This document shows, piece by piece, positions 1 through 63,436 of a DNA stretch of 63,436 nt. The stretch comes from Ruminococcus sp. FC2018. GTDB lineage: Bacteria; Bacillota; Clostridia; Oscillospirales; Ruminococcaceae. The stretch is from positions 1 to 63,436 of the forward strand of contig NZ_JHXH01000014.1 of the NCBI RefSeq assembly GCF_000621805.1, in the 5' to 3' direction. Both the position numbers and the translations under genes were made by a program. The notes below the pieces were generated by a model. It saw only the letters and a program-made list of their open reading frames with translations. It did no database searches and was not told the origin of the DNA. Each line of letters begins with the position of its first letter. The stretch's first letter is position 1.

Positions 1-300
1 GAAAATATGTAGAAGTTCAAAAGGAGAGTTTGAGGAAAACTTTTCCCAAGAGAATATCTCCAACTGCTATGCAAGGATATTGTGGTAAATCCGAATTATC
101 ATCGTATGTTTGGTAAATAATTGAGGTGACCTCTTGAAAGTGTTTCCTCTTAATCTCTCCTCCTGAACTCTCACTACTTTTTCGGTGCAAGATGTCGCAG
201 ACATCTTGTGCAGAAAAAGCAATAAAAGTTTTAGGGGTGGGGTTTGGGGAGAGACCCTTTTTCAAAAGGGTCCTCCCCAGTATTCACCATGCGTATGATG
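1..300. repeat. Intergenic hairpin repeat, inverted pair (copy A)
   Basis: This gene-free stretch holds two head-to-head copies of a repeat also found at 9378-9596 and 19410-19645. Roughly 105-300 reads in the same sense as those copies. Roughly 1-90 is the left half in reverse orientation: ACTGCTATGCAAGGATA at 63-79 is the exact reverse complement of 19431-19447. Hairpins seen are CTTTTTC (177-183) with GAAAAAG (213-219), enclosing CAAGATGTC (188-196) with GACATCTTG (200-208), and a second of about 15 bp between 246-261 and 264-278. The second lies just past the clp stop codon and could end leftward transcription. The copy is cut by the window edge. Confidence 0.7.
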
Positions 301-315
301 ATAAATTCTGATTTA

Positions 316-2628
316 TTACAGACATTCTACCTTAATTTCATCATCAGCCGTGCTGATACCAAAGGCTGTGATACCCGTATTATTCCTATCCACGATAAAC
401 TCGCTTATCCTGTCCTCGATCTCGTTTCTGATAACACGGCGGATATCTCTTGCGCCCAGCTTCTGGTCGTAGGACTTGTGAGCGATGACATTGAGCACAT
501 CCTCGTTGTAGCGCAGCTTGATACCCCGCTCCTCAAGAGGCTGAGCGATCTCCGACAGCATAAGATCTGCGATCTTTGCATAATCCTGCTGTGTGAGTCT
601 GTTGAATACGACCACCTCGTCCACTCTGCCGATAAATTCTGGGCGCAGGAATTCTCGCAAAGCCTTTATCGCCTTGTCGTGAGCGATCTCGTTGTCCGTC
701 TTGTTAAAGCCCACTCCCGTGTCCTTGTCTGTGGAGCCTGCATTTGAGGTCATAACAATGACCGTGTTCTCAAAGTTCACATCACGCCCCTGAGAATCGT
801 GTATCGTGCCCTCGTCCAGTATCTGCAAAAGAATGTTCATAACGTCCGGGTGAGCCTTTTCTATCTCGTCAAACAGCACCACGCTGTAAGGTCTGCGCCT
901 TACCTTTTCGGTAAGCTGACCCGCCTCGTCAAAGCCCACATATCCCGGAGGTGAACCGATAAGCTTGGAGACCGAGTGCCGCTCCATGTATTCGGACATA
1001 TCAACTCTTATAAGCGGCTCCGTGGCATCAAAAAGCGTCTCCCCCAGCACCTTTACAAGCTCCGTCTTGCCCACACCCGTGGGACCTACGAAAATAAACG
1101 ACGCCGGTCGCCTGCGCTTTGAGAGCTGGACTCTTGTGCGCCTTATGGCGTTTGCCACCTTTTCCACAGCCTCGTCCTGACCGATGATCCTCTTGGAAAG
1201 CTCGGTTTTAAGGCTTTTTATCTTTTCAAATTCGCTCTGGGATATCTTGTTTGCAGGTATCCCCGTCCATAGCTCGATGACCTTGGAAATGTCAGCGTCG
1301 GTCACTTGTACGTTTCTGACCTTTTCCTCAACCTCTTTCAGCCTGTTCTCGATCCGGGAGATCTCCGCCTTTTCCGTGGCAAGTATCTCGTAGTCGGGAT
1401 CTGACTTTTCCTCGTATTCGCTCACAAGATCCTTGTGCTTTTTTAGCTCCCGGTTCAGCTTGTCAAGCTCCCCCAGCTCCGGCGTGTCAATACTTGCACA
1501 AGCGCACGCCTCATCAAGCAGGTCTATTGCCTTGTCCGGCAGGAACCTGTCGTTGATGTACCTTTCCGAAAGCTCGGCGCACTCACGGAGCTTTTCATCG
1601 CTTATCTTTACCCTGTGGAAGTTCTCGTAGTAACCCTTTATTCCCTTGAGCACCTCAACGGTCTGCTCTATGGTAGGCTCTCCCACCGTTACCGGCTGAA
1701 AACGTCTTTCCAGCGCAGCATCCTTTTCGATATATTTTCTGTATTCCTTGAAAGTAGTTGCACCGATAACCTGTATCTCGCCCCTTGAAAGAGAGGGCTT
1801 GAGAATGTTGGCGGCGTTCATCGTTCCCTCTGAATCGCCTGTGCCCACAAGGGAATGGACCTCGTCAATAAACAGGATAATGTTGCCCTGTTTTTTGACC
1901 TCCTCAACAAGTCCCTTGCAGCGGCTCTCGAACTGTCCCCTGAACTGAGTTCCCGCCACCAGAGCCGTCAGATCGAGCAGATAGACCTCCTTGTCCTGCA
2001 AATGGAAAGGCACATCTCCCCCAACGATCTTCTGAGCGATACCCTCCGCCACAGCAGTCTTGCCCACGCCCGGCTCACCGATAAGGCATGGGTTATTTTT
2101 TTGTCTGCGTGAGAGAATGTGGATAACTCTGGCTATCTCCTTATCCCTTCCGATGATCCTGTCCAGCTCACCGTCTCTTGCCCGCTGTGTAAGGTTAGTG
2201 CAGTAGTTGTCAAGGAATTTCAGCTTTTTCTTTTTGTCCTTTTTATCCTCCTTGACCGACTTCGCTCCATCCTTTGCAGCCTCCGCCTGCTCTGCGCTCT
2301 TTGAAAGCTCGCCTGCAAGGTTGTTCAGCAGTCCCCCCGCCTTGCCCATCTCGCCGAAAAGGCTGGTGAGAAAATCGGGCATTGTGCCGCTTCCCCCAAG
2401 CTCAAAATCGTCCCCGTCGGGCACCTCCGCAAGCTGCTCGCTCATTGCAGTCAGCTCGTCCTCGGAAATACCCATAGACTTGATATAATCATCCACCTGA
2501 GGCAGACCAAGCTCCTTAGCGCATACCAGACAAAGCCCCTCGTTCTTTTTTTCTTCGGGCTTGTTTGGGTTGATCTGCGATATAAAGACCACCGCCGGTC
2601 TCTGATGACATCTTGAACACATCAGCAT
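316..2628 (-). CDS. ClpE-like ATP-dependent Clp unfoldase subunit
   Basis: This is a 770-residue two-AAA Clp/Hsp100 unfoldase that would feed proteins into ClpP. The N-terminus carries a CxxC...CxxC zinc-finger-like element (C4, C7, C33, C36) in place of the double Clp-N repeat, which is the ClpE hallmark. AAA-1 has Walker A GEPGVGKTAVAEG and Walker B LFIDEVH. A short coiled-coil linker follows, then AAA-2 with GPTGVGKTELVK and VLFDEIEKAHPDV. The C-terminus matches the ClpB/C D2-small domain. The start has an AAAGGAG-type ribosome site. It lies 39 bases after cvpA and is probably last in that operon. Being a Clp ATPase is near certain; ClpE rather than ClpC rests on the zinc finger. Confidence 0.9.
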   Translation of the reverse strand: MLMCSRCHQRPAVVFISQINPNKPEEKKNEGLCLVCAKELGLPQVDDYIKSMGISEDELTAMSEQLAEVPDGDDFELGGSGTMPDFLTSLFGEMGKAGGLLNNLAGELSKSAEQAEAAKDGAKSVKEDKKDKKKKLKFLDNYCTNLTQRARDGELDRIIGRDKEIARVIHILSRRQKNNPCLIGEPGVGKTAVAEGIAQKIVGGDVPFHLQDKEVYLLDLTALVAGTQFRGQFESRCKGLVEEVKKQGNIILFIDEVHSLVGTGDSEGTMNAANILKPSLSRGEIQVIGATTFKEYRKYIEKDAALERRFQPVTVGEPTIEQTVEVLKGIKGYYENFHRVKISDEKLRECAELSERYINDRFLPDKAIDLLDEACACASIDTPELGELDKLNRELKKHKDLVSEYEEKSDPDYEILATEKAEISRIENRLKEVEEKVRNVQVTDADISKVIELWTGIPANKISQSEFEKIKSLKTELSKRIIGQDEAVEKVANAIRRTRVQLSKRRRPASFIFVGPTGVGKTELVKVLGETLFDATEPLIRVDMSEYMERHSVSKLIGSPPGYVGFDEAGQLTEKVRRRPYSVVLFDEIEKAHPDVMNILLQILDEGTIHDSQGRDVNFENTVIVMTSNAGSTDKDTGVGFNKTDNEIAHDKAIKALREFLRPEFIGRVDEVVVFNRLTQQDYAKIADLMLSEIAQPLEERGIKLRYNEDVLNVIAHKSYDQKLGARDIRRVIRNEIEDRISEFIVDRNNTGITAFGISTADDEIKVECL

Positions 2629-2667
2629 AAAATGTTTTCTCCTTTCGCCGCAAGTTTGCCATGCTTT

Positions 2668-3555
2668 TTATTTATAGAAAAAATTGAAGAAATATCTGAA
2701 AAGATAAGTTTTGTCGATAATATCCGTGTTAAGCTTATCCATTTGGTTTTTGGACGAGTTTACAATAGCGCACAGCACATAAGCTATCACCGCCACATAC
2801 AGCGTGCCCTTGACAACTCCCAGCAGCAGTCCGCCGAAGCTGTTTGCTGCGCTTACCACCTTCACCTTTGACAGTATCCCCGCCAACTTTATCACAATAA
2901 GCAGTGTTACGGACACCAGAATGGAGGCTATAACAAAAATTATGCCCCCTGCTATCTTCTCTCCCACAGGTCTTACATAGGTGCTTTCTATCTCCTGTGC
3001 AGCCTTGTGCTTATCCGACATAAGCAGCATCCGAACAAATTTTATAAGCTCCTCACGCTTGTTTTCAAGCCCTGTGCGGACAATGGAGCTGTCCGAATCG
3101 TCACTGCTGCGGGTCATGCTCACTATCTGCCCCAGCAATTCGTTGTCAATATAGTCCTCAAACTCCTGTTTTACCTGCTGCCTTATCTTAGGGTCAACAC
3201 CCTTTTGTGCCATTACCCCGTCAAGGTTATCCACCACATCTCCGTCTGCAAGAAGCACACTGCGCAGCTCCTCGTTGGTGACCGTCTGGGGCAATCCTCT
3301 TTTGCGAAGCTCACCGTTGACCTTGTCTTCCACATCTATCTTTTCCACCGAGCTTTCAATGGCGTTTACCACCTTGTCATGAGCAACAGCATTGTATGCA
3401 GGGGCAGCCAGGATAAACGCAGCCGCAGCCGCAATAAGCAGCGTAGCTATCGTCTTGAGCATCAGAGCCGCATACTTGAAAAAGCCCATAACATAACCTG
3501 TCACACAGGTCACTATGAATAATACAACAACTATCCCGTCAAGCAGTATTGACAT
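2668..3555 (-). CDS. CvpA family membrane protein
   Basis: This 295-residue protein has two hydrophobic segments in the first 55 residues, a long polar charged region of about 60-190, and two more hydrophobic segments near 200-225 and 240-268. The four-helix plan and the opening segment (a hydrophobic stretch followed by GYVMGFFKYAALML) fit the CvpA (colicin V production) family. The extracytoplasmic loop is much longer than in the E. coli protein, as is common in clostridial members. It sits between the DUF5711 gene and the ClpE-like gene. Its molecular role in Firmicutes is not known. Confidence 0.8.
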   Translation of the reverse strand: MSILLDGIVVVLFIVTCVTGYVMGFFKYAALMLKTIATLLIAAAAAFILAAPAYNAVAHDKVVNAIESSVEKIDVEDKVNGELRKRGLPQTVTNEELRSVLLADGDVVDNLDGVMAQKGVDPKIRQQVKQEFEDYIDNELLGQIVSMTRSSDDSDSSIVRTGLENKREELIKFVRMLLMSDKHKAAQEIESTYVRPVGEKIAGGIIFVIASILVSVTLLIVIKLAGILSKVKVVSAANSFGGLLLGVVKGTLYVAVIAYVLCAIVNSSKNQMDKLNTDIIDKTYLFRYFFNFFYK

Positions 3556-3676
3556 TATTTGATCTCACCATCTCTTGTTCCGATTTTATCTTTTTTGTTT
3601 AGTAAAGGGCATCGCCCAGTAATTATGATCCTCATCCTTTACATAACCATACATAAAACCATTTGCAGCGTACAAG

Positions 3677-5503
3677 CTATGTATCAAACTTTATCTTATT
3701 TATATCACGGTATCCCATAAGATATACTGCCTTGTTTGCATAAACACAATCCACATAGTTGCGGGACACCTGTGCCGTGGCAAGCTTGCTGCCGTCCACA
3801 TCATAGCTTTCCACAAATTTGTCGCTGAACGCAATGACCGTTGAGCCGTCCAGCTGGACTTTCCTTGGTTCACCCTGAATATCCTGTGTCACCGTAGGCT
3901 GAACGCTGCCGCTGTTGTTGTCAAAGATCATAAGCGTGCCGTGAGTGCCGGTGACCGCCTTGGTGTAAAGCACCGTGTACTTTTCGCTGTTGCCGAAGGA
4001 AACAGGCTGATCCTTGAAATCAAACCGACCCGTCTGGTTTCCGTTGCCGTCCACCCCGATAACGCAGTTGTCACATACCATGATGTATCCACCGCTGCTG
4101 AGCTTCTGGGTCCGCAGAACGAAGCTGTCCTCCAGCGTGCAGGTCATAACAGGTTCTCTGCTGTCAAACATCACCGAGTAAACGGCTGAATCTATCTTTC
4201 CACCCGACGAGGAAATCGTGCTTATGCAGCACCCCTTGCCGTCGTCGCAGAAGTTAATGTCGATAACTCTCCTTCCGCTTGACCAGGTGTATATGACCGA
4301 CCCCATATCATCATAAACAGTGATAAACGCCGTGTCCTTCTCCGTCTGGGTAAGCACCGCAGCGTAGCCGTTGGGAGCGATCTTTGCAAGAAGAATGGGG
4401 TTGTCTGTCTTTTTGGTGTAAACCACGTTCTTGCGTGTAAGCACCTGGAAGTTCTTGCCGGAGTTATCGTAAGCAAGTATCTTTTTCTCGCTTACATCTA
4501 TCACAGGAGAGCCGTAATTGTGCGCCACCGCCTTTATCTGCGACCCATCGGGATTGTAGAAAATTATCCTCTTGCCGTCAAGTGAGACCATAACGCCGCC
4601 GCATTGTGTAATGCTGCTTATGTCCGCCTGGGAGATCTTCAAAGGGAAGTTTCCGCCCTCCTCAACACCGTCGTTGACAATGGTCTCGTGTGGCTTTTCA
4701 AATAAGCCCTCCAGCTTTGGCAGCCACTTTTTGTGTGTAGCATAAGCCGTTACGCCCAGGGCAAAAATTATCCCCAGCACCACCAGACGCTTTATCAACC
4801 GCCTGTTCTTTTCCTTTTTCCGCTCCTGCCTTATATCAGTAACGTTGCCGCTTTCAGAGGTTATCTGCTGGCTGATATTTCTTGAACGGTCCTCTTCCTC
4901 TTTAAGACGGTCCACCATTTCATCTATCCGGTCCTGCGGCTCATCCGTGGATTCCGTCCCGCCGTCGTCCTCGCTTATCTTTCCGTCCTTGAGCTTTAAG
5001 TATTTGAAAGAAGGCTGCTCGTCGTCGTATTGCTGATAAAGCATCTCCTCCTGCTCGTATCCGTCCTCATCCTGCTCCTGTGGCTGAGGCTTTTGAAAGC
5101 TGCTTGTGAGGGTGATGCGCCCCTGGCTTATCTCGTATTCATCAGGTCCACTGTCCTGTCCGCTCTGAGCCTGCTGCTGAGCCTCAAGCTCTCTTTGCCG
5201 CAAAAGCTCCTGCATCCTGCGGTGACGCTCCGCCTCCGCCTCACGGGCAAGCTCCGCCCTGCGCACATAGTCAAGCGCCTCAAGCCGCTGCTTGTGGATC
5301 TCTCTTTTGCGCTGAGCCTCCTGCATCTCGGGCATCACGGCGTTCACGTGCTGTCCCTGCTGCGCCTGAGCCTTGGGCTTTCTGCGTTTTTTCCTGTGCA
5401 TCGACTCCGGCATCGGCACGTTATATGCGTTAAACTCCTCCGCACCCACAAAATCCTGTGAAGTGCGGCGGTTCATGCTGTCCATTTTGTTTTTCTTACT
5501 CAC
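3677..5503 (-). CDS. DUF5711-type membrane-anchored beta-propeller protein
   Basis: This 608-residue protein has a cytoplasmic N-terminal half of about 235 residues, highly charged and rich in Gln, Arg and Glu with coiled-coil character around residues 60-115. One transmembrane helix follows near 238-256 (RLVVLGIIFALGVTAYA). The extracytoplasmic region of about 340 residues shows repeated beta-strand/turn units of propeller type (ILAYDNSGKNFQVLTR, IIFYNPDGSQIKAVA, IFDNNSGSV). This plan matches the DUF5711 family as I remember it; the family name is from memory. It lies between truA and cvpA on the same strand, so a cell-envelope role is plausible, but no function can be stated. Confidence 0.7.
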   Translation of the reverse strand: MSKKNKMDSMNRRTSQDFVGAEEFNAYNVPMPESMHRKKRRKPKAQAQQGQHVNAVMPEMQEAQRKREIHKQRLEALDYVRRAELAREAEAERHRRMQELLRQRELEAQQQAQSGQDSGPDEYEISQGRITLTSSFQKPQPQEQDEDGYEQEEMLYQQYDDEQPSFKYLKLKDGKISEDDGGTESTDEPQDRIDEMVDRLKEEEDRSRNISQQITSESGNVTDIRQERKKEKNRRLIKRLVVLGIIFALGVTAYATHKKWLPKLEGLFEKPHETIVNDGVEEGGNFPLKISQADISSITQCGGVMVSLDGKRIIFYNPDGSQIKAVAHNYGSPVIDVSEKKILAYDNSGKNFQVLTRKNVVYTKKTDNPILLAKIAPNGYAAVLTQTEKDTAFITVYDDMGSVIYTWSSGRRVIDINFCDDGKGCCISTISSSGGKIDSAVYSVMFDSREPVMTCTLEDSFVLRTQKLSSGGYIMVCDNCVIGVDGNGNQTGRFDFKDQPVSFGNSEKYTVLYTKAVTGTHGTLMIFDNNSGSVQPTVTQDIQGEPRKVQLDGSTVIAFSDKFVESYDVDGSKLATAQVSRNYVDCVYANKAVYLMGYRDINKIKFDT

Positions 5504-5605
5504 AGTACGGTCGCCTGCATATCGCAGACCTTCCTCCTTTTTTGCTGATAAGATCTTCTTGTACCCTCACGGAACAATACCCCTGTGATCCTGTGCTCCG
5601 TGGCT

Positions 5606-6340
5606 TTAGTAAAACACCTTGTTAAGATAAAGTCCCTGCGGCGGAACAGTTCGTCCTGCCTTTGTCCTGTCTTTGCTTTGGATTATACGTGGAATATCTC
5701 CCTCGCCCAGCTTTCCCTCGTTGATGAAAAGGAGCGTCCCCACCATTATCCTTACCATGTTGTATAAAAACCCGTCCCCTGAAACGGAGAATATGACCAT
5801 GTCTCCCTGCCTGCGCACATCAAAGCTTTTTATGGTGCGCACCGTGTTCTCCTTGGTACATTCCGACGAGCACATGGATCTGAAGTCATGCTTACCGATA
5901 AAGTCCTTTGCCGCCCTGTCCAGCTTTTTCTCGTCGATAGGGTACCAGCTGCGGTAAGCGGTGTTCATGTAGAACGGATTTTTGTATTCGCTGTTGTGTA
6001 TCAGATATTCGTATTGCTTGCCCTTGCAGTCAAACCTTGCGTGGAAATCGGGGGGTGCCTCCTGGCAGCTCTTGACGCCGATGTCGTCGGGCAAGCGTGA
6101 GTTCATGCCGAAAACTATCCCCCTGCAGGTTATAGTTGATTCAGTGCAGAAGTTAAGCACATATTCTCTTGCGTGCACCCCCGCATCTGTCCGTGAGCAG
6201 CCGATCACCACCGTGGGCTGTTCAAGCAGGTCGGATAAGCACCTTTGGAATATCTCCTGTACCGTCACAGAATTGTTCTGTATCTGCCATCCGTGGTATG
6301 CGCTTCCGCAGTACCAGATGGTGACTTTGAAATTTCTCAT
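5606..6340 (-). CDS. tRNA pseudouridine(38-40) synthase TruA
   Basis: TruA isomerises uridines 38-40 in the tRNA anticodon arm. The 244-residue length fits the family. The catalytic aspartate is D52 in GCSRTDAGVHA, the most diagnostic TruA motif. The N-terminal YCGSAYHGWQ and the later GDGFLYNMVRIMVGTL block are also typical. The start codon has an AAGGAAG ribosome site. It follows ecfT by 21 bases, reproducing the ecfA1-ecfA2-ecfT-truA gene order common in Firmicutes, here without flanking ribosomal-protein genes. Confidence 0.96.
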   Translation of the reverse strand: MRNFKVTIWYCGSAYHGWQIQNNSVTVQEIFQRCLSDLLEQPTVVIGCSRTDAGVHAREYVLNFCTESTITCRGIVFGMNSRLPDDIGVKSCQEAPPDFHARFDCKGKQYEYLIHNSEYKNPFYMNTAYRSWYPIDEKKLDRAAKDFIGKHDFRSMCSSECTKENTVRTIKSFDVRRQGDMVIFSVSGDGFLYNMVRIMVGTLLFINEGKLGEGDIPRIIQSKDRTKAGRTVPPQGLYLNKVFY

Positions 6341-6361
6341 TTTTCTTCCTTACTTTGCCGG

Positions 6362-7165
6362 CTATATAAAATGATTTAACACTATGACCCCTGCGAAAAA
6401 CGTAAAAACATATACCGTTCCCCAAAGGTCGATAAGCTTCATCTTCAGCTGTTTCATTCTTGTCCTGCCCTCTCCCCCGTGATAGCACCTGCATTCCATA
6501 GCCAGTGCCAGCTCCTCGGCGTGTCTGAAAGAGGACACGAAAAGGGGTATAAGTACGGGTATCAGAGCCTTTGCCCGCTTGATGAACGACCCTGTCTCCA
6601 TGTCTGCGCCCCTTGCCTTCTGAGCAGACATTATCTTGTCCGTCTCCTCGATAAGGGTGGGAATGAACCTGAGCGCAATAGTCATCATCATCGCCAGCTC
6701 GTGGACAGGGACCTTTATCTTTTTAAGCGGTGATAAAAGCCTCTCGATAGCGTCCGTAAGGTCTATCGGCGAAGTTGTGTAGGTCAGCAGACTGGTGCCT
6801 ATGATAAGACAAGCTATCCTCACCACCATGAAAACAGCCGTCTGAAGACCCTTGTCGGTAATTTTAATGAACTTCCATTCAAATATAGGTTCTCCCGTGT
6901 GAATGAAAAACAAATTAAGCACCGACGTTATGATTATAATGACCAGTATCGTCCTTAGCCCCTTGAACATCATCTTCAGCGGTATGCGTGAGATAAGGAA
7001 GGTGAGCAGCGTGAACACTGCGCATACACCCAGTCCCCTCATGTCGCCCGCCGTAAACAGCATCACTATGAAAACAATGGTCAGCAGTATCTTTGCCCTT
7101 GCGTCCAGCCTGTGGACCGGAGAGTTACCGGGAAAGAACTGTCCAATGGTAATATCCTTTATCAA
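6362..7165 (-). CDS. Energy-coupling factor transporter transmembrane protein EcfT
   Basis: EcfT is the membrane scaffold of group II ECF vitamin/metal importers; it couples the two ATPases to interchangeable substrate-binding S components. The 267-residue protein has multiple hydrophobic helices. It also carries the paired Ala-Arg-Gly coupling-helix motifs seen in the family, here AQKARGAD, with the segment before RFIPTLIEETDKI conserved. The start overlaps the ecfA2 stop codon by 4 bases, so translation is coupled. Candidate S components elsewhere in the window include ThiW (37381-38112) and possibly the Gx transporter (16364-16879). Confidence 0.95.
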   Translation of the reverse strand: MIKDITIGQFFPGNSPVHRLDARAKILLTIVFIVMLFTAGDMRGLGVCAVFTLLTFLISRIPLKMMFKGLRTILVIIIITSVLNLFFIHTGEPIFEWKFIKITDKGLQTAVFMVVRIACLIIGTSLLTYTTSPIDLTDAIERLLSPLKKIKVPVHELAMMMTIALRFIPTLIEETDKIMSAQKARGADMETGSFIKRAKALIPVLIPLFVSSFRHAEELALAMECRCYHGGEGRTRMKQLKMKLIDLWGTVYVFTFFAGVIVLNHFI

Positions 7166-8043
7166 TCTGTCTCAATTCCTCTGTTGAATTTCTTTTCCGC
7201 CAGAAGCTTCAAAAGCAGCTCCTTTGCATATTTTGTGGTGTAAACATCGTCCCCGATGTCCAGACCCATAGCCTTGAGCCTGTTAAAGACCCTTGTTATC
7301 TGCGGTACCGCCAGACCCATTTCCTCCAGCTGTGCAGCCCTGTGGAATACCGTCCGGGTGTCGTCGTAGCAGTAAAGCTTTGCCTTGTTCATCACCAGTA
7401 TCTTGGATACGTTTTTTGCAATATCCTCCATTGAGTGTGACACAAGCAGCACTGTGTTTTTCTTTTCCCTGTGATATTCCTTGATAAGCCCCAGTATCTG
7501 ATCTCTTCCCTTTGGGTCAAGCCCGCTGGCAGGCTCGTCAAGAATAAGCACCTTTGGCTCCATAGCCATAACGCCTGCAATGGCGACTCTGCGCTTTTGT
7601 CCTCCCGAAAGCTCAAAAGGCGACTTGTCCAGCATATCCGCAGTGATCCCCACCATTTTTGCAGTTTCCTTTATCCGCCTGTCCACCTCAGCGTTGTCCA
7701 GCCCCATGTTTTTCGGACCGAACCCGATGTCCTTGTAGCAGGTCTCCTCAAAAAGCTGGTATTCGGGATACTGGAACACAAGTCCCACCTTGAAGCGTAC
7801 CGGGCGCAGCTTTGACTTGTCGTCCCAAAGCCTTTCCCCGTCAATAAGCACGCTTCCCGAAGTGGGCTTCAAAAGCCCGTTGAAGTGCTGTATCAAAGTG
7901 GACTTTCCCGAGCCGGTGTGCCCGATGATGCCCACCATTTCCCCTTCGTCTATCTCCAGATTTACATCGTCAACAGCCACCTTGCGAAATGGTGTGCCGT
8001 CGCCGTATATGTAAGTCAGATTTTCTGTCTTGATTATAGCCAA
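7162..8043 (-). CDS. ECF transporter ATP-binding protein EcfA2
   Basis: This 293-residue ABC ATPase forms a heterodimer with EcfA1 to power the ECF module. It has Walker A GHTGSGKST, a signature LSGGQKRRVAIAG, Walker B VLILDEPASGLD and the switch histidine in LLVSHSMEDIA. The Q-loop reads VFQYPEYQLFEET, typical of EcfA2-type subunits. It sits between ecfA1 (48-base gap) and ecfT (4-base overlap). Confidence 0.95.
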   Translation of the reverse strand: MAIIKTENLTYIYGDGTPFRKVAVDDVNLEIDEGEMVGIIGHTGSGKSTLIQHFNGLLKPTSGSVLIDGERLWDDKSKLRPVRFKVGLVFQYPEYQLFEETCYKDIGFGPKNMGLDNAEVDRRIKETAKMVGITADMLDKSPFELSGGQKRRVAIAGVMAMEPKVLILDEPASGLDPKGRDQILGLIKEYHREKKNTVLLVSHSMEDIAKNVSKILVMNKAKLYCYDDTRTVFHRAAQLEEMGLAVPQITRVFNRLKAMGLDIGDDVYTTKYAKELLLKLLAEKKFNRGIETD

Positions 8044-8091
8044 TTCCTTTTACTCTCCGTTCAATGCACATATCACGCTCATCACTGCCGT

Positions 8092-8955
8092 CTACCCTGC
8101 AGCTGTGTCCTTCAACAGCCCGTAAAGCGCCTGCACACACTCGTCCTCTGTGATTATCTCGCCGGAGATATCGTACCCCTGCTTGTTGAGAAAATCCGCT
8201 ATCTCCGTCACCTGCGGCACATCAAGCCCCAGGTTGCGCATAACGTCCACCTGAGAAAAGACCTTCTTTGGAACGCTGTCCATTATCTTTTCCCCGCCGT
8301 CAATGACCACTACTCTGTCCGCCTGAGCAGCTTCCTCCATGTAGTGAGTGATAAGTACGATAGTAACGCCCTTTTCCCTGTTGAGCATCTTTATGGTCTT
8401 CATGACCTCGCTCCTGCCCTTTGGGTCAAGCATCGCCGTAGGCTCGTCAAGCACGATACAGTCAGGCTCCATAGCGATAATGCCCGCAATAGCCACCCTC
8501 TGCTTCTGTCCGCCCGAAAGCTTGTGCGGGGCGTGCATACGGTATTCGTACATACCTACCGTTTTAAGTGCCTCGTCAACACGCCTGCGTATCTCCTTTG
8601 GCTCCACGCCGAGGTTTTCAAGGGCAAACGCCACGTCCTCCTCGACGATAGTGGCAACTATCTGGTTGTCGGGATTTTGAAAGACCATTCCCACCCTTTT
8701 GCGGATAGGCAAAAGGTTTTCCTCCCTTATGGTGTCCAGACCGTCCACCGTAACCTCACCCTTTTCCGGGGTGTTTATAGCGTTTATGCATTTTGCAAGG
8801 GTAGATTTTCCGCTTCCGTTGTGACCAAGCACCGCCACGAATTCGCCCTTTTCGATATCAAGGTCTATCCCCTTGAGTACAGTGTTCTTGACCGGCGGCT
8901 CCTCAGCCTCGTTGATGTATGAAAACTCCAGTCCCCTTATGTGAATGTAACTCAT
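8092..8955 (-). CDS. ECF transporter ATP-binding protein EcfA1
   Basis: This 287-residue ABC ATPase is the first ECF gene. It shows Walker [11 protein letters not shown]-loop [20 protein letters not shown] (the EcfA1-type NPDNQ motif), signature [13 protein letters not shown], Walker [13 protein letters not shown] and switch [10 protein letters not shown]. Its C-terminal extension after about residue 235 is the EcfA dimerisation domain. A 12-bp palindrome lies upstream at 8993-9030. Confidence 0.95.
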
Positions 8956-8992
8956 TTTATTTTCCTTGCTTTCAGATTTTTACAACCTGATA

Positions 8993-9030
8993 TATATCCT
9001 TTCCCCGCATAAGCAGAGAAAGGATATATC
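8993..9030. other. 12-bp inverted repeat upstream of ecfA1
   Basis: ATATATCCTTTC is separated by 14 bases from its exact reverse complement GAAAGGATATAT. It lies between the 59-residue gene and ecfA1, in what would be the leader of the ECF genes. In the leftward sense no strong T tract follows it, so it is not a canonical terminator. It could be an RNA-processing or attenuation hairpin, or a protein-binding palindrome. Confidence 0.5.
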
Positions 9031-9055
9031 ATCATCGTACCCTCAAAGACGAAAC

Positions 9056-9235
9056 TCAGTCCTCTTTCTTGTCCTCGTCGTCCTTATCCTTCTTGAAGAA
9101 GCCTGTGACTGTGTCCTTAGCCTTTTCAAGGTTTTCCTTTGTGGCAAGCTCTTTAGCCTTGTCCTTTACATCGTCAGGGATCTTGTCCAGCAGATCCTCT
9201 GCCTTATCCTTGATGTTGTCGATGTCCAGTGCCAT
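9056..9235 (-). CDS. Small charged helical protein, function unknown
   Basis: This predicted 59-residue protein begins MALDIDNIKDKAEDLL and ends in an acidic/lysine-rich tail. It is almost entirely amphipathic helix with regularly spaced Asp, Lys and Leu. The ATG at 9235 is chosen because AGGAGG sits upstream at normal spacing; the frame stays open further upstream, but that part shows no ribosome site or family-like sequence. There is no signal peptide or membrane helix. The composition recalls small stress proteins of the YtxH/CsbD kind, but I do not recognise the family. Confidence 0.65.
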   Translation of the reverse strand: MALDIDNIKDKAEDLLDKIPDDVKDKAKELATKENLEKAKDTVTGFFKKDKDDEDKKED

Positions 9236-9377
9236 AGTTTTTTCCTCCTGAAAATAATAATTTATGAAAAGCGCAGGGCACAAAGCCCCTTGCCCGTTCA
9301 TCGTGATTCTTCTTCGCTGTCCGCCTTTATCCCTGCTGTGCTGTTCATATAGTTCTCTCTTCCTCATATTTGTTTAC

Positions 9378-9596
9378 GGAATAAATAGCTGCAGAGATTT
9401 CTCTTGAAAAGTGTTCTTCCGTACTCTCTCCGAACTTTCAGTCATTTTTCAGTAATGGGAGTTTTCTTCCCTTACTGAAAAATCATTAAAAGGTTTCTGA
9501 AGGGGGGGCGGACGGGATAGAGTAACCGTTACCACGGTTACTCTGAACAACGGCTGCGCCGTTCTTCGACTCTCTCTCCAAAAGAGTTCCCTCCAG
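9378..9596. repeat. Intergenic hairpin repeat (copy B)
   Basis: This is the same repeat family as 105-300 and 19410-19645. The left part shares the CTCTTGAAAAGTGTT and TTTCAGTCATTTTT words. The central hairpin pairs 9444-9460 with 9468-9483 (TTTTTCAGTAATGGGA against TCCCTTACTGAAAAA), with the right flank AATCATTAAAAGG. The stem bases between the flanking T and A runs differ from the other copies, yet pairing is kept. A further inverted repeat (AGTAACCG with CGGTTACT) near 9520-9544 replaces the distal hairpin of the other copies. It ends at the stop codon of the methyltransferase gene. Confidence 0.7.
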
Positions 9597-10472
9597 CTAT
9601 TCACCAACCTGCCATATCGCCGTGGAGCCGCATGGCAATACGCTTCCCGTTGCCTCAACAGGCAGACCTATCTCGTCAGCGGTGACAGATCCGCCGAACT
9701 TTCCGCAGATCACATCTTTCAGAATATACGCCATGACCGAAGGGGAAAGCCCCGTGGTGTAGCTGTTGAGCAGAAAGAATAAAGGCTGCTCGCTCAGCAC
9801 GCCTGAACAGGTCTGCACAAGATCGTAAATACAGTCCTCCAGCTTCCATACCTCTCCGCCGGGACCCCTGCCGTATGAAGGAGGGTCCATAACGATAGCA
9901 TCGTATTTCCTGCCTCGGCGGATCTCCCTGCGGACAAATTTCTCGCAGTCGTCCACCAGCCAGCGTATCGGTCTGTCGGACAGTCCCGAAGCCTCAGCGT
10001 TTTCCCTTGCCCATTGTACCATGCCCTTTGACGCATCAACGTGAGCGACCTTAGCCCCCGCCTCTGCACAGGCAAGTGTGGCACCGCCTGTGTATGCAAA
10101 AAGATTAAGTACACTGATCTCTCTGCCTGCGTTTCGTATCAGATCCGCCATAAAGTCCCAGTTTACTGCCTGTTCCGGGAACAGCCCCGTGTGCTTGAAA
10201 CCGGTGGGACGAATGTTGAATTTAAGTGCCCCGTAGCTTATCTGCCAGCTCTGGGGCAGCTTTTTTCTGAACTCCCATTGTCCCCCGCCCTTGTCCGAGC
10301 GATGATATATCCCGTCCGCCCTCTGCCACATCTCGCTGCGCCGTGGCGACTTCCATATTATCTGCGGATCCGGGCGCACAAGCACCCTGCCCGCCCAGCT
10401 TTCAAGCTTCTCTCCGGAGGACGTGTCCAAAATTTTGTACTCTTTCCAATTCTCTGCAATGCGCATCTGCAA
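9597..10472 (-). CDS. RlmI-like class I SAM-dependent rRNA methyltransferase
   Basis: This 291-residue protein has a Rossmann methyltransferase fold with motif I VLNLFAYTGGATLACAEAGA, motif II HVDASKGMVQWARENA and the catalytic-loop motif DAIVMDPPSYGRGPGGEVWK. FAYTGG and DPPSYGRG are the hallmarks of the RlmI/RlmK-type 23S rRNA cytosine/guanine methyltransferases. The N-terminal PUA domain of E. coli RlmI is absent; residues 1-95 form an RlmK-like lead-in. The exact target base cannot be read. It follows the GlmM homologue by 32 bases. Confidence 0.85.
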   Translation of the reverse strand: MQMRIAENWKEYKILDTSSGEKLESWAGRVLVRPDPQIIWKSPRRSEMWQRADGIYHRSDKGGGQWEFRKKLPQSWQISYGALKFNIRPTGFKHTGLFPEQAVNWDFMADLIRNAGREISVLNLFAYTGGATLACAEAGAKVAHVDASKGMVQWARENAEASGLSDRPIRWLVDDCEKFVRREIRRGRKYDAIVMDPPSYGRGPGGEVWKLEDCIYDLVQTCSGVLSEQPLFFLLNSYTTGLSPSVMAYILKDVICGKFGGSVTADEIGLPVEATGSVLPCGSTAIWQVGE

Positions 10473-10504
10473 ACTTTCCTTTGCGTTTTTATCCTATCAG
10501 AAAA

Positions 10505-11845
10505 CTACCCGTATATCCTCTCGATAGTCTCTGCAATATTCTTGGCGTATTCGGTTATGATACCCGTCTTTTTCCCCTCGATCATTATTCTCACCAAAGG
10601 CTCTGTGCCCGATTCACGAACATATATCCTGCCCTCAGTGCCCAGCTTTCCGCTGTATGAAACGATAAGCTGAGTGATCTCGCTGTTTTCACGCCACTTT
10701 TTCTTGTTTTCTTCCTTAACGTGAGCGTCCAGAAGGATCTGGGGATTAGCCGTCATTATCTTACCAAGCTCGCTGAGCTTGTTGTTTGAAAGCTTCATCA
10801 CCGTCATAAGCTTTGTGCCCACCAGCAGTCCGTCGCTTGTGGTCTCATCGTCAAGGAAAATGATGTTGCCCGACTTTTCGCCGCCAAGATTGCACCCCGA
10901 GCGGCGCATCTCATCTATAACGTGCAGCCCGCCCACCTTTGTTGCGGTGGTAACTATCCCCGCATCACGGGCGAACTTGTAAAATCCCGAGTTTGTCATC
11001 TTTGTCACAACGCAGCTGTTGTTGTTGAGCTTTTTGCTGAACTGCATGAACGCCGCAAAAATAGCCATGAGCCTGTCGCCGTCAAGGACCCTTCCTGCCT
11101 CGTCCACAGCAATACACCTTGCCCCGTCGCCGTCAAAAGCCAGACCCAGATCGCAGTGCTCCTCCACAACAGTCTTGATAAGCCCGTACAGCTCCAGAGT
11201 GCCGCAGTTGCGGTTGATGTTCTCACCGTCGGGAAGATCGTTGATAAGCAGCACCGTAGCCCCCAGACCTCTGAAGATCTTGCCTGCGCAATCACAGGCT
11301 GCACCGTTTGCACAGTCGATAGCCACCTTTATTCCGTGGAAATCGCTGTCCACCAGTTTCAGCATATGCCGCACATAATCCCATTGACCGTCCTTGTCAT
11401 AGTATATGTGACCGATGTCGCTTCCGCTTTTAAGCTCAAAATTCCCGTCCTGCACAAGAGCCTCAAGCTGCTGCTGGGTATCTCTGCTTATCTTGAAGCC
11501 GTCTGCGCCGAATATCTTTACCCCGTTGTATTTGTAATCGCTGATGCCTGCGGTTATCATTATCCCTGCGCAAGCCTTATTCTTTTTCACCAGCACAGCC
11601 ACCGCAGGAGTAGGAACAACGCCCACAATAACAGCGTCCACACCCATCGAGCAGATACCGCTGACCAGAGCCGACTGAATGACCTCAGCCGACACCCTGG
11701 TGTCAAGACCGATGATTATTCTGGGCTTTTCGCAGTCCCTGCAAAGCAAAGCAGCCACCGCCCTGCCTATCTGCATAGCCGTCTCGCAGGTAAAACTGCT
11801 TATAGCAATACCTCTTGCACCGTCAGTACCGAATAATTCTCCCAT
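10505..11845 (-). CDS. GlmM-type phosphohexomutase homologue lacking the catalytic serine
   Basis: This 446-residue protein is full length for phosphoglucosamine mutase (GlmM), which interconverts glucosamine 6- and 1-phosphate for cell-wall synthesis. It keeps the N-terminal LFGTDGARG and the C-terminal phosphate-binding RESGTEPLVRIM. The active-site loop, normally SASHNP, reads TAGISDYKYNG, so the phosphoserine position is Gly100. The metal loop DGDGDR reads DGDGAR (Ala242), and the sugar loop GE-SGH reads GGEKSGN. These changes argue against mutase activity. The reading frame is intact, so it may be a pseudoenzyme with a regulatory or structural role, or an enzyme with altered chemistry. 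It sits 70 bases after ruvB. Confidence 0.85.
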   Translation of the reverse strand: MGELFGTDGARGIAISSFTCETAMQIGRAVAALLCRDCEKPRIIIGLDTRVSAEVIQSALVSGICSMGVDAVIVGVVPTPAVAVLVKKNKACAGIMITAGISDYKYNGVKIFGADGFKISRDTQQQLEALVQDGNFELKSGSDIGHIYYDKDGQWDYVRHMLKLVDSDFHGIKVAIDCANGAACDCAGKIFRGLGATVLLINDLPDGENINRNCGTLELYGLIKTVVEEHCDLGLAFDGDGARCIAVDEAGRVLDGDRLMAIFAAFMQFSKKLNNNSCVVTKMTNSGFYKFARDAGIVTTATKVGGLHVIDEMRRSGCNLGGEKSGNIIFLDDETTSDGLLVGTKLMTVMKLSNNKLSELGKIMTANPQILLDAHVKEENKKKWRENSEITQLIVSYSGKLGTEGRIYVRESGTEPLVRIMIEGKKTGIITEYAKNIAETIERIYG

Positions 11846-11915
11846 ATCTTTCTTAGATGCCCTTTAACGGGCACATCCTCCTTGATAAAGAATTTTTGTT
11901 TATCCTTGAAACCGC

Positions 11916-12965
11916 CTAAAAAGTCACCTGTCCGTCCTTGAGTATCCCCAGGTGCCTGTAAGCCAGCTCTGTGGCGCACCGTCCCCTGGAGGTGCGGGAA
12001 AGGAAACCAAGCTGCATAAGATACGGCTCGCAAACGTCCTCCAGCGTCACAGCCTCCTCGCCGATAGCCGAAGCCAGGGTCTCCAGCCCCACCGGTCCGC
12101 CGCCGTAGCCTTTTATTATCATGTCAAGCAAGCGTCTGTCCAGACTGTCAAGCCCCATATCGTCAACGTCCATCTGATTAAGAGCTATCTTCGCTATTTC
12201 CCGTGTTATCCGACCGTTGCCCATAACGTCCGCAAAATCCCTCACACGCTTGAGCAGCCTGTTGGCTATTCTCGGAGTGCCTCTTGACCTTGAAGCTATC
12301 TCCGCTGCGCCGTCGTGTTCACAGGGAACACCGAGAATATTTGCGCTGCGCTCAACAATGTCGCAAAGCTGCTGTGTGGTGTAAAGCTCCAGCCGCTGTA
12401 TGACCCCGAACCTGTCACGCAAAGGAGAGGTGAGCTGACCCGCCCTGGTGGTGGCGCCAACCAGGGTGAACTTGTTAAGGTCTATCCTTATGCTCCTTGC
12501 CGCAGGACCCTTGCCCATTATGATGTCCAGAGCAAAGTCCTCCATTGCCGGGTAAAGCACCTCCTCCACCTGCCGTGAAAGGCGGTGGATCTCGTCGATA
12601 AAAAGAACATCACCCTTTTCCAGGTTGGTTAGCAAAGCCGCTAAGTCCCCCGGCTTTTCTATTGCAGGTCCCGAAGTGATGCGGATATTAACGCCCATCT
12701 CGTTGGCGATGATCGCCGAAAGGGTGGTCTTTCCAAGTCCCGGAGGACCGTACAGAAGCACGTGGTCAAGACTGTCGCCTCGTTTTTTTGCCGCCTGAAT
12801 GTATATCTTCAGATTATCCTTGACCTTTTCCTGCCCTATGTATTCGTCAAGTGTCTTCGGACGCAGACTGACCTCAAAGTCCTCGCTCTCGTCCTTTGTG
12901 ACCTGTGGGGCAACAAGCCTGCCAGCATAGTCATTTTCTATTTCAAATCCGCCTTTTTCTATCAA
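11916..12965 (-). CDS. Holliday junction branch migration ATPase RuvB
   Basis: RuvB is the hexameric motor that drives branch migration with RuvA. The 349-residue protein has Walker [16 protein letters not shown], Walker [11 protein letters not shown], the sensor [12 protein letters not shown] followed by SPLRDRFGV, and a C-terminal winged-helix domain with [13 protein letters not shown] and [17 protein letters not shown]. It is part of the leftward ruv operon, separated from ruvA by two genes. Confidence 0.97.
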
Positions 12966-12980
12966 GCCTTACACCTCTTT

Positions 12981-13337
12981 TTACTCCTGCTCCTTTTTGT
13001 TCACACCGAAGATCTCGTCTGCAAACCCGGTCATTTCCCTCGACCATTCGTGACCCGAGTGCTGTATCTTCACCCACGAGCACATCTGCGCATAGTTCTC
13101 ATCGTGAACAATATCGTACGGTGAGCTATACCCGTTGTCGTGGCTCTCATAAAGCACCCTGCCCTTGCGTATCATCTCGCAAGGAAATTCGCCCTGCGGC
13201 GGGTCATCCAGCTTGTCAAAGATCTCCTTGTCTATCTCAAAGAGGTAAAAGTCACCTCTGTCCCAATCCTTTGCGGTGTATAGGTCATTTTCCTCGTCAT
13301 AACAGGCTTTCCAGCCAAGTCCCTCTTTGAACTGCAT
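12981..13337 (-). CDS. Hypothetical protein, 118 residues
   Basis: This is a short acidic soluble protein with many aromatic residues (WKACYDEENDLYTAKDWDRG, SWVKIQHSGHEW). There is no signal peptide or membrane segment and I do not recognise a family. It lies 15 bases upstream of ruvB and 4 bases after the methyltransferase gene in the same operon, so the two small genes probably entered the ruv operon together. Confidence 0.65.
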   Translation of the reverse strand: MQFKEGLGWKACYDEENDLYTAKDWDRGDFYLFEIDKEIFDKLDDPPQGEFPCEMIRKGRVLYESHDNGYSSPYDIVHDENYAQMCSWVKIQHSGHEWSREMTGFADEIFGVNKKEQE

Positions 13338-13341
13338 ATCC

Positions 13342-14013
13342 TTACCCTCTTACTGCGTAAAATCCGCACTGCATATATGATGCCCAGAAAAGCTCGCAAG
13401 CCGCAAAGCCCGTATTTTCAAGCATCTGCAAATGCTCTTTTATGTTTATCGGGAAATACTCCGCACCGTACCTCGCAAGGTGCGCATCGACCTCAACAGG
13501 CGTTCTGCCCGCATCAAGCTGATACTCGCCCAGCCGCGCAAGCAAGTTTTCCCTGCCCGTTTCGGTAAGCGGCGCAGTATTCTCAAAGTATACGAAAATA
13601 CCGCCCTTTTTGAGTGCCTTAAAGCAGTTAGTCACCGCCTTTTCGCGCGTTTGTCTGTCAAAATAGTGGTGCGACTGTATCGCCGTCACAGCATCGAACT
13701 CGCCCTCAAACTGCATATCCTGCGAGCCAATGCCGTAGAATTCGCACTCCCTGCCCGCCAGCTTTGCGCGTGCGTCGGTGAGCATATTCTCCGACGGGTC
13801 ACAGAGCGTCAGCCTTGCTATATCAAGCCTGTCCAGTGCTTTTAGCGCGAACGTTCCCGTTCCGCACCCCGTGTCCAGCAGACTTATCTTCCTGTTCTTA
13901 AAATGTGCCCTTATCACCGAAAATACCTGCTCGTGCAACTCGTTGTAAAAGGGTATCACCCTGCGCACGTTCTCGTCATACGCACTTACCTTGAATGGTG
14001 TCGTGTTATCCAC
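13342..14013 (-). CDS. Class I SAM-dependent methyltransferase
   Basis: This 223-residue methyltransferase of the methyltransf_25/11 type has motif I ISLLDTGCGTGTFALKAL, an acidic end of strand 2 (LTLCDPSENML), and motif IV-like VTAIQSHHYFDRQ with GGIFVYFEN following. There is no RNA- or DNA-specific domain, so it is probably a small-molecule methyltransferase. It lies between ruvA and the 118-residue unknown. Confidence 0.85.
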   Translation of the reverse strand: MDNTTPFKVSAYDENVRRVIPFYNELHEQVFSVIRAHFKNRKISLLDTGCGTGTFALKALDRLDIARLTLCDPSENMLTDARAKLAGRECEFYGIGSQDMQFEGEFDAVTAIQSHHYFDRQTREKAVTNCFKALKKGGIFVYFENTAPLTETGRENLLARLGEYQLDAGRTPVEVDAHLARYGAEYFPINIKEHLQMLENTGFAACELFWASYMQCGFYAVRG

Positions 14014-14034
14014 TTTGCTCCCCCGGCTTTCTCC

Positions 14035-14631
14035 TTAAAACCTCGCCAGTCCTATAAGTGCCTTTTTGATAAGCTCCTCCACAGGCAGCCCCGGGTCAAG
14101 CTGCGATATGACCGACAACGCCTCGCCCTCGGTATAACCAAGCACCACCAGAGCCGTCACCGCCTCGTCAATGTTGCTGCCCTGCGGAATAATTGCCTGA
14201 GTGCTCTCGCCTCTTACCGAAATAGCTCCCTGCTTTGCCACCTTGTCCTTCAGCTCAAGCACTATCTTCTGAGCTATCTTTGTTCCTATGCCCTTTATCT
14301 GGGTAAACGTCTTGTAATCTCCCGTAGCCACCGCCAGAGCGAACTGTGACGGCGTGCAGCCCGAAAGGATCGACACCGCAGCCTTCGGACCCACGCCCGA
14401 AACGCTTATCAGCATTTTGAAGCTGTTAAGCTCCTCCCTTGTTGCAAATCCGAACAGCTCAACATCGTTCTCCCTTACCGCAAGGTGAGTGAACAGCGTC
14501 ACCTCGTCCTGCCCCGTGACCTCCTGTATGGTGTTGAACGAGGTGCGGCAGGCATAGCCCACACCGCCGCATTCCACCACCACCAGCTCAGGCTCTGTGG
14601 CGATCACCTTTCCTCTTACCGAATATATCAT
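14035..14631 (-). CDS. Holliday junction branch migration protein RuvA
   Basis: RuvA binds four-way junctions and loads RuvB. The 198-residue protein begins MIYSVRGKVIATEPELVVVE, the OB-fold start. It has the acidic-pin region and the paired helix-hairpin-helix segments LISVSGVGPKAAVSIL and FTQIKGIGTKIAQKIVLELK. The C-terminal RuvB-contact domain follows (DEAVTALVVLGYTEGEALSV). It is 18 bases downstream of the unknown gene at 14650-15198. Confidence 0.97.
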   Translation of the reverse strand: MIYSVRGKVIATEPELVVVECGGVGYACRTSFNTIQEVTGQDEVTLFTHLAVRENDVELFGFATREELNSFKMLISVSGVGPKAAVSILSGCTPSQFALAVATGDYKTFTQIKGIGTKIAQKIVLELKDKVAKQGAISVRGESTQAIIPQGSNIDEAVTALVVLGYTEGEALSVISQLDPGLPVEELIKKALIGLARF

Positions 14632-14649
14632 AACTTTTCTCCTTGTGTT

Positions 14650-15198
14650 TTACCCTATCTGAAAAAGCGGCTCATAGTCCTCATAATCATCGTCGGTCGC
14701 CTTTATTTCAAGCGGCGGCTGCGAATTCACGCCGTTTCTGAACATCTCATACACTTTTTCAGGCTCACTTTCGAGTCCGCAGTCAGCGATAAATGCCGCA
14801 ATGCGCTCCTTGTAATTCTTGCTCGGCGAGGACTTGTCCTCAATGCACTCCATGAAATCTTCCACGCTGTCAAAGTCAACATCCGACCAGTCGCTCAGAT
14901 ATCTGCAGCACAGCAGAATGCTGAAAAAGTCCCTTATGTTCTGCGCAGCAAATCCTGCACTGCCCTCCGAGTCGATATAGCCGACCCTGCCGTCCTCGGC
15001 GAGCACATAAACTCCGCCGCAGCCGTCGCAGCCGAACGGCGTGAGCTTAAACTGGCATTTTCCGCCTTCAAGCAGATAATAGAGGTCATCTTCAAGCTGC
15101 TTGTCATCCTCAAGGTCAAAATCGCACTCAGCCGAAAGGTAGTGTGCTATGTGGCTGTCTGCCTTTATCCTGTCAATGAATTCCTGTACATTTTCCAT
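14650..15198 (-). CDS. Hypothetical protein, possibly SMI1/KNR4 (SUKH)-like
   Basis: This is a predicted 182-residue acidic soluble protein starting MENVQEFIDRIKADS. That start has a GAGG site eight bases upstream; an earlier in-frame ATG at 15219 overlaps the ruvC end and lacks such a site. The segment LTPFGCDGCGGVYVLAEDG followed by RVGYIDSEGSAGF resembles the glycine-rich core plus strand seen in SMI1/KNR4 proteins, many of which are toxin-immunity proteins. No toxin gene is adjacent, so the resemblance is tentative. It is inserted between ruvC and ruvA. Confidence 0.7.
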   Translation of the reverse strand: MENVQEFIDRIKADSHIAHYLSAECDFDLEDDKQLEDDLYYLLEGGKCQFKLTPFGCDGCGGVYVLAEDGRVGYIDSEGSAGFAAQNIRDFFSILLCCRYLSDWSDVDFDSVEDFMECIEDKSSPSKNYKERIAAFIADCGLESEPEKVYEMFRNGVNSQPPLEIKATDDDYEDYEPLFQIG

Positions 15199-15211
15199 AA
15201 CAAAAACCTCG

Positions 15212-15709
15212 TTATCCATATTTTTCCAGCGTCTGCCTGCCCGTCATGAGAAGCCCGTGAGTTATCGCCAGAGCCACAGCGTCAGCGGTGTCATCGGGCT
15301 TTGGGACTTCTTTCAGGTGCAGCATAGTCCGCACCATTTCCTGGACCTGTTTTTTCTCGGCACGCCCGTAGCCCACAATGGAGCTTTTCACCTGAAGGGG
15401 CGTGTATTCAAATATGGGCAGACCCTCCATTATAGCCGGCAAAAGGGTGACCCCCCTTGCCTGAGCAACATCAATAGCGGTCTTCTGGTTTGTGTTAAAA
15501 AACAGCTTTTCCACCGACAGCTCGCCGGGCTTGTAAGTTTTTATAAGCTCGCACATATCAAGGTAAATAGCCCTCAAACGAGCCTCAAAGGGCATATCCG
15601 CCGCCGTGGTTATTGCGCCCATGTCCGCAAGCCGGAATTTGCCGCTTTGAAAGTCCACCACCGCAAAGCCCACAATAGCGTAGCCCGGGTCTATCCCAAG
15701 TATTCTCAT
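15212..15709 (-). CDS. Crossover junction endodeoxyribonuclease RuvC
   Basis: RuvC cleaves Holliday junctions symmetrically. The 165-residue protein carries the RNase H-fold acidic residues: D7 in MRILGIDPG, the glutamate in LSVEKLFFNTNQKTA, and the C-terminal pair in PKPDDTADAVALAITH. It is the first gene of the leftward ruv operon. Confidence 0.97.
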   Translation of the reverse strand: MRILGIDPGYAIVGFAVVDFQSGKFRLADMGAITTAADMPFEARLRAIYLDMCELIKTYKPGELSVEKLFFNTNQKTAIDVAQARGVTLLPAIMEGLPIFEYTPLQVKSSIVGYGRAEKKQVQEMVRTMLHLKEVPKPDDTADAVALAITHGLLMTGRQTLEKYG

Positions 15710-15823
15710 AGCCCCCGGCTCCTCCCTTCAAAGGCGTAAAAACGTGTCATTTCGCCCCAAAACCATACCTGTGGCATTATATAGTTGTATTATACCATAT
15801 TTTAATCACAAATGCAAGCATAA

Positions 15824-16264
15824 ACGTTATATAACGACCATTTTTTTATACCCTGTGCGCATAAATTCCAAAGCCTGACTGCTTGCGGCGGCAACAGCAG
15901 TTCAGCTGGCAGCGAGGAAACAACCACAACTACAACAACGACCACCACTACCACAACGACCACAACGACAGCTGCAAAAGGAAATACAATAACTTTAAAA
16001 TCCGAAGAAGATGCCGAAAACATTGCCAGAGGGTTGGCAAAAGCCAAATATGAGAAATATAGTCCGGTTGTGATCGGCGAAGTTAAAACAGAAAAAACTG
16101 CATCGGGATATTCAGTAGATCTTTATGGTCATTGCTGGAAAACAGACAAATATGGAAGCAATGCAGAGAAAAAAGATTTTTCTATCTATGTTGAGTTTTA
16201 CTCAACTATCGACCTCGACAACCCACAAAGCTCTGTTAAATACTTTACCGCCACAGATATTTGA
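15824..16264 (+). pseudogene. Lipoprotein gene remnant with lost N-terminus
   Basis: The frame reads ...SLTACGGNSSSAGSEE, then about 17 consecutive Thr codons, then a folded-looking domain ending FTATDI before TGA at 16262-16264. SLTACG is a normal lipobox, but upstream in the same frame there is no hydrophobic signal sequence and no usable start before a TAA at 15821. The nearest ATG (15812) gives only three codons. The 5' end therefore looks deleted or replaced. The Thr-run linker is typical of surface lipoproteins in Ruminococcus-like species. The C-terminus may also be truncated. Confidence 0.7.
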
Positions 16265-16363
16265 CAATAATGCTGTCCATGGCATATCCCAAAAAACTAC
16301 CCTGATCCGTTCAAAAAATGACGCTGCATATCAAAAAAGAGCAAGCCCTGTGCTTGCTCTTTC

Positions 16364-16879
16364 TTATTTCTTCACCGCAAATCTCCTCAAAGGCGAGAAC
16401 CAAAGCCGCTGCGCCACCAAGCCCGTGATAGCTCCCGAGGCAATGCCGCTTATCACAAGATACGGCACAAAAGCCCCTATCTGCGCCGTTAGCACCACCG
16501 CCACCACGCAAAGCTGCCCTGCATTGTGCCCAAGCGCCCCGAATACCGACACTACCCATATCTGCCTTTTGTCAAACCTCTCCACCAGCAGACACATTAC
16601 CAGATACGCCGCAAAACCGCCGCAAAGCGAAAACATAAAGCTGATAAACGTCCCGTAAAATGCCGCCGCCAGCACTATCCTTATCCCAAGTACCGCCCCC
16701 GCAGCAGCACGCCCCGCAAAAAGCATCGCACAAAGAGTCACCACGTTTGCAAGCCCCAGCTTCACACCTGCGTAATTTGGCATCGGCACCTGCGCCTCAA
16801 TGGCGTAAATTCCCAGCGAAAGTGCAGCCAGAACACCTATAAGGGCAATTTTTTGTACACTTATCCTGCCTTTTCCCAA
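16364..16879 (-). CDS. Gx transporter family protein (HepSI-like)
   Basis: This 171-residue integral membrane protein has about five hydrophobic helices and the motifs VPMPNYAGVKLGLANVVTL and GILSYLLM-like packing. It belongs to the family once called heptaprenyl diphosphate synthase component I and now usually named Gx transporter; it resembles ECF S components in size and topology. It is directly followed upstream in the operon by the NusG-II gene, a recurrent pairing often linked with flavin or quinone-related membrane metabolism. The substrate is unknown. Confidence 0.8.
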   Translation of the reverse strand: MGKGRISVQKIALIGVLAALSLGIYAIEAQVPMPNYAGVKLGLANVVTLCAMLFAGRAAAGAVLGIRIVLAAAFYGTFISFMFSLCGGFAAYLVMCLLVERFDKRQIWVVSVFGALGHNAGQLCVVAVVLTAQIGAFVPYLVISGIASGAITGLVAQRLWFSPLRRFAVKK

Positions 16880-16882
16880 CGC

Positions 16883-17254
16883 CTACACCTCCGCATCTGC
16901 GCCCGAACCGCTGCCGCCCACCACCTTGATGACCAGCTTGTGCGGAGCGCAAATAATGCTGCTGCCCACAAACGACGCTTTTGCGTGCTTTACGCACACC
17001 TGGTTCTTGCAGTCTGCCTCCTCGACCCAGATCTCTCCCCGTCCGTAGCAAACCCTGTTCCAACCGTTTTCCGTCTCTATGAGAATACTCTTTGTTTCCT
17101 GATCTTCGATGCTGTCGATCGCCTTGTAAAGCTTCCGGTCAACGTATATCTCCGCGCCCTTTTTGTCCGATTTTAACTGTCCGAAAATTATCACAAAAAC
17201 ACATATTGCGACAACGCTCCCGAATACTATCGCCCATTTTACATTTTTCTTCAC
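16883..17254 (-). CDS. NusG domain II-containing membrane-anchored protein
   Basis: This 123-residue protein has an N-terminal membrane anchor (residues 8-25) and an extracytoplasmic beta-rich domain. The segment ADCKNQVCVKHAKAS, followed by GSSIICAPHKLVIKV, is the signature of the NusG_II (DUF1312-like) family, with two conserved cysteines in CKNQVC and one in IICAPH. It is not a transcription factor. The 3-base gap to the Gx transporter gene indicates cotranscription and a joint role. Confidence 0.85.
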   Translation of the reverse strand: MKKNVKWAIVFGSVVAICVFVIIFGQLKSDKKGAEIYVDRKLYKAIDSIEDQETKSILIETENGWNRVCYGRGEIWVEEADCKNQVCVKHAKASFVGSSIICAPHKLVIKVVGGSGSGADAEV

Positions 17255-17692
17255 GTTATCGCCTCCTCAAAATCTGCGTTCCCACCCACATTATACCACA
17301 CACGCCCCTCCCCGTCAAGGAAGTTTTACCCATTACCGTGTAATATTTTGGACACTTGTATTACAAAAGAAATACAAACTGTACGTTATTTTGTACATCT
17401 GTAACCGTTCTGTAATAATTGTAAAAAATAATTTGAAAAACCATAGAAAAATGTCGTTTGCCTATTGATTTTCATGGATATGTGTGGTAAAATAAAATCG
17501 TTGAAAATTTGTAACATTCTGCATTGTTGCAAATTGCTGCCTTTTGCTTGCAGCGGTGTTTTTTGTAAAGACCTGCTGCCTTCCTTTGCACCATAGTTTG
17601 TGTGACAATTTATGAAAATTTCCCGCCGCAGAGAGAGAAATTAAGCAAAACGTGGAAATTTTCTGCCAAAGCTTTTATTTCAAGCCAAACCG
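17255..17692. other. Divergent intergenic region, nusG-II to murA
   Basis: This AT-rich region of about 440 bases shows no credible ORF. On the + strand TGGTAAAAT near 17486-17494 resembles an extended -10 box. GCTGC...GCAGC followed by GGTGTTTTTTG near 17537-17568 resembles a weak terminator. Together they could bracket a short transcript of about 70 bases. Otherwise nothing definite is seen. Confidence 0.35.
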
Positions 17693-17701
17693 TGGTATAA
17701 T
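17693..17701 (+). promoter_or_regulatory. Extended -10 promoter for murA
   Basis: TGGTATAAT gives a perfect -10 hexamer with the TGn extension. The -35 region is poor, as is usual for extended -10 promoters. It lies about 60 bases before the murA start. Confidence 0.55.
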
Positions 17702-17762
17702 AACTGGCATAAATAGAGAGAGAAATTTGACTGTTTGCCTGTTTTGAGGAGTTGTGTTTGTT

Positions 17763-19049
17763 TTGGAGAAATTTGTTATCCGAGGCGGGAAGCCGCTTCA
17801 TGGTGACGTGTATATTAGCGGTGCAAAAAATGCCGCTGTTGCGCTTGTTGCTGCAACTATCCTTTGCGACGAGCCATGCGTCCTTGAAAACGTGCCTGAG
17901 ATAAGCGATATAACCAAGTGCCTGAAGATACTTAAAGAGATGGGCGCAAAGGTCGAGCTTTTGGACAGACACACCATAAAGATAGATACCGCAGGTATCA
18001 CCAATCCTTCCGTGCCCTATGAGCTTGCAAGGACTATGCGTGCTTCCTGCTATTTTCTGGGGACCCTTCTGGGAAGATTCCACGAGGCATTTGTGCCGAT
18101 GCCCGGCGGCTGCGACCTTGGCGACCGTCCCATCGACCAGCATTTAAAGGCTTTCAGAGCACTTGGAGCTACCGACGATATCGTTAACGGCAACAACCAC
18201 GTGCGTGCGGAAAAGCTTTCCGGAAATCAGATCTACTTTGACTTTGTCACCGTTGGTGCAACAATGAACGCTATTTTTGCTTCTGTTAAAGCCTCCGGTC
18301 TTACTATAATCGAAAATGCAGCTAAAGAGCCTCACATCGTTGACCTTGCCAACTTCCTTAACTCTATGGGTGCCGATATCCGTGGCGCCGGTACGGACGT
18401 TATAAAGGTCAGAGGTGTTGAGTACCTCAAAGGCGTTACCTATGCCACTATCCCCGACCAGATCGAAGCAGGTACCTATATGGTGGCTGCCGCCGCAACA
18501 GGCGGAGATGTTAATATCTGCAACGTTATCCCCAAGCACCTTGAATCTATTTCCGCAAAGCTGCGTAAATGCGGCGTAAACGTTGTGGAAAGCGACGAAA
18601 GCGTGCACGTCTGGGTGGACGGTCCGTTAATGAAGACCTCACTTAAAACTATGCCCCACCCCGGCTTCCCGACCGATATGCAGCCCCAGTTCTCTACTTT
18701 GCTTACTTTGGCTGACGGTACAAGCATCGTTACAGACGATATATTTGATAACCGCTTCAGATATGTGGGCGAGCTGAGAAGAATGGGCGCAGATATTTCT
18801 GTGGACGGTAAAGTAGCTGTAATCCAAGGCGTGGGAAAACTCCACGGTGCCCCCGTAGTCGCTACCGACCTGAGAGCAGGCGCTGCTATGGTCATCGCAG
18901 GACTGGCTGCCGACGGCGTTACCGAAATAGATAATATCGAGTATATCGAACGTGGCTACGAAGCTATCGACGAAAAGTTCCGCAAGCTCGGTGCTGATAT
19001 CCAAAGAGTGTATAGACCCGATGCAGACTCGGTTGCTATGAGCGGCTAA
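17763..19049 (+). CDS. UDP-N-acetylglucosamine 1-carboxyvinyltransferase
   Basis: MurA transfers enolpyruvate from PEP to UDP-GlcNAc, the first committed step of peptidoglycan synthesis. I place the start at TTG 17763, giving MEKFVIRGGKPLHGDVYISG, which matches the family N-terminus. GAGGAG at 17746-17751 is 11 bases upstream, whereas the earlier GTG at 17754 would be only 2 bases away. The catalytic cysteine is present in MPGGCDLGDRPIDQH (Cys117), and the RTMRASCYFLGTLLGRF block is typical. The product is 428 residues. It is transcribed alone and ends at a strong terminator. Confidence 0.95.
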   Translation: MEKFVIRGGKPLHGDVYISGAKNAAVALVAATILCDEPCVLENVPEISDITKCLKILKEMGAKVELLDRHTIKIDTAGITNPSVPYELARTMRASCYFLGTLLGRFHEAFVPMPGGCDLGDRPIDQHLKAFRALGATDDIVNGNNHVRAEKLSGNQIYFDFVTVGATMNAIFASVKASGLTIIENAAKEPHIVDLANFLNSMGADIRGAGTDVIKVRGVEYLKGVTYATIPDQIEAGTYMVAAAATGGDVNICNVIPKHLESISAKLRKCGVNVVESDESVHVWVDGPLMKTSLKTMPHPGFPTDMQPQFSTLLTLADGTSIVTDDIFDNRFRYVGELRRMGADISVDGKVAVIQGVGKLHGAPVVATDLRAGAAMVIAGLAADGVTEIDNIEYIERGYEAIDEKFRKLGADIQRVYRPDADSVAMSG

Positions 19050-19062
19050 TATCTTATCAACA

Positions 19063-19094
19063 TAACGGCGGCATATTACTTGCCGCCGTTTTTA
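19063..19094 (+). terminator. Intrinsic terminator after murA
   Basis: AACGGCGGCA and TGCCGCCGTT form a perfect 10-bp stem with an 8-base loop, followed by TTTAAATT. Confidence 0.9.
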
Positions 19095-19176
19095 AATTAT
19101 TCTAAATCAGAATTTAATTTAGCACTGTGTAATAGTGTTTATCCGAAGGGGTTATAGGTGCTCATTATATGAGATT

Positions 19177-19645
19177 AAATCCGCCTTTTTGCAGGCGGAT
19201 TGAGGGAAGAGAGTTTTGCGCTTTCCAAAGGGGCACGCCCTCTCTTGCAGGGCGTCCCCTCTTCCAAAACAGTCCACCGGACTGTTTTGAAATTCACCCC
19301 TTGCGGAGCGCACGATGTAGGGGGATTTCGCTCTCTGCGGACAGCGACGAGGGCGCCGCCCTCGACCCGCAAGCCCTTTTTAGGAAAGGGCTTGACCCCA
19401 AACCTTTTTAATATGCACAATTTGGCGCATTATCCTTGCATAGCAGTCGGAGAAAGTTCTTCTGGAAAGTATTGTTTTCCGTTCTCTCTTCTAAGCTCTC
19501 AGTCATTTTTACTATTTGGGGACTTGTTTCCCAAATAGTAAAAATCATTAAAAGTTTTAGGAAAGGGGTACGGGGAATAACCCTTTTTCAAAAGGGTTTT
19601 CCCCGATTACTCCGCAAGGGTGCTGCGGTAAATTCTGATTTATGA
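19177..19645. repeat. Array of seven intergenic hairpins (includes repeat copy C)
   Basis: The gene-free stretch between murA and the MBL gene is packed with consecutive inverted repeats: AATCCGCC/GGCGGATT, ACGCCCT/AGGGCGT, AAAACAGTCC/GGACTGTTTT, GAGGGCG/CGCCCTC, AAGCCCTTTT/AAAGGGCTT, TTTTTACTATTTGGG (19506-19520) with CCCAAATAGTAAAAA (19530-19544), and 19571-19587 with 19590-19605. The last two and their flanks (19410-19645) are the repeat also seen at 105-300 and 9378-9596. The GC-rich first part looks like a separate repeat module. Open frames here are low-complexity translations of the repeats, not genes. Confidence 0.75.
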
Positions 19646-19657
19646 GAGGAGAACGAG

Positions 19658-20443
19658 ATGGCGAGAATATATCCGTTATTTTCATCAAGCAGTGGGAACT
19701 GCACATACATAGGCAACGGAAAGAGTGGGATACTGATCGATGCGGGGGTAAGCTGCAAGAAGATCTGCGATGCACTGAGTGCAAACGGGCTTGAAGCTGC
19801 AGGCATCTCGGGGATCTTCATCACGCACACTCATTCCGATCACGTAAGCGGTTTGAAAGTACTTGCAAAGAAGCTCAACATACCTATTTACGCACAGCGG
19901 CAGAACCTTTCCATACTTATGGAGAGCGATCTTGTTCCCGAAAGCGCACAGCTCCAGGAGCTTGACAGCGATGAAACCGTGTGCGGAGACTTTCTGGTTA
20001 CCCACTTTGAAACGCCTCACGACACCCCTGCCAGCTGTGGCTATAAAGTCATTTGCCCCGACGGCAAAAAGCTTTGCATCTGCACCGATCTTGGCTGCGT
20101 GACCCAGACGGTGTGGGACAATCTTAAAGGCAGCGATCTTGTGCTGCTTGAATCAAACTACGATCCTTATATGCTTGCTCACGGACCTTATCCCTACCAG
20201 CTTCAAAAGCGCATTGCTTCGGACCACGGGCACCTTTCAAACTCTGACTGTGCAGACACGGTCCACAAGCTTTTGCAATGCTCAACGGAAAAGTTCATTC
20301 TGGGGCACCTATCCCAGCACAATAACACTCCGATCACCGCCGAAAACACCGTGGTAGGCACTTTGTCAGATGCACGGCGCAACAGAGATTATCTGCTTTT
20401 CGTGGCTAAACCCGAGGGTGAAGGAATGGCGGTGGCGTTTTGA
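19658..20443 (+). CDS. MBL-fold hydrolase of the WalJ/YycJ type
   Basis: This 261-residue metallo-beta-lactamase-fold enzyme has metal motif FITHTHSDHVSGL and later conserved DLG, LLESNYDPYML and LGHLSQHNNTP. The N-terminus IYPLFSSSSGNCTYIG is characteristic of the YycJ/WalJ family, a predicted 5'-3' nuclease linked to DNA replication and wall regulation. Unlike Bacillus, no walRK genes are present, but rlmH follows directly as it does in several Firmicutes. Ribosome site GAGGAG lies upstream. Confidence 0.88.
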   Translation: MARIYPLFSSSSGNCTYIGNGKSGILIDAGVSCKKICDALSANGLEAAGISGIFITHTHSDHVSGLKVLAKKLNIPIYAQRQNLSILMESDLVPESAQLQELDSDETVCGDFLVTHFETPHDTPASCGYKVICPDGKKLCICTDLGCVTQTVWDNLKGSDLVLLESNYDPYMLAHGPYPYQLQKRIASDHGHLSNSDCADTVHKLLQCSTEKFILGHLSQHNNTPITAENTVVGTLSDARRNRDYLLFVAKPEGEGMAVAF

Positions 20444-20925
20444 TAAAGATAAATCTTATCACTGTTGGAAAGCTAAAGGAGCAATACTGGCGTGACGCTG
20501 TGGCGGAGTATTCCAAACGGCTGGGGGCATTTTGCAAGCTGGAAATAATCGAGCTGAACGAGTCAAAGCTCCCTGACGAGCCTTCGGAAAAGCAAAAGCT
20601 TGCCGCACTTCAAAGCGAGGCAAAGGCTATGGAGCCATATCTTAGCGCCAAAGGTGCGTTCAACTTTGCAATGTGCATTGAGGGCAAGCAGATGACCAGC
20701 GAGAAGCTGTCCCAAAAACTGGACAGCTGCGGTGCCAATGGATATTCCACGATAAACTTTATTATCGGCTCTTCTTTCGGCATAAGCGAGGATATCAAAA
20801 CACGTGCCGATGTGCGGCTTTCAATGTCCGAGATGACTTTTCCGCACCAGCTGGCAAGGGTCATGCTTATCGAGCAGATATACCGTGCATTTCAGATAAG
20901 CGCACACACAAAGTATCACAAGTAA
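20440..20925 (+). CDS. 23S rRNA (pseudouridine1915-N3)-methyltransferase RlmH
   Basis: RlmH is a SPOUT methyltransferase acting on 23S rRNA helix 69. The 161-residue length and the terminal AHTKYHK are diagnostic, as are INFIIGSSFGISEDI and LSMSEMTFPHQLARVMLIEQ. The start is TTG at 20440, overlapping the preceding stop codon as TTGA, so it is translationally coupled to the MBL gene. Confidence 0.97.
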   Translation: MIKINLITVGKLKEQYWRDAVAEYSKRLGAFCKLEIIELNESKLPDEPSEKQKLAALQSEAKAMEPYLSAKGAFNFAMCIEGKQMTSEKLSQKLDSCGANGYSTINFIIGSSFGISEDIKTRADVRLSMSEMTFPHQLARVMLIEQIYRAFQISAHTKYHK

Positions 20926-21021
20926 CAGGCGGCACGGCTTGGGCTGCCGCATGATTTTAAGATCCGGCAGTAAACAGACTTACAGGCAATTATTCGATTT
21001 TCAAGATTCGGGTGAAACACT

Positions 21022-21441
21022 ATGACAGATAATCTTTTATACCGATGTGTTGACAAATACAACAAGGCTTTGAAGGTTTGCCGTGACTTTGAAGACCGTC
21101 CCGAACCGCCGTCAAGCCTTATTATCTACATGGTAAAGGGGCGCAGGCACGGTAAATTTTTTACACCTGTCAAGAGGCTTTGTGCCTGGCGTTATTCAGA
21201 CGGAGAGCTGTTTGAGATACCTCTTGAGGCAAAACAGGTCACACAGCCGGAAAACGAGTTCTTTTACCGTGAGGCAAAGGCGGAGTTCGGCATTTCAAGG
21301 CTCCGCAAAAAGGCTTATATCAGCGTTTATCTCGGAAAAAGATTCGCCATTGGTTTTGAGTATGATATTGGTGTTGCGGGCATGGATTATATGGTGGGCA
21401 ACGAAAAAATACTCTGGATAAAACGAAAAGAGCAAGGTTGA
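21022..21441 (+). CDS. Hypothetical protein, 139 residues
   Basis: This is a basic soluble protein beginning MTDNLLYRCVDKYNKALKVC, with no signal peptide or membrane helix and no motif I recognise. The start has a weak site (GGTGAAA). It follows rlmH by 96 bases and converges with cysK. The ordinary composition and uninterrupted frame support a real gene. Confidence 0.6.
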   Translation: MTDNLLYRCVDKYNKALKVCRDFEDRPEPPSSLIIYMVKGRRHGKFFTPVKRLCAWRYSDGELFEIPLEAKQVTQPENEFFYREAKAEFGISRLRKKAYISVYLGKRFAIGFEYDIGVAGMDYMVGNEKILWIKRKEQG

Positions 21442-21475
21442 CTTTCTGCTTTGGACACTCTTATACCAAAGCGTG

Positions 21476-21503
21476 AAAAACAGCCCTGCTCTGTTTTTTG
21501 TCA
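21476..21503. terminator. Bidirectional terminator between the 139-residue gene and cysK
   Basis: AAAACAG and CTGTTTT flank a 7-base loop (ccctgct). An A run lies on one side and a T run on the other, so it can act in both directions between these convergent genes. Confidence 0.65.
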
Positions 21504-21536
21504 TGAATTGCCAAGGTCGGCAGCGTGGACGCTTTA

Positions 21537-22469
21537 TCAGTCGTTCTCAAAAAGAGGCGTTGAAAAATACCGTTCGGCGGTATCGGGAAGAACGGTGACC
21601 ACCGTTTTGCCCTTGCCTAATTTCTTTGCCAGCTTTTTGGCTGCGGCAACGTTTGTTCCGCTGGATATACCGCACATTATGCCCTCAAGACGGGCAAGAT
21701 CCTTTGCGGTGCATATTGCCTCTTCGTCGGAAACAATATAGATATTGCTGTAGATATTCTGATTAAGGTTGTCGGGGATAAGCCCGTCGCCGATGCCCAT
21801 TTGCAGATGTGTACCAACTGTTCCGCCTGCAAGTATGGCAGCGTTTTCAGGCTCGACTGCCCAAATCTCGATATCCGGATACTGTGCCTTTAAGACCTCG
21901 CCAATGCCGCTGATCGTTCCCCCGGTACCTATTCCCGAGCAGAACCCATGGATCTGGCGGCCTGTTTGTTCAAGTATCTCGACGCCGGTGTGATACTTAT
22001 GCGCAAGAGGATTTGCAGGGTTTGAGAACTGCTGAGGGACAAAGACGTTGGGGTCCCTTGCAGCCATATCGTCTGCCATTTTCGCACACTCGTCTATTGC
22101 TGCGCCGATATTTCCCCCGTCATGTACCAAAACGACTTCTGCGCCGTAATGCTTCACCAGCTTACGCCTTTCAACGCTAACCGAATCGGGCATTATTATC
22201 ACGGTTTTATAGCCTCTGACTGCACCGATAAGTGCAAGCCCTATGCCCTGGTTGCCGGACGTTGGCTCAACAATTACGGTGTCCTTATTTATAAGTCCTT
22301 TTTGCTCTGCGTCGCAGATCATATTATAAGCTGTTCTGGTCTTGATAGAGCCGCCAACGTTGAGTCCTTCAAACTTTACAAGGATCTCTGCGCTGTCAGC
22401 TTCCACCATTCTATTAAGTCGGACCATGGGGGTGTGTCCGATATAATCAAGCACGCTATTATATACCAT
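21537..22469 (-). CDS. Cysteine synthase family PLP enzyme
   Basis: This 310-residue fold-type II PLP enzyme would make cysteine from O-acetylserine (or a similar acceptor) and sulfide. The Schiff-base lysine is K43 in NVGGSIKTR; the usual motif is SVKDR, so Asp is replaced by Thr. Substrate loop TSGNQGIGLA, phosphate cup GTGGTISG and the terminal ISSGTNVAAA are present. The Q in TSGNQ and the SIKTR variant mark a clostridial subgroup whose acceptor may differ from classic CysK. It is preceded by its own promoter and GGAGG ribosome site. Confidence 0.88.
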   Translation of the reverse strand: MVYNSVLDYIGHTPMVRLNRMVEADSAEILVKFEGLNVGGSIKTRTAYNMICDAEQKGLINKDTVIVEPTSGNQGIGLALIGAVRGYKTVIIMPDSVSVERRKLVKHYGAEVVLVHDGGNIGAAIDECAKMADDMAARDPNVFVPQQFSNPANPLAHKYHTGVEILEQTGRQIHGFCSGIGTGGTISGIGEVLKAQYPDIEIWAVEPENAAILAGGTVGTHLQMGIGDGLIPDNLNQNIYSNIYIVSDEEAICTAKDLARLEGIMCGISSGTNVAAAKKLAKKLGKGKTVVTVLPDTAERYFSTPLFEND

Positions 22470-22505
22470 AGTATCTCCTCCGTTAATTAAAAATGCGGTA
22501 TGTAT

Positions 22506-22534
22506 ATTATAGCATACTTGAGATATTTTTGCAA
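22506..22534 (-). promoter_or_regulatory. Promoter of the cysteine synthase gene
   Basis: Read leftward: -35 TTGCAA, 17-base spacer, -10 TATAAT, about 37 bases before the start codon. The 9-bp tandem repeat at 22537-22577 begins two bases upstream of the -35 box. Confidence 0.75.
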
Positions 22535-22536
22535 CC

Positions 22537-22577
22537 GCAGCGTAGGCAGCGGAGGCAGCGGAGGCAGCGTAGGCAGC
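22537..22577. repeat. 9-bp tandem repeat upstream of cysK
   Basis: There are four and a half copies of GCAGCGKAG (K is G or T), adjacent to the -35 element of the cysK promoter. It is GC-rich against AT-rich surroundings. It could be a variable-number repeat or a regulator array. Confidence 0.8.
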
Positions 22578-22613
22578 TCTATTGCGGAGGGAAATACAAT
22601 CTGCCCATAAAAG

Positions 22614-23105
22614 TCACTGCAAGGCAGCGGTTATTTCGGCACGCAGTCTGATACCGGAGAGGGGGATATCAAGTTCTTTCGCTGTCTGCGCCCATGTGGG
22701 CAGGCGGCGTTTTGTATCTTCAAAATAGCGGTGCTTTACCACCGTTTTTACGAAGGGGTCGGAGATAAGCTCCAGCTTATGTTCAAGCTCCCGCTTCCTG
22801 CTTCTGACCACAGACTGCTGGTAGATAAGGTCCAGAAAGCGGTACTTTTCACGCTTATGGGAATTTTTAAGGGAGATATCCGCACTCACTCCCCTTTTCT
22901 CCATAAGCTTTTCAAGTCGCATATGCTCCGCACAGAGCCGTTCCAGCTCACGGGTGAGCATTTTCTCCCGGTAGATATAAAAACGATATCGCCCAAGCTC
23001 ACGGGTAGTGAGGTGGACAGGCGGTTTTGGTTTCTGCTGATGCTTCACTATTTCATTATATACATCAAGCATATCAATGGCTGTAAAAAATTCTTTTGCG
23101 CCCAT
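22614..23105 (-). CDS. Predicted HTH protein under LexA control
   Basis: This 163-residue basic protein is largely alpha-helical; residues 45-125 look like coiled coil. The C-terminal 50 residues (ISDPFVKTVVKHRYFEDTK, then TWAQTAKELDIPLSGIRL) resemble the sigma-70 region-4-like HTH of phage ArpU/DUF1492 regulators. It is not a complete sigma factor. The start has a GGAGG site. Its promoter, about 115 bases upstream, carries two LexA boxes, so it is predicted to be an SOS gene. Function is unknown; a DNA-binding role is inferred. Confidence 0.7.
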   Translation of the reverse strand: MGAKEFFTAIDMLDVYNEIVKHQQKPKPPVHLTTRELGRYRFYIYREKMLTRELERLCAEHMRLEKLMEKRGVSADISLKNSHKREKYRFLDLIYQQSVVRSRKRELEHKLELISDPFVKTVVKHRYFEDTKRRLPTWAQTAKELDIPLSGIRLRAEITAALQ

Positions 23106-23218
23106 TATTGTCCTCCAAAATTTCAGGTCAACTTGTTTTTCTCTCTTTCTACGCCGACGGGGCTTCGGCTATTTACGGAAAAGGCGGCTCCACATTCCTC
23201 CTTTTCCTTCTGTTTACA

Positions 23219-23260
23219 AGTATAGCACACGAACATATGTTTGTCAAGAACATTTGTTCG
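23219..23260 (-). promoter_or_regulatory. Sigma-A promoter overlapped by two LexA (SOS) boxes
   Basis: Read leftward the promoter is TTGACA (23242-23247), a 17-base spacer and TATACT (23219-23224). CGAACATATGTTTG at 23230-23243 fits the B. subtilis LexA/DinR consensus CGAACRNRYGTTYG exactly and spans the spacer and -35. AGAACATTTGTTCG at 23247-23260 is a near match abutting the -35. Both would block RNA polymerase. The leader then contains AGGAGG followed by an 8-codon frame (MWSRLFRK, stop). Confidence 0.85.
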
Positions 23261-23318
23261 CAAAATAATAATTTTTTTATTTTAATTATGGCAATTTTCT
23301 GTAAGAAAATCAGGCAGC

Positions 23319-23350
23319 AAAAAAGCTCCCCATTAAAACATGGGAAGCTT
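23319..23350 (-). terminator. Terminator after the first pilin gene
   Basis: Read leftward: AAGCTTCCCA, 8-base loop, TGGGGAGCTT, then TTTTGC. It sits 9 bases past the pilin stop codon. Confidence 0.85.
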
Positions 23351-23358
23351 AAAAATGC

Positions 23359-23853
23359 TTATGGGGTAAATTTTGTGCCGAACTTAATGGTTTCAGCCTG
23401 GTCGTAATCCTTTGGTGCGTCGGGGTACTGACCGATCAGCAAGCCGCTTTGTCCCTCGGTGGCAGCGGTAGCAGTCCACTGAGCATAGCCGATATAGGTT
23501 TTCTCGTCGATAGTCAAGGCGATCATGCCGGATCCGTCGCCATTTTCTTTCATGACCCTGGCGATCTCTTCATAGACCTTCTTTTCATAGTTGTCGGTAG
23601 CTTTTCCTACAAGCTCATTGGGTTTACCGGAGACGGTAAAGTCATGTGCAGCTTCGCCGTCAGCGACCTGGTCGGTGGCAACAGTTTTAGCCGTATTGAA
23701 AACCAGCTTTGCGTTTGAGTTGGCTGTTCTCAGGCGGGATTTTTTAACATAGTTCATCATGGTCGGTATCAGAATAGCTGCCAGGACACCTATTATGGCT
23801 ATGACCACGACGAGCTCCACGAGAGTAAAGCCCTTTTTGTTTCTCTTATTCAT
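23359..23853 (-). CDS. Type IV pilin-like protein (prepilin)
   Basis: This 164-residue protein has a type III signal KKGFTLVELVVVIAIIGVLA: cleavage after Gly, Phe at +1, Glu at +5, then a long hydrophobic helix for filament packing. The C-terminal globular domain holds no cysteine pair. The N-terminal 50 residues are nearly identical to the product of the adjacent gene at 23994-24497, showing tandem duplication. No pilin peptidase, PilB or PilC genes occur nearby, so assembly must use genes elsewhere. Confidence 0.9.
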   Translation of the reverse strand: MNKRNKKGFTLVELVVVIAIIGVLAAILIPTMMNYVKKSRLRTANSNAKLVFNTAKTVATDQVADGEAAHDFTVSGKPNELVGKATDNYEKKVYEEIARVMKENGDGSGMIALTIDEKTYIGYAQWTATAATEGQSGLLIGQYPDAPKDYDQAETIKFGTKFTP

Positions 23854-23954
23854 AATTGTCCCTCCGTATTTCGGGCAGTGCCCAGTCGCAATACGTTCAT
23901 CATAATTCCACTTACATTATAACATGATTTGGAAAAAAGTCAAGGGCTTTAGCC

Positions 23955-23987
23955 AAAAAAAAAAGCGACCGCCGAAGCGATCGCTCA
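23955..23987 (-). terminator. Terminator after the second pilin gene
   Basis: Read leftward: GCGATCGC, short loop CTTC, GGCGGTCGC-type partner, then a run of ten or more T. It separates the two pilin genes, so each has its own 3' end. Confidence 0.85.
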
Positions 23988-23993
23988 AAAATT

Positions 23994-24497
23994 TTAGGTT
24001 GTAGAATCGTTAACTGCAGCGTTGTATTTACCGAATGTAAGACCCTCAGCCTTGTCAACATCCTTAGGAGCGTTTGGCCACTGACCAGTGATCTGACTAG
24101 CTTCTGTCTCATTTGTCTGCCACTGGCACCAGTTAACAGCGTCCTTCTTGTTAGGATCGAACTCGATAGCAACAAAACCTGCGCCGCTCTCGCCGTTATC
24201 CTTAAGAGCATCCCAAACAGCAGCCTCAAGAGCGTTGGAAGAACCCTTGTAAGACTTAACAGCGATAATGCCTGTAGGTCCGAGTTTCTTTACTGCATCG
24301 CCGTCAGCAACCTTATCAGATGCCATGTTGTTAACCTGCTCGAAAACAAGCTTAGCGTTAGAGTTAGCTGTTCTCATTCTGGACTTCTTAACATAGTTCA
24401 TCATTGTAAGAATAAGGATAGCTGCCAGTACGCCGATGATTGCGATAACTACTACGAGCTCTACCAGTGTAAAGCCCTTCTTGTTTGACTTTCTCAT
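23994..24497 (-). CDS. Type IV pilin-like protein, probably the major pilin
   Basis: Predicted length is 167 residues from ATG 24497 (GGAGGGA just upstream; the frame extends further but without prepilin features). Signal KKGFTLVELVVVIAIIGVLA is followed by the helix and a variable head with ANSNAKLVFEQVNNMASDK. Lys, Asn and Glu codons are almost all AAG, AAC and GAG with many GCT and GTT codons, a bias like that of rpsT and unlike the neighbouring pilin gene. This suggests high expression. A strong promoter (24612-24639) and a terminator frame it. Confidence 0.9.
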   Translation of the reverse strand: MRKSNKKGFTLVELVVVIAIIGVLAAILILTMMNYVKKSRMRTANSNAKLVFEQVNNMASDKVADGDAVKKLGPTGIIAVKSYKGSSNALEAAVWDALKDNGESGAGFVAIEFDPNKKDAVNWCQWQTNETEASQITGQWPNAPKDVDKAEGLTFGKYNAAVNDSTT

Positions 24498-24611
24498 AGA
24501 AAATCCCTCCATAATAAAATTTTTATAAAAGCATTGCACCCCAATATGCAATGAACTTTCCACAATTAAACCGTCAAGGCACCCTTGTCAAGTTCCTCTT
24601 GACTTAATTAC

Positions 24612-24639
24612 ATTATACTCATTTTATATGATTTGTCAA
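24612..24639 (-). promoter_or_regulatory. Strong promoter of the second pilin gene
   Basis: Read leftward: TTGACA, 16-base spacer, TATAAT, 115 bases before the start codon. Both hexamers are perfect, in line with the codon bias of the gene. Confidence 0.8.
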
Positions 24640-24806
24640 TAGTTTCTGCAATTTTTTTTCAAGTTTGTGCAAATCACCAAAAACCAGCATTTCTTTACGA
24701 TAAATTCGCCAAAATACTTAATATAAAATACAAATTTATACTCACGAAACGCTCAGTTAACGCAAAAGCGCAAGAAAACTAACGCTTTATTTTTGAGTAC
24801 ATTAGG

Positions 24807-24835
24807 ATTATATCACAAGGGTTTCTATTTGTCAA
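24807..24835 (-). promoter_or_regulatory. Second strong leftward promoter upstream of the pilin
   Basis: TTGACA, 17-base spacer, TATAAT (all perfect), placed about 195 bases before the promoter at 24612-24639. The 170 bases between them contain no ORF. Either a long pilin leader or a small RNA begins here. Confidence 0.7.
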
Positions 24836-24919
24836 GTGTTTTTACAGAAATATTTTTTCTTTTTATTTTGTCTGCCAAATCAGCTTGTTCACGGTTTTTC
24901 TTTGGGTCGGCGTGGCTTT

Positions 24920-26050
24920 TTATCCTTGATCTTTCAAAGAAAGTATCGTTTGCGCCAACAGGTCGGTCTGGCGGGAGTTATTGAACACGGAGGGCGAGAA
25001 GCGTACAACGCCTGTATCCAGGGTACCCAGTGTCTTATGGGTCAGGGCTGCGCACTGGATACCTCCTCGCAGGGCAAAGCCTTTCTGCGACAGCATACGG
25101 GCGGTTTCTTCGGAGGACATTTCCCGGATATTGAACGCAAGGACGGGGGAACGCATACGGTCGGTTTCATACAGGGTTATTCTTTTATCCTCCCGCAGGC
25201 GGCTCTCCAAGCGTTTACACAGGGACATTTCGTGGTCATAGATACGCTTTGGGGTAGTACGGCGTACAAAGTCGATGCCCTGGGCAAGGGCGATGACCCC
25301 CACGGTATTCAAGGTACCGCTTTCCAGTCTTTCGGGCAAAAACGGGGTTTGCTCCAGGCTGGCGGAGGTTGCGCCTGTACCTCCCTCTATAATAGTATCA
25401 AGTTTATATTTTCCGTTGGTGACCAGCAGACCTGTGCCTGTGGGACCGTAGAGGGCTTTATGTCCGCTGAGGCAGAGAAAGTCCATTCCGTCGTCAAGGG
25501 TCAGATCCAGCACTCCGCACGCCTGTGCGCCGTCAACTATAAAGGGTATTTCATTCTCCTTTGCCAGAGCTGCCAATGCTCTTACGGGCATTATTGCCCC
25601 TGTGACATTGGAGGCTGCGGTACAGACTATGGCTCGGGTGTTTTTCCTTATAAGCTTTCGGAAGCTGTCAACGGTCGCACGGGGGTCGGGGTAGGTCTGT
25701 GCCACGGAAAAGCTTACGTTACGGGTTTTTGACAGGGCATAGACAGGTCTTGCGGCGGCGTTATGCTCGTGGTCGGAGAGGATAACGTGGTCGCCGCTGT
25801 GCAATATGCCTTTTATCGCCATATTCAGAGCATAGGTACAGTTGGGGGTAAAGACCACATTTTCGGTTTGGGCATTAAACATCTGTGCGGCTTTTTCCCG
25901 GGTCTCGTAGACCTTCTGCGCCGCTTGCAGGGACAGGGTATGCCCTCCCCTGCCGGGATTGCCGCCGTACTGGGTTATTGCTGTCCGGGCGGCATTTGCC
26001 ACGGGGGCAGGCTTGGGATAGGTGGTGGCGGAATTGTCAAAGTTTATCAT
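24920..26050 (-). CDS. Cysteine desulfurase / selenocysteine lyase family PLP enzyme
   Basis: This 376-residue fold-type I (class V) aminotransferase-like enzyme has PLP lysine K198 in LSGHKALYGPTGTG, GAQACG with the cofactor-stacking and Asp region IVDGAQ, and a C-terminal catalytic-cysteine candidate C333 in LRGGIQCAALTH, matching SufS/CsdB-type CxxA loops. N-terminal MINFDNSATTYPKP is standard. It lies 12 bases after a DUF3343 gene, a predicted sulfur/selenium carrier, suggesting persulfide or selenide hand-over. No Fe-S scaffold gene is nearby. Confidence 0.88.
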   Translation of the reverse strand: MINFDNSATTYPKPAPVANAARTAITQYGGNPGRGGHTLSLQAAQKVYETREKAAQMFNAQTENVVFTPNCTYALNMAIKGILHSGDHVILSDHEHNAAARPVYALSKTRNVSFSVAQTYPDPRATVDSFRKLIRKNTRAIVCTAASNVTGAIMPVRALAALAKENEIPFIVDGAQACGVLDLTLDDGMDFLCLSGHKALYGPTGTGLLVTNGKYKLDTIIEGGTGATSASLEQTPFLPERLESGTLNTVGVIALAQGIDFVRRTTPKRIYDHEMSLCKRLESRLREDKRITLYETDRMRSPVLAFNIREMSSEETARMLSQKGFALRGGIQCAALTHKTLGTLDTGVVRFSPSVFNNSRQTDLLAQTILSLKDQG

Positions 26051-26062
26051 ATATCTCTCCTA

Positions 26063-26269
26063 TCAGTCCAGGGGTTTATGGGGTATACTGTTTTCTTCAA
26101 GCAGGCTCAGAGCCAGAGAAAGGTCCTTCACCTTAATGGAATAGCCGCAGCCGCTTGCCACATTCTTGGGGGTACGCTGTATCTCACAATACACTCCCCG
26201 GGAGTTGAGCAGCTTTTTGGCTTTCATAGCGTAGGTTATCGATGTCATGGGTATAAGCTGTGTATTCAA
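26063..26269 (-). CDS. DUF3343 putative S/Se carrier protein
   Basis: This 68-residue protein contains KNVASGCGYSIKV, the conserved GCG motif of the DUF3343 family, with Cys28 also present. The family is proposed to carry sulfur or selenium in a way similar to TusA/YedF. Size is complete for the family. It is cotranscribed with, and directly upstream of, the desulfurase gene. Confidence 0.82.
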   Translation of the reverse strand: MNTQLIPMTSITYAMKAKKLLNSRGVYCEIQRTPKNVASGCGYSIKVKDLSLALSLLEENSIPHKPLD

Positions 26270-26335
26270 GAGTATTCGCTCCTTTTATTATAGTGTGATG
26301 CAGTAACATTATATGCTCGTACCTGTCAAATGGGC

Positions 26336-26368
26336 ACAAAAAATCCCCTGCCGAAGCGACAGGGGAAA
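26336..26368 (-). terminator. Terminator after the HtrA gene
   Basis: Read leftward: TCCCCTG, loop, CAGGGGA, then TTTTTTG. It lies between htrA and the DUF3343 gene and closes the protease transcript. Confidence 0.85.
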
Positions 26369-26379
26369 GATACATATTA

Positions 26380-27846
26380 TCAGAAGTTGTTGAGATAGTC
26401 TCTGAACAGGTCGGAATAGCTCTTATACTGCTGGGAATAATCATTATTGTTGGACTTTGAGCTATCCTCGTCGGCACTTTTCGCCTCGTCAAGGGTAACG
26501 TTCAGATCTATCATCTTGCCGTCACGGTAAATGGTAAGCTTTACGGTATCGCCTATCTTACACTTATTCTTTACCACGTTCAGCTCGCCCAGGGTGGATA
26601 CAGACGTATCATTGATGCCGATTATGATATCATTTGGCTTGACGCCTGCTTTTTCGGCACCGCTTCCCTTATTGACGTAGACTACCTGGTAGCCTCGGGG
26701 GATATTATAATACTCGGCATAGGTGGCGGATACGTTTCTGCCCGTAATGCCAAGGCTCGGTCTTTTCACATAGCCGTTTTCCATAAGGCTCTTTATCACA
26801 GGCATTGCCTCATCTATCGGTATGGCAAAGCCAAGTCCTTCGCCATAGGTAGAGGAAACCTTTGCGGAGGTAATACCGATGACCTGTCCGTAGGCATTTA
26901 TCAGCGGTCCGCCGGAGTTTCCGTTATTTATAGAGGCATCGGTCTGGATAAGGTTCATGGTCCTGTCCTGGACGGTGAGGACTCTGTCCTTGGCGGAGAT
27001 AATTCCCGAGGTCACGGAGTTCGCCAGGGAAAATCCCAGGGGGTTACCGATAACGATGGATATTTCTCCCACCTTTATTTCAGACGACTTACCGAACTCA
27101 CAGGCGGTCAGGTCCTTGGCATCTATTTTCAGAACGGCGATATCCGTCTGGGTATCCTTTCCGACGATGGTGGCTTTATAGGTCAGATCTTCCTCCTTGG
27201 TGCTGCTGCTTTTGGCATAGGATTTAGGAAGGAGCACAGAGACGGATTTTGCGCCGTCAACAACGTGTGCGTTGGTTATTATATAGCCGTCGGCACTCAT
27301 TATTATACCGCTTCCTGTGGCTGTACCCTGGGAGAGGATACAGGATATTCCCACTACGGAGGGAGATACCTTTGTTACTATATCGGGGATAGCCATTGCG
27401 TCCGACGGAGTGGCAAGCTGTGCGATGGTGGGCAGGTTCTTTCTGTCCACCTGGGAAGAATCGTTACTGCCTGCGGAGGTATCCTCGGTTTTGCTGTCGT
27501 TATCGTCAGCCTTTGCGCTGGCGGTAGTCTGGGGAGACACGGGGTTATTGCCGGTTATAAGGGTATAGCAGACTATTGAAGTCGTACCCAGGGCAATTAT
27601 GCTCAAAACGGCGATTATAGCGGTAAGGGCTTTTTTACCCTTGCTTGCGGAGGGCTTATGGGGGGAATAATAAAATTCATTGGAGCTTCCCTGCTGATTG
27701 AAGTTGGTATAGCCCGAGCCGTCACTGAAGCTGTTATACCTTGAGGAGGAAGAATAGCTATTGGTATTTGGTCTTGAAAAGCTGCCGGAAACACGGTCGG
27801 TTTCAGGTTCATATCCGTTATGGTAATTATTATTGAATTCGCTCAT
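26380..27846 (-). CDS. HtrA/DegP-family trypsin-like serine protease
   Basis: This 488-residue envelope protease has a low-complexity Ser/Asn/Tyr-rich cytoplasmic N-terminus (1-65), a transmembrane anchor about 72-96, an acidic Ser/Thr linker to 135, a protease domain with triad H194 (TNAHVVDG), D235 (TDIAVLKID) and S311 (NGNSGGPL), and one PDZ domain about 365-460. Length and plan fit the single-PDZ HtrA/DegP proteases of Firmicutes, used in secretion-stress quality control. It is a monocistronic unit ending in a clear terminator. Confidence 0.94.
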   Translation of the reverse strand: MSEFNNNYHNGYEPETDRVSGSFSRPNTNSYSSSSRYNSFSDGSGYTNFNQQGSSNEFYYSPHKPSASKGKKALTAIIAVLSIIALGTTSIVCYTLITGNNPVSPQTTASAKADDNDSKTEDTSAGSNDSSQVDRKNLPTIAQLATPSDAMAIPDIVTKVSPSVVGISCILSQGTATGSGIIMSADGYIITNAHVVDGAKSVSVLLPKSYAKSSSTKEEDLTYKATIVGKDTQTDIAVLKIDAKDLTACEFGKSSEIKVGEISIVIGNPLGFSLANSVTSGIISAKDRVLTVQDRTMNLIQTDASINNGNSGGPLINAYGQVIGITSAKVSSTYGEGLGFAIPIDEAMPVIKSLMENGYVKRPSLGITGRNVSATYAEYYNIPRGYQVVYVNKGSGAEKAGVKPNDIIIGINDTSVSTLGELNVVKNKCKIGDTVKLTIYRDGKMIDLNVTLDEAKSADEDSSKSNNNDYSQQYKSYSDLFRDYLNNF

Positions 27847-27983
27847 ATTTCAAACCTCCGAATCGTTTTTGCCGATAAATTATTATGTGTTAATTATTAT
27901 TATACCGTTCAATGTGATAGTTTTATGATAAACAACAATGTGTTTTATGTTTTTTATTGCAAAATTGCGCACACATGGCTTTT

Positions 27984-28808
27984 TCACACCAGCGAACGGA
28001 TATCTTCAAAGCTCAGACCCGGATGCAGGGCAAGATTTATTGCCATGGAAATATAATCGGCGGCATTCTCAACCAGCTTATCTACTGTTCTTGGAGTGAC
28101 CATAAGGGTGCTTGTGCCGAAATGGTGGTCGGTAACGGTGGGCACGCCCACGGCTACGCAGGGCACGCCGAGGGTGGCTTTGGAAAGCTCCTTTCTTGCG
28201 TTATCGACTCCGCTTCCGGGAGAGATACCTGTATCGGTGAGCTGTATCACCGAGCCAAGGCTTTGTATATCACGGCAGGCAAGGGCATCCACGGCGATCA
28301 CCACGTCGGCATCTACACGGCGGCAGACGGCTTTCACAAGGTCGCCGGCTTCTATGCCGGTCTGACCCAGCACTCCCGGGATGATGACCGTCACCTCTCC
28401 CAGCGCATCGGTATAAAGGTGGTGGGCAAACTGTTTTATATGTCTTGTGGCAAAGACTTTTTCGGCGCATAGTGTTCCCACCGCATCAGGGGTGATATGC
28501 ACATTGCCAAGACCTGCCACGAGGGCTCTTTTGGGGTTGCTGCAAAGCCTTGAAAGCTCCCGGGCAATCAGCTGTGCACGCATTTTAAAGCTATCGCTGT
28601 AATTATCAAGAGTCTGTGAAAACTGCACGGTGACATATCTGCCGGGAGGTTTTCCTATGAGCTCCCCTGCTCGGGTATCATGGATATGGGTACGGGTTAT
28701 TTCAACTCCTGCCTGCTCATTGGTCAGGGTGGAGGTGGTAAATCCATGGGCAGCGGCTTTATCCGAGGTCAGTATGGCTTCCCCTGCAAGGTCGGTTCGT
28801 AGGGACAT
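27984..28808 (-). CDS. Germination protease GPR
   Basis: GPR is the aspartic-like endopeptidase that degrades small acid-soluble spore proteins at germination. The 274-residue protein begins MSLRTDLAGEA and carries the family blocks VTVQFSQTL, ALVAGLGNVHITPDAVG, VIIPGVLGQTGIEAGD and VIAVDALACRDI, followed by ISPGSGVDNARKELS. Its presence shows a spore-forming ancestry. Divergent placement with rpsT is the usual clostridial arrangement. Confidence 0.95.
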   Translation of the reverse strand: MSLRTDLAGEAILTSDKAAAHGFTTSTLTNEQAGVEITRTHIHDTRAGELIGKPPGRYVTVQFSQTLDNYSDSFKMRAQLIARELSRLCSNPKRALVAGLGNVHITPDAVGTLCAEKVFATRHIKQFAHHLYTDALGEVTVIIPGVLGQTGIEAGDLVKAVCRRVDADVVIAVDALACRDIQSLGSVIQLTDTGISPGSGVDNARKELSKATLGVPCVAVGVPTVTDHHFGTSTLMVTPRTVDKLVENAADYISMAINLALHPGLSFEDIRSLV

Positions 28809-28918
28809 AAATTGCGCTTCCTTTCATTTTCCCGTATAAATACGGCGTTTTAGTGCACTTTGTTCACTTAATCTGTACAGGCATACCCAAAATTAGTGAT
28901 TTTTTTTGCAAAAAATAC

Positions 28919-28947
28919 TTGCAATTCACCAAGGAATGTGATAAAAT
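28919..28947 (+). promoter_or_regulatory. Promoter of rpsT
   Basis: TTGCAA, 17-base spacer, TAAAAT. The leader to the start codon is about 100 bases. Confidence 0.7.
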
Positions 28948-29051
28948 ATTATGCAAGGCTTGTTTATTAGGGTAGCTGCATCTCCTCTCAGTCTGTAGCT
29001 AACTTATCCAAATAAGTACATTTTTATTCAAAATGATCAGGAGGTGTCAGT

Positions 29052-29303
29052 ATGCCAAACATCAAATCCGCTAAGAAGAGAGTTAAGGTCATTCAGACCA
29101 AGACTGCCAGAAACAAGGCTATCAAGTCTGATCTCAAGACTGCTCTGAAGAAGGCAGATGCTGCTGTTATCGACAACGCAGACAACAAGGAAGAGGTTGT
29201 TAGAGCAGCTATCAAAAAGGTAGATATGGCTTGCACAAAGGGTATTATGCACAAGAACAAGGCTGCAAGAAAGAAGTCACAGCTGGCAAAGAAGCTGGGC
29301 TGA
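29052..29303 (+). CDS. 30S ribosomal protein S20
   Basis: This 83-residue basic helical protein begins [20 protein letters not shown] and has the [13 protein letters not shown] block, both diagnostic of S20, which binds 16S rRNA early in 30S assembly. Strong ribosome site AGGAGG. Codon use is heavily biased to AAG/GCT/GTT, as expected. Confidence 0.97.
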
Positions 29304-29328
29304 GCCATATAAAATCGGAGATATTTTT

Positions 29329-29357
29329 AAGCCGTCCTTTGGGCGGCTTTTTGTTTT
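29329..29357 (+). terminator. Terminator after rpsT
   Basis: AAGCCGTCC, TTT loop, GGGCGGCTT, then TTTTGTTTT. Confidence 0.92.
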
Positions 29358-29394
29358 GCCCTGCAGCGGCTGTAAATAAAAGGCACGCTATGAT

Positions 29395-29423
29395 TTGACA
29401 TAGCTTTATCTATGTAGTATAAT
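29395..29423 (+). promoter_or_regulatory. Promoter of the amino-acid ABC operon
   Basis: TTGACA, 17-base spacer, TATAAT: a consensus sigma-A promoter 50 bases before the permease start. Confidence 0.85.
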
Positions 29424-29473
29424 ATTATCATATTAGTGCGGTAAAGCACAAACAGTAAACTGGTGGTGTAATA

Positions 29474-30187
29474 ATGGATTGGGAATCAATTAAAAAGGTC
29501 ACGGGCATTCTGCTTGAATATCTGCCCAACACCCTGAAGCTTTTTGCGGTGACGCTTTTGCTGTCCATTCCGGTGGGTATGGTGGTGACGCTGCTGAAAA
29601 AGTGCCGCTTCAAACCTGTGGCGTGGCTGACAAACCTTTACATACTTATCATGCGTGGCACTCCCCTTATGCTTCAGATAATCGTGGTGTACTACGCTGT
29701 GCCAATGATGAAGGCAAGCATGGAGCGGGACGGCTCTCAGGGATTTTTCTCAAACTTCATTAAAAATATCGACACACGAAGCGACAGCTATATGTTCACG
29801 GCTTTGTGCATCGCTTTCGTGCTCAACTATGCGGCTTATTTTGCGGAGATATTCAGAGGCGGCGTTGACTCTATCCCCAAGGGACAGTACGAGGCGGCTT
29901 CTATGCTGGGCATGACCAGGATGCAGACCTTCTTCAGGATAATCCTGCCACAGGTCACTAAGCGGGTCATTCCTGCTACCTCAAACGAGGTCATTACTCT
30001 TATCAAGGACACCTCTTTGGCAAACATTATCGCTTACGCTGAGATAACTATGAAGGCTAAACAGCAGATGAACACATACAGCTCTATCGTTCCCCTTTTC
30101 ATTGTGGGCATTTTCTATTTCGTTATGAACGCTGTGGTAACGGTGGCGTTTGCGGTCATAGAAAAGAAATTCAATTATTACAGATAA
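29474..30187 (+). CDS. Polar amino-acid ABC transporter permease
   Basis: This 237-residue His/Glu/Gln/Arg/opine-type permease has five hydrophobic helices. EAASMLGMTRMQTFFRIILPQ is the EAA coupling loop, and the N-terminal RGTPLMLQIIVVYY is the typical family block. It pairs with the ATPase 12 bases downstream. No periplasmic-type binding lipoprotein is encoded in this operon, so one must be supplied from elsewhere. Confidence 0.93.
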   Translation: MDWESIKKVTGILLEYLPNTLKLFAVTLLLSIPVGMVVTLLKKCRFKPVAWLTNLYILIMRGTPLMLQIIVVYYAVPMMKASMERDGSQGFFSNFIKNIDTRSDSYMFTALCIAFVLNYAAYFAEIFRGGVDSIPKGQYEAASMLGMTRMQTFFRIILPQVTKRVIPATSNEVITLIKDTSLANIIAYAEITMKAKQQMNTYSSIVPLFIVGIFYFVMNAVVTVAFAVIEKKFNYYR

Positions 30188-30199
30188 GGAGGTATCGAG

Positions 30200-30964
30200 T
30201 TGGCTATTCTGGAGGTCAGAAACATTGTTAAGAACTTTGACAAGCTGAAAGTTCTCAAGGACATTTCATTTGACGTTGAGCAGGGACAGGTGGTGGCTAT
30301 CATCGGTCCTTCGGGAAGCGGTAAGTCTACCCTTTTGCGGTGCATCAACCAGCTGGAAAGGGCAGACGGCGGAGAGATAACCGTGGACGGCACAAGAATG
30401 TTTTACACCGACAAGGAAAAAGGCAGGGTGGTTTACGCTTCAAAAAAAGAGCTGCGTGAGATAAGGCTGAAGATAGGACTTGTGTTTCAGAACTTTAATC
30501 TTTTCCCACACCAGAGCGTTATGAAAAACATTACAGGTGCGCCGATACACGTGCTTAAAATGCCAAAGGACGAGGCAAGGAAAAAGGCAGATGAGCTGCT
30601 GGAGAAAATGGGACTTGTGGGCAAGGAGAACTCCTATCCCTGCGAGCTTTCCGGTGGTCAGCAGCAGAGAGTTTCCATTGCAAGGGCACTGGCTCTCAAT
30701 CCTAAGATACTGTTCTTTGACGAGCCTACATCGGCTCTTGACCCGGAGCTTACGGGCGAGATATTAAAGGTCATAAAGGAGCTTGCAAAGGAAAAGATGA
30801 CTATGGTGATAGTTACTCACGAGATGGCTTTTGCAAGAGATGTTGCTAACCATGTTATTTTCATGGACGACGGATATATAGTTGAGGAAGGCTCACCGGA
30901 GGAGCTGTTCGGCAACACTCAGAACGAAAGGACTAAGCAGTTTCTGGCAAGGTTCAAGAATTAA
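30200..30964 (+). CDS. Polar amino-acid ABC transporter ATP-binding protein
   Basis: This 254-residue ABC ATPase has Walker A GPSGSGKSTLLRC, signature LSGGQQQRVSIARALA, Walker B ILFFDEPTSALDPEL and switch VIVTHEMAFARDVA, all of the GlnQ/HisP class. The start is TTG at 30200 with AAGGAGG seven bases upstream; no ATG is available in the right place. Confidence 0.93.
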   Translation: MAILEVRNIVKNFDKLKVLKDISFDVEQGQVVAIIGPSGSGKSTLLRCINQLERADGGEITVDGTRMFYTDKEKGRVVYASKKELREIRLKIGLVFQNFNLFPHQSVMKNITGAPIHVLKMPKDEARKKADELLEKMGLVGKENSYPCELSGGQQQRVSIARALALNPKILFFDEPTSALDPELTGEILKVIKELAKEKMTMVIVTHEMAFARDVANHVIFMDDGYIVEEGSPEELFGNTQNERTKQFLARFKN

Positions 30965-30983
30965 CATTTGCAGGTATGGTTTT

Positions 30984-31475
30984 ATGCAGGATTTTGAATT
31001 TATGATGACGCAGGACGAATGCTACACGGTGTCCTCTTACAAGGGGGACGAGGAAAGGGTGGTCATTCCCCCTATATTCCTTGGCAAGCCTGTAACTATC
31101 CTTTACGACAAGCTGTTCAGAGGACACGGGGAGATAAAGAGCGTTTGTATCCCTGACACTGTGACGGACATAGGTGAATTTGTTTTTGACGGGTGCGAAA
31201 ATCTGCGGCAGATAACCCTGCCCAGGGACCTTAGGTCAATATGGTCTTACGCATTCACAAGAAGCAGCTTTGAAGAGCTTATTATACCTGCGGGGGTGGA
31301 AACGGTGGCTCCTTTTACTTTCAAGCAGTGCAGGGAGCTTAAAAGGGTGAAGTTTCTGGGAAATGTGAAAAAAATACACAGCTACGCTTTCTGCGGCTGT
31401 GACAAAGGCATTGTTATAGAAGGTGCAGAGCACGCTGTATTGGGCGAGGATCTGTTCGGAGAGACGCTGGGGTAA
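30984..31475 (+). CDS. Leucine-rich-repeat (BspA-like) protein
   Basis: This 163-residue protein from ATG 30984 has three to four tandem LRR_5 units (IKSVCIPDTVTDIGEFVFDG, LRQITLPRDLRSIWSYAFTR, LKRVKFLGNVKKIHSYAFCG). There is no signal peptide, so it is probably cytoplasmic, unlike secreted BspA proteins. The frame is open further upstream inside the ABC gene, but that part is not LRR-like. It is translated between the ABC ATPase and nadE; its link to them is unknown. Confidence 0.85.
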   Translation: MQDFEFMMTQDECYTVSSYKGDEERVVIPPIFLGKPVTILYDKLFRGHGEIKSVCIPDTVTDIGEFVFDGCENLRQITLPRDLRSIWSYAFTRSSFEELIIPAGVETVAPFTFKQCRELKRVKFLGNVKKIHSYAFCGCDKGIVIEGAEHAVLGEDLFGETLG

Positions 31476-31504
31476 CGGCTCCGGCAAAAAGCGAGGTAAG
31501 GATA

Positions 31505-32242
31505 ATGAAAGAATTTGATGTTAAGGACGTTATTGAGCAGGCTTGCAGGTGGATAGTGGATTTCTTTGAGAAAAACGGCAAGGGCTGCAACGCTGTGCTG
31601 GGCATTTCAGGCGGTAAGGACTCGTCGGTGGCGGCGGCTCTTTGCGTTAAGGCTCTGGGAAAGGACAGGGTCATCGGTGTACTTATGCCAAACGGCGAAC
31701 AGGGGGACATTGACTGCGCTTACAGGCTGGTGGAGCACCTTGGTATCAAAAGCTACACGGTGAACATCAAGGAGGGCTTTGACGGCATCGTGGGGGCTAT
31801 CACAAAGGACCTTGAACTGACCGAGCAGGCACGGGTGAACCTTGCGCCAAGGCTGAGAATGTCAACGGTTTACGCTGTGAGCCAGTGCTGCAACGGTCGT
31901 GTGGTGAACACCTGCAATCTTTCAGAGGACTGGGTGGGCTACTCCACACGCTATGGCGACTCGGTGGGTGATTTCAGCCCGCTTTCGCATCTGACTGTGA
32001 CGGAGGTAAAAGCCATTGGCAAGGAGCTTGGTCTGCCCATTGACTTAGTGGAAAAGGTGCCTTCGGACGGGCTTTCGGGCAAGACGGACGAGGACAATCT
32101 GGGGTTCACCTACGCTGTGCTTGACAAGTACATCCGCACGGGAGTTTGCGAAGATGAAAAGACAAAGGCTCTTATCGACCGCAAGCACCAGATGAACCTG
32201 TTTAAGCTTCAGCTTATGCCAAGCTTTGAACCGAAAATGTGA
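31505..32242 (+). CDS. NH3-dependent NAD+ synthetase
   Basis: NadE converts nicotinate adenine dinucleotide to NAD+ using ammonia. The 245-residue length without an N-terminal glutaminase domain marks the ammonia-dependent form. ATP-pyrophosphatase P-loop LGISGGKDSSVAAALC, NTCNLSEDWVGYSTRYGD and KVPSDGLSGKTDEDNLGFTY are diagnostic. It is the last gene of the ABC-LRR operon. Confidence 0.95.
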   Translation: MKEFDVKDVIEQACRWIVDFFEKNGKGCNAVLGISGGKDSSVAAALCVKALGKDRVIGVLMPNGEQGDIDCAYRLVEHLGIKSYTVNIKEGFDGIVGAITKDLELTEQARVNLAPRLRMSTVYAVSQCCNGRVVNTCNLSEDWVGYSTRYGDSVGDFSPLSHLTVTEVKAIGKELGLPIDLVEKVPSDGLSGKTDEDNLGFTYAVLDKYIRTGVCEDEKTKALIDRKHQMNLFKLQLMPSFEPKM

Positions 32243-32259
32243 GAATCACAATAAACAAA

Positions 32260-32302
32260 AGGAGCTTATCTGCAAAGCAATGCAGACAAGCTCTTTTTTA
32301 TT
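32260..32302 (+). terminator. Terminator after nadE
   Basis: GAGCTT and AAGCTC form the outer arms, with CTGC/GCAG inside, followed by TTTTTTATT. Confidence 0.88.
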
Positions 32303-32343
32303 AATGCTTGCTATAATATCACATTTCGCAAGTGGTGTTTACA

Positions 32344-33648
32344 TCAGAGAATATCGATATACTCGCCGGCAAGGGCTTTGTTCATACTGCGCACGGCACA
32401 GAATTTTCCGCACATGGAGCAGGTATCGTCATGCTCGGGGGCACGGCTGTCACGGATCGCTTTTGCGGTTTCCGGGTCAATAGAGCACTCCCACTGTTTA
32501 TCCCAGTCAAAGGTACGGCGGGCATCTGCCATTTGGTCGTCGATGTCACGGGCATGGGGGATCTTCTTTGCGATATCGGCTGCGTGGGCTGCGATGCGGG
32601 AGGCGATTATTCCCTGCTTAACGTCATCTACATTTGGCAGGGCAAGATGCTCGGCGGGGGTAACGTAGCACAGGAAGGCTGCACCTGCGGAGGCTGCCAC
32701 TGCACCGCCGATGGCGGAGGTTATATGGTCATAGCCCGGGGCGATATCCGTTACCAGCGGTCCAAGGACATAAAACGGTGCGCCCATACAGATAGTCTGC
32801 TGGATCTTCATATTCGCCTCGATCTGGTCAAGGGGCATATGTCCGGGACCCTCGATCATGACCTGTACGTCCTTTGCCCAGGCTCTTTTTGTCAGCTCTC
32901 CAAGGCGCACCAGCTCTTCGATCTGGCACACGTCGCTTGCGTCGGCAAGGCATCCCGGTCGGCAGGCATCACCCAGGGAGATAGTCACGTCGTACTCACG
33001 GCAGATGTCAAGTATCTCGTCAAAGTACTCGTAGAACGGGTTTTCCTCGCCAGTCATGCTCATCCACGCAAAAATGAGAGAGCCGCCTCTTGAAACAATG
33101 TTCATTTTGCGCTTATGGGTCTTTATCTGGTCGATGGTCTTTCTTGTTATTCCGCAGTGCAGGGTCACAAAGTCCACTCCGTCCTGTGCGTGGAGTCTTA
33201 CAACGTCGATCAGATCCTTGGCGGTGAGCGTTGCAAGGTCACGCTGGTAGTGGATAACACTGTCATACACGGGGACGGTACCTATCATCGCTCTGCACTC
33301 GCTTGTGAGCTTTTGTCTGAATGGTTGGGTATTGCCGTGTGAGGAAAGGTCCATTATTGCCTCTGCGCCCATATCCACAGCCGCCTGAACCTTTTTCATC
33401 TCAACGTCATAGTCCTTACAGTCACGGGAAACACCAAGGTTCACATTGATCTTAGTGCGAAGCATTGAGCCTACGCCCTCGGGGTCGATGCACTTATGGA
33501 GCTTATTGGCGCAGATCGCCACTTGTCCTTTTGCCACAAGGTCTCTTATCTCCTCCTCGGTGCGGTACTCCTTCTTGGCAACTATTTTCATTTCGGGAGT
33601 TATTATCCCCTTTTTTGCTGCTTCCATTTGGGTTGCATAGTCTCTCAT
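32344..33648 (-). CDS. Phosphomethylpyrimidine synthase ThiC
   Basis: ThiC is the radical-SAM enzyme that rearranges AIR into HMP phosphate. Predicted length is 434 residues from ATG 33648 ([20 protein letters not shown]; the frame continues upstream without family similarity). Blocks [17 protein letters not shown] and [20 protein letters not shown] are conserved. The C-terminal [11 protein letters not shown] supplies the CX2CX4C 4Fe-4S cluster. Last gene of the thiamine operon. Confidence 0.97.
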
Positions 33649-33661
33649 AACATTTTTCCTT

Positions 33662-34468
33662 TCACTTTTTTTCATATGCAAAATCCGACTTCAGGTCAAA
33701 GTTATGCGCCATGGGTCCGCTGCCTTTGCCAAGGTCAAGCTGAGCTGCCAGTGCGCCGCAGATATACTCCTTTGCTCTGCCAACAGATTCGTTCAGGTCA
33801 TAACCTTTTGCAAGATTTGCGGCTATGGCACTTGACAAGGTACAGCCTGTGCCGTGGGTATTGGGGTTATTGATCCGCTTGCCCTCAAACCAGCTTGCCC
33901 CATTTTCACAGCAAAGCAGGTCGCTTGCATCACTGACGCTATGTCCGCCCTTTAAAAGCACTGCACAGCCGTATTTTTCATAGATCGCCTCGGCGGCTTT
34001 TTGCATATCGGTCTTATTGTTTATTTCCAAACCCGAAAGCACCTGCGCTTCGGGAATATTTGGTGTTACGAGAGACGCTATTGGGAACACCTTTTCGGTG
34101 AGCGTTGTTATGGCATCGGTCTTTATCAGCGCAGATCCGCTGGTGGCAACCATTACGGGATCGGCAACTATGTTTTTCGCTTTATAGGCGGTTAGCTTTT
34201 CGGCTATTACCGTCACAAGCTCCTTTGAGGAGACCATGCCGATCTTTACCGCATCGGGGAAGATGTCCTCAAAGACAGCATCGAGCTGCTGCGCAAGGAA
34301 CTCGGGTGTGACTTCCATAATGGCACGCACGCCTGTGGTGTTCTGCGCTGTGAGGGCGGTTATTGCGCTCATTGCATACACGCCGTTGGCGGTCATTGTT
34401 TTGATGTCGGCTTGTATGCCTGCGCCGCCGCAGCTGTCGCTGCCTGCTATTGTCAATGCTGTTTTCAT
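33662..34468 (-). CDS. HMP/HMP-phosphate kinase ThiD
   Basis: ThiD phosphorylates hydroxymethylpyrimidine twice to HMP-PP. The 268-residue ribokinase-fold protein has [20 protein letters not shown] at the N-terminus, the anion-hole/catalytic [18 protein letters not shown], and VLLKGGHS. It sits 13 bases before thiC. Confidence 0.96.
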
Positions 34469-34471
34469 AGA

Positions 34472-35212
34472 TTACTCCTTTGTAAATAGTGGTATCTTTT
34501 TGGGTTCGATATCAGTCTTTCCCCAATCGGTTTTGAGAAACTCGTTTATCAGTTTGTCGTAATTTTTATATCTCTCGGGGTGGATACCGAAGATGTATGA
34601 ACGCTGTGTCCCTCTGTGAAATGTCAGCACTATTATCTTTACACCTTGACATACCTGTTCCAGCTCTTTCTTTTTCTCTGCCCACTTGGCATCGTTCCTG
34701 CGTGCTCTGTGGCAGTAATAAACAACATCTTTGCCCTCGTTGTAATAGGCTTTTAGTTCTTCGAGTGTTGTGTATTTCTCACCGTTTGCTATTGACGGCT
34801 TGGTATAGGGGTTAAGAGTGCCGTTGTCGGGGTCGGCGAAGATAAGGTCAGCACCGTCAGTGCACAGCTTTTTCATAGCTTTTTTGTGCCATTCATCACG
34901 GATAGCCTTGCGTTCTTTTCTGCCCTCTGCACTTGAAGTATTGAGCGTATCGCTAAAGAAAACGGCATTGGGTATGATTTGTTTTCTTTCGATGTCCTTA
35001 ACGCATTTGCATGTTTTCAGCATTTTGAAAAGTTCATTGTCATAACAGCCAAACTCATCTTTACTCAGATAATCTTTGAACTTGCCGTCTTTTGAACCGT
35101 CATCTTTGGTCAGATACCAGTTCACGCCGATATTTATGCCTTTTCCTGCAAGAAAACGCAGCAATCCGTATTTGCCGTAATCGCCTATATCACCGACATA
35201 CTGATTTTTCAT
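34472..35212 (-). CDS. Uncharacterised protein embedded in the thiamine operon
   Basis: This 246-residue protein begins MKNQYVGDIGDYGKYGLLRF and contains LIFADPDNGTLNPYTKP and VVYYCHRARRNDAKWA, followed by ILTFHRGTQRSYIFG. I recall the NQYVGDIGDYGKYGLLR and DPDNG pattern from a widespread uncharacterised family. The alternating core strands (LIFADPDNG) recall a nuclease or methyltransferase-like fold, but no SAM or metal motif is clear. It is more AT-rich and Lys-rich than its neighbours. It lies 3 bases from thiD and 18 from thiE, so it is cotranscribed but has no evident thiamine role. Confidence 0.75.
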   Translation of the reverse strand: MKNQYVGDIGDYGKYGLLRFLAGKGINIGVNWYLTKDDGSKDGKFKDYLSKDEFGCYDNELFKMLKTCKCVKDIERKQIIPNAVFFSDTLNTSSAEGRKERKAIRDEWHKKAMKKLCTDGADLIFADPDNGTLNPYTKPSIANGEKYTTLEELKAYYNEGKDVVYYCHRARRNDAKWAEKKKELEQVCQGVKIIVLTFHRGTQRSYIFGIHPERYKNYDKLINEFLKTDWGKTDIEPKKIPLFTKE

Positions 35213-35230
35213 AAGAGCTCCTTATCTGAT

Positions 35231-35866
35231 TCAGAATCCAAGCTTGTCTTTTACTGCCTGTGAAAGTTCCTCTGCGGCGGTTTTGGGGTCATCGGCTTTC
35301 ATTATTGCGCTCACTGCACAGATGCCTGCTATTTTTATTCCTTTCAGGACGTCGATATTATCCTTATTCAGTCCGCCGATGGCATTGACGGGGACAGGCA
35401 CGGCTTTACATATTTTATCCAGCATTTCTGTTGAGGTCAACACTGTTTTTACCTTTGTGGTGGTGGGATATATTGCTCCAACGCCGAGATAGTCTGCGCC
35501 CTGCTCAAAGGCTTCAAGTGCCTGCTCCACGGTTTTGGCGGTAGCTCCGATAATATAATCCTCGCCCAGTATCTTACGGGCGGTCAATATTGGCATATCG
35601 CTCTGCCCCAGGTGCACTCCCTCGACCTCTGCTGCAAGTGCAACGTCCACACGGTCATCAATTATAAGCGGCACATTGAACTGCTTGGCAAGCTGATGTA
35701 CCTTTTGTGCAAGGCGGATATACTCTCTTGTGGTGCGCTCCTTTTCACGGAGCTGGATAAGGCTCACGCCGCCTTTGAGGGCACTTTGCACCCTTTCAAG
35801 GAACTCCTGTTCGGTATAGGGGGTGCTGTCGGTTATAAAATATATTCTTGTATCGAGGTTTTTCAT
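35231..35866 (-). CDS. Thiamine phosphate synthase ThiE
   Basis: ThiE joins HMP-PP and HET-P to thiamine phosphate. Predicted length is 211 residues from ATG 35866 with GGAGGAAAG just upstream; the longer frame above it lacks family sequence. TIM-barrel motifs LIQLREKERTTREY, LIIDDRVDVALAAEVEGVHLGQSD (split across two strands), YLGVGAIYPTTTK and PVNAIGGLN are present. Confidence 0.95.
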   Translation of the reverse strand: MKNLDTRIYFITDSTPYTEQEFLERVQSALKGGVSLIQLREKERTTREYIRLAQKVHQLAKQFNVPLIIDDRVDVALAAEVEGVHLGQSDMPILTARKILGEDYIIGATAKTVEQALEAFEQGADYLGVGAIYPTTTKVKTVLTSTEMLDKICKAVPVPVNAIGGLNKDNIDVLKGIKIAGICAVSAIMKADDPKTAAEELSQAVKDKLGF

Positions 35867-35888
35867 TATCTTTCCTCCGTACCTGTGG

Positions 35889-36590
35889 TCAGTTTTTGCC
35901 CTTGTAGAGCCTGTGTGTTCTTGCTTTTTCAAGGAAATCTGCGAGCCTACCGTTTTCGATAAGCTCATCGTGCAGGCTTTTGCCGAACCTATCGGCGATG
36001 TCCTCGGCGGACTTGTGCAGGAAGAACTCTCTGTCGAGGGCGTGGTAAAACGTGCCGCCGAAGCAATGGCTTGATGACGAGCCAGGTGAGGAGACGTTTT
36101 CTTCTATCTGTGCAGAGCCGTCACGGAGGAACTGCAATGTGAGGGTGGTCGTTTCGTGGGCGGGTGCGAACTCGTAGCTTGCGAGGAAGAGATCTCTGTG
36201 TCTGAAATGCAGTCCGTTTTCAGCGGCAAACTTTTCGGCGAACGAATCGAATGTGCCACGGATAAGCACGCCGTTATTTTTGAGCAGCTTTTCGAGCTTT
36301 GGGGTCATTTTAATGTCGGTTATCGAATCGGGCAGGACAAGTTCTTTTAGGGTATCCAGCTTTTCGAGAAAGGCGGTATCTATCGAGGTGAAGCCGTAGT
36401 CGTAGCCGCATGCGAGGGTGTCCGTAATGCTCAGCGAGATGTCGGCAGGGTAGCCGCCTATTTCCTCGGCGAACTCGGCGAAGATCTCGTCCAGGGAGAT
36501 CTTGAGTGCTTTTTCGGAAATTTCGCCGTCGCCCCACGCTTCAAATTCGAGGGCGTAGTCACGGTCAAAATAGTGGTCAAAAAGGCTCAC
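35889..36590 (-). CDS. Uncharacterised LRR-like protein in the thiamine operon
   Basis: This 233-residue acidic soluble protein has a short leucine-rich-repeat-like middle: FLEKLDTLKELVLPDSITDI, then VLIRGTFDSFAEKFAAENGL, which resembles the capping unit of LRR_5 arrays. The N-terminal FDHYFDRDYALEFEAWGDGE and the C-terminal domain are not recognised. It is embedded between thiM and thiE with gaps of 12 and 22 bases. A second non-thiamine gene in the same operon is unusual. Confidence 0.7.
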   Translation of the reverse strand: MSLFDHYFDRDYALEFEAWGDGEISEKALKISLDEIFAEFAEEIGGYPADISLSITDTLACGYDYGFTSIDTAFLEKLDTLKELVLPDSITDIKMTPKLEKLLKNNGVLIRGTFDSFAEKFAAENGLHFRHRDLFLASYEFAPAHETTTLTLQFLRDGSAQIEENVSSPGSSSSHCFGGTFYHALDREFFLHKSAEDIADRFGKSLHDELIENGRLADFLEKARTHRLYKGKN

Positions 36591-36602
36591 GGTGACACCT
36601 CC

Positions 36603-37409
36603 TTAAAGGGTTTGTATTTTTGTCAGAGAGTTTATCTGCCGGTCAGTTATGGTGGAAAGGGCATCAAGCAGGTTTACCATAAAGCTGCCCGAGCCTTTAT
36701 CTGTTTGGGCAAGCTCGCCGCAGATGCCGAAGACTGCACACGCCGCTGCTGCGGCATCAAGCGGGTTTGCTGCCGAAAGATATGCTGCGCACAATGCGCC
36801 CTGCATACAGCCTGTACCTGTGACCGAGGCAAGCTGTTTACAGCCGTTTTTCACAAGGTTTATTTTTTTGCCGTCGGTTATCACATCCGTTTCGCCGCTG
36901 GCAAGGATAACTGTTCCAAGGTGCAGGGAAAGCTGCTTTGCGGTCTTTACGGTTTGCTCAAGGGTAAGGCTTTTATCCGCATCCACACCTGACGAAGAAT
37001 AATCCTGACGGGCAAGGGCGGTTATCTCGGAATAGTTGCCTTTGACCACCATTGGCGTGAACGATCCCACAAGCTTCAGGGCATATTGTCTGCGGGTAGG
37101 CAGGCAGGCTGCGCCGCAGATGTCCAGCATAAAGGGCACATTTTTTTCTATTGCAGTCCGGGCACTGATAAGCATGGACTGTTTACGCACGTCGGTAAGG
37201 TTGCCCATATTGAGCATGACCGCACCTGCGGAGGCAGTCATTGCGGCTGCTTCCTCGGGGTGCTCTGCCATCATTGGTCTTGCGCCTGTGGAAAGAATAA
37301 CGTTAGCGCACTGGTTTATTGAGATAGGGTTGGTTATACAATGTATCAGGGGGGAATTATCCCTGAGGGATTTTCTTATTTCACTTATCTGCTCCAACTG
37401 GTTTTCCAC
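36603..37409 (-). CDS. Hydroxyethylthiazole kinase ThiM
   Basis: ThiM phosphorylates salvaged hydroxyethylthiazole. The 268-residue protein has the ribokinase-like core; LIHCITNPISINQCANVIL, the GTGCMQGAL catalytic loop and VVKGNYSEI are typical. It overlaps thiW by 29 bases. With thiD and thiE it forms a salvage route; thiG/thiS-type thiazole synthesis genes are absent here. Confidence 0.95.
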   Translation of the reverse strand: MENQLEQISEIRKSLRDNSPLIHCITNPISINQCANVILSTGARPMMAEHPEEAAAMTASAGAVMLNMGNLTDVRKQSMLISARTAIEKNVPFMLDICGAACLPTRRQYALKLVGSFTPMVVKGNYSEITALARQDYSSSGVDADKSLTLEQTVKTAKQLSLHLGTVILASGETDVITDGKKINLVKNGCKQLASVTGTGCMQGALCAAYLSAANPLDAAAAACAVFGICGELAQTDKGSGSFMVNLLDALSTITDRQINSLTKIQTL

Positions 37410-38112
37410 CGGCTTTCTTCACTATAAAATAAACAAGTGCTGCGGCTGCAAAGGCTATGAGCGAGCCATAGGCGACATACTGGGTGGTTTTTGCGCCAAG
37501 CTTAAACATTCCACAGACCACTTCCGCCACCACAAAGGCTATTGCACCGAAGGCGGCTATTGTCAGGGAATTTGACAGGACGCCGGCGTTATCGGCAAAA
37601 GCAGGCGAGCCAAGGGCTTTCTGCATTTTACCAAGGCTTCCGTTATCGGCAAGCTTACGCAGGAAGAAGTATGCGATGCTGCCGCCGATAAGTGTTCCTG
37701 CCACGAACGAGGGTATGTAGAACACCCAGCCAAGTCCTTCTCTGCCCCAGATAAAGCGCATTACGGGATAGGAAACCACTGCGCCGACGATACCTGTGCC
37801 GATGACCTCGCCCAGGACGGCAAAGATTATCTTGCCTTTTGAGAGTCTGTAAAAGACTCCTGACAAAAACGCACCGAAGACGGCACCTGTAAGTGCAAGG
37901 GGCGGTATTCCCATAAAAGCCATTCTTATTATTCCGATGAGTGTGGCGCACAAGAGCGAATACCACGGTCCTAAAAGCACCGAGCAGACTATATTTATCA
38001 GATGCGCCATTGGGCACATGCCCTCTACTCTGAGTATAGGTGAGATAACAACGCCTAAAGCTATGAGCATGGAGAGCACGACCATTTTCATAAGATTCTT
38101 CGATCTTTTCAC
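37381..38112 (-). CDS. ECF transporter S component ThiW
   Basis: ThiW is the substrate-binding membrane subunit for a thiazole or thiamine precursor, working with EcfA1A2T (encoded at 6362-8955). I place the start at GTG 38112 (VKRSKNLMKMVVLSMLIAL) because AAGAGGA lies eight bases upstream; the ATG at 38133 has no ribosome site. Five or six hydrophobic helices and SPILRVEGMCPMAHLINIVC, typical of ThiW, are seen. The C-terminal helix pair after residue 180 is longer than in many ThiW proteins. Confidence 0.9.
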   Translation of the reverse strand: MKRSKNLMKMVVLSMLIALGVVISPILRVEGMCPMAHLINIVCSVLLGPWYSLLCATLIGIIRMAFMGIPPLALTGAVFGAFLSGVFYRLSKGKIIFAVLGEVIGTGIVGAVVSYPVMRFIWGREGLGWVFYIPSFVAGTLIGGSIAYFFLRKLADNGSLGKMQKALGSPAFADNAGVLSNSLTIAAFGAIAFVVAEVVCGMFKLGAKTTQYVAYGSLIAFAAAALVYFIVKKAGGKPVGADK

Positions 38113-38272
38113 TTGAATATCCTCTTTTCGCATTTATTTTCGGTCGCAGATCTATTTCTGCCTCTCACCCTGAAACACAGGTTCCCATCGCAAAAATACA
38201 AGACACAAGGAGCTCCCCTTCTATCCGCCCGATCCTTCGGGATAAGCGTTGTCACTTCCTTTCACACATAAT

Positions 38273-38303
38273 AAAAACAGGGCTCCCGAAAAGGCAAGCC
38301 CTG
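38273..38303 (-). terminator. Riboswitch-controlled terminator upstream of thiW
   Basis: Read leftward: CAGGGCT...AGCCCTG with a loop containing TTTTCGG, followed by TTTTTATTATG. It lies directly downstream of the TPP aptamer, so it is the expression platform. Confidence 0.88.
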
Positions 38304-38321
38304 CGCATTGACGAAATATCA

Positions 38322-38410
38322 TCAAGTACCTACGTTGGCATTACCCAAATCAGGTTTACGGTCAAAGGTAACACCTTTTTCTCAGCCTGTCCCCACAAGC
38401 TCCCGTCTGT
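38322..38410 (-). promoter_or_regulatory. TPP riboswitch (THI element)
   Basis: Read leftward it contains GGGAGCTTGTGGGGAC, GCTGAGA, ACCTTTGACC, then CCTGATTTGGGTAATGCCA and ACGTAGGTA. CUGAGA and the CCUGAU...GGGUAAUGCCAGCGUAGG core are the thiamine pyrophosphate aptamer. High TPP would fold the aptamer and allow termination at 38273-38303, shutting off the whole thi operon. Confidence 0.95.
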
Positions 38411-38532
38411 TTCCGAGTTTTATTATACACCTTTACTCATAAAATTGCAAGCATATTCCAAGATTTTTTTGCTGCCCGATAGAAGCAATGCGGCGGCTGC
38501 GGGAAACTCATTGTAAGTTATGCTTTAAATGC

Positions 38533-38568
38533 AAAAAACAGAGCCGGGAGGTTAGTCCCGACTCTGTG
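38533..38568 (-). terminator. Terminator of the giant surface-protein operon
   Basis: Read leftward: CAGAGTCGGGA, loop ctaacc, TCCCGGCTCTG, then TTTTTTGC. Placed 6 bases after the giant-gene stop. Confidence 0.9.
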
Positions 38569-38573
38569 GGTTG

Positions 38574-41500
38574 TTATCTGATCACCCTTGTTTCTACCTT
38601 TGCATTGGTATAGATCAAGTAATCCTGCGCCCAGGATGACTGGATACGGGTGAGTGATGCATTTCCCTTGGCAGGGTTATACATCTGTGCGGTAAGTGTT
38701 ACTTTGTAGTTGGAGTAGGTATCGTTCCACTTACCACTTCCGTCGCCTGTTTTGACCTTATAACGTATAGGAAGCACGTATACTCCGTCGGAAGCCGCAC
38801 CTCTGGTCTTGAGCAGGGACTTATCAACTCTTACGGTATACACAGTACCGCTTTCTCCTCCTGTACTTACAAACTCAACACCTGTTGGCAGTGTAAAGCT
38901 GTCGTCAAGTATCTTATTCTGATCGAAGATCACATCGCCATTATCCGCATAGATCTTCAGATCTGACAGGAAGTCGCTGATCTTCAGAGGTGTACCTTGT
39001 GCTGTGGGACTATTCTCTGACGGGAAGACGTAACTGTTCTTCTTGGAAAGTGTAAGGGTATACTCAATATAGTTGCTTGTTGTTGTCAGCTTATGGGTAT
39101 CATACTCACCGTTGGAGATTATATATCCCTCGCTGTCAGTCTTTGCATTTATACCAAGTGATCTGTACTTTCCGTCCGCTTTGACCTCTGCTGTATCTTC
39201 GGTATTCTCCACCATATTGTAGGAAAGTGTTGCTGCAGCGGTTTTGGCAACATAGTACCTGTTGGCATGTTCCTTCTTCTGCGAGGTTGTGCTGTAATCA
39301 ACGCCTGAGGCAGAAGACGAAATATTAGAGTGACCGATGACCTTTGCTCCTATTTCGGGATCAGGTGAATTAGGATCGTTAGTCGGGAACTGTGCGTTTC
39401 GGCTCAGATCGTCATAGTACGCAAGAGTAAACTCTGCCTTTATGGTCACTGCGTATTGATTGGATGAATCCCACAGATACTCCAGAAGATTCTCGGCACT
39501 GGTCAGCTTGATAAAGCTTGAGGAGCTTGTATCAATGGTAGGTGAAGTCACATTCTGTGCACTGTCAGGGAAGTTGTTAGATGAATATACGCCCGGTGCC
39601 AGTTTGAACTCACTGCTGACTATCTGAGAATTCTTGACTATTCCAACGATCTCGTCTCCCATGTTTGAAAGCTTCTGTCCATACGTCATAAGGAACGCAT
39701 GGTAGATCTGAGTTTTCATTTTTTGCTGAGACATCTGAGTTGCAATAGTATTTCTTTGCGTACTGTCTTTCAGATTGATCGTGGTCAACATGGTGACTTT
39801 AAGTGTATTGTTCGTTGCTGAAATAAGTTTCGTGCTCTGAGGAGTCCAAACTGTCAGTGATGTATCCGACGTTGCGAAGTTATCCTCATAGATATCACCT
39901 ATGATGAGATATGAGTACGACTTTGCATTGATTTTATTAGGCCGCCAGTTTTTATCCTCGATCTGATCATTTCCTGATCCATCCTGTATATGGTCAAACT
40001 GAGCAGGTGAAGTCAGGGAATAATAGTAGAAATTATCCTTCTCATTCTGGGTAAAGAATGTGAGATAGTACCGTTCCGGCTTAACATTTACAGCTGTTAC
40101 TTTATACTTCTTGACATCAGCACCATCGCTTCCGCTGTTAAACGGTCTGTAATACTTTTTACCTGATGCGGTATTGACATAGAAGGTAGCCGCTGAAGCA
40201 TCGGAAGCTTCAACAAGCGTTCCGTCGGTGCTGTCCTCTTGAACTGTTATTTGCATAAGATCGTTAAAGCAAGACGGTTTCCACGCATTATTGCTGCTGT
40301 CCTTGAAATCAACAAGGTTAATGCTTCGACTGGAAGCTGTTTCAGATGCAGGGGCAACAGGGGCGTCAAGATAATAGCTCTTTCCGTCCTTGGTGGAATC
40401 AACCAGTACCATCTTGGTAACATCAGGCCAGAATTTATCGCTGGTATGTTTCTTTTCTATGGTGATAGTTTTTCTGAAGTTACCGTCAACAATAACGTTT
40501 TCACCGCTGTTAAGTGCTTCGATCCACTCATTATCAGCCTTGCCCTCATCAGTACGGAAATACTGATATTCAAAGGCATAGGTTACAGGGTTTCCAAGGT
40601 TCTCAAACAGGAACTTTGATTCAAAGTTATTGTTGGTATCGTTGTCATATGCATCCTTATAGTAGTTGGTATTGGAAGCAAGGGTAGCATAGAAGTTATA
40701 TCTCAGGATCTTTCTTGTATACACAGGTACATACAGATGATATGCGACCTTTGCGGCGGTGATATTAGCAGTCGAACCGGTGCCGGTCACGGTTGACGGA
40801 TCGTAGAACTGAACGTCAACGAGGGTAAACTGCTGGGTAACTCCTGTATCAACATACTGCGGCAGCATACAGAACTTACTGTTTGCACCGACGCCTTCAA
40901 TACGCAGGTTAGCAAGATCCTTTTCATCTGTACCGGTCTGATCATTAAATCTCTTTTCACCTGAATCATAGACCATTTTACGAAGCTGAACGTTATATAC
41001 CTGCTTATTGGTTGTACTGTCTGCAAAGTTATACGATGTATTGGTAAGTGTACGCAGATAACCATTGATAAGATCGGTAACGTTGCTGCTGTTGGAGTCA
41101 TCCACAACGATCAGCGGGAATTCAGCTATATTACTGTCTTTTGTAAGGAATTCCATGTTCGACGTCGAATAGTGATCCTTTATATAATTCATGGTCACAT
41201 TATCAATAGCAGGTACATTGCTGTATGCTTTTCTTACATTTCCTGCTATATCGGTCCGGATCTTTTTGAACATAGAATTATCGTATGTGTAAGACGAGCC
41301 AGACTTACTTATTCCGTCACTTGTAAGGATATTGGAGCTGTCGATCTTTAAGGACGGGCTGGAGGTAACAAACGGATAGTTTTCGTTCTTATAATTGTAT
41401 GTTACTCCACCGGTCGTTTCGTCATATCCGGCAGCTGTATACGCAGCAGCCTGATCCTTATTATTATCGTAGGCAGTATAAGTTGTTCCATTTTGTGTCC

Positions 41501-44500
41501 ATGTCTTGATACTGCGCATGGTCTCAACGTTATTGGTTTCGCTGAGATCGGTGTTATTGACATTTGAGAACCAGGGATACTGTGTGCTTGTTTTGCTGGC
41601 GTTATCGTTATAGTCTGCAAAGATAACGTAGCCGTTGGTGCCGTATGGAGTAGAGGCATCCGGGCAAGAACCCACAAGGTCTGATATCATCTTGTTGTTT
41701 CCACCGGTTCTGTCGTCCTGACGTGAGAAGCCTGCGAGCTTGATGACACAATAAGTGTCAGTATTAGCAACAGTATTACACCTTCTCCAGCCACAGATAT
41801 AGCCCTGATTTGTTCCTGTGAATGTCAGATTTTTAGCGAGGATATTGTATCCGTGGAGATACTTTTGCTTACTACCCGAAGTATACTGTATTCCGGCAAG
41901 ACCACCTGCATAGCTCAATGCTCCATCAGTATTATTTGTAGCCTTGATACTACAATCAGATATTTTAAAGTTCTCAATATCAAATCTATTATCCTTATCT
42001 GTACCGTTAGATGAAGGGTGTTGCCCGTAGACACCAACAACACCGCCGGCAATCTCATTTGCCTCAATAGTGTATCTTTCAATATTGCTGTTCTGTATCA
42101 GAACATTACTCATTTCATGTTTTACAGCACCTATAAATCCACCTGCTGCTACATAATAAGCTTGTTTTGATGGGTTGTTTTCCTGATAACTTGTATATCC
42201 GTTACACTTGACGATTGCTTTGGCATTGCTGTTGCTGTAAACCTCTGTGTTAGTAATGATCGACTGATTACATACTGTTTTTAATATCGGGTGAATATCA
42301 GTTTTATCAGATGTTGATGCGATATAACCAAGCAGTCCACCTGCTATATATGGACTGGTCACTGACTGATTATACACCTTGCAGTTGTCAAGGAACAAAG
42401 TAGCCTTATTCTGCATTCCTATAAGTCCGCCCGCCATTATGCCACCGATACTATTTTCATTGCATTTTACCGTTGTAGCCTCAACTGCATTCTTATCACC
42501 TACAATGACATTTCTGATTCTTACATAACTTGTTTTATTATTACCAGCATCTAAAACGGTTGAGGTTCTACAGAAACCAATAAATCCACCAACGCCGTAG
42601 TTATAATCGTATCCGGATCGATAATCACAATCACTGACAACTTCAGTAATGCTGTAAGTAGCATTATTGTTGTCAATGTCGATCATTCCATTGTAGCTCT
42701 TGCCTATCATTCCGCCTGCCGAGCCGCCACTGTGAATCTTGATCTCTTTAGAAGGTAAGCTTAAAGAATTTTTATAAGTAGTTTTATAAAAAGTGTTCTT
42801 GGTTCCAGCAACACATCCGATAAGTCCACCAGCATTTCTTACACCCTTGACATTAATGTTTTTTACTGCAACACTATCAAGATACTGCTCGGCATTAGAT
42901 GTGCCCATCAGCATTCCTGCACTTACCATTTGTACTCTGTCAATACCACTTCCACCGCTTGGATCTGGAGAACTAATATCACACAGATACGGTATATGAT
43001 CACCTGATTTATTATCTATGCAATCGCAAATAACGTTGCCGGTAAGAGTAAAGTTATAGTACTTTTTACTCTCACTATTTGTTGATCCCTTTTGATTATT
43101 GAACAGACCAAAACCGATATCACCTATATGAGGATATCCTGAATCAAACTCACTGTTCTGATAATCAGCAACAGTTGTGTTCGCTTTTGAAATTGGATTT
43201 GTATTTTTCTTGGAGTAGTAGTAATAATAGCTCGAATTCTGGGATATGGTCGCACCGTTGCCGTTGAAATTGGTAACAGACATTTTGGCATTATCATTGG
43301 TACTATAATACATATTACCTATACCCTTGTAACCATCTGGCAGGTAATATGTGCTGTTTTCATCAGTCAACGTGATAGTACCTGATATCTTATCTTTTTT
43401 ATTGACATTTGTCGTATAGAATTTTGCAAGATAACCGGCTTGTTCAGAATAAGTTGTTTTATTTAACCAGTCATTTTTAGCATAATTCTTATAATCGTCA
43501 ACACTTGTATTAACGGCAGTGAGATTTGTTGCTACATCAGTATAATCAGCCCAGCGAGTGACCTGATATGACTGTTTATAACCAATTATATTGCTTCTCA
43601 TTCCGCTGTTTACAATTAAGGACATAACGAAGAAAGCCTGACCGTTTGGCACGCCAATATTATTATCCTTATTACCATAGTAAGTATCAAGCTGAGTTAA
43701 ACCTTTACTGATATCTGTTATTGAATAATGCTTTGTGCCGTTTTTCAGCGTTACGCCTATCTTGTTTGCTTTTGTACCGTTATAGGACGAGGTGATCTTG
43801 CCATCAGTGCCCTTAGTCTCGGTATAATAAACCTTTGTACCGTCGCCGTACTCTCTTACGCCATCCTCAAAAGGTCTGTAAGCGCCGGATTCGGTAACTG
43901 CATATCCGTTTATAACACGGCCGATTATCGGGTTCACGTAAAGCCACGCAAGATTGTCGCTTGATGTTGAGGGAGAACCTGCATTAGCGGGAGCAGCATT
44001 TGATGCTGTCAACTTTGAATCGCTGAGTGCACGGGTAGTTCCATTATAGTCTCCGGCGGTTTCGTCCATGTTACGGAAAATCACTCCGCCATTTACTATT
44101 ACTCCAACATATCCGCCAACAGGAGCAAGCTGCGGTGTTCCGGTCAGGCTGATCGTCTTTTCAAACGACGAATAATCAACAAGACAGTTGTCTATGATAT
44201 TGTCTCCGCCGTGAACTTTACCAATAAGCGCTCCATATGCGTTTGTACCATTGTTGTTATCCATTATTTTGAACGCAGAGGATGTTCCAATTACGGGTAT
44301 ATCTTTTTCAGATGCTACTTTAATGCTGATGTTTTTCAGCACACAGCCATTGGCATTGGCAATAAGCGGGTACACAGTCTTATTGACTATAGTTTTACCG
44401 TTACCCACGATAACGCCTCTGAAAGGAACATAATTATTCTTATCAGAAGTTGCGTAGCCTATTCCTTTGAAATTACTTCCTTTTATCTCGATCTCGTTTT

Positions 44501-47500
44501 CATCACCGGAGAGGATATAATACGCACCGGCAAGGTATTTCTCCATATATTCTTTGGAAATAAATGTACCGGATTTACCGCCACCACTGGGATTTTGTGT
44601 AGGTGTTCCGGAATAATAACCTGACTGACAAGTTATGGTTCCTCCATTACCGTCATCAATAGTCGGATTATCATAATATTTTAAAGTTACATGACCATAT
44701 GAAGAATTATGCCATGTTGCTGCAGAACTCGTAAGATCAACAGCCTTTCCATTCTTATCTGCGGGTACACTAATCTCGGTCAACGTATGGTTTTCCAAAA
44801 AGATCTGCGAAAGAGCGACAAAGTTTTCGTCCTTTTCCAGAGTATACGGATCATTGTAAGTTCCGCAGCCGCTGAAGCCCTCAGAACTCTGGTTGACCAT
44901 TATCTGGTGAGTCTTGTTCGCCTCGTTGTATTCCGTATATACGTAGGGAAGGAAATCCTCACGGAAGTGCTGTGCATACTCACCGGTAACATCCCACAGA
45001 GAAACAGGATTAACAAAGCATTTATCTGTTTCACCTTCTTGAGGCTCACCATAATAGTAACGCTCCTTACCGGGATACTCAGTAGATGTATCTGAAACGG
45101 TATAGCCAAGTTCTTTTCCATATGTCACTTGATGTGGTGCATCTACATTGCTATCAGGGTCAAAATCTTTCCAGTCTTCATCCCATGTAAAGTTATATTT
45201 ACCGAAAGAACCCGGTTCGTATCTGAACTTTTCCAAAAAAGTTGCATGTGTAAAAATCGAACGCTCCGTACCATATTTTATGTTTAGCTTATTATCATAA
45301 GCGTAAGAATCTTCCGAATCTAGTACAGTAAGGTTCTTATTCCTTCCGTCAAGGATCATCTTTGTAAACTCAATTGAAACACCAGTGGCACCGTTAGTAC
45401 TACTGCCATCTACATTACCTATTAAACTGGTACCTGCCTTCGGGCAATCTACACCATTTTCTGTATCTGTAAGCAAACCAGGATATGTGGAAAGCGAATC
45501 CATCATTTTTCTGTAGCTTGTCTCAACTTTTGTTCTTGAGTTATAATCACGCTTTGAATACGCGCTTATAGTAAGCTGAGTATAATCGCCCACTTTATTT
45601 ATCAAAAGCGGAGCATACTCATCTTCGTCACCGGTCATATCATGGACATAAACCCTGTCAAGCCGTATAGAACCGGTGACATTTATCACTGCCTTATGGT
45701 TAGCCGAACCCTGTACCTTGCCGCAGATAAGCGCACCTGAACCATAAGCTGTTTTACCAACGTTGCCCTGAAGCTTAACTTCACCTACGCTTAGCTTAGC
45801 ATCAGAATTAACATTACGGAACAGGCCGTTTTGCAGCAGATAATGCTGTGTCTTATCAAGAGATGTTCGTTGAAATTCAGTAGGATCATTTGCGTCTGGA
45901 TTGATAACAATTTTAGGTTCACAAAGCTCAAACTCCTTATTATAAAGCTTGAACGTGCCGTTCACGGTAACGCTGCTGTCCACATCGACCGGATACCAGC
46001 TGTAGCCCTGCATATCATAAGTGCCATCCGCTATACTATTACCCATTGTATCATTGAAATACTCACTTATTGACTCATGGGCATAGTGACCCAGACCCCA
46101 GCGCATAAGCTTTGGAGCATCTTTACCATTATCTTTACTGCTGTCTCTTACAACGTCAAGATTGTAGTAGTATCTTGTATAGGGATTTGCGGTATTGCCC
46201 TCAGCTGTCTGAGCGGTATAAGAATTGCTGGGAGTATTGCCGCTTTTGTCCATATAAAGCCCATTTGGTGCAGCTGTCTTTATAGATATGACCGCTGCTT
46301 TGTTCTGAAGGACATAGAAGTTTTCGGTATCTCCTGCGGGAGCATAAAGCCTTGTGCCACTTCCGTTATCGTTATAGTAAGCACTATACGCAACTATTTC
46401 ATCAAATACGCTAAAGCCGGAAATTCCGGTAACGCCTGTTTTTGTTATCTTATACGCATCCTTGTTCTGCAATTCAAGATAAAGTGCGGAGCTTGTGCTA
46501 CCTTTATAATCATTATTGTTGGTGGTATACCAGGCTTTGTTTACAAGAAGACCAAGTGATTTTTTCCCGCCGGAAGAGATCCGGAGATCTTTGAGCTGAA
46601 TATCGTTTGCGTCCTTTACAGTCCAATAACCTGTGCCGCAGTATACCAGTCCGCCGATATCGCCATAATTCGATTCAACGTTTCCAAGAGTTATCGTGTT
46701 GTGGGTAGTCACAGCCGAGTTGCCTTCGCCCTCGACCTTTTCCTGTGCAACAACATTATCAAAGTCAACATTTACATTTCGCCATTCATAACCCAGAAAG
46801 CCGCCGATAGCCCTTGTACTCTTAGAGGTATCTCCGCTTCCGGTTTTGGAAGCCGACAGGGAAAGACCGCTTACAGTTATGTTTTTCAGCTTAATGGAAC
46901 GGTTAGACTTAGTGGTATTTGCATTATGGGAAACAACTGCCACAATGCCGCCCATACGGTTATAAGCAACACCCCATGTATTTGAAATGCTGCCTGAAAC
47001 ATTGACATTGGTGAACTTCCACTCATTACTGTTATTACTTGTCTCATTGATACGTCCGACAACGCCGCCAAGATAAAGATCGGTGGTATTGGAAGCTGTG
47101 CCGGAAATATTCGCAGTAACATTAACGGTATTTATATCTATGCTGCTAATAGTATTTGTTGCCTCACCGAGAACACCGCCAAGGGTAAGCTTCGCTCCGC
47201 CTGCATGACTGAAGGCGGTGGTAACATTCATATTGTTTGCGTTAAAGGCTCCGCTTGCTTCGGCTGCTGCTGCACCTGCAAGCATTGTATCCTCTTTGGC
47301 ATTAAGATAAACGTTTCCGGCAAGGTTGACATTTGTGATCGTAAAAGCACTGACAGAACCAAACAGACCCACATAGTTGTGGCGGTACTGTTTACCCAGA
47401 CCTTCTTTGGAATGTGAGGTGATGGGTATGGTACCGTCTTTGCCGTAAGGCTCACCGATAGCAAGGGTGATAGTTTTACCGTCTGAAGATGACAATGTAC

Positions 47501-49739
47501 CTGTATAGGTATGCTTAACATCTTCGCTGCCAATATCATTATCTCTTGTTAATCCGGTAATTCCCGTTCCGGAAAGATCTATATCTGCGGTCAAAGTTAT
47601 AGAAGCTTCGTTGATCGTATCCCATTTATAATTTGTGTTTGCAAAGCTTACATACTCATTATTTGAAGCATCGATCTGGAAGCAGAGCGCTGTCTTGGCA
47701 AAATCCGCCACCGATCCGATGGTTGTATATGCACTTGAAGGAGAAGCTATCTGGACGGTATGGTCAGTTTCGTTTACATTGAACAGTTGGTTTTCGGCTG
47801 TGAGAGATGAACCGTCAAAGCGTATCACCTGACCCCATGAGCCGATGTCATCAACTGCTGCGCCGCTCATATTTCTCTTTAGTGTCCAACCCGGCTTTGC
47901 ATAAATCAGGGCATCGTCACGGTATCCCACAATTATGCCGACTTTGTTTGTTTCATCTATGTTAGTAGTGTCATTCTTATCAGGTTCAGCTGACTTTGCA
48001 CCGCTAAGGTCTATGGTGCCGTCCATTCTCAGGACGCCGTAGGCAAGACTGCCCACCAGTCCGCCGCCTTTATAATTTTCGCTGGTTTTTATTGTAACAT
48101 TCTTGGCATCAATGAACGCCTTGTCGCCATTGCCAACCAATCCGCCGAATGTCAAGGTCGAAGCGTTGGCAGCCGAGCCAAGTGTAAAGCCGTTGAACTT
48201 TACATATGATGTTCCATCTGTCTGGTTAGCAGTAACGGTACCATCTATCACGCCTATGCCGCCGCCGTAAACCTTCGCCTTGGATGCTCCGTCGGCAGAC
48301 ACGCTCTTTCCTGTTGTTCCATTAACAGTAAGCGAATGGCTCTTGGAGTCGACCCTATACAAACCGATCAGTCCGCCATATGCATTGCAGGTATCGGTGC
48401 CTGCACGCTTTGATTCAATATCACCATCAACACTTATCGTAACATTCTTATCGCTTTCCAGCACACCGATAAGACCGCCGCTTCCTCCCGTTCCCTGGAG
48501 TGAGCAGCCGTCTATTTTACAAACATTCGTTTCTATTGTAACATCACTGCTTGGCTTATAATAACCAAAGAGTCCGCCTTCACCCTTAACACCGATTATG
48601 GTCTGGTTCACGGTATGATTTTCGGAAATAACTACATTTCCGCCGACGCTGTATCCGGCAATACCGCCTGCGAAGCCTTTACTGCTGTCTTTTGTTTCGA
48701 TTTTTGTATTTTCATCGAAAGGAGATGAAGAGCAGGTATACTCGAATGTGGAGTTGGCTTCCATTTTTCCTACAAAACCGCCGGCATTTCCATTTTCGGT
48801 TGTGATCTCGGCAATTTTCCTATTAGAGGTAAAATCAAGAGTAAGTGATGTTCCTGTTTCCATTGTTCCGCAGGCAAATCCGATATTGTCATCACCCTGT
48901 ATGGAAACATTCTCAGTATCGCCCTCGCCCGTATTCATAGTTACGCTAAGCTCAAGTTTAGCGGCACCGCTGTGGATAGTATCATTTCCGGACTCGGAAT
49001 AGGTATAGTTGTTCCACATTTTGCCGATAAGTCCGCCAAAATTCCTTAGTGTAGCCGAGGGAGAATCTTCGATCTTAGGCGTACAGATATTTATATCCCA
49101 TTTGTTTACAACAGCTTCTTCACCGCTATCAGGATCAGGGTCACTACCGCTGTCGTGGATAACGTTGTTAGCAAGCAGAGGCTTCAGGCTATTACGTCCC
49201 TGTGCATAGTATCTTGAGATATCCAGCGGATAATGATCTACCTCTGCATTATCAGACGAACGTAAAACTTGTGCGGAATCATACACATAGTCAAACAAAG
49301 GCTGTTCAAGGTTAAGGACGATTCCGCTAAGTCCGTCTACAGTCACAGATCCTTTGAACGGATACTTTTCAGTACCAAGAGGCATGAAGTCTATCAACAG
49401 AACATTCGATGTTACATTGCCCGCTTCAAGGTTAATACGGATCTTATCGTTCTGGTGGGCTCTGTGATATTCATTCGCTCTTTTAGAATAATCTACAAAG
49501 TTGTTCGGTGTCAGTTCCACATATCCGGTATGTGGGTCCGGCAAAAACTTAATATCATCAGCAGATTCATCATGACCCGCTGCAGACGCATTGATACTGT
49601 AAAAATCGAGCTCACCCAACTTCTCGCTGATCTCAAGCATCGGAAGTGCACCAAAGAACATAACGGCAGCAACTACTCCGCTTATAACACGTTTGTAAGC
49701 TTTGGTTTTCTTTATTCTTTTCAGAAGCTTTTTATTCAT
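38574..49739 (-). CDS. Giant secreted beta-helix-like surface protein (~3,721 residues)
   Basis: I place the start at ATG 49739; the GGGAG site is too near the ATG at 49748. N-terminal KKLLKRIKKTKAYKR then a hydrophobic signal (about 17-50) ending around INASAAGHDESAD. Many short GLUG-like units occur (GGLIGKM, GGFVGKM, GGIAGYS, GGLFGYY, GGVLGE, GGMIGKS, GGLLGYI) in clusters near residues 240-620, 830-1130 and 1840-2640, as in right-handed beta-helix adhesins. The C-terminal about 1,000 residues lack them. No LPXTG, SLH or dockerin motif is visible at the C-terminus (ends NAKVETRVIR), so anchoring is unexplained. The three upstream membrane proteins are in the same operon. The frame is uninterrupted over 11 kb. 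Confidence 0.85.
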   Translation of the reverse strand: MNKKLLKRIKKTKAYKRVISGVVAAVMFFGALPMLEISEKLGELDFYSINASAAGHDESADDIKFLPDPHTGYVELTPNNFVDYSKRANEYHRAHQNDKIRINLEAGNVTSNVLLIDFMPLGTEKYPFKGSVTVDGLSGIVLNLEQPLFDYVYDSAQVLRSSDNAEVDHYPLDISRYYAQGRNSLKPLLANNVIHDSGSDPDPDSGEEAVVNKWDINICTPKIEDSPSATLRNFGGLIGKMWNNYTYSESGNDTIHSGAAKLELSVTMNTGEGDTENVSIQGDDNIGFACGTMETGTSLTLDFTSNRKIAEITTENGNAGGFVGKMEANSTFEYTCSSSPFDENTKIETKDSSKGFAGGIAGYSVGGNVVISENHTVNQTIIGVKGEGGLFGYYKPSSDVTIETNVCKIDGCSLQGTGGSGGLIGVLESDKNVTISVDGDIESKRAGTDTCNAYGGLIGLYRVDSKSHSLTVNGTTGKSVSADGASKAKVYGGGIGVIDGTVTANQTDGTSYVKFNGFTLGSAANASTLTFGGLVGNGDKAFIDAKNVTIKTSENYKGGGLVGSLAYGVLRMDGTIDLSGAKSAEPDKNDTTNIDETNKVGIIVGYRDDALIYAKPGWTLKRNMSGAAVDDIGSWGQVIRFDGSSLTAENQLFNVNETDHTVQIASPSSAYTTIGSVADFAKTALCFQIDASNNEYVSFANTNYKWDTINEASITLTADIDLSGTGITGLTRDNDIGSEDVKHTYTGTLSSSDGKTITLAIGEPYGKDGTIPITSHSKEGLGKQYRHNYVGLFGSVSAFTITNVNLAGNVYLNAKEDTMLAGAAAAEASGAFNANNMNVTTAFSHAGGAKLTLGGVLGEATNTISSIDINTVNVTANISGTASNTTDLYLGGVVGRINETSNNSNEWKFTNVNVSGSISNTWGVAYNRMGGIVAVVSHNANTTKSNRSIKLKNITVSGLSLSASKTGSGDTSKSTRAIGGFLGYEWRNVNVDFDNVVAQEKVEGEGNSAVTTHNTITLGNVESNYGDIGGLVYCGTGYWTVKDANDIQLKDLRISSGGKKSLGLLVNKAWYTTNNNDYKGSTSSALYLELQNKDAYKITKTGVTGISGFSVFDEIVAYSAYYNDNGSGTRLYAPAGDTENFYVLQNKAAVISIKTAAPNGLYMDKSGNTPSNSYTAQTAEGNTANPYTRYYYNLDVVRDSSKDNGKDAPKLMRWGLGHYAHESISEYFNDTMGNSIADGTYDMQGYSWYPVDVDSSVTVNGTFKLYNKEFELCEPKIVINPDANDPTEFQRTSLDKTQHYLLQNGLFRNVNSDAKLSVGEVKLQGNVGKTAYGSGALICGKVQGSANHKAVINVTGSIRLDRVYVHDMTGDEDEYAPLLINKVGDYTQLTISAYSKRDYNSRTKVETSYRKMMDSLSTYPGLLTDTENGVDCPKAGTSLIGNVDGSSTNGATGVSIEFTKMILDGRNKNLTVLDSEDSYAYDNKLNIKYGTERSIFTHATFLEKFRYEPGSFGKYNFTWDEDWKDFDPDSNVDAPHQVTYGKELGYTVSDTSTEYPGKERYYYGEPQEGETDKCFVNPVSLWDVTGEYAQHFREDFLPYVYTEYNEANKTHQIMVNQSSEGFSGCGTYNDPYTLEKDENFVALSQIFLENHTLTEISVPADKNGKAVDLTSSAATWHNSSYGHVTLKYYDNPTIDDGNGGTITCQSGYYSGTPTQNPSGGGKSGTFISKEYMEKYLAGAYYILSGDENEIEIKGSNFKGIGYATSDKNNYVPFRGVIVGNGKTIVNKTVYPLIANANGCVLKNISIKVASEKDIPVIGTSSAFKIMDNNNGTNAYGALIGKVHGGDNIIDNCLVDYSSFEKTISLTGTPQLAPVGGYVGVIVNGGVIFRNMDETAGDYNGTTRALSDSKLTASNAAPANAGSPSTSSDNLAWLYVNPIIGRVINGYAVTESGAYRPFEDGVREYGDGTKVYYTETKGTDGKITSSYNGTKANKIGVTLKNGTKHYSITDISKGLTQLDTYYGNKDNNIGVPNGQAFFVMSLIVNSGMRSNIIGYKQSYQVTRWADYTDVATNLTAVNTSVDDYKNYAKNDWLNKTTYSEQAGYLAKFYTTNVNKKDKISGTITLTDENSTYYLPDGYKGIGNMYYSTNDNAKMSVTNFNGNGATISQNSSYYYYYSKKNTNPISKANTTVADYQNSEFDSGYPHIGDIGFGLFNNQKGSTNSESKKYYNFTLTGNVICDCIDNKSGDHIPYLCDISSPDPSGGSGIDRVQMVSAGMLMGTSNAEQYLDSVAVKNINVKGVRNAGGLIGCVAGTKNTFYKTTYKNSLSLPSKEIKIHSGGSAGGMIGKSYNGMIDIDNNNATYSITEVVSDCDYRSGYDYNYGVGGFIGFCRTSTVLDAGNNKTSYVRIRNVIVGDKNAVEATTVKCNENSIGGIMAGGLIGMQNKATLFLDNCKVYNQSVTSPYIAGGLLGYIASTSDKTDIHPILKTVCNQSIITNTEVYSNSNAKAIVKCNGYTSYQENNPSKQAYYVAAGGFIGAVKHEMSNVLIQNSNIERYTIEANEIAGGVVGVYGQHPSSNGTDKDNRFDIENFKISDCSIKATNNTDGALSYAGGLAGIQYTSGSKQKYLHGYNILAKNLTFTGTNQGYICGWRRCNTVANTDTYCVIKLAGFSRQDDRTGGNNKMISDLVGSCPDASTPYGTNGYVIFADYNDNASKTSTQYPWFSNVNNTDLSETNNVETMRSIKTWTQNGTTYTAYDNNKDQAAAYTAAGYDETTGGVTYNYKNENYPFVTSSPSLKIDSSNILTSDGISKSGSSYTYDNSMFKKIRTDIAGNVRKAYSNVPAIDNVTMNYIKDHYSTSNMEFLTKDSNIAEFPLIVVDDSNSSNVTDLINGYLRTLTNTSYNFADSTTNKQVYNVQLRKMVYDSGEKRFNDQTGTDEKDLANLRIEGVGANSKFCMLPQYVDTGVTQQFTLVDVQFYDPSTVTGTGSTANITAAKVAYHLYVPVYTRKILRYNFYATLASNTNYYKDAYDNDTNNNFESKFLFENLGNPVTYAFEYQYFRTDEGKADNEWIEALNSGENVIVDGNFRKTITIEKKHTSDKFWPDVTKMVLVDSTKDGKSYYLDAPVAPASETASSRSINLVDFKDSSNNAWKPSCFNDLMQITVQEDSTDGTLVEASDASAATFYVNTASGKKYYRPFNSGSDGADVKKYKVTAVNVKPERYYLTFFTQNEKDNFYYYSLTSPAQFDHIQDGSGNDQIEDKNWRPNKINAKSYSYLIIGDIYEDNFATSDTSLTVWTPQSTKLISATNNTLKVTMLTTINLKDSTQRNTIATQMSQQKMKTQIYHAFLMTYGQKLSNMGDEIVGIVKNSQIVSSEFKLAPGVYSSNNFPDSAQNVTSPTIDTSSSSFIKLTSAENLLEYLWDSSNQYAVTIKAEFTLAYYDDLSRNAQFPTNDPNSPDPEIGAKVIGHSNISSSASGVDYSTTSQKKEHANRYYVAKTAAATLSYNMVENTEDTAEVKADGKYRSLGINAKTDSEGYIISNGEYDTHKLTTTSNYIEYTLTLSKKNSYVFPSENSPTAQGTPLKISDFLSDLKIYADNGDVIFDQNKILDDSFTLPTGVEFVSTGGESGTVYTVRVDKSLLKTRGAASDGVYVLPIRYKVKTGDGSGKWNDTYSNYKVTLTAQMYNPAKGNASLTRIQSSWAQDYLIYTNAKVETRVIR

Positions 49740-49841
49740 ATGCATCATACTCCCAAAATGTCAGATGACTGTTAAAGCCATCGCTTACGCTTTCCCTTTC
49801 ATTTCAATAATTCAAATTCCATATATACTATTCTTATAGTA

Positions 49842-50870
49842 TTATCCTTCATTAGTTATATTGTTGATCTCATATGTCACCCAGGTATTATCCAACGCCT
49901 CACTACGCTGTTTAAAGAAGTCGTAATTATCCGGCCTTCCCTGTTTAAGATAAAGCTGGATATTATATCGGTTTCTTTCACCAGCATCGGCGCTTATGGT
50001 CATTTTCTTCCAGCCGGCTTTCAGATCATCGTCTACAGGGGTTCCGACTTCGGGATAGTCTATTACAGGGTTTTCCTTAAAATACTTATTCATATCAATT
50101 TTTTCAGGATCCCATCTTATGGTGACCTCTGCCTTTCCGGAACCTGTAACAACCAGATTATAGCCGTCTGCTTCGCCTCTGTCTATACTTGCTCTTATTT
50201 CGCTTACATAGGCATCCCAGCCGCCGCCTGCAGAACCGGTTTCGGTTTTAAGTCCGATTATTCCTCCGATATCCCTCAGATCGCTGTATTTTCCTGAGGT
50301 TTTCTTAGGCTTTGCTATCAGCTGGAGACATATACCGCTGTCGGTATCCGGATTCCATCCATTATAGGTAAGGGTATACTTATTATCAGCATCGGTTTTA
50401 ACATAGGTATAGTCAAAGCTTCCGCTGAGATTTGAATTATTTACCTCAATTGTTGTATTGTCAGGTTTTGTTATAACGATCGTTCTTGTTCCCATATCCG
50501 AAATAGCTGCGCCGGAGGGATCGGTGACCTTATATTCCATCGTATACTCTATATCCTCAGGGTAGGTCTGCGCTGAGTTACGTGTGCTGAAATTCCAGAT
50601 ATACACGTTTACATCGGCGGAAAAATCCGTATCCGGCACATCGGGCTTAGTCACATACTTTGCCTGATATACATTATTTCCGCCCTCAGTCAGATAGTTT
50701 GACGAGAACATCATTCCCTGATCGGAAGCAGACACTACGACCCGCTTCATATAATTGTTGTTAAAAGCGTACTCAGCATATGCTACATATGACAGTAATC
50801 CCACAGATACAGCAAGTATCCACGCAAGGAGCCACTGCTTCTTTATGAACTTAAATATTTTCTTTTTCAT
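49842..50870 (-). CDS. Single-pass exported protein C of the giant-protein operon
   Basis: This 342-residue protein has a short basic N-terminus (MKKKIFKFIKKQW), a membrane segment about 14-34, and an extracytoplasmic domain with many beta-strand-like stretches (YTLTYNGWNPDTDSG, AEVTIRWDPEKIDM). The region after the helix (YAEYAFNNNYMKRVVVSASD) echoes the post-helix regions of proteins A and B. It ends with WVTYEINNITNEG. Ribosome site AAAGGAG. I do not recognise a family; a TasA/CalY-like sandwich is possible but not shown. It lies 102 bases before the giant gene. Confidence 0.75.
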   Translation of the reverse strand: MKKKIFKFIKKQWLLAWILAVSVGLLSYVAYAEYAFNNNYMKRVVVSASDQGMMFSSNYLTEGGNNVYQAKYVTKPDVPDTDFSADVNVYIWNFSTRNSAQTYPEDIEYTMEYKVTDPSGAAISDMGTRTIVITKPDNTTIEVNNSNLSGSFDYTYVKTDADNKYTLTYNGWNPDTDSGICLQLIAKPKKTSGKYSDLRDIGGIIGLKTETGSAGGGWDAYVSEIRASIDRGEADGYNLVVTGSGKAEVTIRWDPEKIDMNKYFKENPVIDYPEVGTPVDDDLKAGWKKMTISADAGERNRYNIQLYLKQGRPDNYDFFKQRSEALDNTWVTYEINNITNEG

Positions 50871-50910
50871 ACGCCGCAGCTCCTTTCATTCAGATTTCCG
50901 AAATCTAAGA

Positions 50911-51936
50911 TCAGCCGTTTCCTCTGTCAACAGAGAGATAAACCATATCAGTTTCCTTATTGATAATACTTGCCTGCTGATCCGTATTCCATGTTACTTC
51001 CAGAATATAATACTTACAGAAAGTTCTGTTGTTTTCATCGATCTCGTCGCTCCTCAGATTCACGTTCTTCTGCCAGTAGATCGGAACGGCGTTCTTATGA
51101 ACGTCGGTATATTCAGCATAAGTCTCGGTATAATACTTTTCTTTGGATTCATCGTTCAGGGTCTTTCCCAGGACCTCAGAGTAGCTTGCACCTTCCATGG
51201 CGACTTCCTTTTTGTTTTTAGCTTCCATTTCAATGTCGCTGCCCTTAACATAATACAATGTTGAAGGAAGGGTCGGGTCATTATACTCGTCGCCGGATAC
51301 TACCAGTTTATTCTCGGTATGGCTATTTGCGTTAAGGTTATATTTAACTATATCCTCATCATTGGCACCGGAAGGAACCGCCGCTGCTTCGTCAACTCCG
51401 GTGGTGCCTTTGTTATATCTGTACTGGGTCGCATCATACACCTTATAGGTAAACTGGTTATTGGTCGTATGGGCAAGCTGGAGTGTAAAGCTTCTGGTGC
51501 CTGATCCGGAGACAGAAAAAACGTATTGTTTTTTATCTATCTTCTTGGTATAGCTCAATTCAGGCTCTGTAACATACTTAGGCGAACCGTCTTCGTTGGT
51601 AATTATCTGATCCTGGTCGTCACGGTGGTAGTTAGGTTGATTTGTACTTTTGCTGTAATAAATATCGTTGCCGAACTCATCGGTAACATTGGCATTGACA
51701 TTTATAGCGCCAAGGTCAAAGAACACTCTGTCCTCTCGATGGGCGGCATTTACATAAAGCGCATTCGGATACTCGATCTTGAACATCTCTGCTGCCTTTT
51801 TCTGCTCATTGAACCACGCAAAGGACGGTATAGAGATCATAAGACAGAAGGTAAGCGTCATGGCAGTTACCAGCTGCATTTTTTTCCTTGCAGGCAGATC
51901 ATCAAATCTGCGGAAAATCTTTTTTATTCTGTTCAC
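50911..51936 (-). CDS. Single-pass exported protein B of the giant-protein operon
   Basis: This 341-residue protein starts at GTG (51936) with AAAGGAGGG upstream. The N-terminus is basic, then a helix about residues 21-41 ending SIPSFAWFNEQKKAAEMFKI, then a beta-rich outer domain. Like protein A it has an FAWF/IAWF boundary and near the C-terminus CKYYILEVTW, matching A's CVNYFMIEVSV. This suggests A and B are paralogous. The boundary recalls SipW-processed TasA/CalY matrix proteins, but no SipW-type peptidase gene is present. Confidence 0.75.
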   Translation of the reverse strand: MNRIKKIFRRFDDLPARKKMQLVTAMTLTFCLMISIPSFAWFNEQKKAAEMFKIEYPNALYVNAAHREDRVFFDLGAINVNANVTDEFGNDIYYSKSTNQPNYHRDDQDQIITNEDGSPKYVTEPELSYTKKIDKKQYVFSVSGSGTRSFTLQLAHTTNNQFTYKVYDATQYRYNKGTTGVDEAAAVPSGANDEDIVKYNLNANSHTENKLVVSGDEYNDPTLPSTLYYVKGSDIEMEAKNKKEVAMEGASYSEVLGKTLNDESKEKYYTETYAEYTDVHKNAVPIYWQKNVNLRSDEIDENNRTFCKYYILEVTWNTDQQASIINKETDMVYLSVDRGNG

Positions 51937-51976
51937 TGCATTCGCCCTCCTTTCCGTTAAGCTCCTGGATCGGACA

Positions 51977-53182
51977 TCACTTTTTCTCCACAGATACCTC
52001 GATCATAAAGTAATTCACGCAGGTACCGATATCAAAGTCTGCATAGTTATAGCCGTCGCTGAGTTTCCTGAAATTATCGCCGTCGGTAGGATTATCAATC
52101 ATTTCGTTATCTACAGTAATTGTGCTGCCTGCCTCGGTATATGGCTTAAATATATTTTGTTTATTATCTTTAAGATACTTTACAACTGTATCATGGTCGG
52201 CGCTGCCGTCTTCAACCACCGGATAGCCTTTTCGCTTGTCGTCTGCGTTGTTCGGAAGTGCCATCTGTCCGAGGGTATTGGTCCACATCCAACGAACGGG
52301 TACTTTATATGCTGTGTTTTCCGCTGCGTTTTCCTTTCCGAATTCCAGTGTCCAGCTCATATCCGCAGTGTTAAAGGCTGCCGGTGTCTTATAATAATAC
52401 CTGTTTTCTTCGGGGGTACCGGACGAAGTATCTCCTTCATCTTTAAAGAACAGGATATGTCCGCAGAGGTATTTTTCAGCCTGCTTATACACGTTAAGGT
52501 CCTTGCCTTCAAGCTGTGACCCTCTTACTTTTTCGGTTGTTAATTCCGAGGTCTTTTTAAGCTCTGTTACATACAGCTTGTTGCCCTGGGCATCTGTCTT
52601 CTGCTCTCCGGTTTCCTCGTCCACAACCGGGAATTCGAGTGCCGTAAAGCCTGTGACCTTGACATTTATCCTTGCGTTCAGTGTACCGGCTTTCTTAGCT
52701 ATCATATAAAGATCAAGCTCACCGTATCCGCCGGGAAGGATATCCTTGTCCCCTTCGCCCTTTGAATTTGCATCACAGCGCAGTATCAGCTTTGATGTGG
52801 TGGGGATATAGTAGTCACTCTCGCCGCCGTCTTCGTTATTATAGGTATGTTTAGTTCCTTCATTATACTCGCTGTCAACTTCCAAAAGGCGGTCCTTATA
52901 GCTGACCTTCTCTTTTTTGGTGGCAATATCAAAGGAGCTTCCGTTTGCCTCGATCGCCATTGTGTCGGCGGTCACGGCTTTATTCATGGCAAACCATGCT
53001 ATCGAGGCGAATATCATTATGAGTGCAATAAGTATCATCATCAGCACAAGCTTTATTGCACGCTTTTTCTGCTTACGGCGTTCTTCCTCGCTTTCGGCTT
53101 TCTTTTCTGCGACGACCTGTTCGGCTATTTTCTCCGCTGCTTCCCACATTTTATTGTTTTCACTCACCGTTCTTTCGCTCAT
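51977..53182 (-). CDS. Single-pass exported protein A of the giant-protein operon
   Basis: Predicted length is 401 residues from ATG 53182 (GAGGTGA eight bases upstream; an earlier GTG at 53191 lies inside that site). A cytoplasmic charged segment of about 45 residues (KKAESEEERRKQKKRAIK) leads into a hydrophobic helix ending FASIAWFAMNKAVTADTMAI, then a beta-rich extracytoplasmic domain. The C-terminal GTCVNYFMIEVSVEKK parallels protein B. First gene of the operon. The long charged cytoplasmic tail could dock on an assembly machine. Function is unknown. Confidence 0.75.
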   Translation of the reverse strand: MSERTVSENNKMWEAAEKIAEQVVAEKKAESEEERRKQKKRAIKLVLMMILIALIMIFASIAWFAMNKAVTADTMAIEANGSSFDIATKKEKVSYKDRLLEVDSEYNEGTKHTYNNEDGGESDYYIPTTSKLILRCDANSKGEGDKDILPGGYGELDLYMIAKKAGTLNARINVKVTGFTALEFPVVDEETGEQKTDAQGNKLYVTELKKTSELTTEKVRGSQLEGKDLNVYKQAEKYLCGHILFFKDEGDTSSGTPEENRYYYKTPAAFNTADMSWTLEFGKENAAENTAYKVPVRWMWTNTLGQMALPNNADDKRKGYPVVEDGSADHDTVVKYLKDNKQNIFKPYTEAGSTITVDNEMIDNPTDGDNFRKLSDGYNYADFDIGTCVNYFMIEVSVEKK

Positions 53183-53278
53183 TACACTCACCTCGCTCTC
53201 TTCGTTTTTTGTTTAAATAATTGGACTTTTTTGTCAAGAGGGTGCACTTCCCCCTTGTGGGCATATTTTCTCTCTTAT

Positions 53279-53307
53279 ATTATACAATAAAAGTCCTCGT
53301 TTTGCAA
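53279..53307 (-). promoter_or_regulatory. Predicted promoter of the giant-protein operon
   Basis: Read leftward: TTGCAA, 17-base spacer, TATAAT, about 95 bases before the first start codon. A possible GC-rich hairpin (AAGGGGG with CCCTCTT) lies in the leader near 53232-53256. Confidence 0.6.
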
Positions 53308-53469
53308 TAAGCATATTTGACAAAAATGCACAAAGATGATTGTGCGCTTTATAGATTTCTTTCACACTTTTAACATACAACTTACTAAAACTTTCCACTT
53401 TAGCTTATAATATCAGTTCAGAATTTCGCTATGTGACTTACACACTTATCAAAAATAGTGAAAACAGGC

Positions 53470-53504
53470 AAAAAGAGCGGGAGCCAAGAAAAACTTAGCT
53501 CCCA
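53470..53504 (-). terminator. Terminator after metI
   Basis: Read leftward: GGGAGCTAAG, TTTTT loop, CTTGGCTCCC, then GCTCTTTTTG. The remaining gene-free bases to the divergent-side promoter hold nothing recognised. Confidence 0.8.
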
Positions 53505-53613
53505 CAAGCTGTCAAATATAGATCAGAACCGGAAAGATCTTTTCCCAAGTGCAGTCGGAATAACCGTTCTCAAAAAAGACACCCGGATAACCTGCCAACG
53601 AACAATGATTATG

Positions 53614-54318
53614 TCAGCCTTTCAGACGTTTATCTGTTTTTTTGGCAAGTTTTGTACCAACAGACTGGAAAAGCTGGACTATCAGGATCAACAGCACCAC
53701 CGCAAAGATCATCACGATATACTTATAGCGATAATAGCCGTAATTGATAGCAATTTTTCCAAGACCGCCGCCGCCGATAATACCGCTCATTGCGGAATAT
53801 CCAAGCACGGTAGTAACGGCGATAGTTGCATTTGATATAAGTGAGGGGACACTTTCGGGAATAAGCACCTTTGTGATTATCTTAAAAGGCGATGCACCCA
53901 TACTCTGCGCCATTTCGATAGTGTTCTGGCTGACCTCACGCAGACTGCTCTCGGCCAGGCGTGCTACGAAGGGGAATGCTGCGATCACCAGGGGGACAAT
54001 AGATGGCGTTGTGCCCACGACCGTGCCGATCAAGGCTCTTGTAAGCGGAAAAACAAGTATCATCAGGATCAGAAACGGCACTGAGCGCAAAAGATTTATC
54101 AGTGCGTTAAGGAGCTTTAAAATAAAGCCGGGTATGGGTCTGACGCCGCCCTTTTCGCCTACCACCAGCAGGACTCCCAGCGGAAGTCCGATGAGGATCG
54201 CAAAGAACGTTGAGACTACGGTCACATATACCGTTTCCCATACAGCGAGGGGAAACTGGGTCTTAAATATTTCCCAAGCCTCTTTGAACTCCGGCGAGGA
54301 AAAGAAGTCACTTATCAT
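53614..54318 (-). CDS. Methionine ABC transporter permease MetI
   Basis: This 234-residue permease of the MetNIQ D-/L-methionine importer has five to six hydrophobic helices, GVLLVVGEKGG, LNALINLLRSVPFLILMI, and the coupling loop AQSMGASPFKIITKVLIPES, all typical. The start overlaps the metN 3' end by 11 bases. Confidence 0.95.
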   Translation of the reverse strand: MISDFFSSPEFKEAWEIFKTQFPLAVWETVYVTVVSTFFAILIGLPLGVLLVVGEKGGVRPIPGFILKLLNALINLLRSVPFLILMILVFPLTRALIGTVVGTTPSIVPLVIAAFPFVARLAESSLREVSQNTIEMAQSMGASPFKIITKVLIPESVPSLISNATIAVTTVLGYSAMSGIIGGGGLGKIAINYGYYRYKYIVMIFAVVLLILIVQLFQSVGTKLAKKTDKRLKG

Positions 54319-55336
54319 TTACAAACACCTCCCGGGCAGTAATTCCCTTGATCGAGGTGATGAAATCAAGGGATTGTGCAAGCACCTTTTCATCTCCGTC
54401 GATACCAAGTATCATTGAGCCATATGCCTTGTCGCCAATGCTTTTGGTGGAGGCATATGCTATATTGGCAAGTATGCCTTTGCTTTCGGCAAGCTGGGCT
54501 ATCAGCGGAGTTTTTGCCGCTTCAGCGCCATTGAAAACGACTCTGACGGTATGCCCAAAGCCGCCGCACTGGTCAATTATCTTTGAAAGCTCGTCGCTGT
54601 AAACAAGCTGTTTTGCTGCATCGGACTCAGGATCGGCAAACACCTGTGCTACCTCTCCCTGCTCGGCTACGCAGCCGTCATCTATTATCGCAACGTGCTT
54701 GCATATACGCTCGACAACGCTCATCTGGTGGGTTATAACAACCACGGTTATACCCAATTTTTTGTTGATGTCAGCGATAAGCTCAAGGATCGCACCCGTT
54801 GTGTTTGGGTCCAACGCACTTGTTGCCTCGTCGCAGAGCAGCACCTTGGGATCGGTCGCCAAAGCCCTTGCTATTGCAACTCTCTGCTGCTGACCGCCGG
54901 AAAGCTGTGCAGGGTAAGCCTTTGCCTTATCCTGCAAGCCCACCAGCTCCAGCAGCTCCAGCGCACGCTTTTTCGCATCCGCTCGCTTTACTCCTGCAAG
55001 TTCAAGTGGAAAACAGACGTTTTTCAGGCAGTTTTTCTGCATAAGCAGATTAAAGCTCTGAAATATCATAGTCACATTTTTGCGGACTTTTCTAAGCTGC
55101 TTTTCGCTCAGGGTGCAAAGGTCGGTGTCATCTATCAGGACACTTCCCTTTGTTGGCTTTTCAAGCATATTTATACATCGCACCAGCGTGCTTTTACCTG
55201 CACCGCTCATACCGATTATACCGAAGATATCGCCGTCGGGGATAGTAATATTCACATCTCGCAGTGCATCAACTGTGCCCTCCTTGGTCTTAAAGACCTT
55301 GGATACATTTTTTATCTCGATCATGTTGTTCTCCAA
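54308..55336 (-). CDS. Methionine ABC transporter ATP-binding protein MetN
   Basis: This 342-residue protein has Walker A GMSGAGKST, signature LSGGQQQRVAIARALA, Walker B VLLCDEATSALDPNT and VVITHQMSVVERIC. The C-terminal about 90 residues form the NIL/C2 ACT-like domain through which methionine inhibits the transporter (TVRVVFNGAEAAKTP, ITAREVFVND). Confidence 0.95.
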   Translation of the reverse strand: MENNMIEIKNVSKVFKTKEGTVDALRDVNITIPDGDIFGIIGMSGAGKSTLVRCINMLEKPTKGSVLIDDTDLCTLSEKQLRKVRKNVTMIFQSFNLLMQKNCLKNVCFPLELAGVKRADAKKRALELLELVGLQDKAKAYPAQLSGGQQQRVAIARALATDPKVLLCDEATSALDPNTTGAILELIADINKKLGITVVVITHQMSVVERICKHVAIIDDGCVAEQGEVAQVFADPESDAAKQLVYSDELSKIIDQCGGFGHTVRVVFNGAEAAKTPLIAQLAESKGILANIAYASTKSIGDKAYGSMILGIDGDEKVLAQSLDFITSIKGITAREVFVNDK

Positions 55337-55342
55337 ACTTTT

Positions 55343-56236
55343 TTATTTTATGTCATCAAGGCTTTTGAGCTTGCCGCCGTAAAGTCCAAGCGGCTCTACG
55401 TGGATAGCTGTGACAGAGACGATATGGGTTCCGTTTTGCTTATTAAAATCGTCAAGATAGGGAACATGCTGGAAGTAGTTTGCGTCGATCTCGCCGCTTT
55501 CGACAACGTTATTGGGCTGAACGTAATCGGTGAACTCGGTGACTTTGAGAGTAATGTTCTTCTTAGCGAGAATGTCCTTTGCTTTTGTAAGTATCTCGGC
55601 ATGAGGTGTCGGTGAAGCGGCAACGGTTATTGTCTTGCCGGAAAGTGCGGAATAATCCACAGATGAGTCGTATCCGTCGGTGGGATTGTCAACAACCGAG
55701 ATAACAGAGCCTTCATACTTTTCCTTGATATAGTCTGCCACGTCCTTGCTTTCAAGCGCAGCTTTCAATGCTTTTACAAGATCGGTCTTCTCGTTACCCT
55801 CTTTAACGGCAAGAATGTTTCCGTAAGCTGATGATGAGCCTTCGATCGCAAGTGAATCCTTAACCGGATTGAGCTTTGCATCAATAGCATAATTTGAATT
55901 GATTATCGCATAATCCACGTCTTGCAGAACGTTGGGAAGCTGGGCTGCCTCGACTTCCTTGAACTTGATATTGTGCGGATTGTCCTTGATGTCAAGAGGT
56001 GTTGCGGTTATGCCTGCGCCGTCTTTGAGGGTGATATAGCCCTTATCCTGCAAGAGCAGCAGTGCTCTCGCCTCATTGGTGGTGTCATTGGGGATAGCTA
56101 TGGTCACACCGTCTGACTTGGAATCAGAGCTGCCGCCGGATGACGAGCTGCCGCAGGATGTGAAAGAAAGGACTGATGCTATTGATACAACGGAAAGTGC
56201 CAGTGATATAATTCTTTTTGATAATGATTTTTTCAT
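55343..56236 (-). CDS. Methionine-binding lipoprotein MetQ
   Basis: This 297-residue protein has a lipoprotein signal ending VLSFTSCGSSSSGGSS, so Cys28 is lipidated. A type-2 binding-protein fold of the NlpA/MetQ family follows (VEAAQLPNVLQDVDYAIINSNYA cut by strands, EIDANYFQHVPYLDDFNK). It is first of the structural genes metQNI and has an AAAGAGGT ribosome site. Confidence 0.95.
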   Translation of the reverse strand: MKKSLSKRIISLALSVVSIASVLSFTSCGSSSSGGSSDSKSDGVTIAIPNDTTNEARALLLLQDKGYITLKDGAGITATPLDIKDNPHNIKFKEVEAAQLPNVLQDVDYAIINSNYAIDAKLNPVKDSLAIEGSSSAYGNILAVKEGNEKTDLVKALKAALESKDVADYIKEKYEGSVISVVDNPTDGYDSSVDYSALSGKTITVAASPTPHAEILTKAKDILAKKNITLKVTEFTDYVQPNNVVESGEIDANYFQHVPYLDDFNKQNGTHIVSVTAIHVEPLGLYGGKLKSLDDIK

Positions 56237-56307
56237 ATTTGATTACCTCTTTCTTGATTTGAATTTCAGATTTGATTATTACGGATAAGATCGAAAAAGT
56301 GGTATCG

Positions 56308-56364
56308 TTACATTCGTCCGTTCCTGAAATTCTCTCTCAAAAGGGTCGTAAGTATTTTTTGCAT
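56308..56364 (-). CDS. Predicted 18-residue small ORF before metQ
   Basis: The frame reads MQKILTTLLRENFRNGRM followed by TAA. It has an excellent ribosome site (AAGGAGG, 8 bases before ATG) and lies just after the attenuator terminator at 56382-56416, so it is made only when transcription reads through. It may couple translation into metQ or be a regulatory peptide. Reality is supported mainly by the ribosome site. Confidence 0.5.
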   Translation of the reverse strand: MQKILTTLLRENFRNGRM

Positions 56365-56381
56365 AACACATACCTCCTTAG

Positions 56382-56416
56382 AAAATAAAAACCGAGAGAT
56401 CCAAGCGGATCCCTCG
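56382..56416 (-). terminator. Attenuator terminator upstream of metQNI
   Basis: Read leftward: CCGAGGGATCC, GCTT loop, GGATCTCTCGG, then TTTTTATTTT. It is an 11-bp stem with one mismatch and a clear U tract. It lies between the Met-rich leader ORF and metQ and so must be bypassed for transporter expression. Confidence 0.9.
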
Positions 56417-56448
56417 GCAAAAGGCTTGATATTAAAGCTGGCTCAGCG

Positions 56449-56562
56449 TCAACTATTCATATCTGCTTGGGAACGCATTGGAAAAAGATCACAGCAAAAC
56501 AAGCACATACCACCGTACATGCACATAGACATATTCATCATTGCTGTAAATGTCTTTTTCAT
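56449..56562 (-). CDS. Methionine-rich leader peptide (37 residues) of metQNI
   Basis: The predicted peptide starts MKKTFTAMMNMSMCMYGG and continues MCLFCCDLFPMRSQADMNS. Nine of 37 residues are Met (1, 8, 9, 11, 13, 15, 19, 29, 35) and four are Cys. It has an AAAGGAGA ribosome site 9 bases upstream, lies behind a consensus promoter, and is followed 33 bases later by an intrinsic terminator. This is the plan of an amino-acid attenuation leader: ribosome stalling at Met codons when methionyl-tRNA is scarce would favour read-through. I see no SAM riboswitch or T-box. The mechanism is inference; the ORF, site and terminator are read directly. Confidence 0.75.
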   Translation of the reverse strand: MKKTFTAMMNMSMCMYGGMCLFCCDLFPMRSQADMNS

Positions 56563-56585
56563 AAGATACGTTCTCCTTTCAGATT

Positions 56586-56617
56586 TACCACACTAACTTG
56601 GTAGGTTAGTCTTGGTA
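56586..56617. promoter_or_regulatory. Imperfect palindrome at the met promoter start site
   Basis: On the + strand TACCA, then ACTAAC, a 7-base centre TTGGTAG, GTTAGT and TTGGTA. The dyad lies from about +1 to +30 of the leftward transcript. It resembles operators of Rrf2-type cysteine/methionine regulators in general form (dyad with TAA/TTA arms), but no regulator gene is nearby. It could also fold as an RNA hairpin ahead of the leader ORF. Confidence 0.5.
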
Positions 56618-56624
56618 TGATGTA

Positions 56625-56653
56625 ATGATAACACATCAGTTTTTGTTTGTCAA
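56625..56653 (-). promoter_or_regulatory. Promoter of the met leader and metQNI
   Basis: Read leftward: TTGACA, 17-base spacer, TATCAT, about 60 bases before the leader start codon. Confidence 0.85.
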
Positions 56654-56728
56654 GAGTTTTTTTCAAACTTTTTTTGTGCATACGCTTGGATCAGAGGAAA
56701 CAGATGTGTCCGATCACTGCGTAAATAC

Positions 56729-56797
56729 GCACATTTTAAAGTCCTTGGTAAGAAATCGCAGGAAACGATTTCGGCGAGATAAACAAAGCAAATGTGC
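56729..56797. ncRNA. Candidate structured RNA in the met-tRNA intergenic region
   Basis: GCACATTT (56729-56736) pairs with AAATGTGC (56790-56797), enclosing GAAATCG (56752-56758) and CGATTTC (56766-56772) around a CAGGAAA loop. No ORF of note lies in 56654-56955. Neither strand matches a riboswitch class I know. Other short palindromes (TGCGTAAATACGCA) lie next to it. Confidence 0.3.
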
Positions 56798-56955
56798 ATC
56801 TTTAAAAATTTATGTCAATTATGCCCAGCCGATTTTTGACATTTGCAAATTCTGCACTTGCAAGACGTGCCGGCATGAAAAAAGACGCACGATAAAAAGC
56901 GTAATGCGTAAAAATCGAACGATCCCGAAGCCTTGCGCCGCGCTTTTATATAACA

Positions 56956-56991
56956 AAAAAATCCGCAAGCATTAAACTTACGGATTTTTCT
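56956..56991 (-). terminator. Terminator next to the tRNA-Asn fragment
   Basis: Read leftward: AAAATCCGTAAG, loop TTTAATG, CTTGCGGATTTT, then TTT. It directly follows the 3' end of the truncated tRNA-Asn copy and could be the original downstream terminator of that tRNA transcript. Confidence 0.8.
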
Positions 56992-56992
56992 T

Positions 56993-57026
56993 TGGCTCCC
57001 CCAGTTGGACTCGAACCAACGACCCT
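56993..57026 (-). repeat. 34-bp copy of the tRNA-Asn 3' end (att-like)
   Basis: The 34 bases are identical to 59940-59973, the acceptor-strand 3' end, T arm and variable-loop edge of the intact tRNA-Asn. The match stops where the tRNA anticodon arm begins, and no other tRNA part is present. This is the usual shape of a site left by an integrase using a tRNA 3' end. The orientation is right: the element would lie between 57027 and 59940. Confidence 0.8.
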
Positions 57027-57167
57027 TTTTATGCTGTGCGGCTCAAAGTGTAACTTCCACCAACCTATACAGTTTCAGCTTGCACCTTGGCTCGCTTTTT
57101 AGATGAAAGTATTGTATACAAGCATCGATCCCACGCATACTAATCTCAAAAAGCGAGGAGACATTGT

Positions 57168-59087
57168 ATGAATCATCTGAAAAATGAAACAAGTCCCTAT
57201 CTGTTGCAGCACGCAGGCAACCCTGTTGACTGGTATCCGTGGTGCGATGAGGCGTTTGAGCGTGCAAAGACAGAGGACAAGCCGATCTTTCTGAGCATCG
57301 GATACAGCACCTGCCACTGGTGTCACGTTATGGAGCGTGAGAGCTTTGAGAATACCGAAACCGCCGATATACTGAACAAAAGCTATATATCAATAAAGGT
57401 TGACCGGGAGGAGCGTCCCGACATCGACAGCGTGTATATGAACGTTTGTCAGGCGCTTACAGGCAGCGGAGGCTGGCCGATGAGCATTATTATGACATGG
57501 GACAAAAAGCCGTTCTTTGCGGGGACGTATTTCCCTGTTCATTCCCGTTTCGGTATGCCGGGCTTTACCGATGTTCTGAACGCAGTCACGCAAATGTGGA
57601 AAACTCAGCGTGACAAGCTCCTTGATTCTGCACATCAAATAACTGAGATTCTGAAAAGCGAAGAAACGGCGAGCAAGTTCCAAACTGATGAGGATATTGT
57701 CAAAGCCGCAGTTGATACTCTGCAAAAGCAATTTGACAGCACCTGCGGAGGATTCGGTCAAGCACCGAAATTTCCGATGCCGCATGAGCTGATGCTGCTG
57801 ATGTATTACTCAAAGCAGACAAATGATAATTCTGCGCTGGAAATGGCAGAGAAAACTCTCCTGCAAATGCGAAAAGGCGGAATTTTCGACCATATCGGCG
57901 GAGGCTTTTCGAGATACTCCACGGACAGATTTTTCCTTGCACCTCATTTTGAGAAAATGCTCTACGACAATGCGCTTCTGATTATAGCCTACACCGCCGC
58001 ATACAGCCTTACAGAAAAAAAAATTTACCTTGAAACAGCGACCAGAACTGCCGACTATATCCTGCGTGAAATGACTTCCCCCGAGGGTGGATATTACTGT
58101 GCACAGGACGCAGACAGCGAGGGCGTTGAGGGTAAATATTACACTTTCACGCTTGACGAGATAATCAGTGTTCTGGGCGACAATGGGCATAACTTTGCCA
58201 AGGCTTTTGACATTACCGAGCAGGGCAATTTCGAGGGGGTCAATATCCCCAATCTCCTCAAAAGCGGCGAGCTTTCCACAGACTTCACAGCAGAGTTTCA
58301 CAAGCTCTACAAGTACCGCAAAACCCGCACAAAGCTGCACCTTGACGACAAGAAACTGCTTTCGTGGAACTCAATGATGATAGCTGCGATGTCAATGCTT
58401 TACCGAGTCTCGCTCGATCAGAAATATCTGCACTCTGCTAAAAAGGCGCAGCGATTTATTGAGCATAATATGTCCACCGGGACAAGTCTGTATACGAGCT
58501 ATCGTGAGAGCAAACGCTCCGAACAGGCGTTTTTAGACGACTACGCCTACTATATCGCCGCACTTATCGAACTGTACAATTCCACACTTGACACGCGATA
58601 TATTTCAAAAGCCGAAAGCCTTTGCAGCGAAGCGGTAAAGAGATTTACAGACGAAAAAGGCGGCTTCAATATGTGCCAAGCAACCGAACTGTTCAAGAAC
58701 CCCAAAGAGCTTTACGACGGTGCTGTGCCAAGCGGTAATTCACTGATGGCATATGTTTTTGTGCGTCTGTATCAGCTTACGCAGAATGACTTGTACAAAG
58801 AACTTGCCGACAAGCAGATAGATTTCATGTCCGCAAACGCACAGGACTATCCGGCAGGAAACTGTATGTTTTTACTTGCAAAGCTACTGAACGATGCACC
58901 GCCGCCTCAGATCACAGCTGCGGTCAAAGACAATGCCGATATATCACAAATCCAGCTCCCGTTTTTGGCAAATGTTCTTGCCGTGCAGGCAGATGAAAAA
59001 TATTCCCTACTTAACGATTGCACCACCTACTATGTATGCAAAGGCAACACCTGCCTGCCGCCGACAAATGAGCTTTTGATTCAATAA
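57168..59087 (+). CDS. Thioredoxin-domain protein of the YyaL (DUF255) family
   Basis: This 639-residue cytoplasmic protein has an N-terminal thioredoxin-like domain ([20 protein letters not shown], then the redox-type motif [14 protein letters not shown] near residue 45-58 and [20 protein letters not shown]). A large six-hairpin glycosidase-like helical domain of about 170-600 follows. The family is widespread but its activity is not established. Ribosome site GAGGAG. It is the largest gene between the two tRNA-Asn repeats. Confidence 0.92.
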
Positions 59088-59092
59088 CAAAC

Positions 59093-59126
59093 AAAGGAGC
59101 AGTAACCGTTCTGCTCCCTTTTTGTT
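59093..59126 (+). terminator. Terminator after the YyaL gene
   Basis: AAAGGAGCAG, loop taaccgtt, CTGCTCCCTTTTTG; the T tract allows rightward termination. Confidence 0.88.
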
Positions 59127-59129
59127 TTC

Positions 59130-59342
59130 TCATATATCCTGCAAGTCCGCCTGGGGAATGTCGTTTTCGATGTTGTCCCTCGCAAGGTCGTTGTCAATAG
59201 CGGGGTACGCAGGCGATATCGGCACTTCCTCCGAATACAGCCTGTTGTTCCGCGCCTTCTGCTGAACCTCCGAGATTATCGGTGGTTGTTTTTTAGGCGG
59301 CAAAATCTGAATATCGTCTTGCTTTTTGCTGCGTTTTGACAT
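59130..59342 (-). CDS. Small hypothetical protein, 70 residues
   Basis: The start is at ATG 59342 with GAGGTGA upstream; the earlier GTG falls within that site. It begins MSKRSKKQDDIQILPPKKQP, is proline-rich in the first half and acidic in the second half (AIDNDLARDNIENDIPQ). It is likely disordered with no membrane segment. I do not recognise the family. Confidence 0.6.
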   Translation of the reverse strand: MSKRSKKQDDIQILPPKKQPPIISEVQQKARNNRLYSEEVPISPAYPAIDNDLARDNIENDIPQADLQDI

Positions 59343-59488
59343 CTTTATCACCTCACGGTTATTGTGTGTAAATCAGTCAGCCTTATTCTTTTTCGCCGCA
59401 AAGAACATCTCACATTCACTCGCACATAATAATCCCAAAAACACTTACGGAGGCAATTATGGGACTTTTATCGCATAAAACACAGCCG

Positions 59489-59878
59489 TCAGAGAACAGA
59501 CTTTATGATCCTTCTCGCTGCCATTGTACACAGCAAAGCGGCAGCGATACCCACAGTGTAAGCTATAAGGTCACTCCACAAAAAGCCCTGTCCCAGCAGC
59601 AGATGTCCGATAGTTGTTGACCTGACCCTGACCAGCCACTCCCATTTTATCAGCTGTGAAAACTCTACAGCAAATGACGTGATAAGTGCGCAGACGGCTG
59701 CGATATACGGTGGACGGTTTACAAGCACTATCCGCCAGCAGCAGTACATTACCACTGCCCACAGGGCATCACCGAAGCATTCGGGAACGAAGGACACCTT
59801 TCGTGAAACCAGCCCAAGCACGATAAGCACAGCTATCGCTCCGATATATATGAGCCTTGTTTTCAAGTGTTTATCCAT
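59489..59878 (-). CDS. DUF2809 family membrane protein
   Basis: This 129-residue protein has four hydrophobic helices with the conserved pattern GDALWAVVMYCCWRIV, SFAVEFSQLIKWEWL and LGQGFLWSDLIAYTVG, which match DUF2809. The overall arrangement recalls VanZ-like proteins. Function is unknown. It lies 62 bases from the tRNA-Asn 3' end, inside the att-like bounded segment. Confidence 0.85.
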   Translation of the reverse strand: MDKHLKTRLIYIGAIAVLIVLGLVSRKVSFVPECFGDALWAVVMYCCWRIVLVNRPPYIAAVCALITSFAVEFSQLIKWEWLVRVRSTTIGHLLLGQGFLWSDLIAYTVGIAAALLCTMAARRIIKSVL

Positions 59879-59899
59879 AACACACCTCGAAGAATATGA

Positions 59900-59939
59900 T
59901 AAAAACCTCTTTTGTTTGTTACAACAAAAGAGGTTTTTC
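59900..59939 (-). terminator. Terminator after tRNA-Asn (end of rrn operon)
   Basis: Read leftward: AAAACCTCTTTTGTT, short loop, AACAAAAGAGGTTTT, then TATC. It ends the rRNA-tRNA transcript. Confidence 0.85.
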
Positions 59940-59940
59940 T

Positions 59941-60015
59941 GGCTCCCCCAGTTGGACTCGAACCAACGACCCTGCGGTTAACAGCCGCATGCTCTACCAA
60001 CTGAGCTATAGAGGA
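59941..60015 (-). tRNA. tRNA-Asn (anticodon GTT)
   Basis: The 75-base cloverleaf reads TCCTCTATAGCTCAG (acceptor and D arm), GCGGCTGTTAACCGC (anticodon arm with GTT), GGTTCGAGTCC (T arm) and GGGGGAGCC 3' end. CCA is not encoded. It is last in the rrn operon. Its 3' 34 bases are duplicated at 56993-57026. Confidence 0.95.
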
Positions 60016-60023
60016 ATATCCAA

Positions 60024-60141
60024 TGTCGGCGACGACCTATGTTTCCGGGCCGTTACCAGCCAAGTATTTTCAGCGATGATGAGCTTAACTTCTGTGTTCG
60101 GCATGGGAACAGGTGTGACCTCATCTCTATAGTCACCGACT
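60024..60141 (-). rRNA. 5S ribosomal RNA
   Basis: Read leftward it contains GAGGTCACACCTGTTCCCAT, GCCGAACACAGAAGTTAAGC and a terminal GTCG/CGAC-type pairing, as expected for a clostridial 5S of about 117 bases. It lies 8 bases from tRNA-Asn and about 68 from the 23S end. Ends are approximate. Confidence 0.93.
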
Positions 60142-60209
60142 TGGAAATATTGAAGACCGGGTCTTCAAAATTGAATAACAAAGCAAAGCGAAGAAACAAT
60201 CTGTAATTT

Positions 60210-63042
<2,833 letters not shown>

Positions 63043-63289
63043 ACTTCTACAGAATTATGTTTCCTCGTTTGAAGTTTTGCTAAATTGTAGGTTTCCCGAC
63101 TAATTCTTTTTCTTAGTCGTTTTCCTCATTTGCATACTTTACTTTCTTTGTTATTCAATTTTCAAGATCCAGTCTTGTAACCCTTTCGGATCACAATGAG
63201 CACAATGTGGATGAGTCCACTTGTTTTTCACAAGCTTCCTTTTCCTACATTCTGTCACTTTTTCATCAGCAAGTTTTACCTCACTGTGA

Positions 63290-63363
<74 letters not shown>

Positions 63364-63436
63364 ATTTTGAATTTGCCTTTAGGCAAATTCAAAACGGGTG
63401 AGTTTGACTTCAAGGTCAACGACCTTGATTTGCTTC

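Follow-up and report, generated by a model that had tools for sequence, protein, structure and literature searches.

In the window, i.e. the whole stretch of 63,436 nucleotides analysed in this work, four leftward open reading frames (A, B, C and D; 401, 341, 342 and 3724 amino acids) follow each other with intergenic gaps of 40 bp (A-B), 40 bp (B-C) and 93 bp (C-D), between a promoter-like and a terminator-like site:

52951..53375, minus strand: launcher module (promoter, 5′ leader and first 63-66 codons of A), delimited by DNA identity and an aligned conserved block
53279..53307, minus strand: promoter-like site TTGCAA-17-TATAAT, from a sequence scan
53234..53256, minus strand: small leader hairpin AAGGGGG...CCCTCTT, present in 12 aligned launchers
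51977..53182, minus strand: gene A, 401 aa from the ATG (404 from the GTG at 53191)
50911..51936, minus strand: gene B, 341 aa, with a helix at 22-40 and a predicted cut at A40/W41
49842..50870, minus strand: gene C, 342 aa, with a helix at 14-32 and a predicted cut at A32/E33
38574..49748, minus strand: gene D, 3724 aa, with a signal-like helix at 22-40, clusters of GG-x-x-G and a tail conserved near YTNAK
38538..38567, minus strand: terminator-like hairpin of 12 pairs with a T run, from a sequence scan

The reading frames and the scan confirm the original prediction of a four-gene leftward unit with a promoter-like and a terminator-like site at its ends. The scan alone runs at about the level of shuffled sequence (44 promoter-like sites versus 37.9 after shuffling, 14 terminator-like sites versus 13.7), and the promoter-like site is given weight because it lies inside a block conserved in relatives, where CTTTTATTGTATAATATAAG is common to 12 aligned launchers. 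The leader gave no match to Rfam. The start of A common to its relatives (MSERT) is the ATG at 53182, the frame from the GTG covering 51977-53191.

The four genes occur together and in the same order in Ruminococcus and some Lachnospiraceae. Among 80 named related loci, A lies upstream of B in 78 of the 79 with room for it and D follows C in 71 of 72, so that the order proposed for checking in other genomes is indeed kept, at 19-50% identity between the relatives of A, B and C and the window copies. Homologues of the small proteins without the giant one, the outcome named beforehand as counting against the prediction, are not the rule, since 18 of the 20 genus genomes that strongly match B or the D tail hold both (across 29 genomes of the genus: both in 18, B only in one, D tail only in one, neither in nine, leaving out one weak partial match each, in G001 for B and in G025 for D). 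We found no description of A-B-C-D in the open-access literature, as far as titles, the starts of abstracts and passages go.

Each of the three small proteins has one hydrophobic helix, ending in AWF in A and B and at AEY in C; in A, numbered from the GTG, it spans residues 48-66, with predicted cleavage at A65/W66 (W codon 52996-52994). Small residues stand at -3 and -1 directly before this aromatic boundary in A, B and C, as they do in signal peptidase substrates. With two exceptions, every sequence that has a residue at -1 carries A, S or G there. At -3, one of S, T, V and A is found in 69 of 72 A proteins, in 78 of 80 B, in 67 of 74 C (where boundary residues were counted from alignment columns) and in 29 of 30 proteins of a further family, E, to which we return below. 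A conserved KETDxIY lies near the end of B. As for the boundary and C-terminal motif described earlier as common to A and B, the AWF and the C-terminal strings (NYFMIEV in A, KYYILEV in B) do exist, but the likeness of their profiles is limited to 34 helix columns (84%), and hhalign found no relation beyond the helix between A and B or between A and C.

The giant protein D had been called full of GLUG-like units. It does contain 18 copies of GG-[LFMVI]-[IVLA]-G (the earlier pattern plus I), against a mean of 0.17 and a maximum of 2 in 1000 shuffles, but the wording was too strong, as the units are clustered (at 238-562, 857-982 and 2307-2615 of D, with similar clusters in relatives). The Pfam Glug model (PF07581) had no match in the genome search, in the window D or in two other D proteins. 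At the other end of the protein, the T-N of the tail is invariant across 16 aligned ends; orphan pieces of this tail occur in genomes G027, G012 and G021. D lacks the C-terminal LPXTG-type motif plus hydrophobic tail of sortase-anchored adhesins: by eye, none of 15 complete D proteins shows such a tail within its final 40 residues, and an NPVTG, 59 residues from the end, is found at locus L037 only. Two sortase matches occur in the same genome.

Another contig of this genome carries an eight-gene locus, E-K, encoding an AWF protein (E), an EAL protein (F), two one-helix proteins (G and K), two SipW-like peptidases (H and H′), a membrane McrB-like AAA protein (I) and a DUF2357 protein (J); neither I nor J has a counterpart within the window. 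Two matches to TIGR02228 over the cut-off, i.e. SipW-like peptidases, lie on contig C1 of this genome (G000). The earlier statement that sortase motifs and signal peptidases are missing thus holds for signal peptidases among the window genes tested, but not for the genome. At the related locus L061, H and the end of J exceed the cut-off of TIGR02228 and match the SipW model NF046067 at 2.4e-31 and 9.7e-28, below its cut-off, and J matches DUF2357 (PF09823) at 1e-7, above cut-off; J also matches SEC11C (3.4e-5) and shows a coiled coil by eye. GISGTGKT, LLDEMN and NNDD are present in 22 of 22 I proteins, the last fitting both NxD and NxxD, and the McrB model reaches I at only 0.0017, below its cut-off. 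I has a strong helix at 62-80 and a weak one at 8-26, followed by a coiled coil by eye. The profiles of A and E agree across the helix and the first portion of the mature protein (97.8% over 60 columns), the helix of E being below the hydropathy threshold applied. E-K adjoins A-B-C-D in 13 of the 80 named loci, directly upstream and on the same strand in 11 of these. In 7 of the 18 genus genomes that hold B and the D tail, I is found no more than 30 kb from B. By count, the link between B and I within the genus is weak (across 29 genomes: both in 18, B without I in one, I without B in seven, neither in three; Fisher p 0.10).

No curated family covers A-D in the Pfam and NCBIfam scans of the window proteins, whose only match below 0.001, that of B to PF01716 (0.00032, under cut-off), was dismissed as weak, as were FliL for A (0.021) and a PI3K regulatory subunit for E (0.08). 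Profile searches of the PDB gave no known fold for A, B, E, C, I (no match at 0.01) or D alone, and no route to one was offered by Pfam scans of two other D and 72 A proteins or by an NCBIfam scan of 31 E proteins. Single A proteins reach Ig-like families (CARDB in 2 of 72, best 0.00065; chagasin in one; Big_11 in one), which may be a faint hint of a beta-sandwich and is left out of the evidence.

The coding part of the launcher comprises the cytoplasmic tail and transmembrane helix of A and reaches to about 45 nt beyond the W codon. Between -250 and +45 relative to that codon its DNA is 73-88% identical to that of loci L024, L027 and L029, and past +45 hardly any positions align with them. 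Queried with 52990-53375, the 29 genus genomes show 12 strong places in nine, one of these places being in this genome. The nearest neighbour of B is within the top five of C in 66 of 71 loci, as opposed to 11 of 71 for the top five of the A launcher. Gene A is therefore a mosaic, in which the part before AWF has a history unlike that of mature A, B and C, and its promoter-and-signal start was exchanged at this seam independently of the remaining operon.

Gene order, co-occurrence, boundary residues, the presence of E-K and the mosaic at AWF are the basis on which we propose, as probable though by no means certain, that A-B-C-D serves as cargo operon for a SipW-dependent system of surface fibres or matrix in Ruminococcus and related Clostridia. 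The precursors of A, B and C, with one N-terminal helix each, would be exported by Sec, and a dedicated SipW-like peptidase would cut them between the small residue and the aromatic, as A/WF in A and B and as A/xY in C. Mature A, B and C may then serve as extracellular subunits, perhaps minor or linking ones like BsaB and BsaC for BsaA, whilst D, with its signal-like N-terminus, a body that is putatively beta-solenoid-like in part and its conserved tail near YTNAK, would be the large outer component. Cutting and assembly would be served by the second locus, E-K, including its AAA and DUF2357 proteins.

The dedicated surface-fibre or matrix system suggested at the outset is thus supported by the conserved gene set and order and by co-occurrence, but the idea of small anchored proteins is probably wrong. 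A, B and C more likely undergo cleavage and act as subunits, because of the signal-peptidase-type residues at -3 and -1 and the SipW-like locus in the genome. That they are uncut membrane anchors which export or tether D, with E-K unrelated, seems unlikely: their single hydrophobic helices, the approximately 47 residues preceding that of A, and the lack of any I or J within reach in 37 of the 48 loci where 9.3 kb or more are available upstream of B would all suit such a role, but an anchor does not need a small -1 and a -3 that is mostly S, T, V or A before an aromatic, 11 of the 80 loci have E-K immediately upstream in the same orientation, and launcher and mature A were exchanged at about the boundary. 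Somewhat less likely again is an AAA/DUF2357 part working in anti-phage, McrBC-like defence and neighbouring A-B-C-D by accident, with A-C cut by the general signal peptidase I. The PADLOC candidate PDC-M26A matches both I proteins tested (2.8e-39 and 8.7e-39) and DUF2357 is present in J, as defence would have it; against this, neither J tested has a PADLOC match, the J protein of L061 yielded no nuclease domain and has a SipW-like peptidase at its end, and the cluster that adjoins A-B-C-D in 13 loci includes an AWF protein. A polymorphic toxin or contact-dependent effector D delivered by A-C is very improbable, since the giant size and export of D, its fast-diverging partners and the orphan tail pieces are outweighed by a tail that is conserved instead of being a variable toxin domain, and by the lack of any reading frame of at least 80 aa on the same strand between D and the next window gene.

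The proposed cargo operon can be compared with several known systems. In Bacillus, the substrates of TasA/TapA-SipW have a helix followed by an aromatic boundary. A-C resemble these and camelysin (PF12389) in that boundary and in the SipW-type peptidase of the genome; they differ in that PF12389 has no match in this genome, in the window A-D or in 72 A proteins, and its matches in 4 of the 29 genus genomes (over cut-off in two) lie at places other than those of B. The remark that this is not a TasA operon is correct as to PF12389 but misleading in its logic, because a SipW-like export locus goes with A-B-C-D. The sipW-bsaABCRSD locus of Clostridium perfringens, which makes SipW-dependent BsaA filaments and so offers a precedent, likewise combines several secreted proteins with a SipW-like peptidase, and its BsaA polymer is reduced in mutants of bsaB and bsaC; a giant protein and an AAA/DUF2357 pair go unmentioned in the passages of that work considered here (PMC7395162). 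CoCoPALM systems are named and little described in the passages considered of PMC11090510, where study of the clade is deferred. E-K, as opposed to A-D, agrees with them in a DUF2357 partner (the McrC homologue) and in associated signal peptidase family proteins; its McrB-like AAA protein, with NNDD, a membrane helix and a coiled-coil-like stretch, may correspond to their McrB-like GTPase with an NxD motif and an FtsB-like fusion of transmembrane helix and coiled coil. Those passages (PMC11090510) mention neither A-B-C-D nor an EAL protein, nor a mosaic of the launcher kind.

The mosaic also allows a bolder reading, which we hold as quite possible but short of probable: A-B-C-D could be a swappable 14-kb surface cassette, in which promoter, leader and A helix form a launcher that occupies an expression site, and entire cargoes (mature A, B, C and D) are exchanged behind it at the AWF codons. 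Site-specific or homologous recombination might then vary the surface of bacteria of the rumen and gut by whole operons, and the CoCoPALM machinery would gain a concrete cargo. The S-layer genes of Campylobacter fetus are switched at a promoter, with one expression site, a conserved 5′ part and alternative downstream genes. Conserved start and alternative downstream genes would be common to both; here, however, the seam is a signal-peptide boundary, the unit exchanged would be an operon of four genes and 14 kb, and switching is putative. Two genomes show this layout for the related E protein too, where cassettes lacking a signal lie around two large serine recombinases. A 52-bp inverted repeat at L153 (87%) was rejected as proof of inversion, as it may be plain paralogy.

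In the rumen and gut, Ruminococcus species play an important part in breaking down fibre, and to our knowledge little is known about how they build their surface. A-B-C-D, linked in part of the genomes to McrBC-like machinery, is a concrete candidate cargo for that machinery, which thereby becomes testable. If the seam between launcher and cargo does serve switching, these commensals could replace their entire surface apparatus in a single step, with consequences for phage attack, host immunity and their attachment to fibre.

The genes A, B, C and D, the last encoding a giant protein of 3724 residues, all run leftward, separated by gaps of 40, 40 and 93 bp; a promoter-like site precedes them and a terminator-like hairpin closes the unit. 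The four-gene operon originally proposed is thereby confirmed. Its G+C content (window 38000-54000) is 39-44%, against 46-52% across most other window sequence. The neighbouring genes, identified by match, are:

Upstream of the operon: methionine-type transporter genes, followed by a terminator-like hairpin
Downstream of the operon: ThiW and ThiM genes

Searching a genome collection with a B profile matched 178 stretches, 119 of which encode a relative; the best 80 of these 119 loci were analysed, with gene order determined by HMM. They come from Ruminococcus flavefaciens, albus and bicirculans, Eubacterium ruminantium, xylanophilum and uniforme, some Lachnospiraceae and many metagenome bins. 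Among these 80, 79 have room for A, and in 78 of them it lies 5′ of B, both on one strand; C comes after B in 78 (the remaining two end too soon), and D comes after C in 71 of the 72 that are long enough to show it, so that the same four-gene order does recur in other genomes. The exception is R. bicirculans, where the genes run A-D-B-C and D is divided between frames of 2804 and 439 residues (L039, L132). Nor do homologues of the small proteins occur without the giant one in most genomes: of 29 genus genomes 19 have a strong B match and 19 the D tail, 18 having both, a tally that leaves out weak partial matches in G001 (B, 8e-4) and G025 (D, 6e-5), which are included in tallies of 20. B alone is found in G011, with both of its copies no more than 2.4 kb from a contig end, and the D tail alone in G009, in which two contigs break off within the launcher of A (promoter, 5′ leader and first codons up to the helix-end boundary AWF). 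In a class sample of 245 genomes B was matched in six, full-length in two. Therefore, A-B-C-D is a real unit, common to this group and not general.

The launcher part of A does not share the history of mature A, B and C, which together with D form the cargo behind it. In a set of 71 loci, each locus's closest relative according to B was also among its five closest according to C in 66 cases and according to mature A in 63, whilst according to the part of A before AWF this held in 11, with about 5 expected by chance; control pieces of similar length gave 50 for the first 55 residues of mature A, 55 for the last 55, 50 for the start of C and 37 for that of B. Likewise, pair identities of the launcher have rank correlations of 0.03-0.09 with mature A, B and C, those of mature A being 0.39 and 0.43 with B and C, and a small launcher-cargo link persists (Mantel rho 0.07, p 0.017). 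The DNA was compared in 14 non-independent pairs picked for contrast, and is descriptive more than a test. The window and L024 are 77-88% identical between -450 and -100 relative to the W codon of AWF and 79% up to it; in the 45 bases that follow, identity is 73%, and further on almost nothing aligns. L031 and L131 show the reverse: 3 positions can be aligned over the last 100 bases ahead of the W codon, and identity is 79-86%, gapless, from +45 on. Judged from these alignments, the change in launcher and cargo similarity falls at one place in A.

Launchers were found at 12 strong places in 9 of the 29 genus genomes, leaving out three weak short matches: eight run into an operon, two in G009 and one in G010 are cut off by the end of the contig, and G006 has an orphan that ceases to be similar just before AWF. 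By locus, orphan or contig-end copies stand at L025 11322-11714, which diverges just before AWF, and at the ends of L158, L159 and L160. Four of the best 80 of 119 loci (L077, L103, L112, L133) have A-B-C-D with fewer than 25 open-frame residues before the boundary; L133 begins 76 bases from a contig end, and the assemblies of L103 and L112 each hold a further operon (L082, L145). For E, an AWF protein of a second locus, two genomes (L153, L154) carry cassettes without a signal next to a pair of large serine recombinases (PF00239, PF07508, PF13408):

L153 (G024:C3) 4853-13937: signal-less E cassettes around the recombinases
L154 (G022:C2) 5121-12535: the same
L155 4164-5288: the same

In L153 these cassettes neighbour a signal-bearing E as well as orphan signal pieces; such pieces, ending just before AWF, occur in L153 and L061. 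This region looks like a cassette-switching locus, although many genomes giving these launcher and cassette hints are metagenome bins, where misassembly is possible. D-tail orphan pieces lie near operons (L060 16516-17511, L023 17351-18154, G021:C1:120719-120877), as if remnants of earlier cargoes. The window genome carries a single copy each of the launcher, B and full E, and therefore shows the seam by comparison only, and no switch. Exchange of whole cargoes behind the launcher is supported as past recombination; that it is a programmed switch is a tentative idea, somewhat on the doubtful side.

Fast divergence has left A, B and C at 19-50% identity to the window versions, and yet W-x-W and D-x-x-x-G in A, the W before F after the helix, KETD in B and G-x-G in C are fixed. 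Alanine occupies -1 of the boundary in 48 of the 72 A, 73 of the 80 B, 69 of the 74 C and 30 of the 31 E sequences, the others having S or G, plus two T (the remaining E has a gap); at -3 the residue is S, T, V or A in 69 of 72, 78 of 80, 67 of 74 and 29 of 30, respectively. These residues look like signal peptidase I sites. In D, aligned end to end for 15 proteins from 14 genomes, the GG-x-x-G units lie mostly at about 220-580, 770-1030 and 2080-2780, with a few near 1670-1820, and the T-N near YTNAK in the tail is invariant in 16 aligned ends.

A search of the window genome for SipW-type peptidases gave two over the cut-off, both on contig C1 and both within an eight-gene locus, E-K, whose family assignments are taken from the L061 copies:

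E: AWF protein
F: EAL domain, 2.9e-31 (L061 copy)
G, K: one helix each
H, H′: SipW-like
I: membrane protein with Walker-type motifs
J: DUF2357, 1e-7 (L061 copy); fused with H′ as one protein in L061

E-K genes adjoin A-B-C-D in 13 of the best 80 of 119 loci, directly upstream on the same strand in 11, and L121 and L127 have the order E-F-G-H-I-J-H′-K-A-B-C-D; I or J is present in 11 of 48 loci having at least 9.3 kb upstream of B. In G022 the stretch E-A′-A-B-C with the start of D is apparently duplicated on two contigs with equal scores (L061 on C5, L062 on C2), the D-tail frame having 3754 codons on C2 and 939 on C5. A further membrane protein, which resembles A and lacks the AWF boundary, directly precedes A at L058 16324-17355, L061 7166-8185, L107 7829-8860 and L037 4593-5531.

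In contrast to the fast-diverging A-C, I is 72-94% identical to the window-genome copy in 21 other copies. It occurs in 18 of 19 genus genomes with B (the exception is 70% complete) and in 7 of 10 without, so that by count its association with B falls short of significance (p 0.10); in the class sample it was matched in 20 genomes, 13 of these below 1e-90, and both class genomes with full-length B are among the 20. Since I is often found without B, in genus and class, E-K looks like a wider machine, joined by A-B-C-D in some of the genomes. It resembles the CoCoPALM systems as briefly described, in which a McrB-like protein carries a fused membrane and coiled-coil part and is accompanied by a McrC-like partner and by signal peptidases with a presumed role in pilus assembly (PMC11090510). 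The membrane AAA protein at G000:C1 (L053 10444-12018) matches the PADLOC defence candidate PDC-M26A (8.7e-39), among whose members surface-assembly loci may be. The EAL-domain gene (c-di-GMP phosphodiesterase type; L061 10481-11239) recurs in the export locus, which suggests c-di-GMP control.

The original prediction of a dedicated surface-fibre or matrix system is supported as regards a dedicated surface system; that A-C stay as small anchored proteins is probably wrong, given their signal-peptidase-like sites and the SipW-type peptidases in the genome. A-B-C-D is best read, and probably so, as a SipW-dependent surface-fibre or matrix operon, whose products would be cleaved and assembled by the CoCoPALM-like machine serving them.
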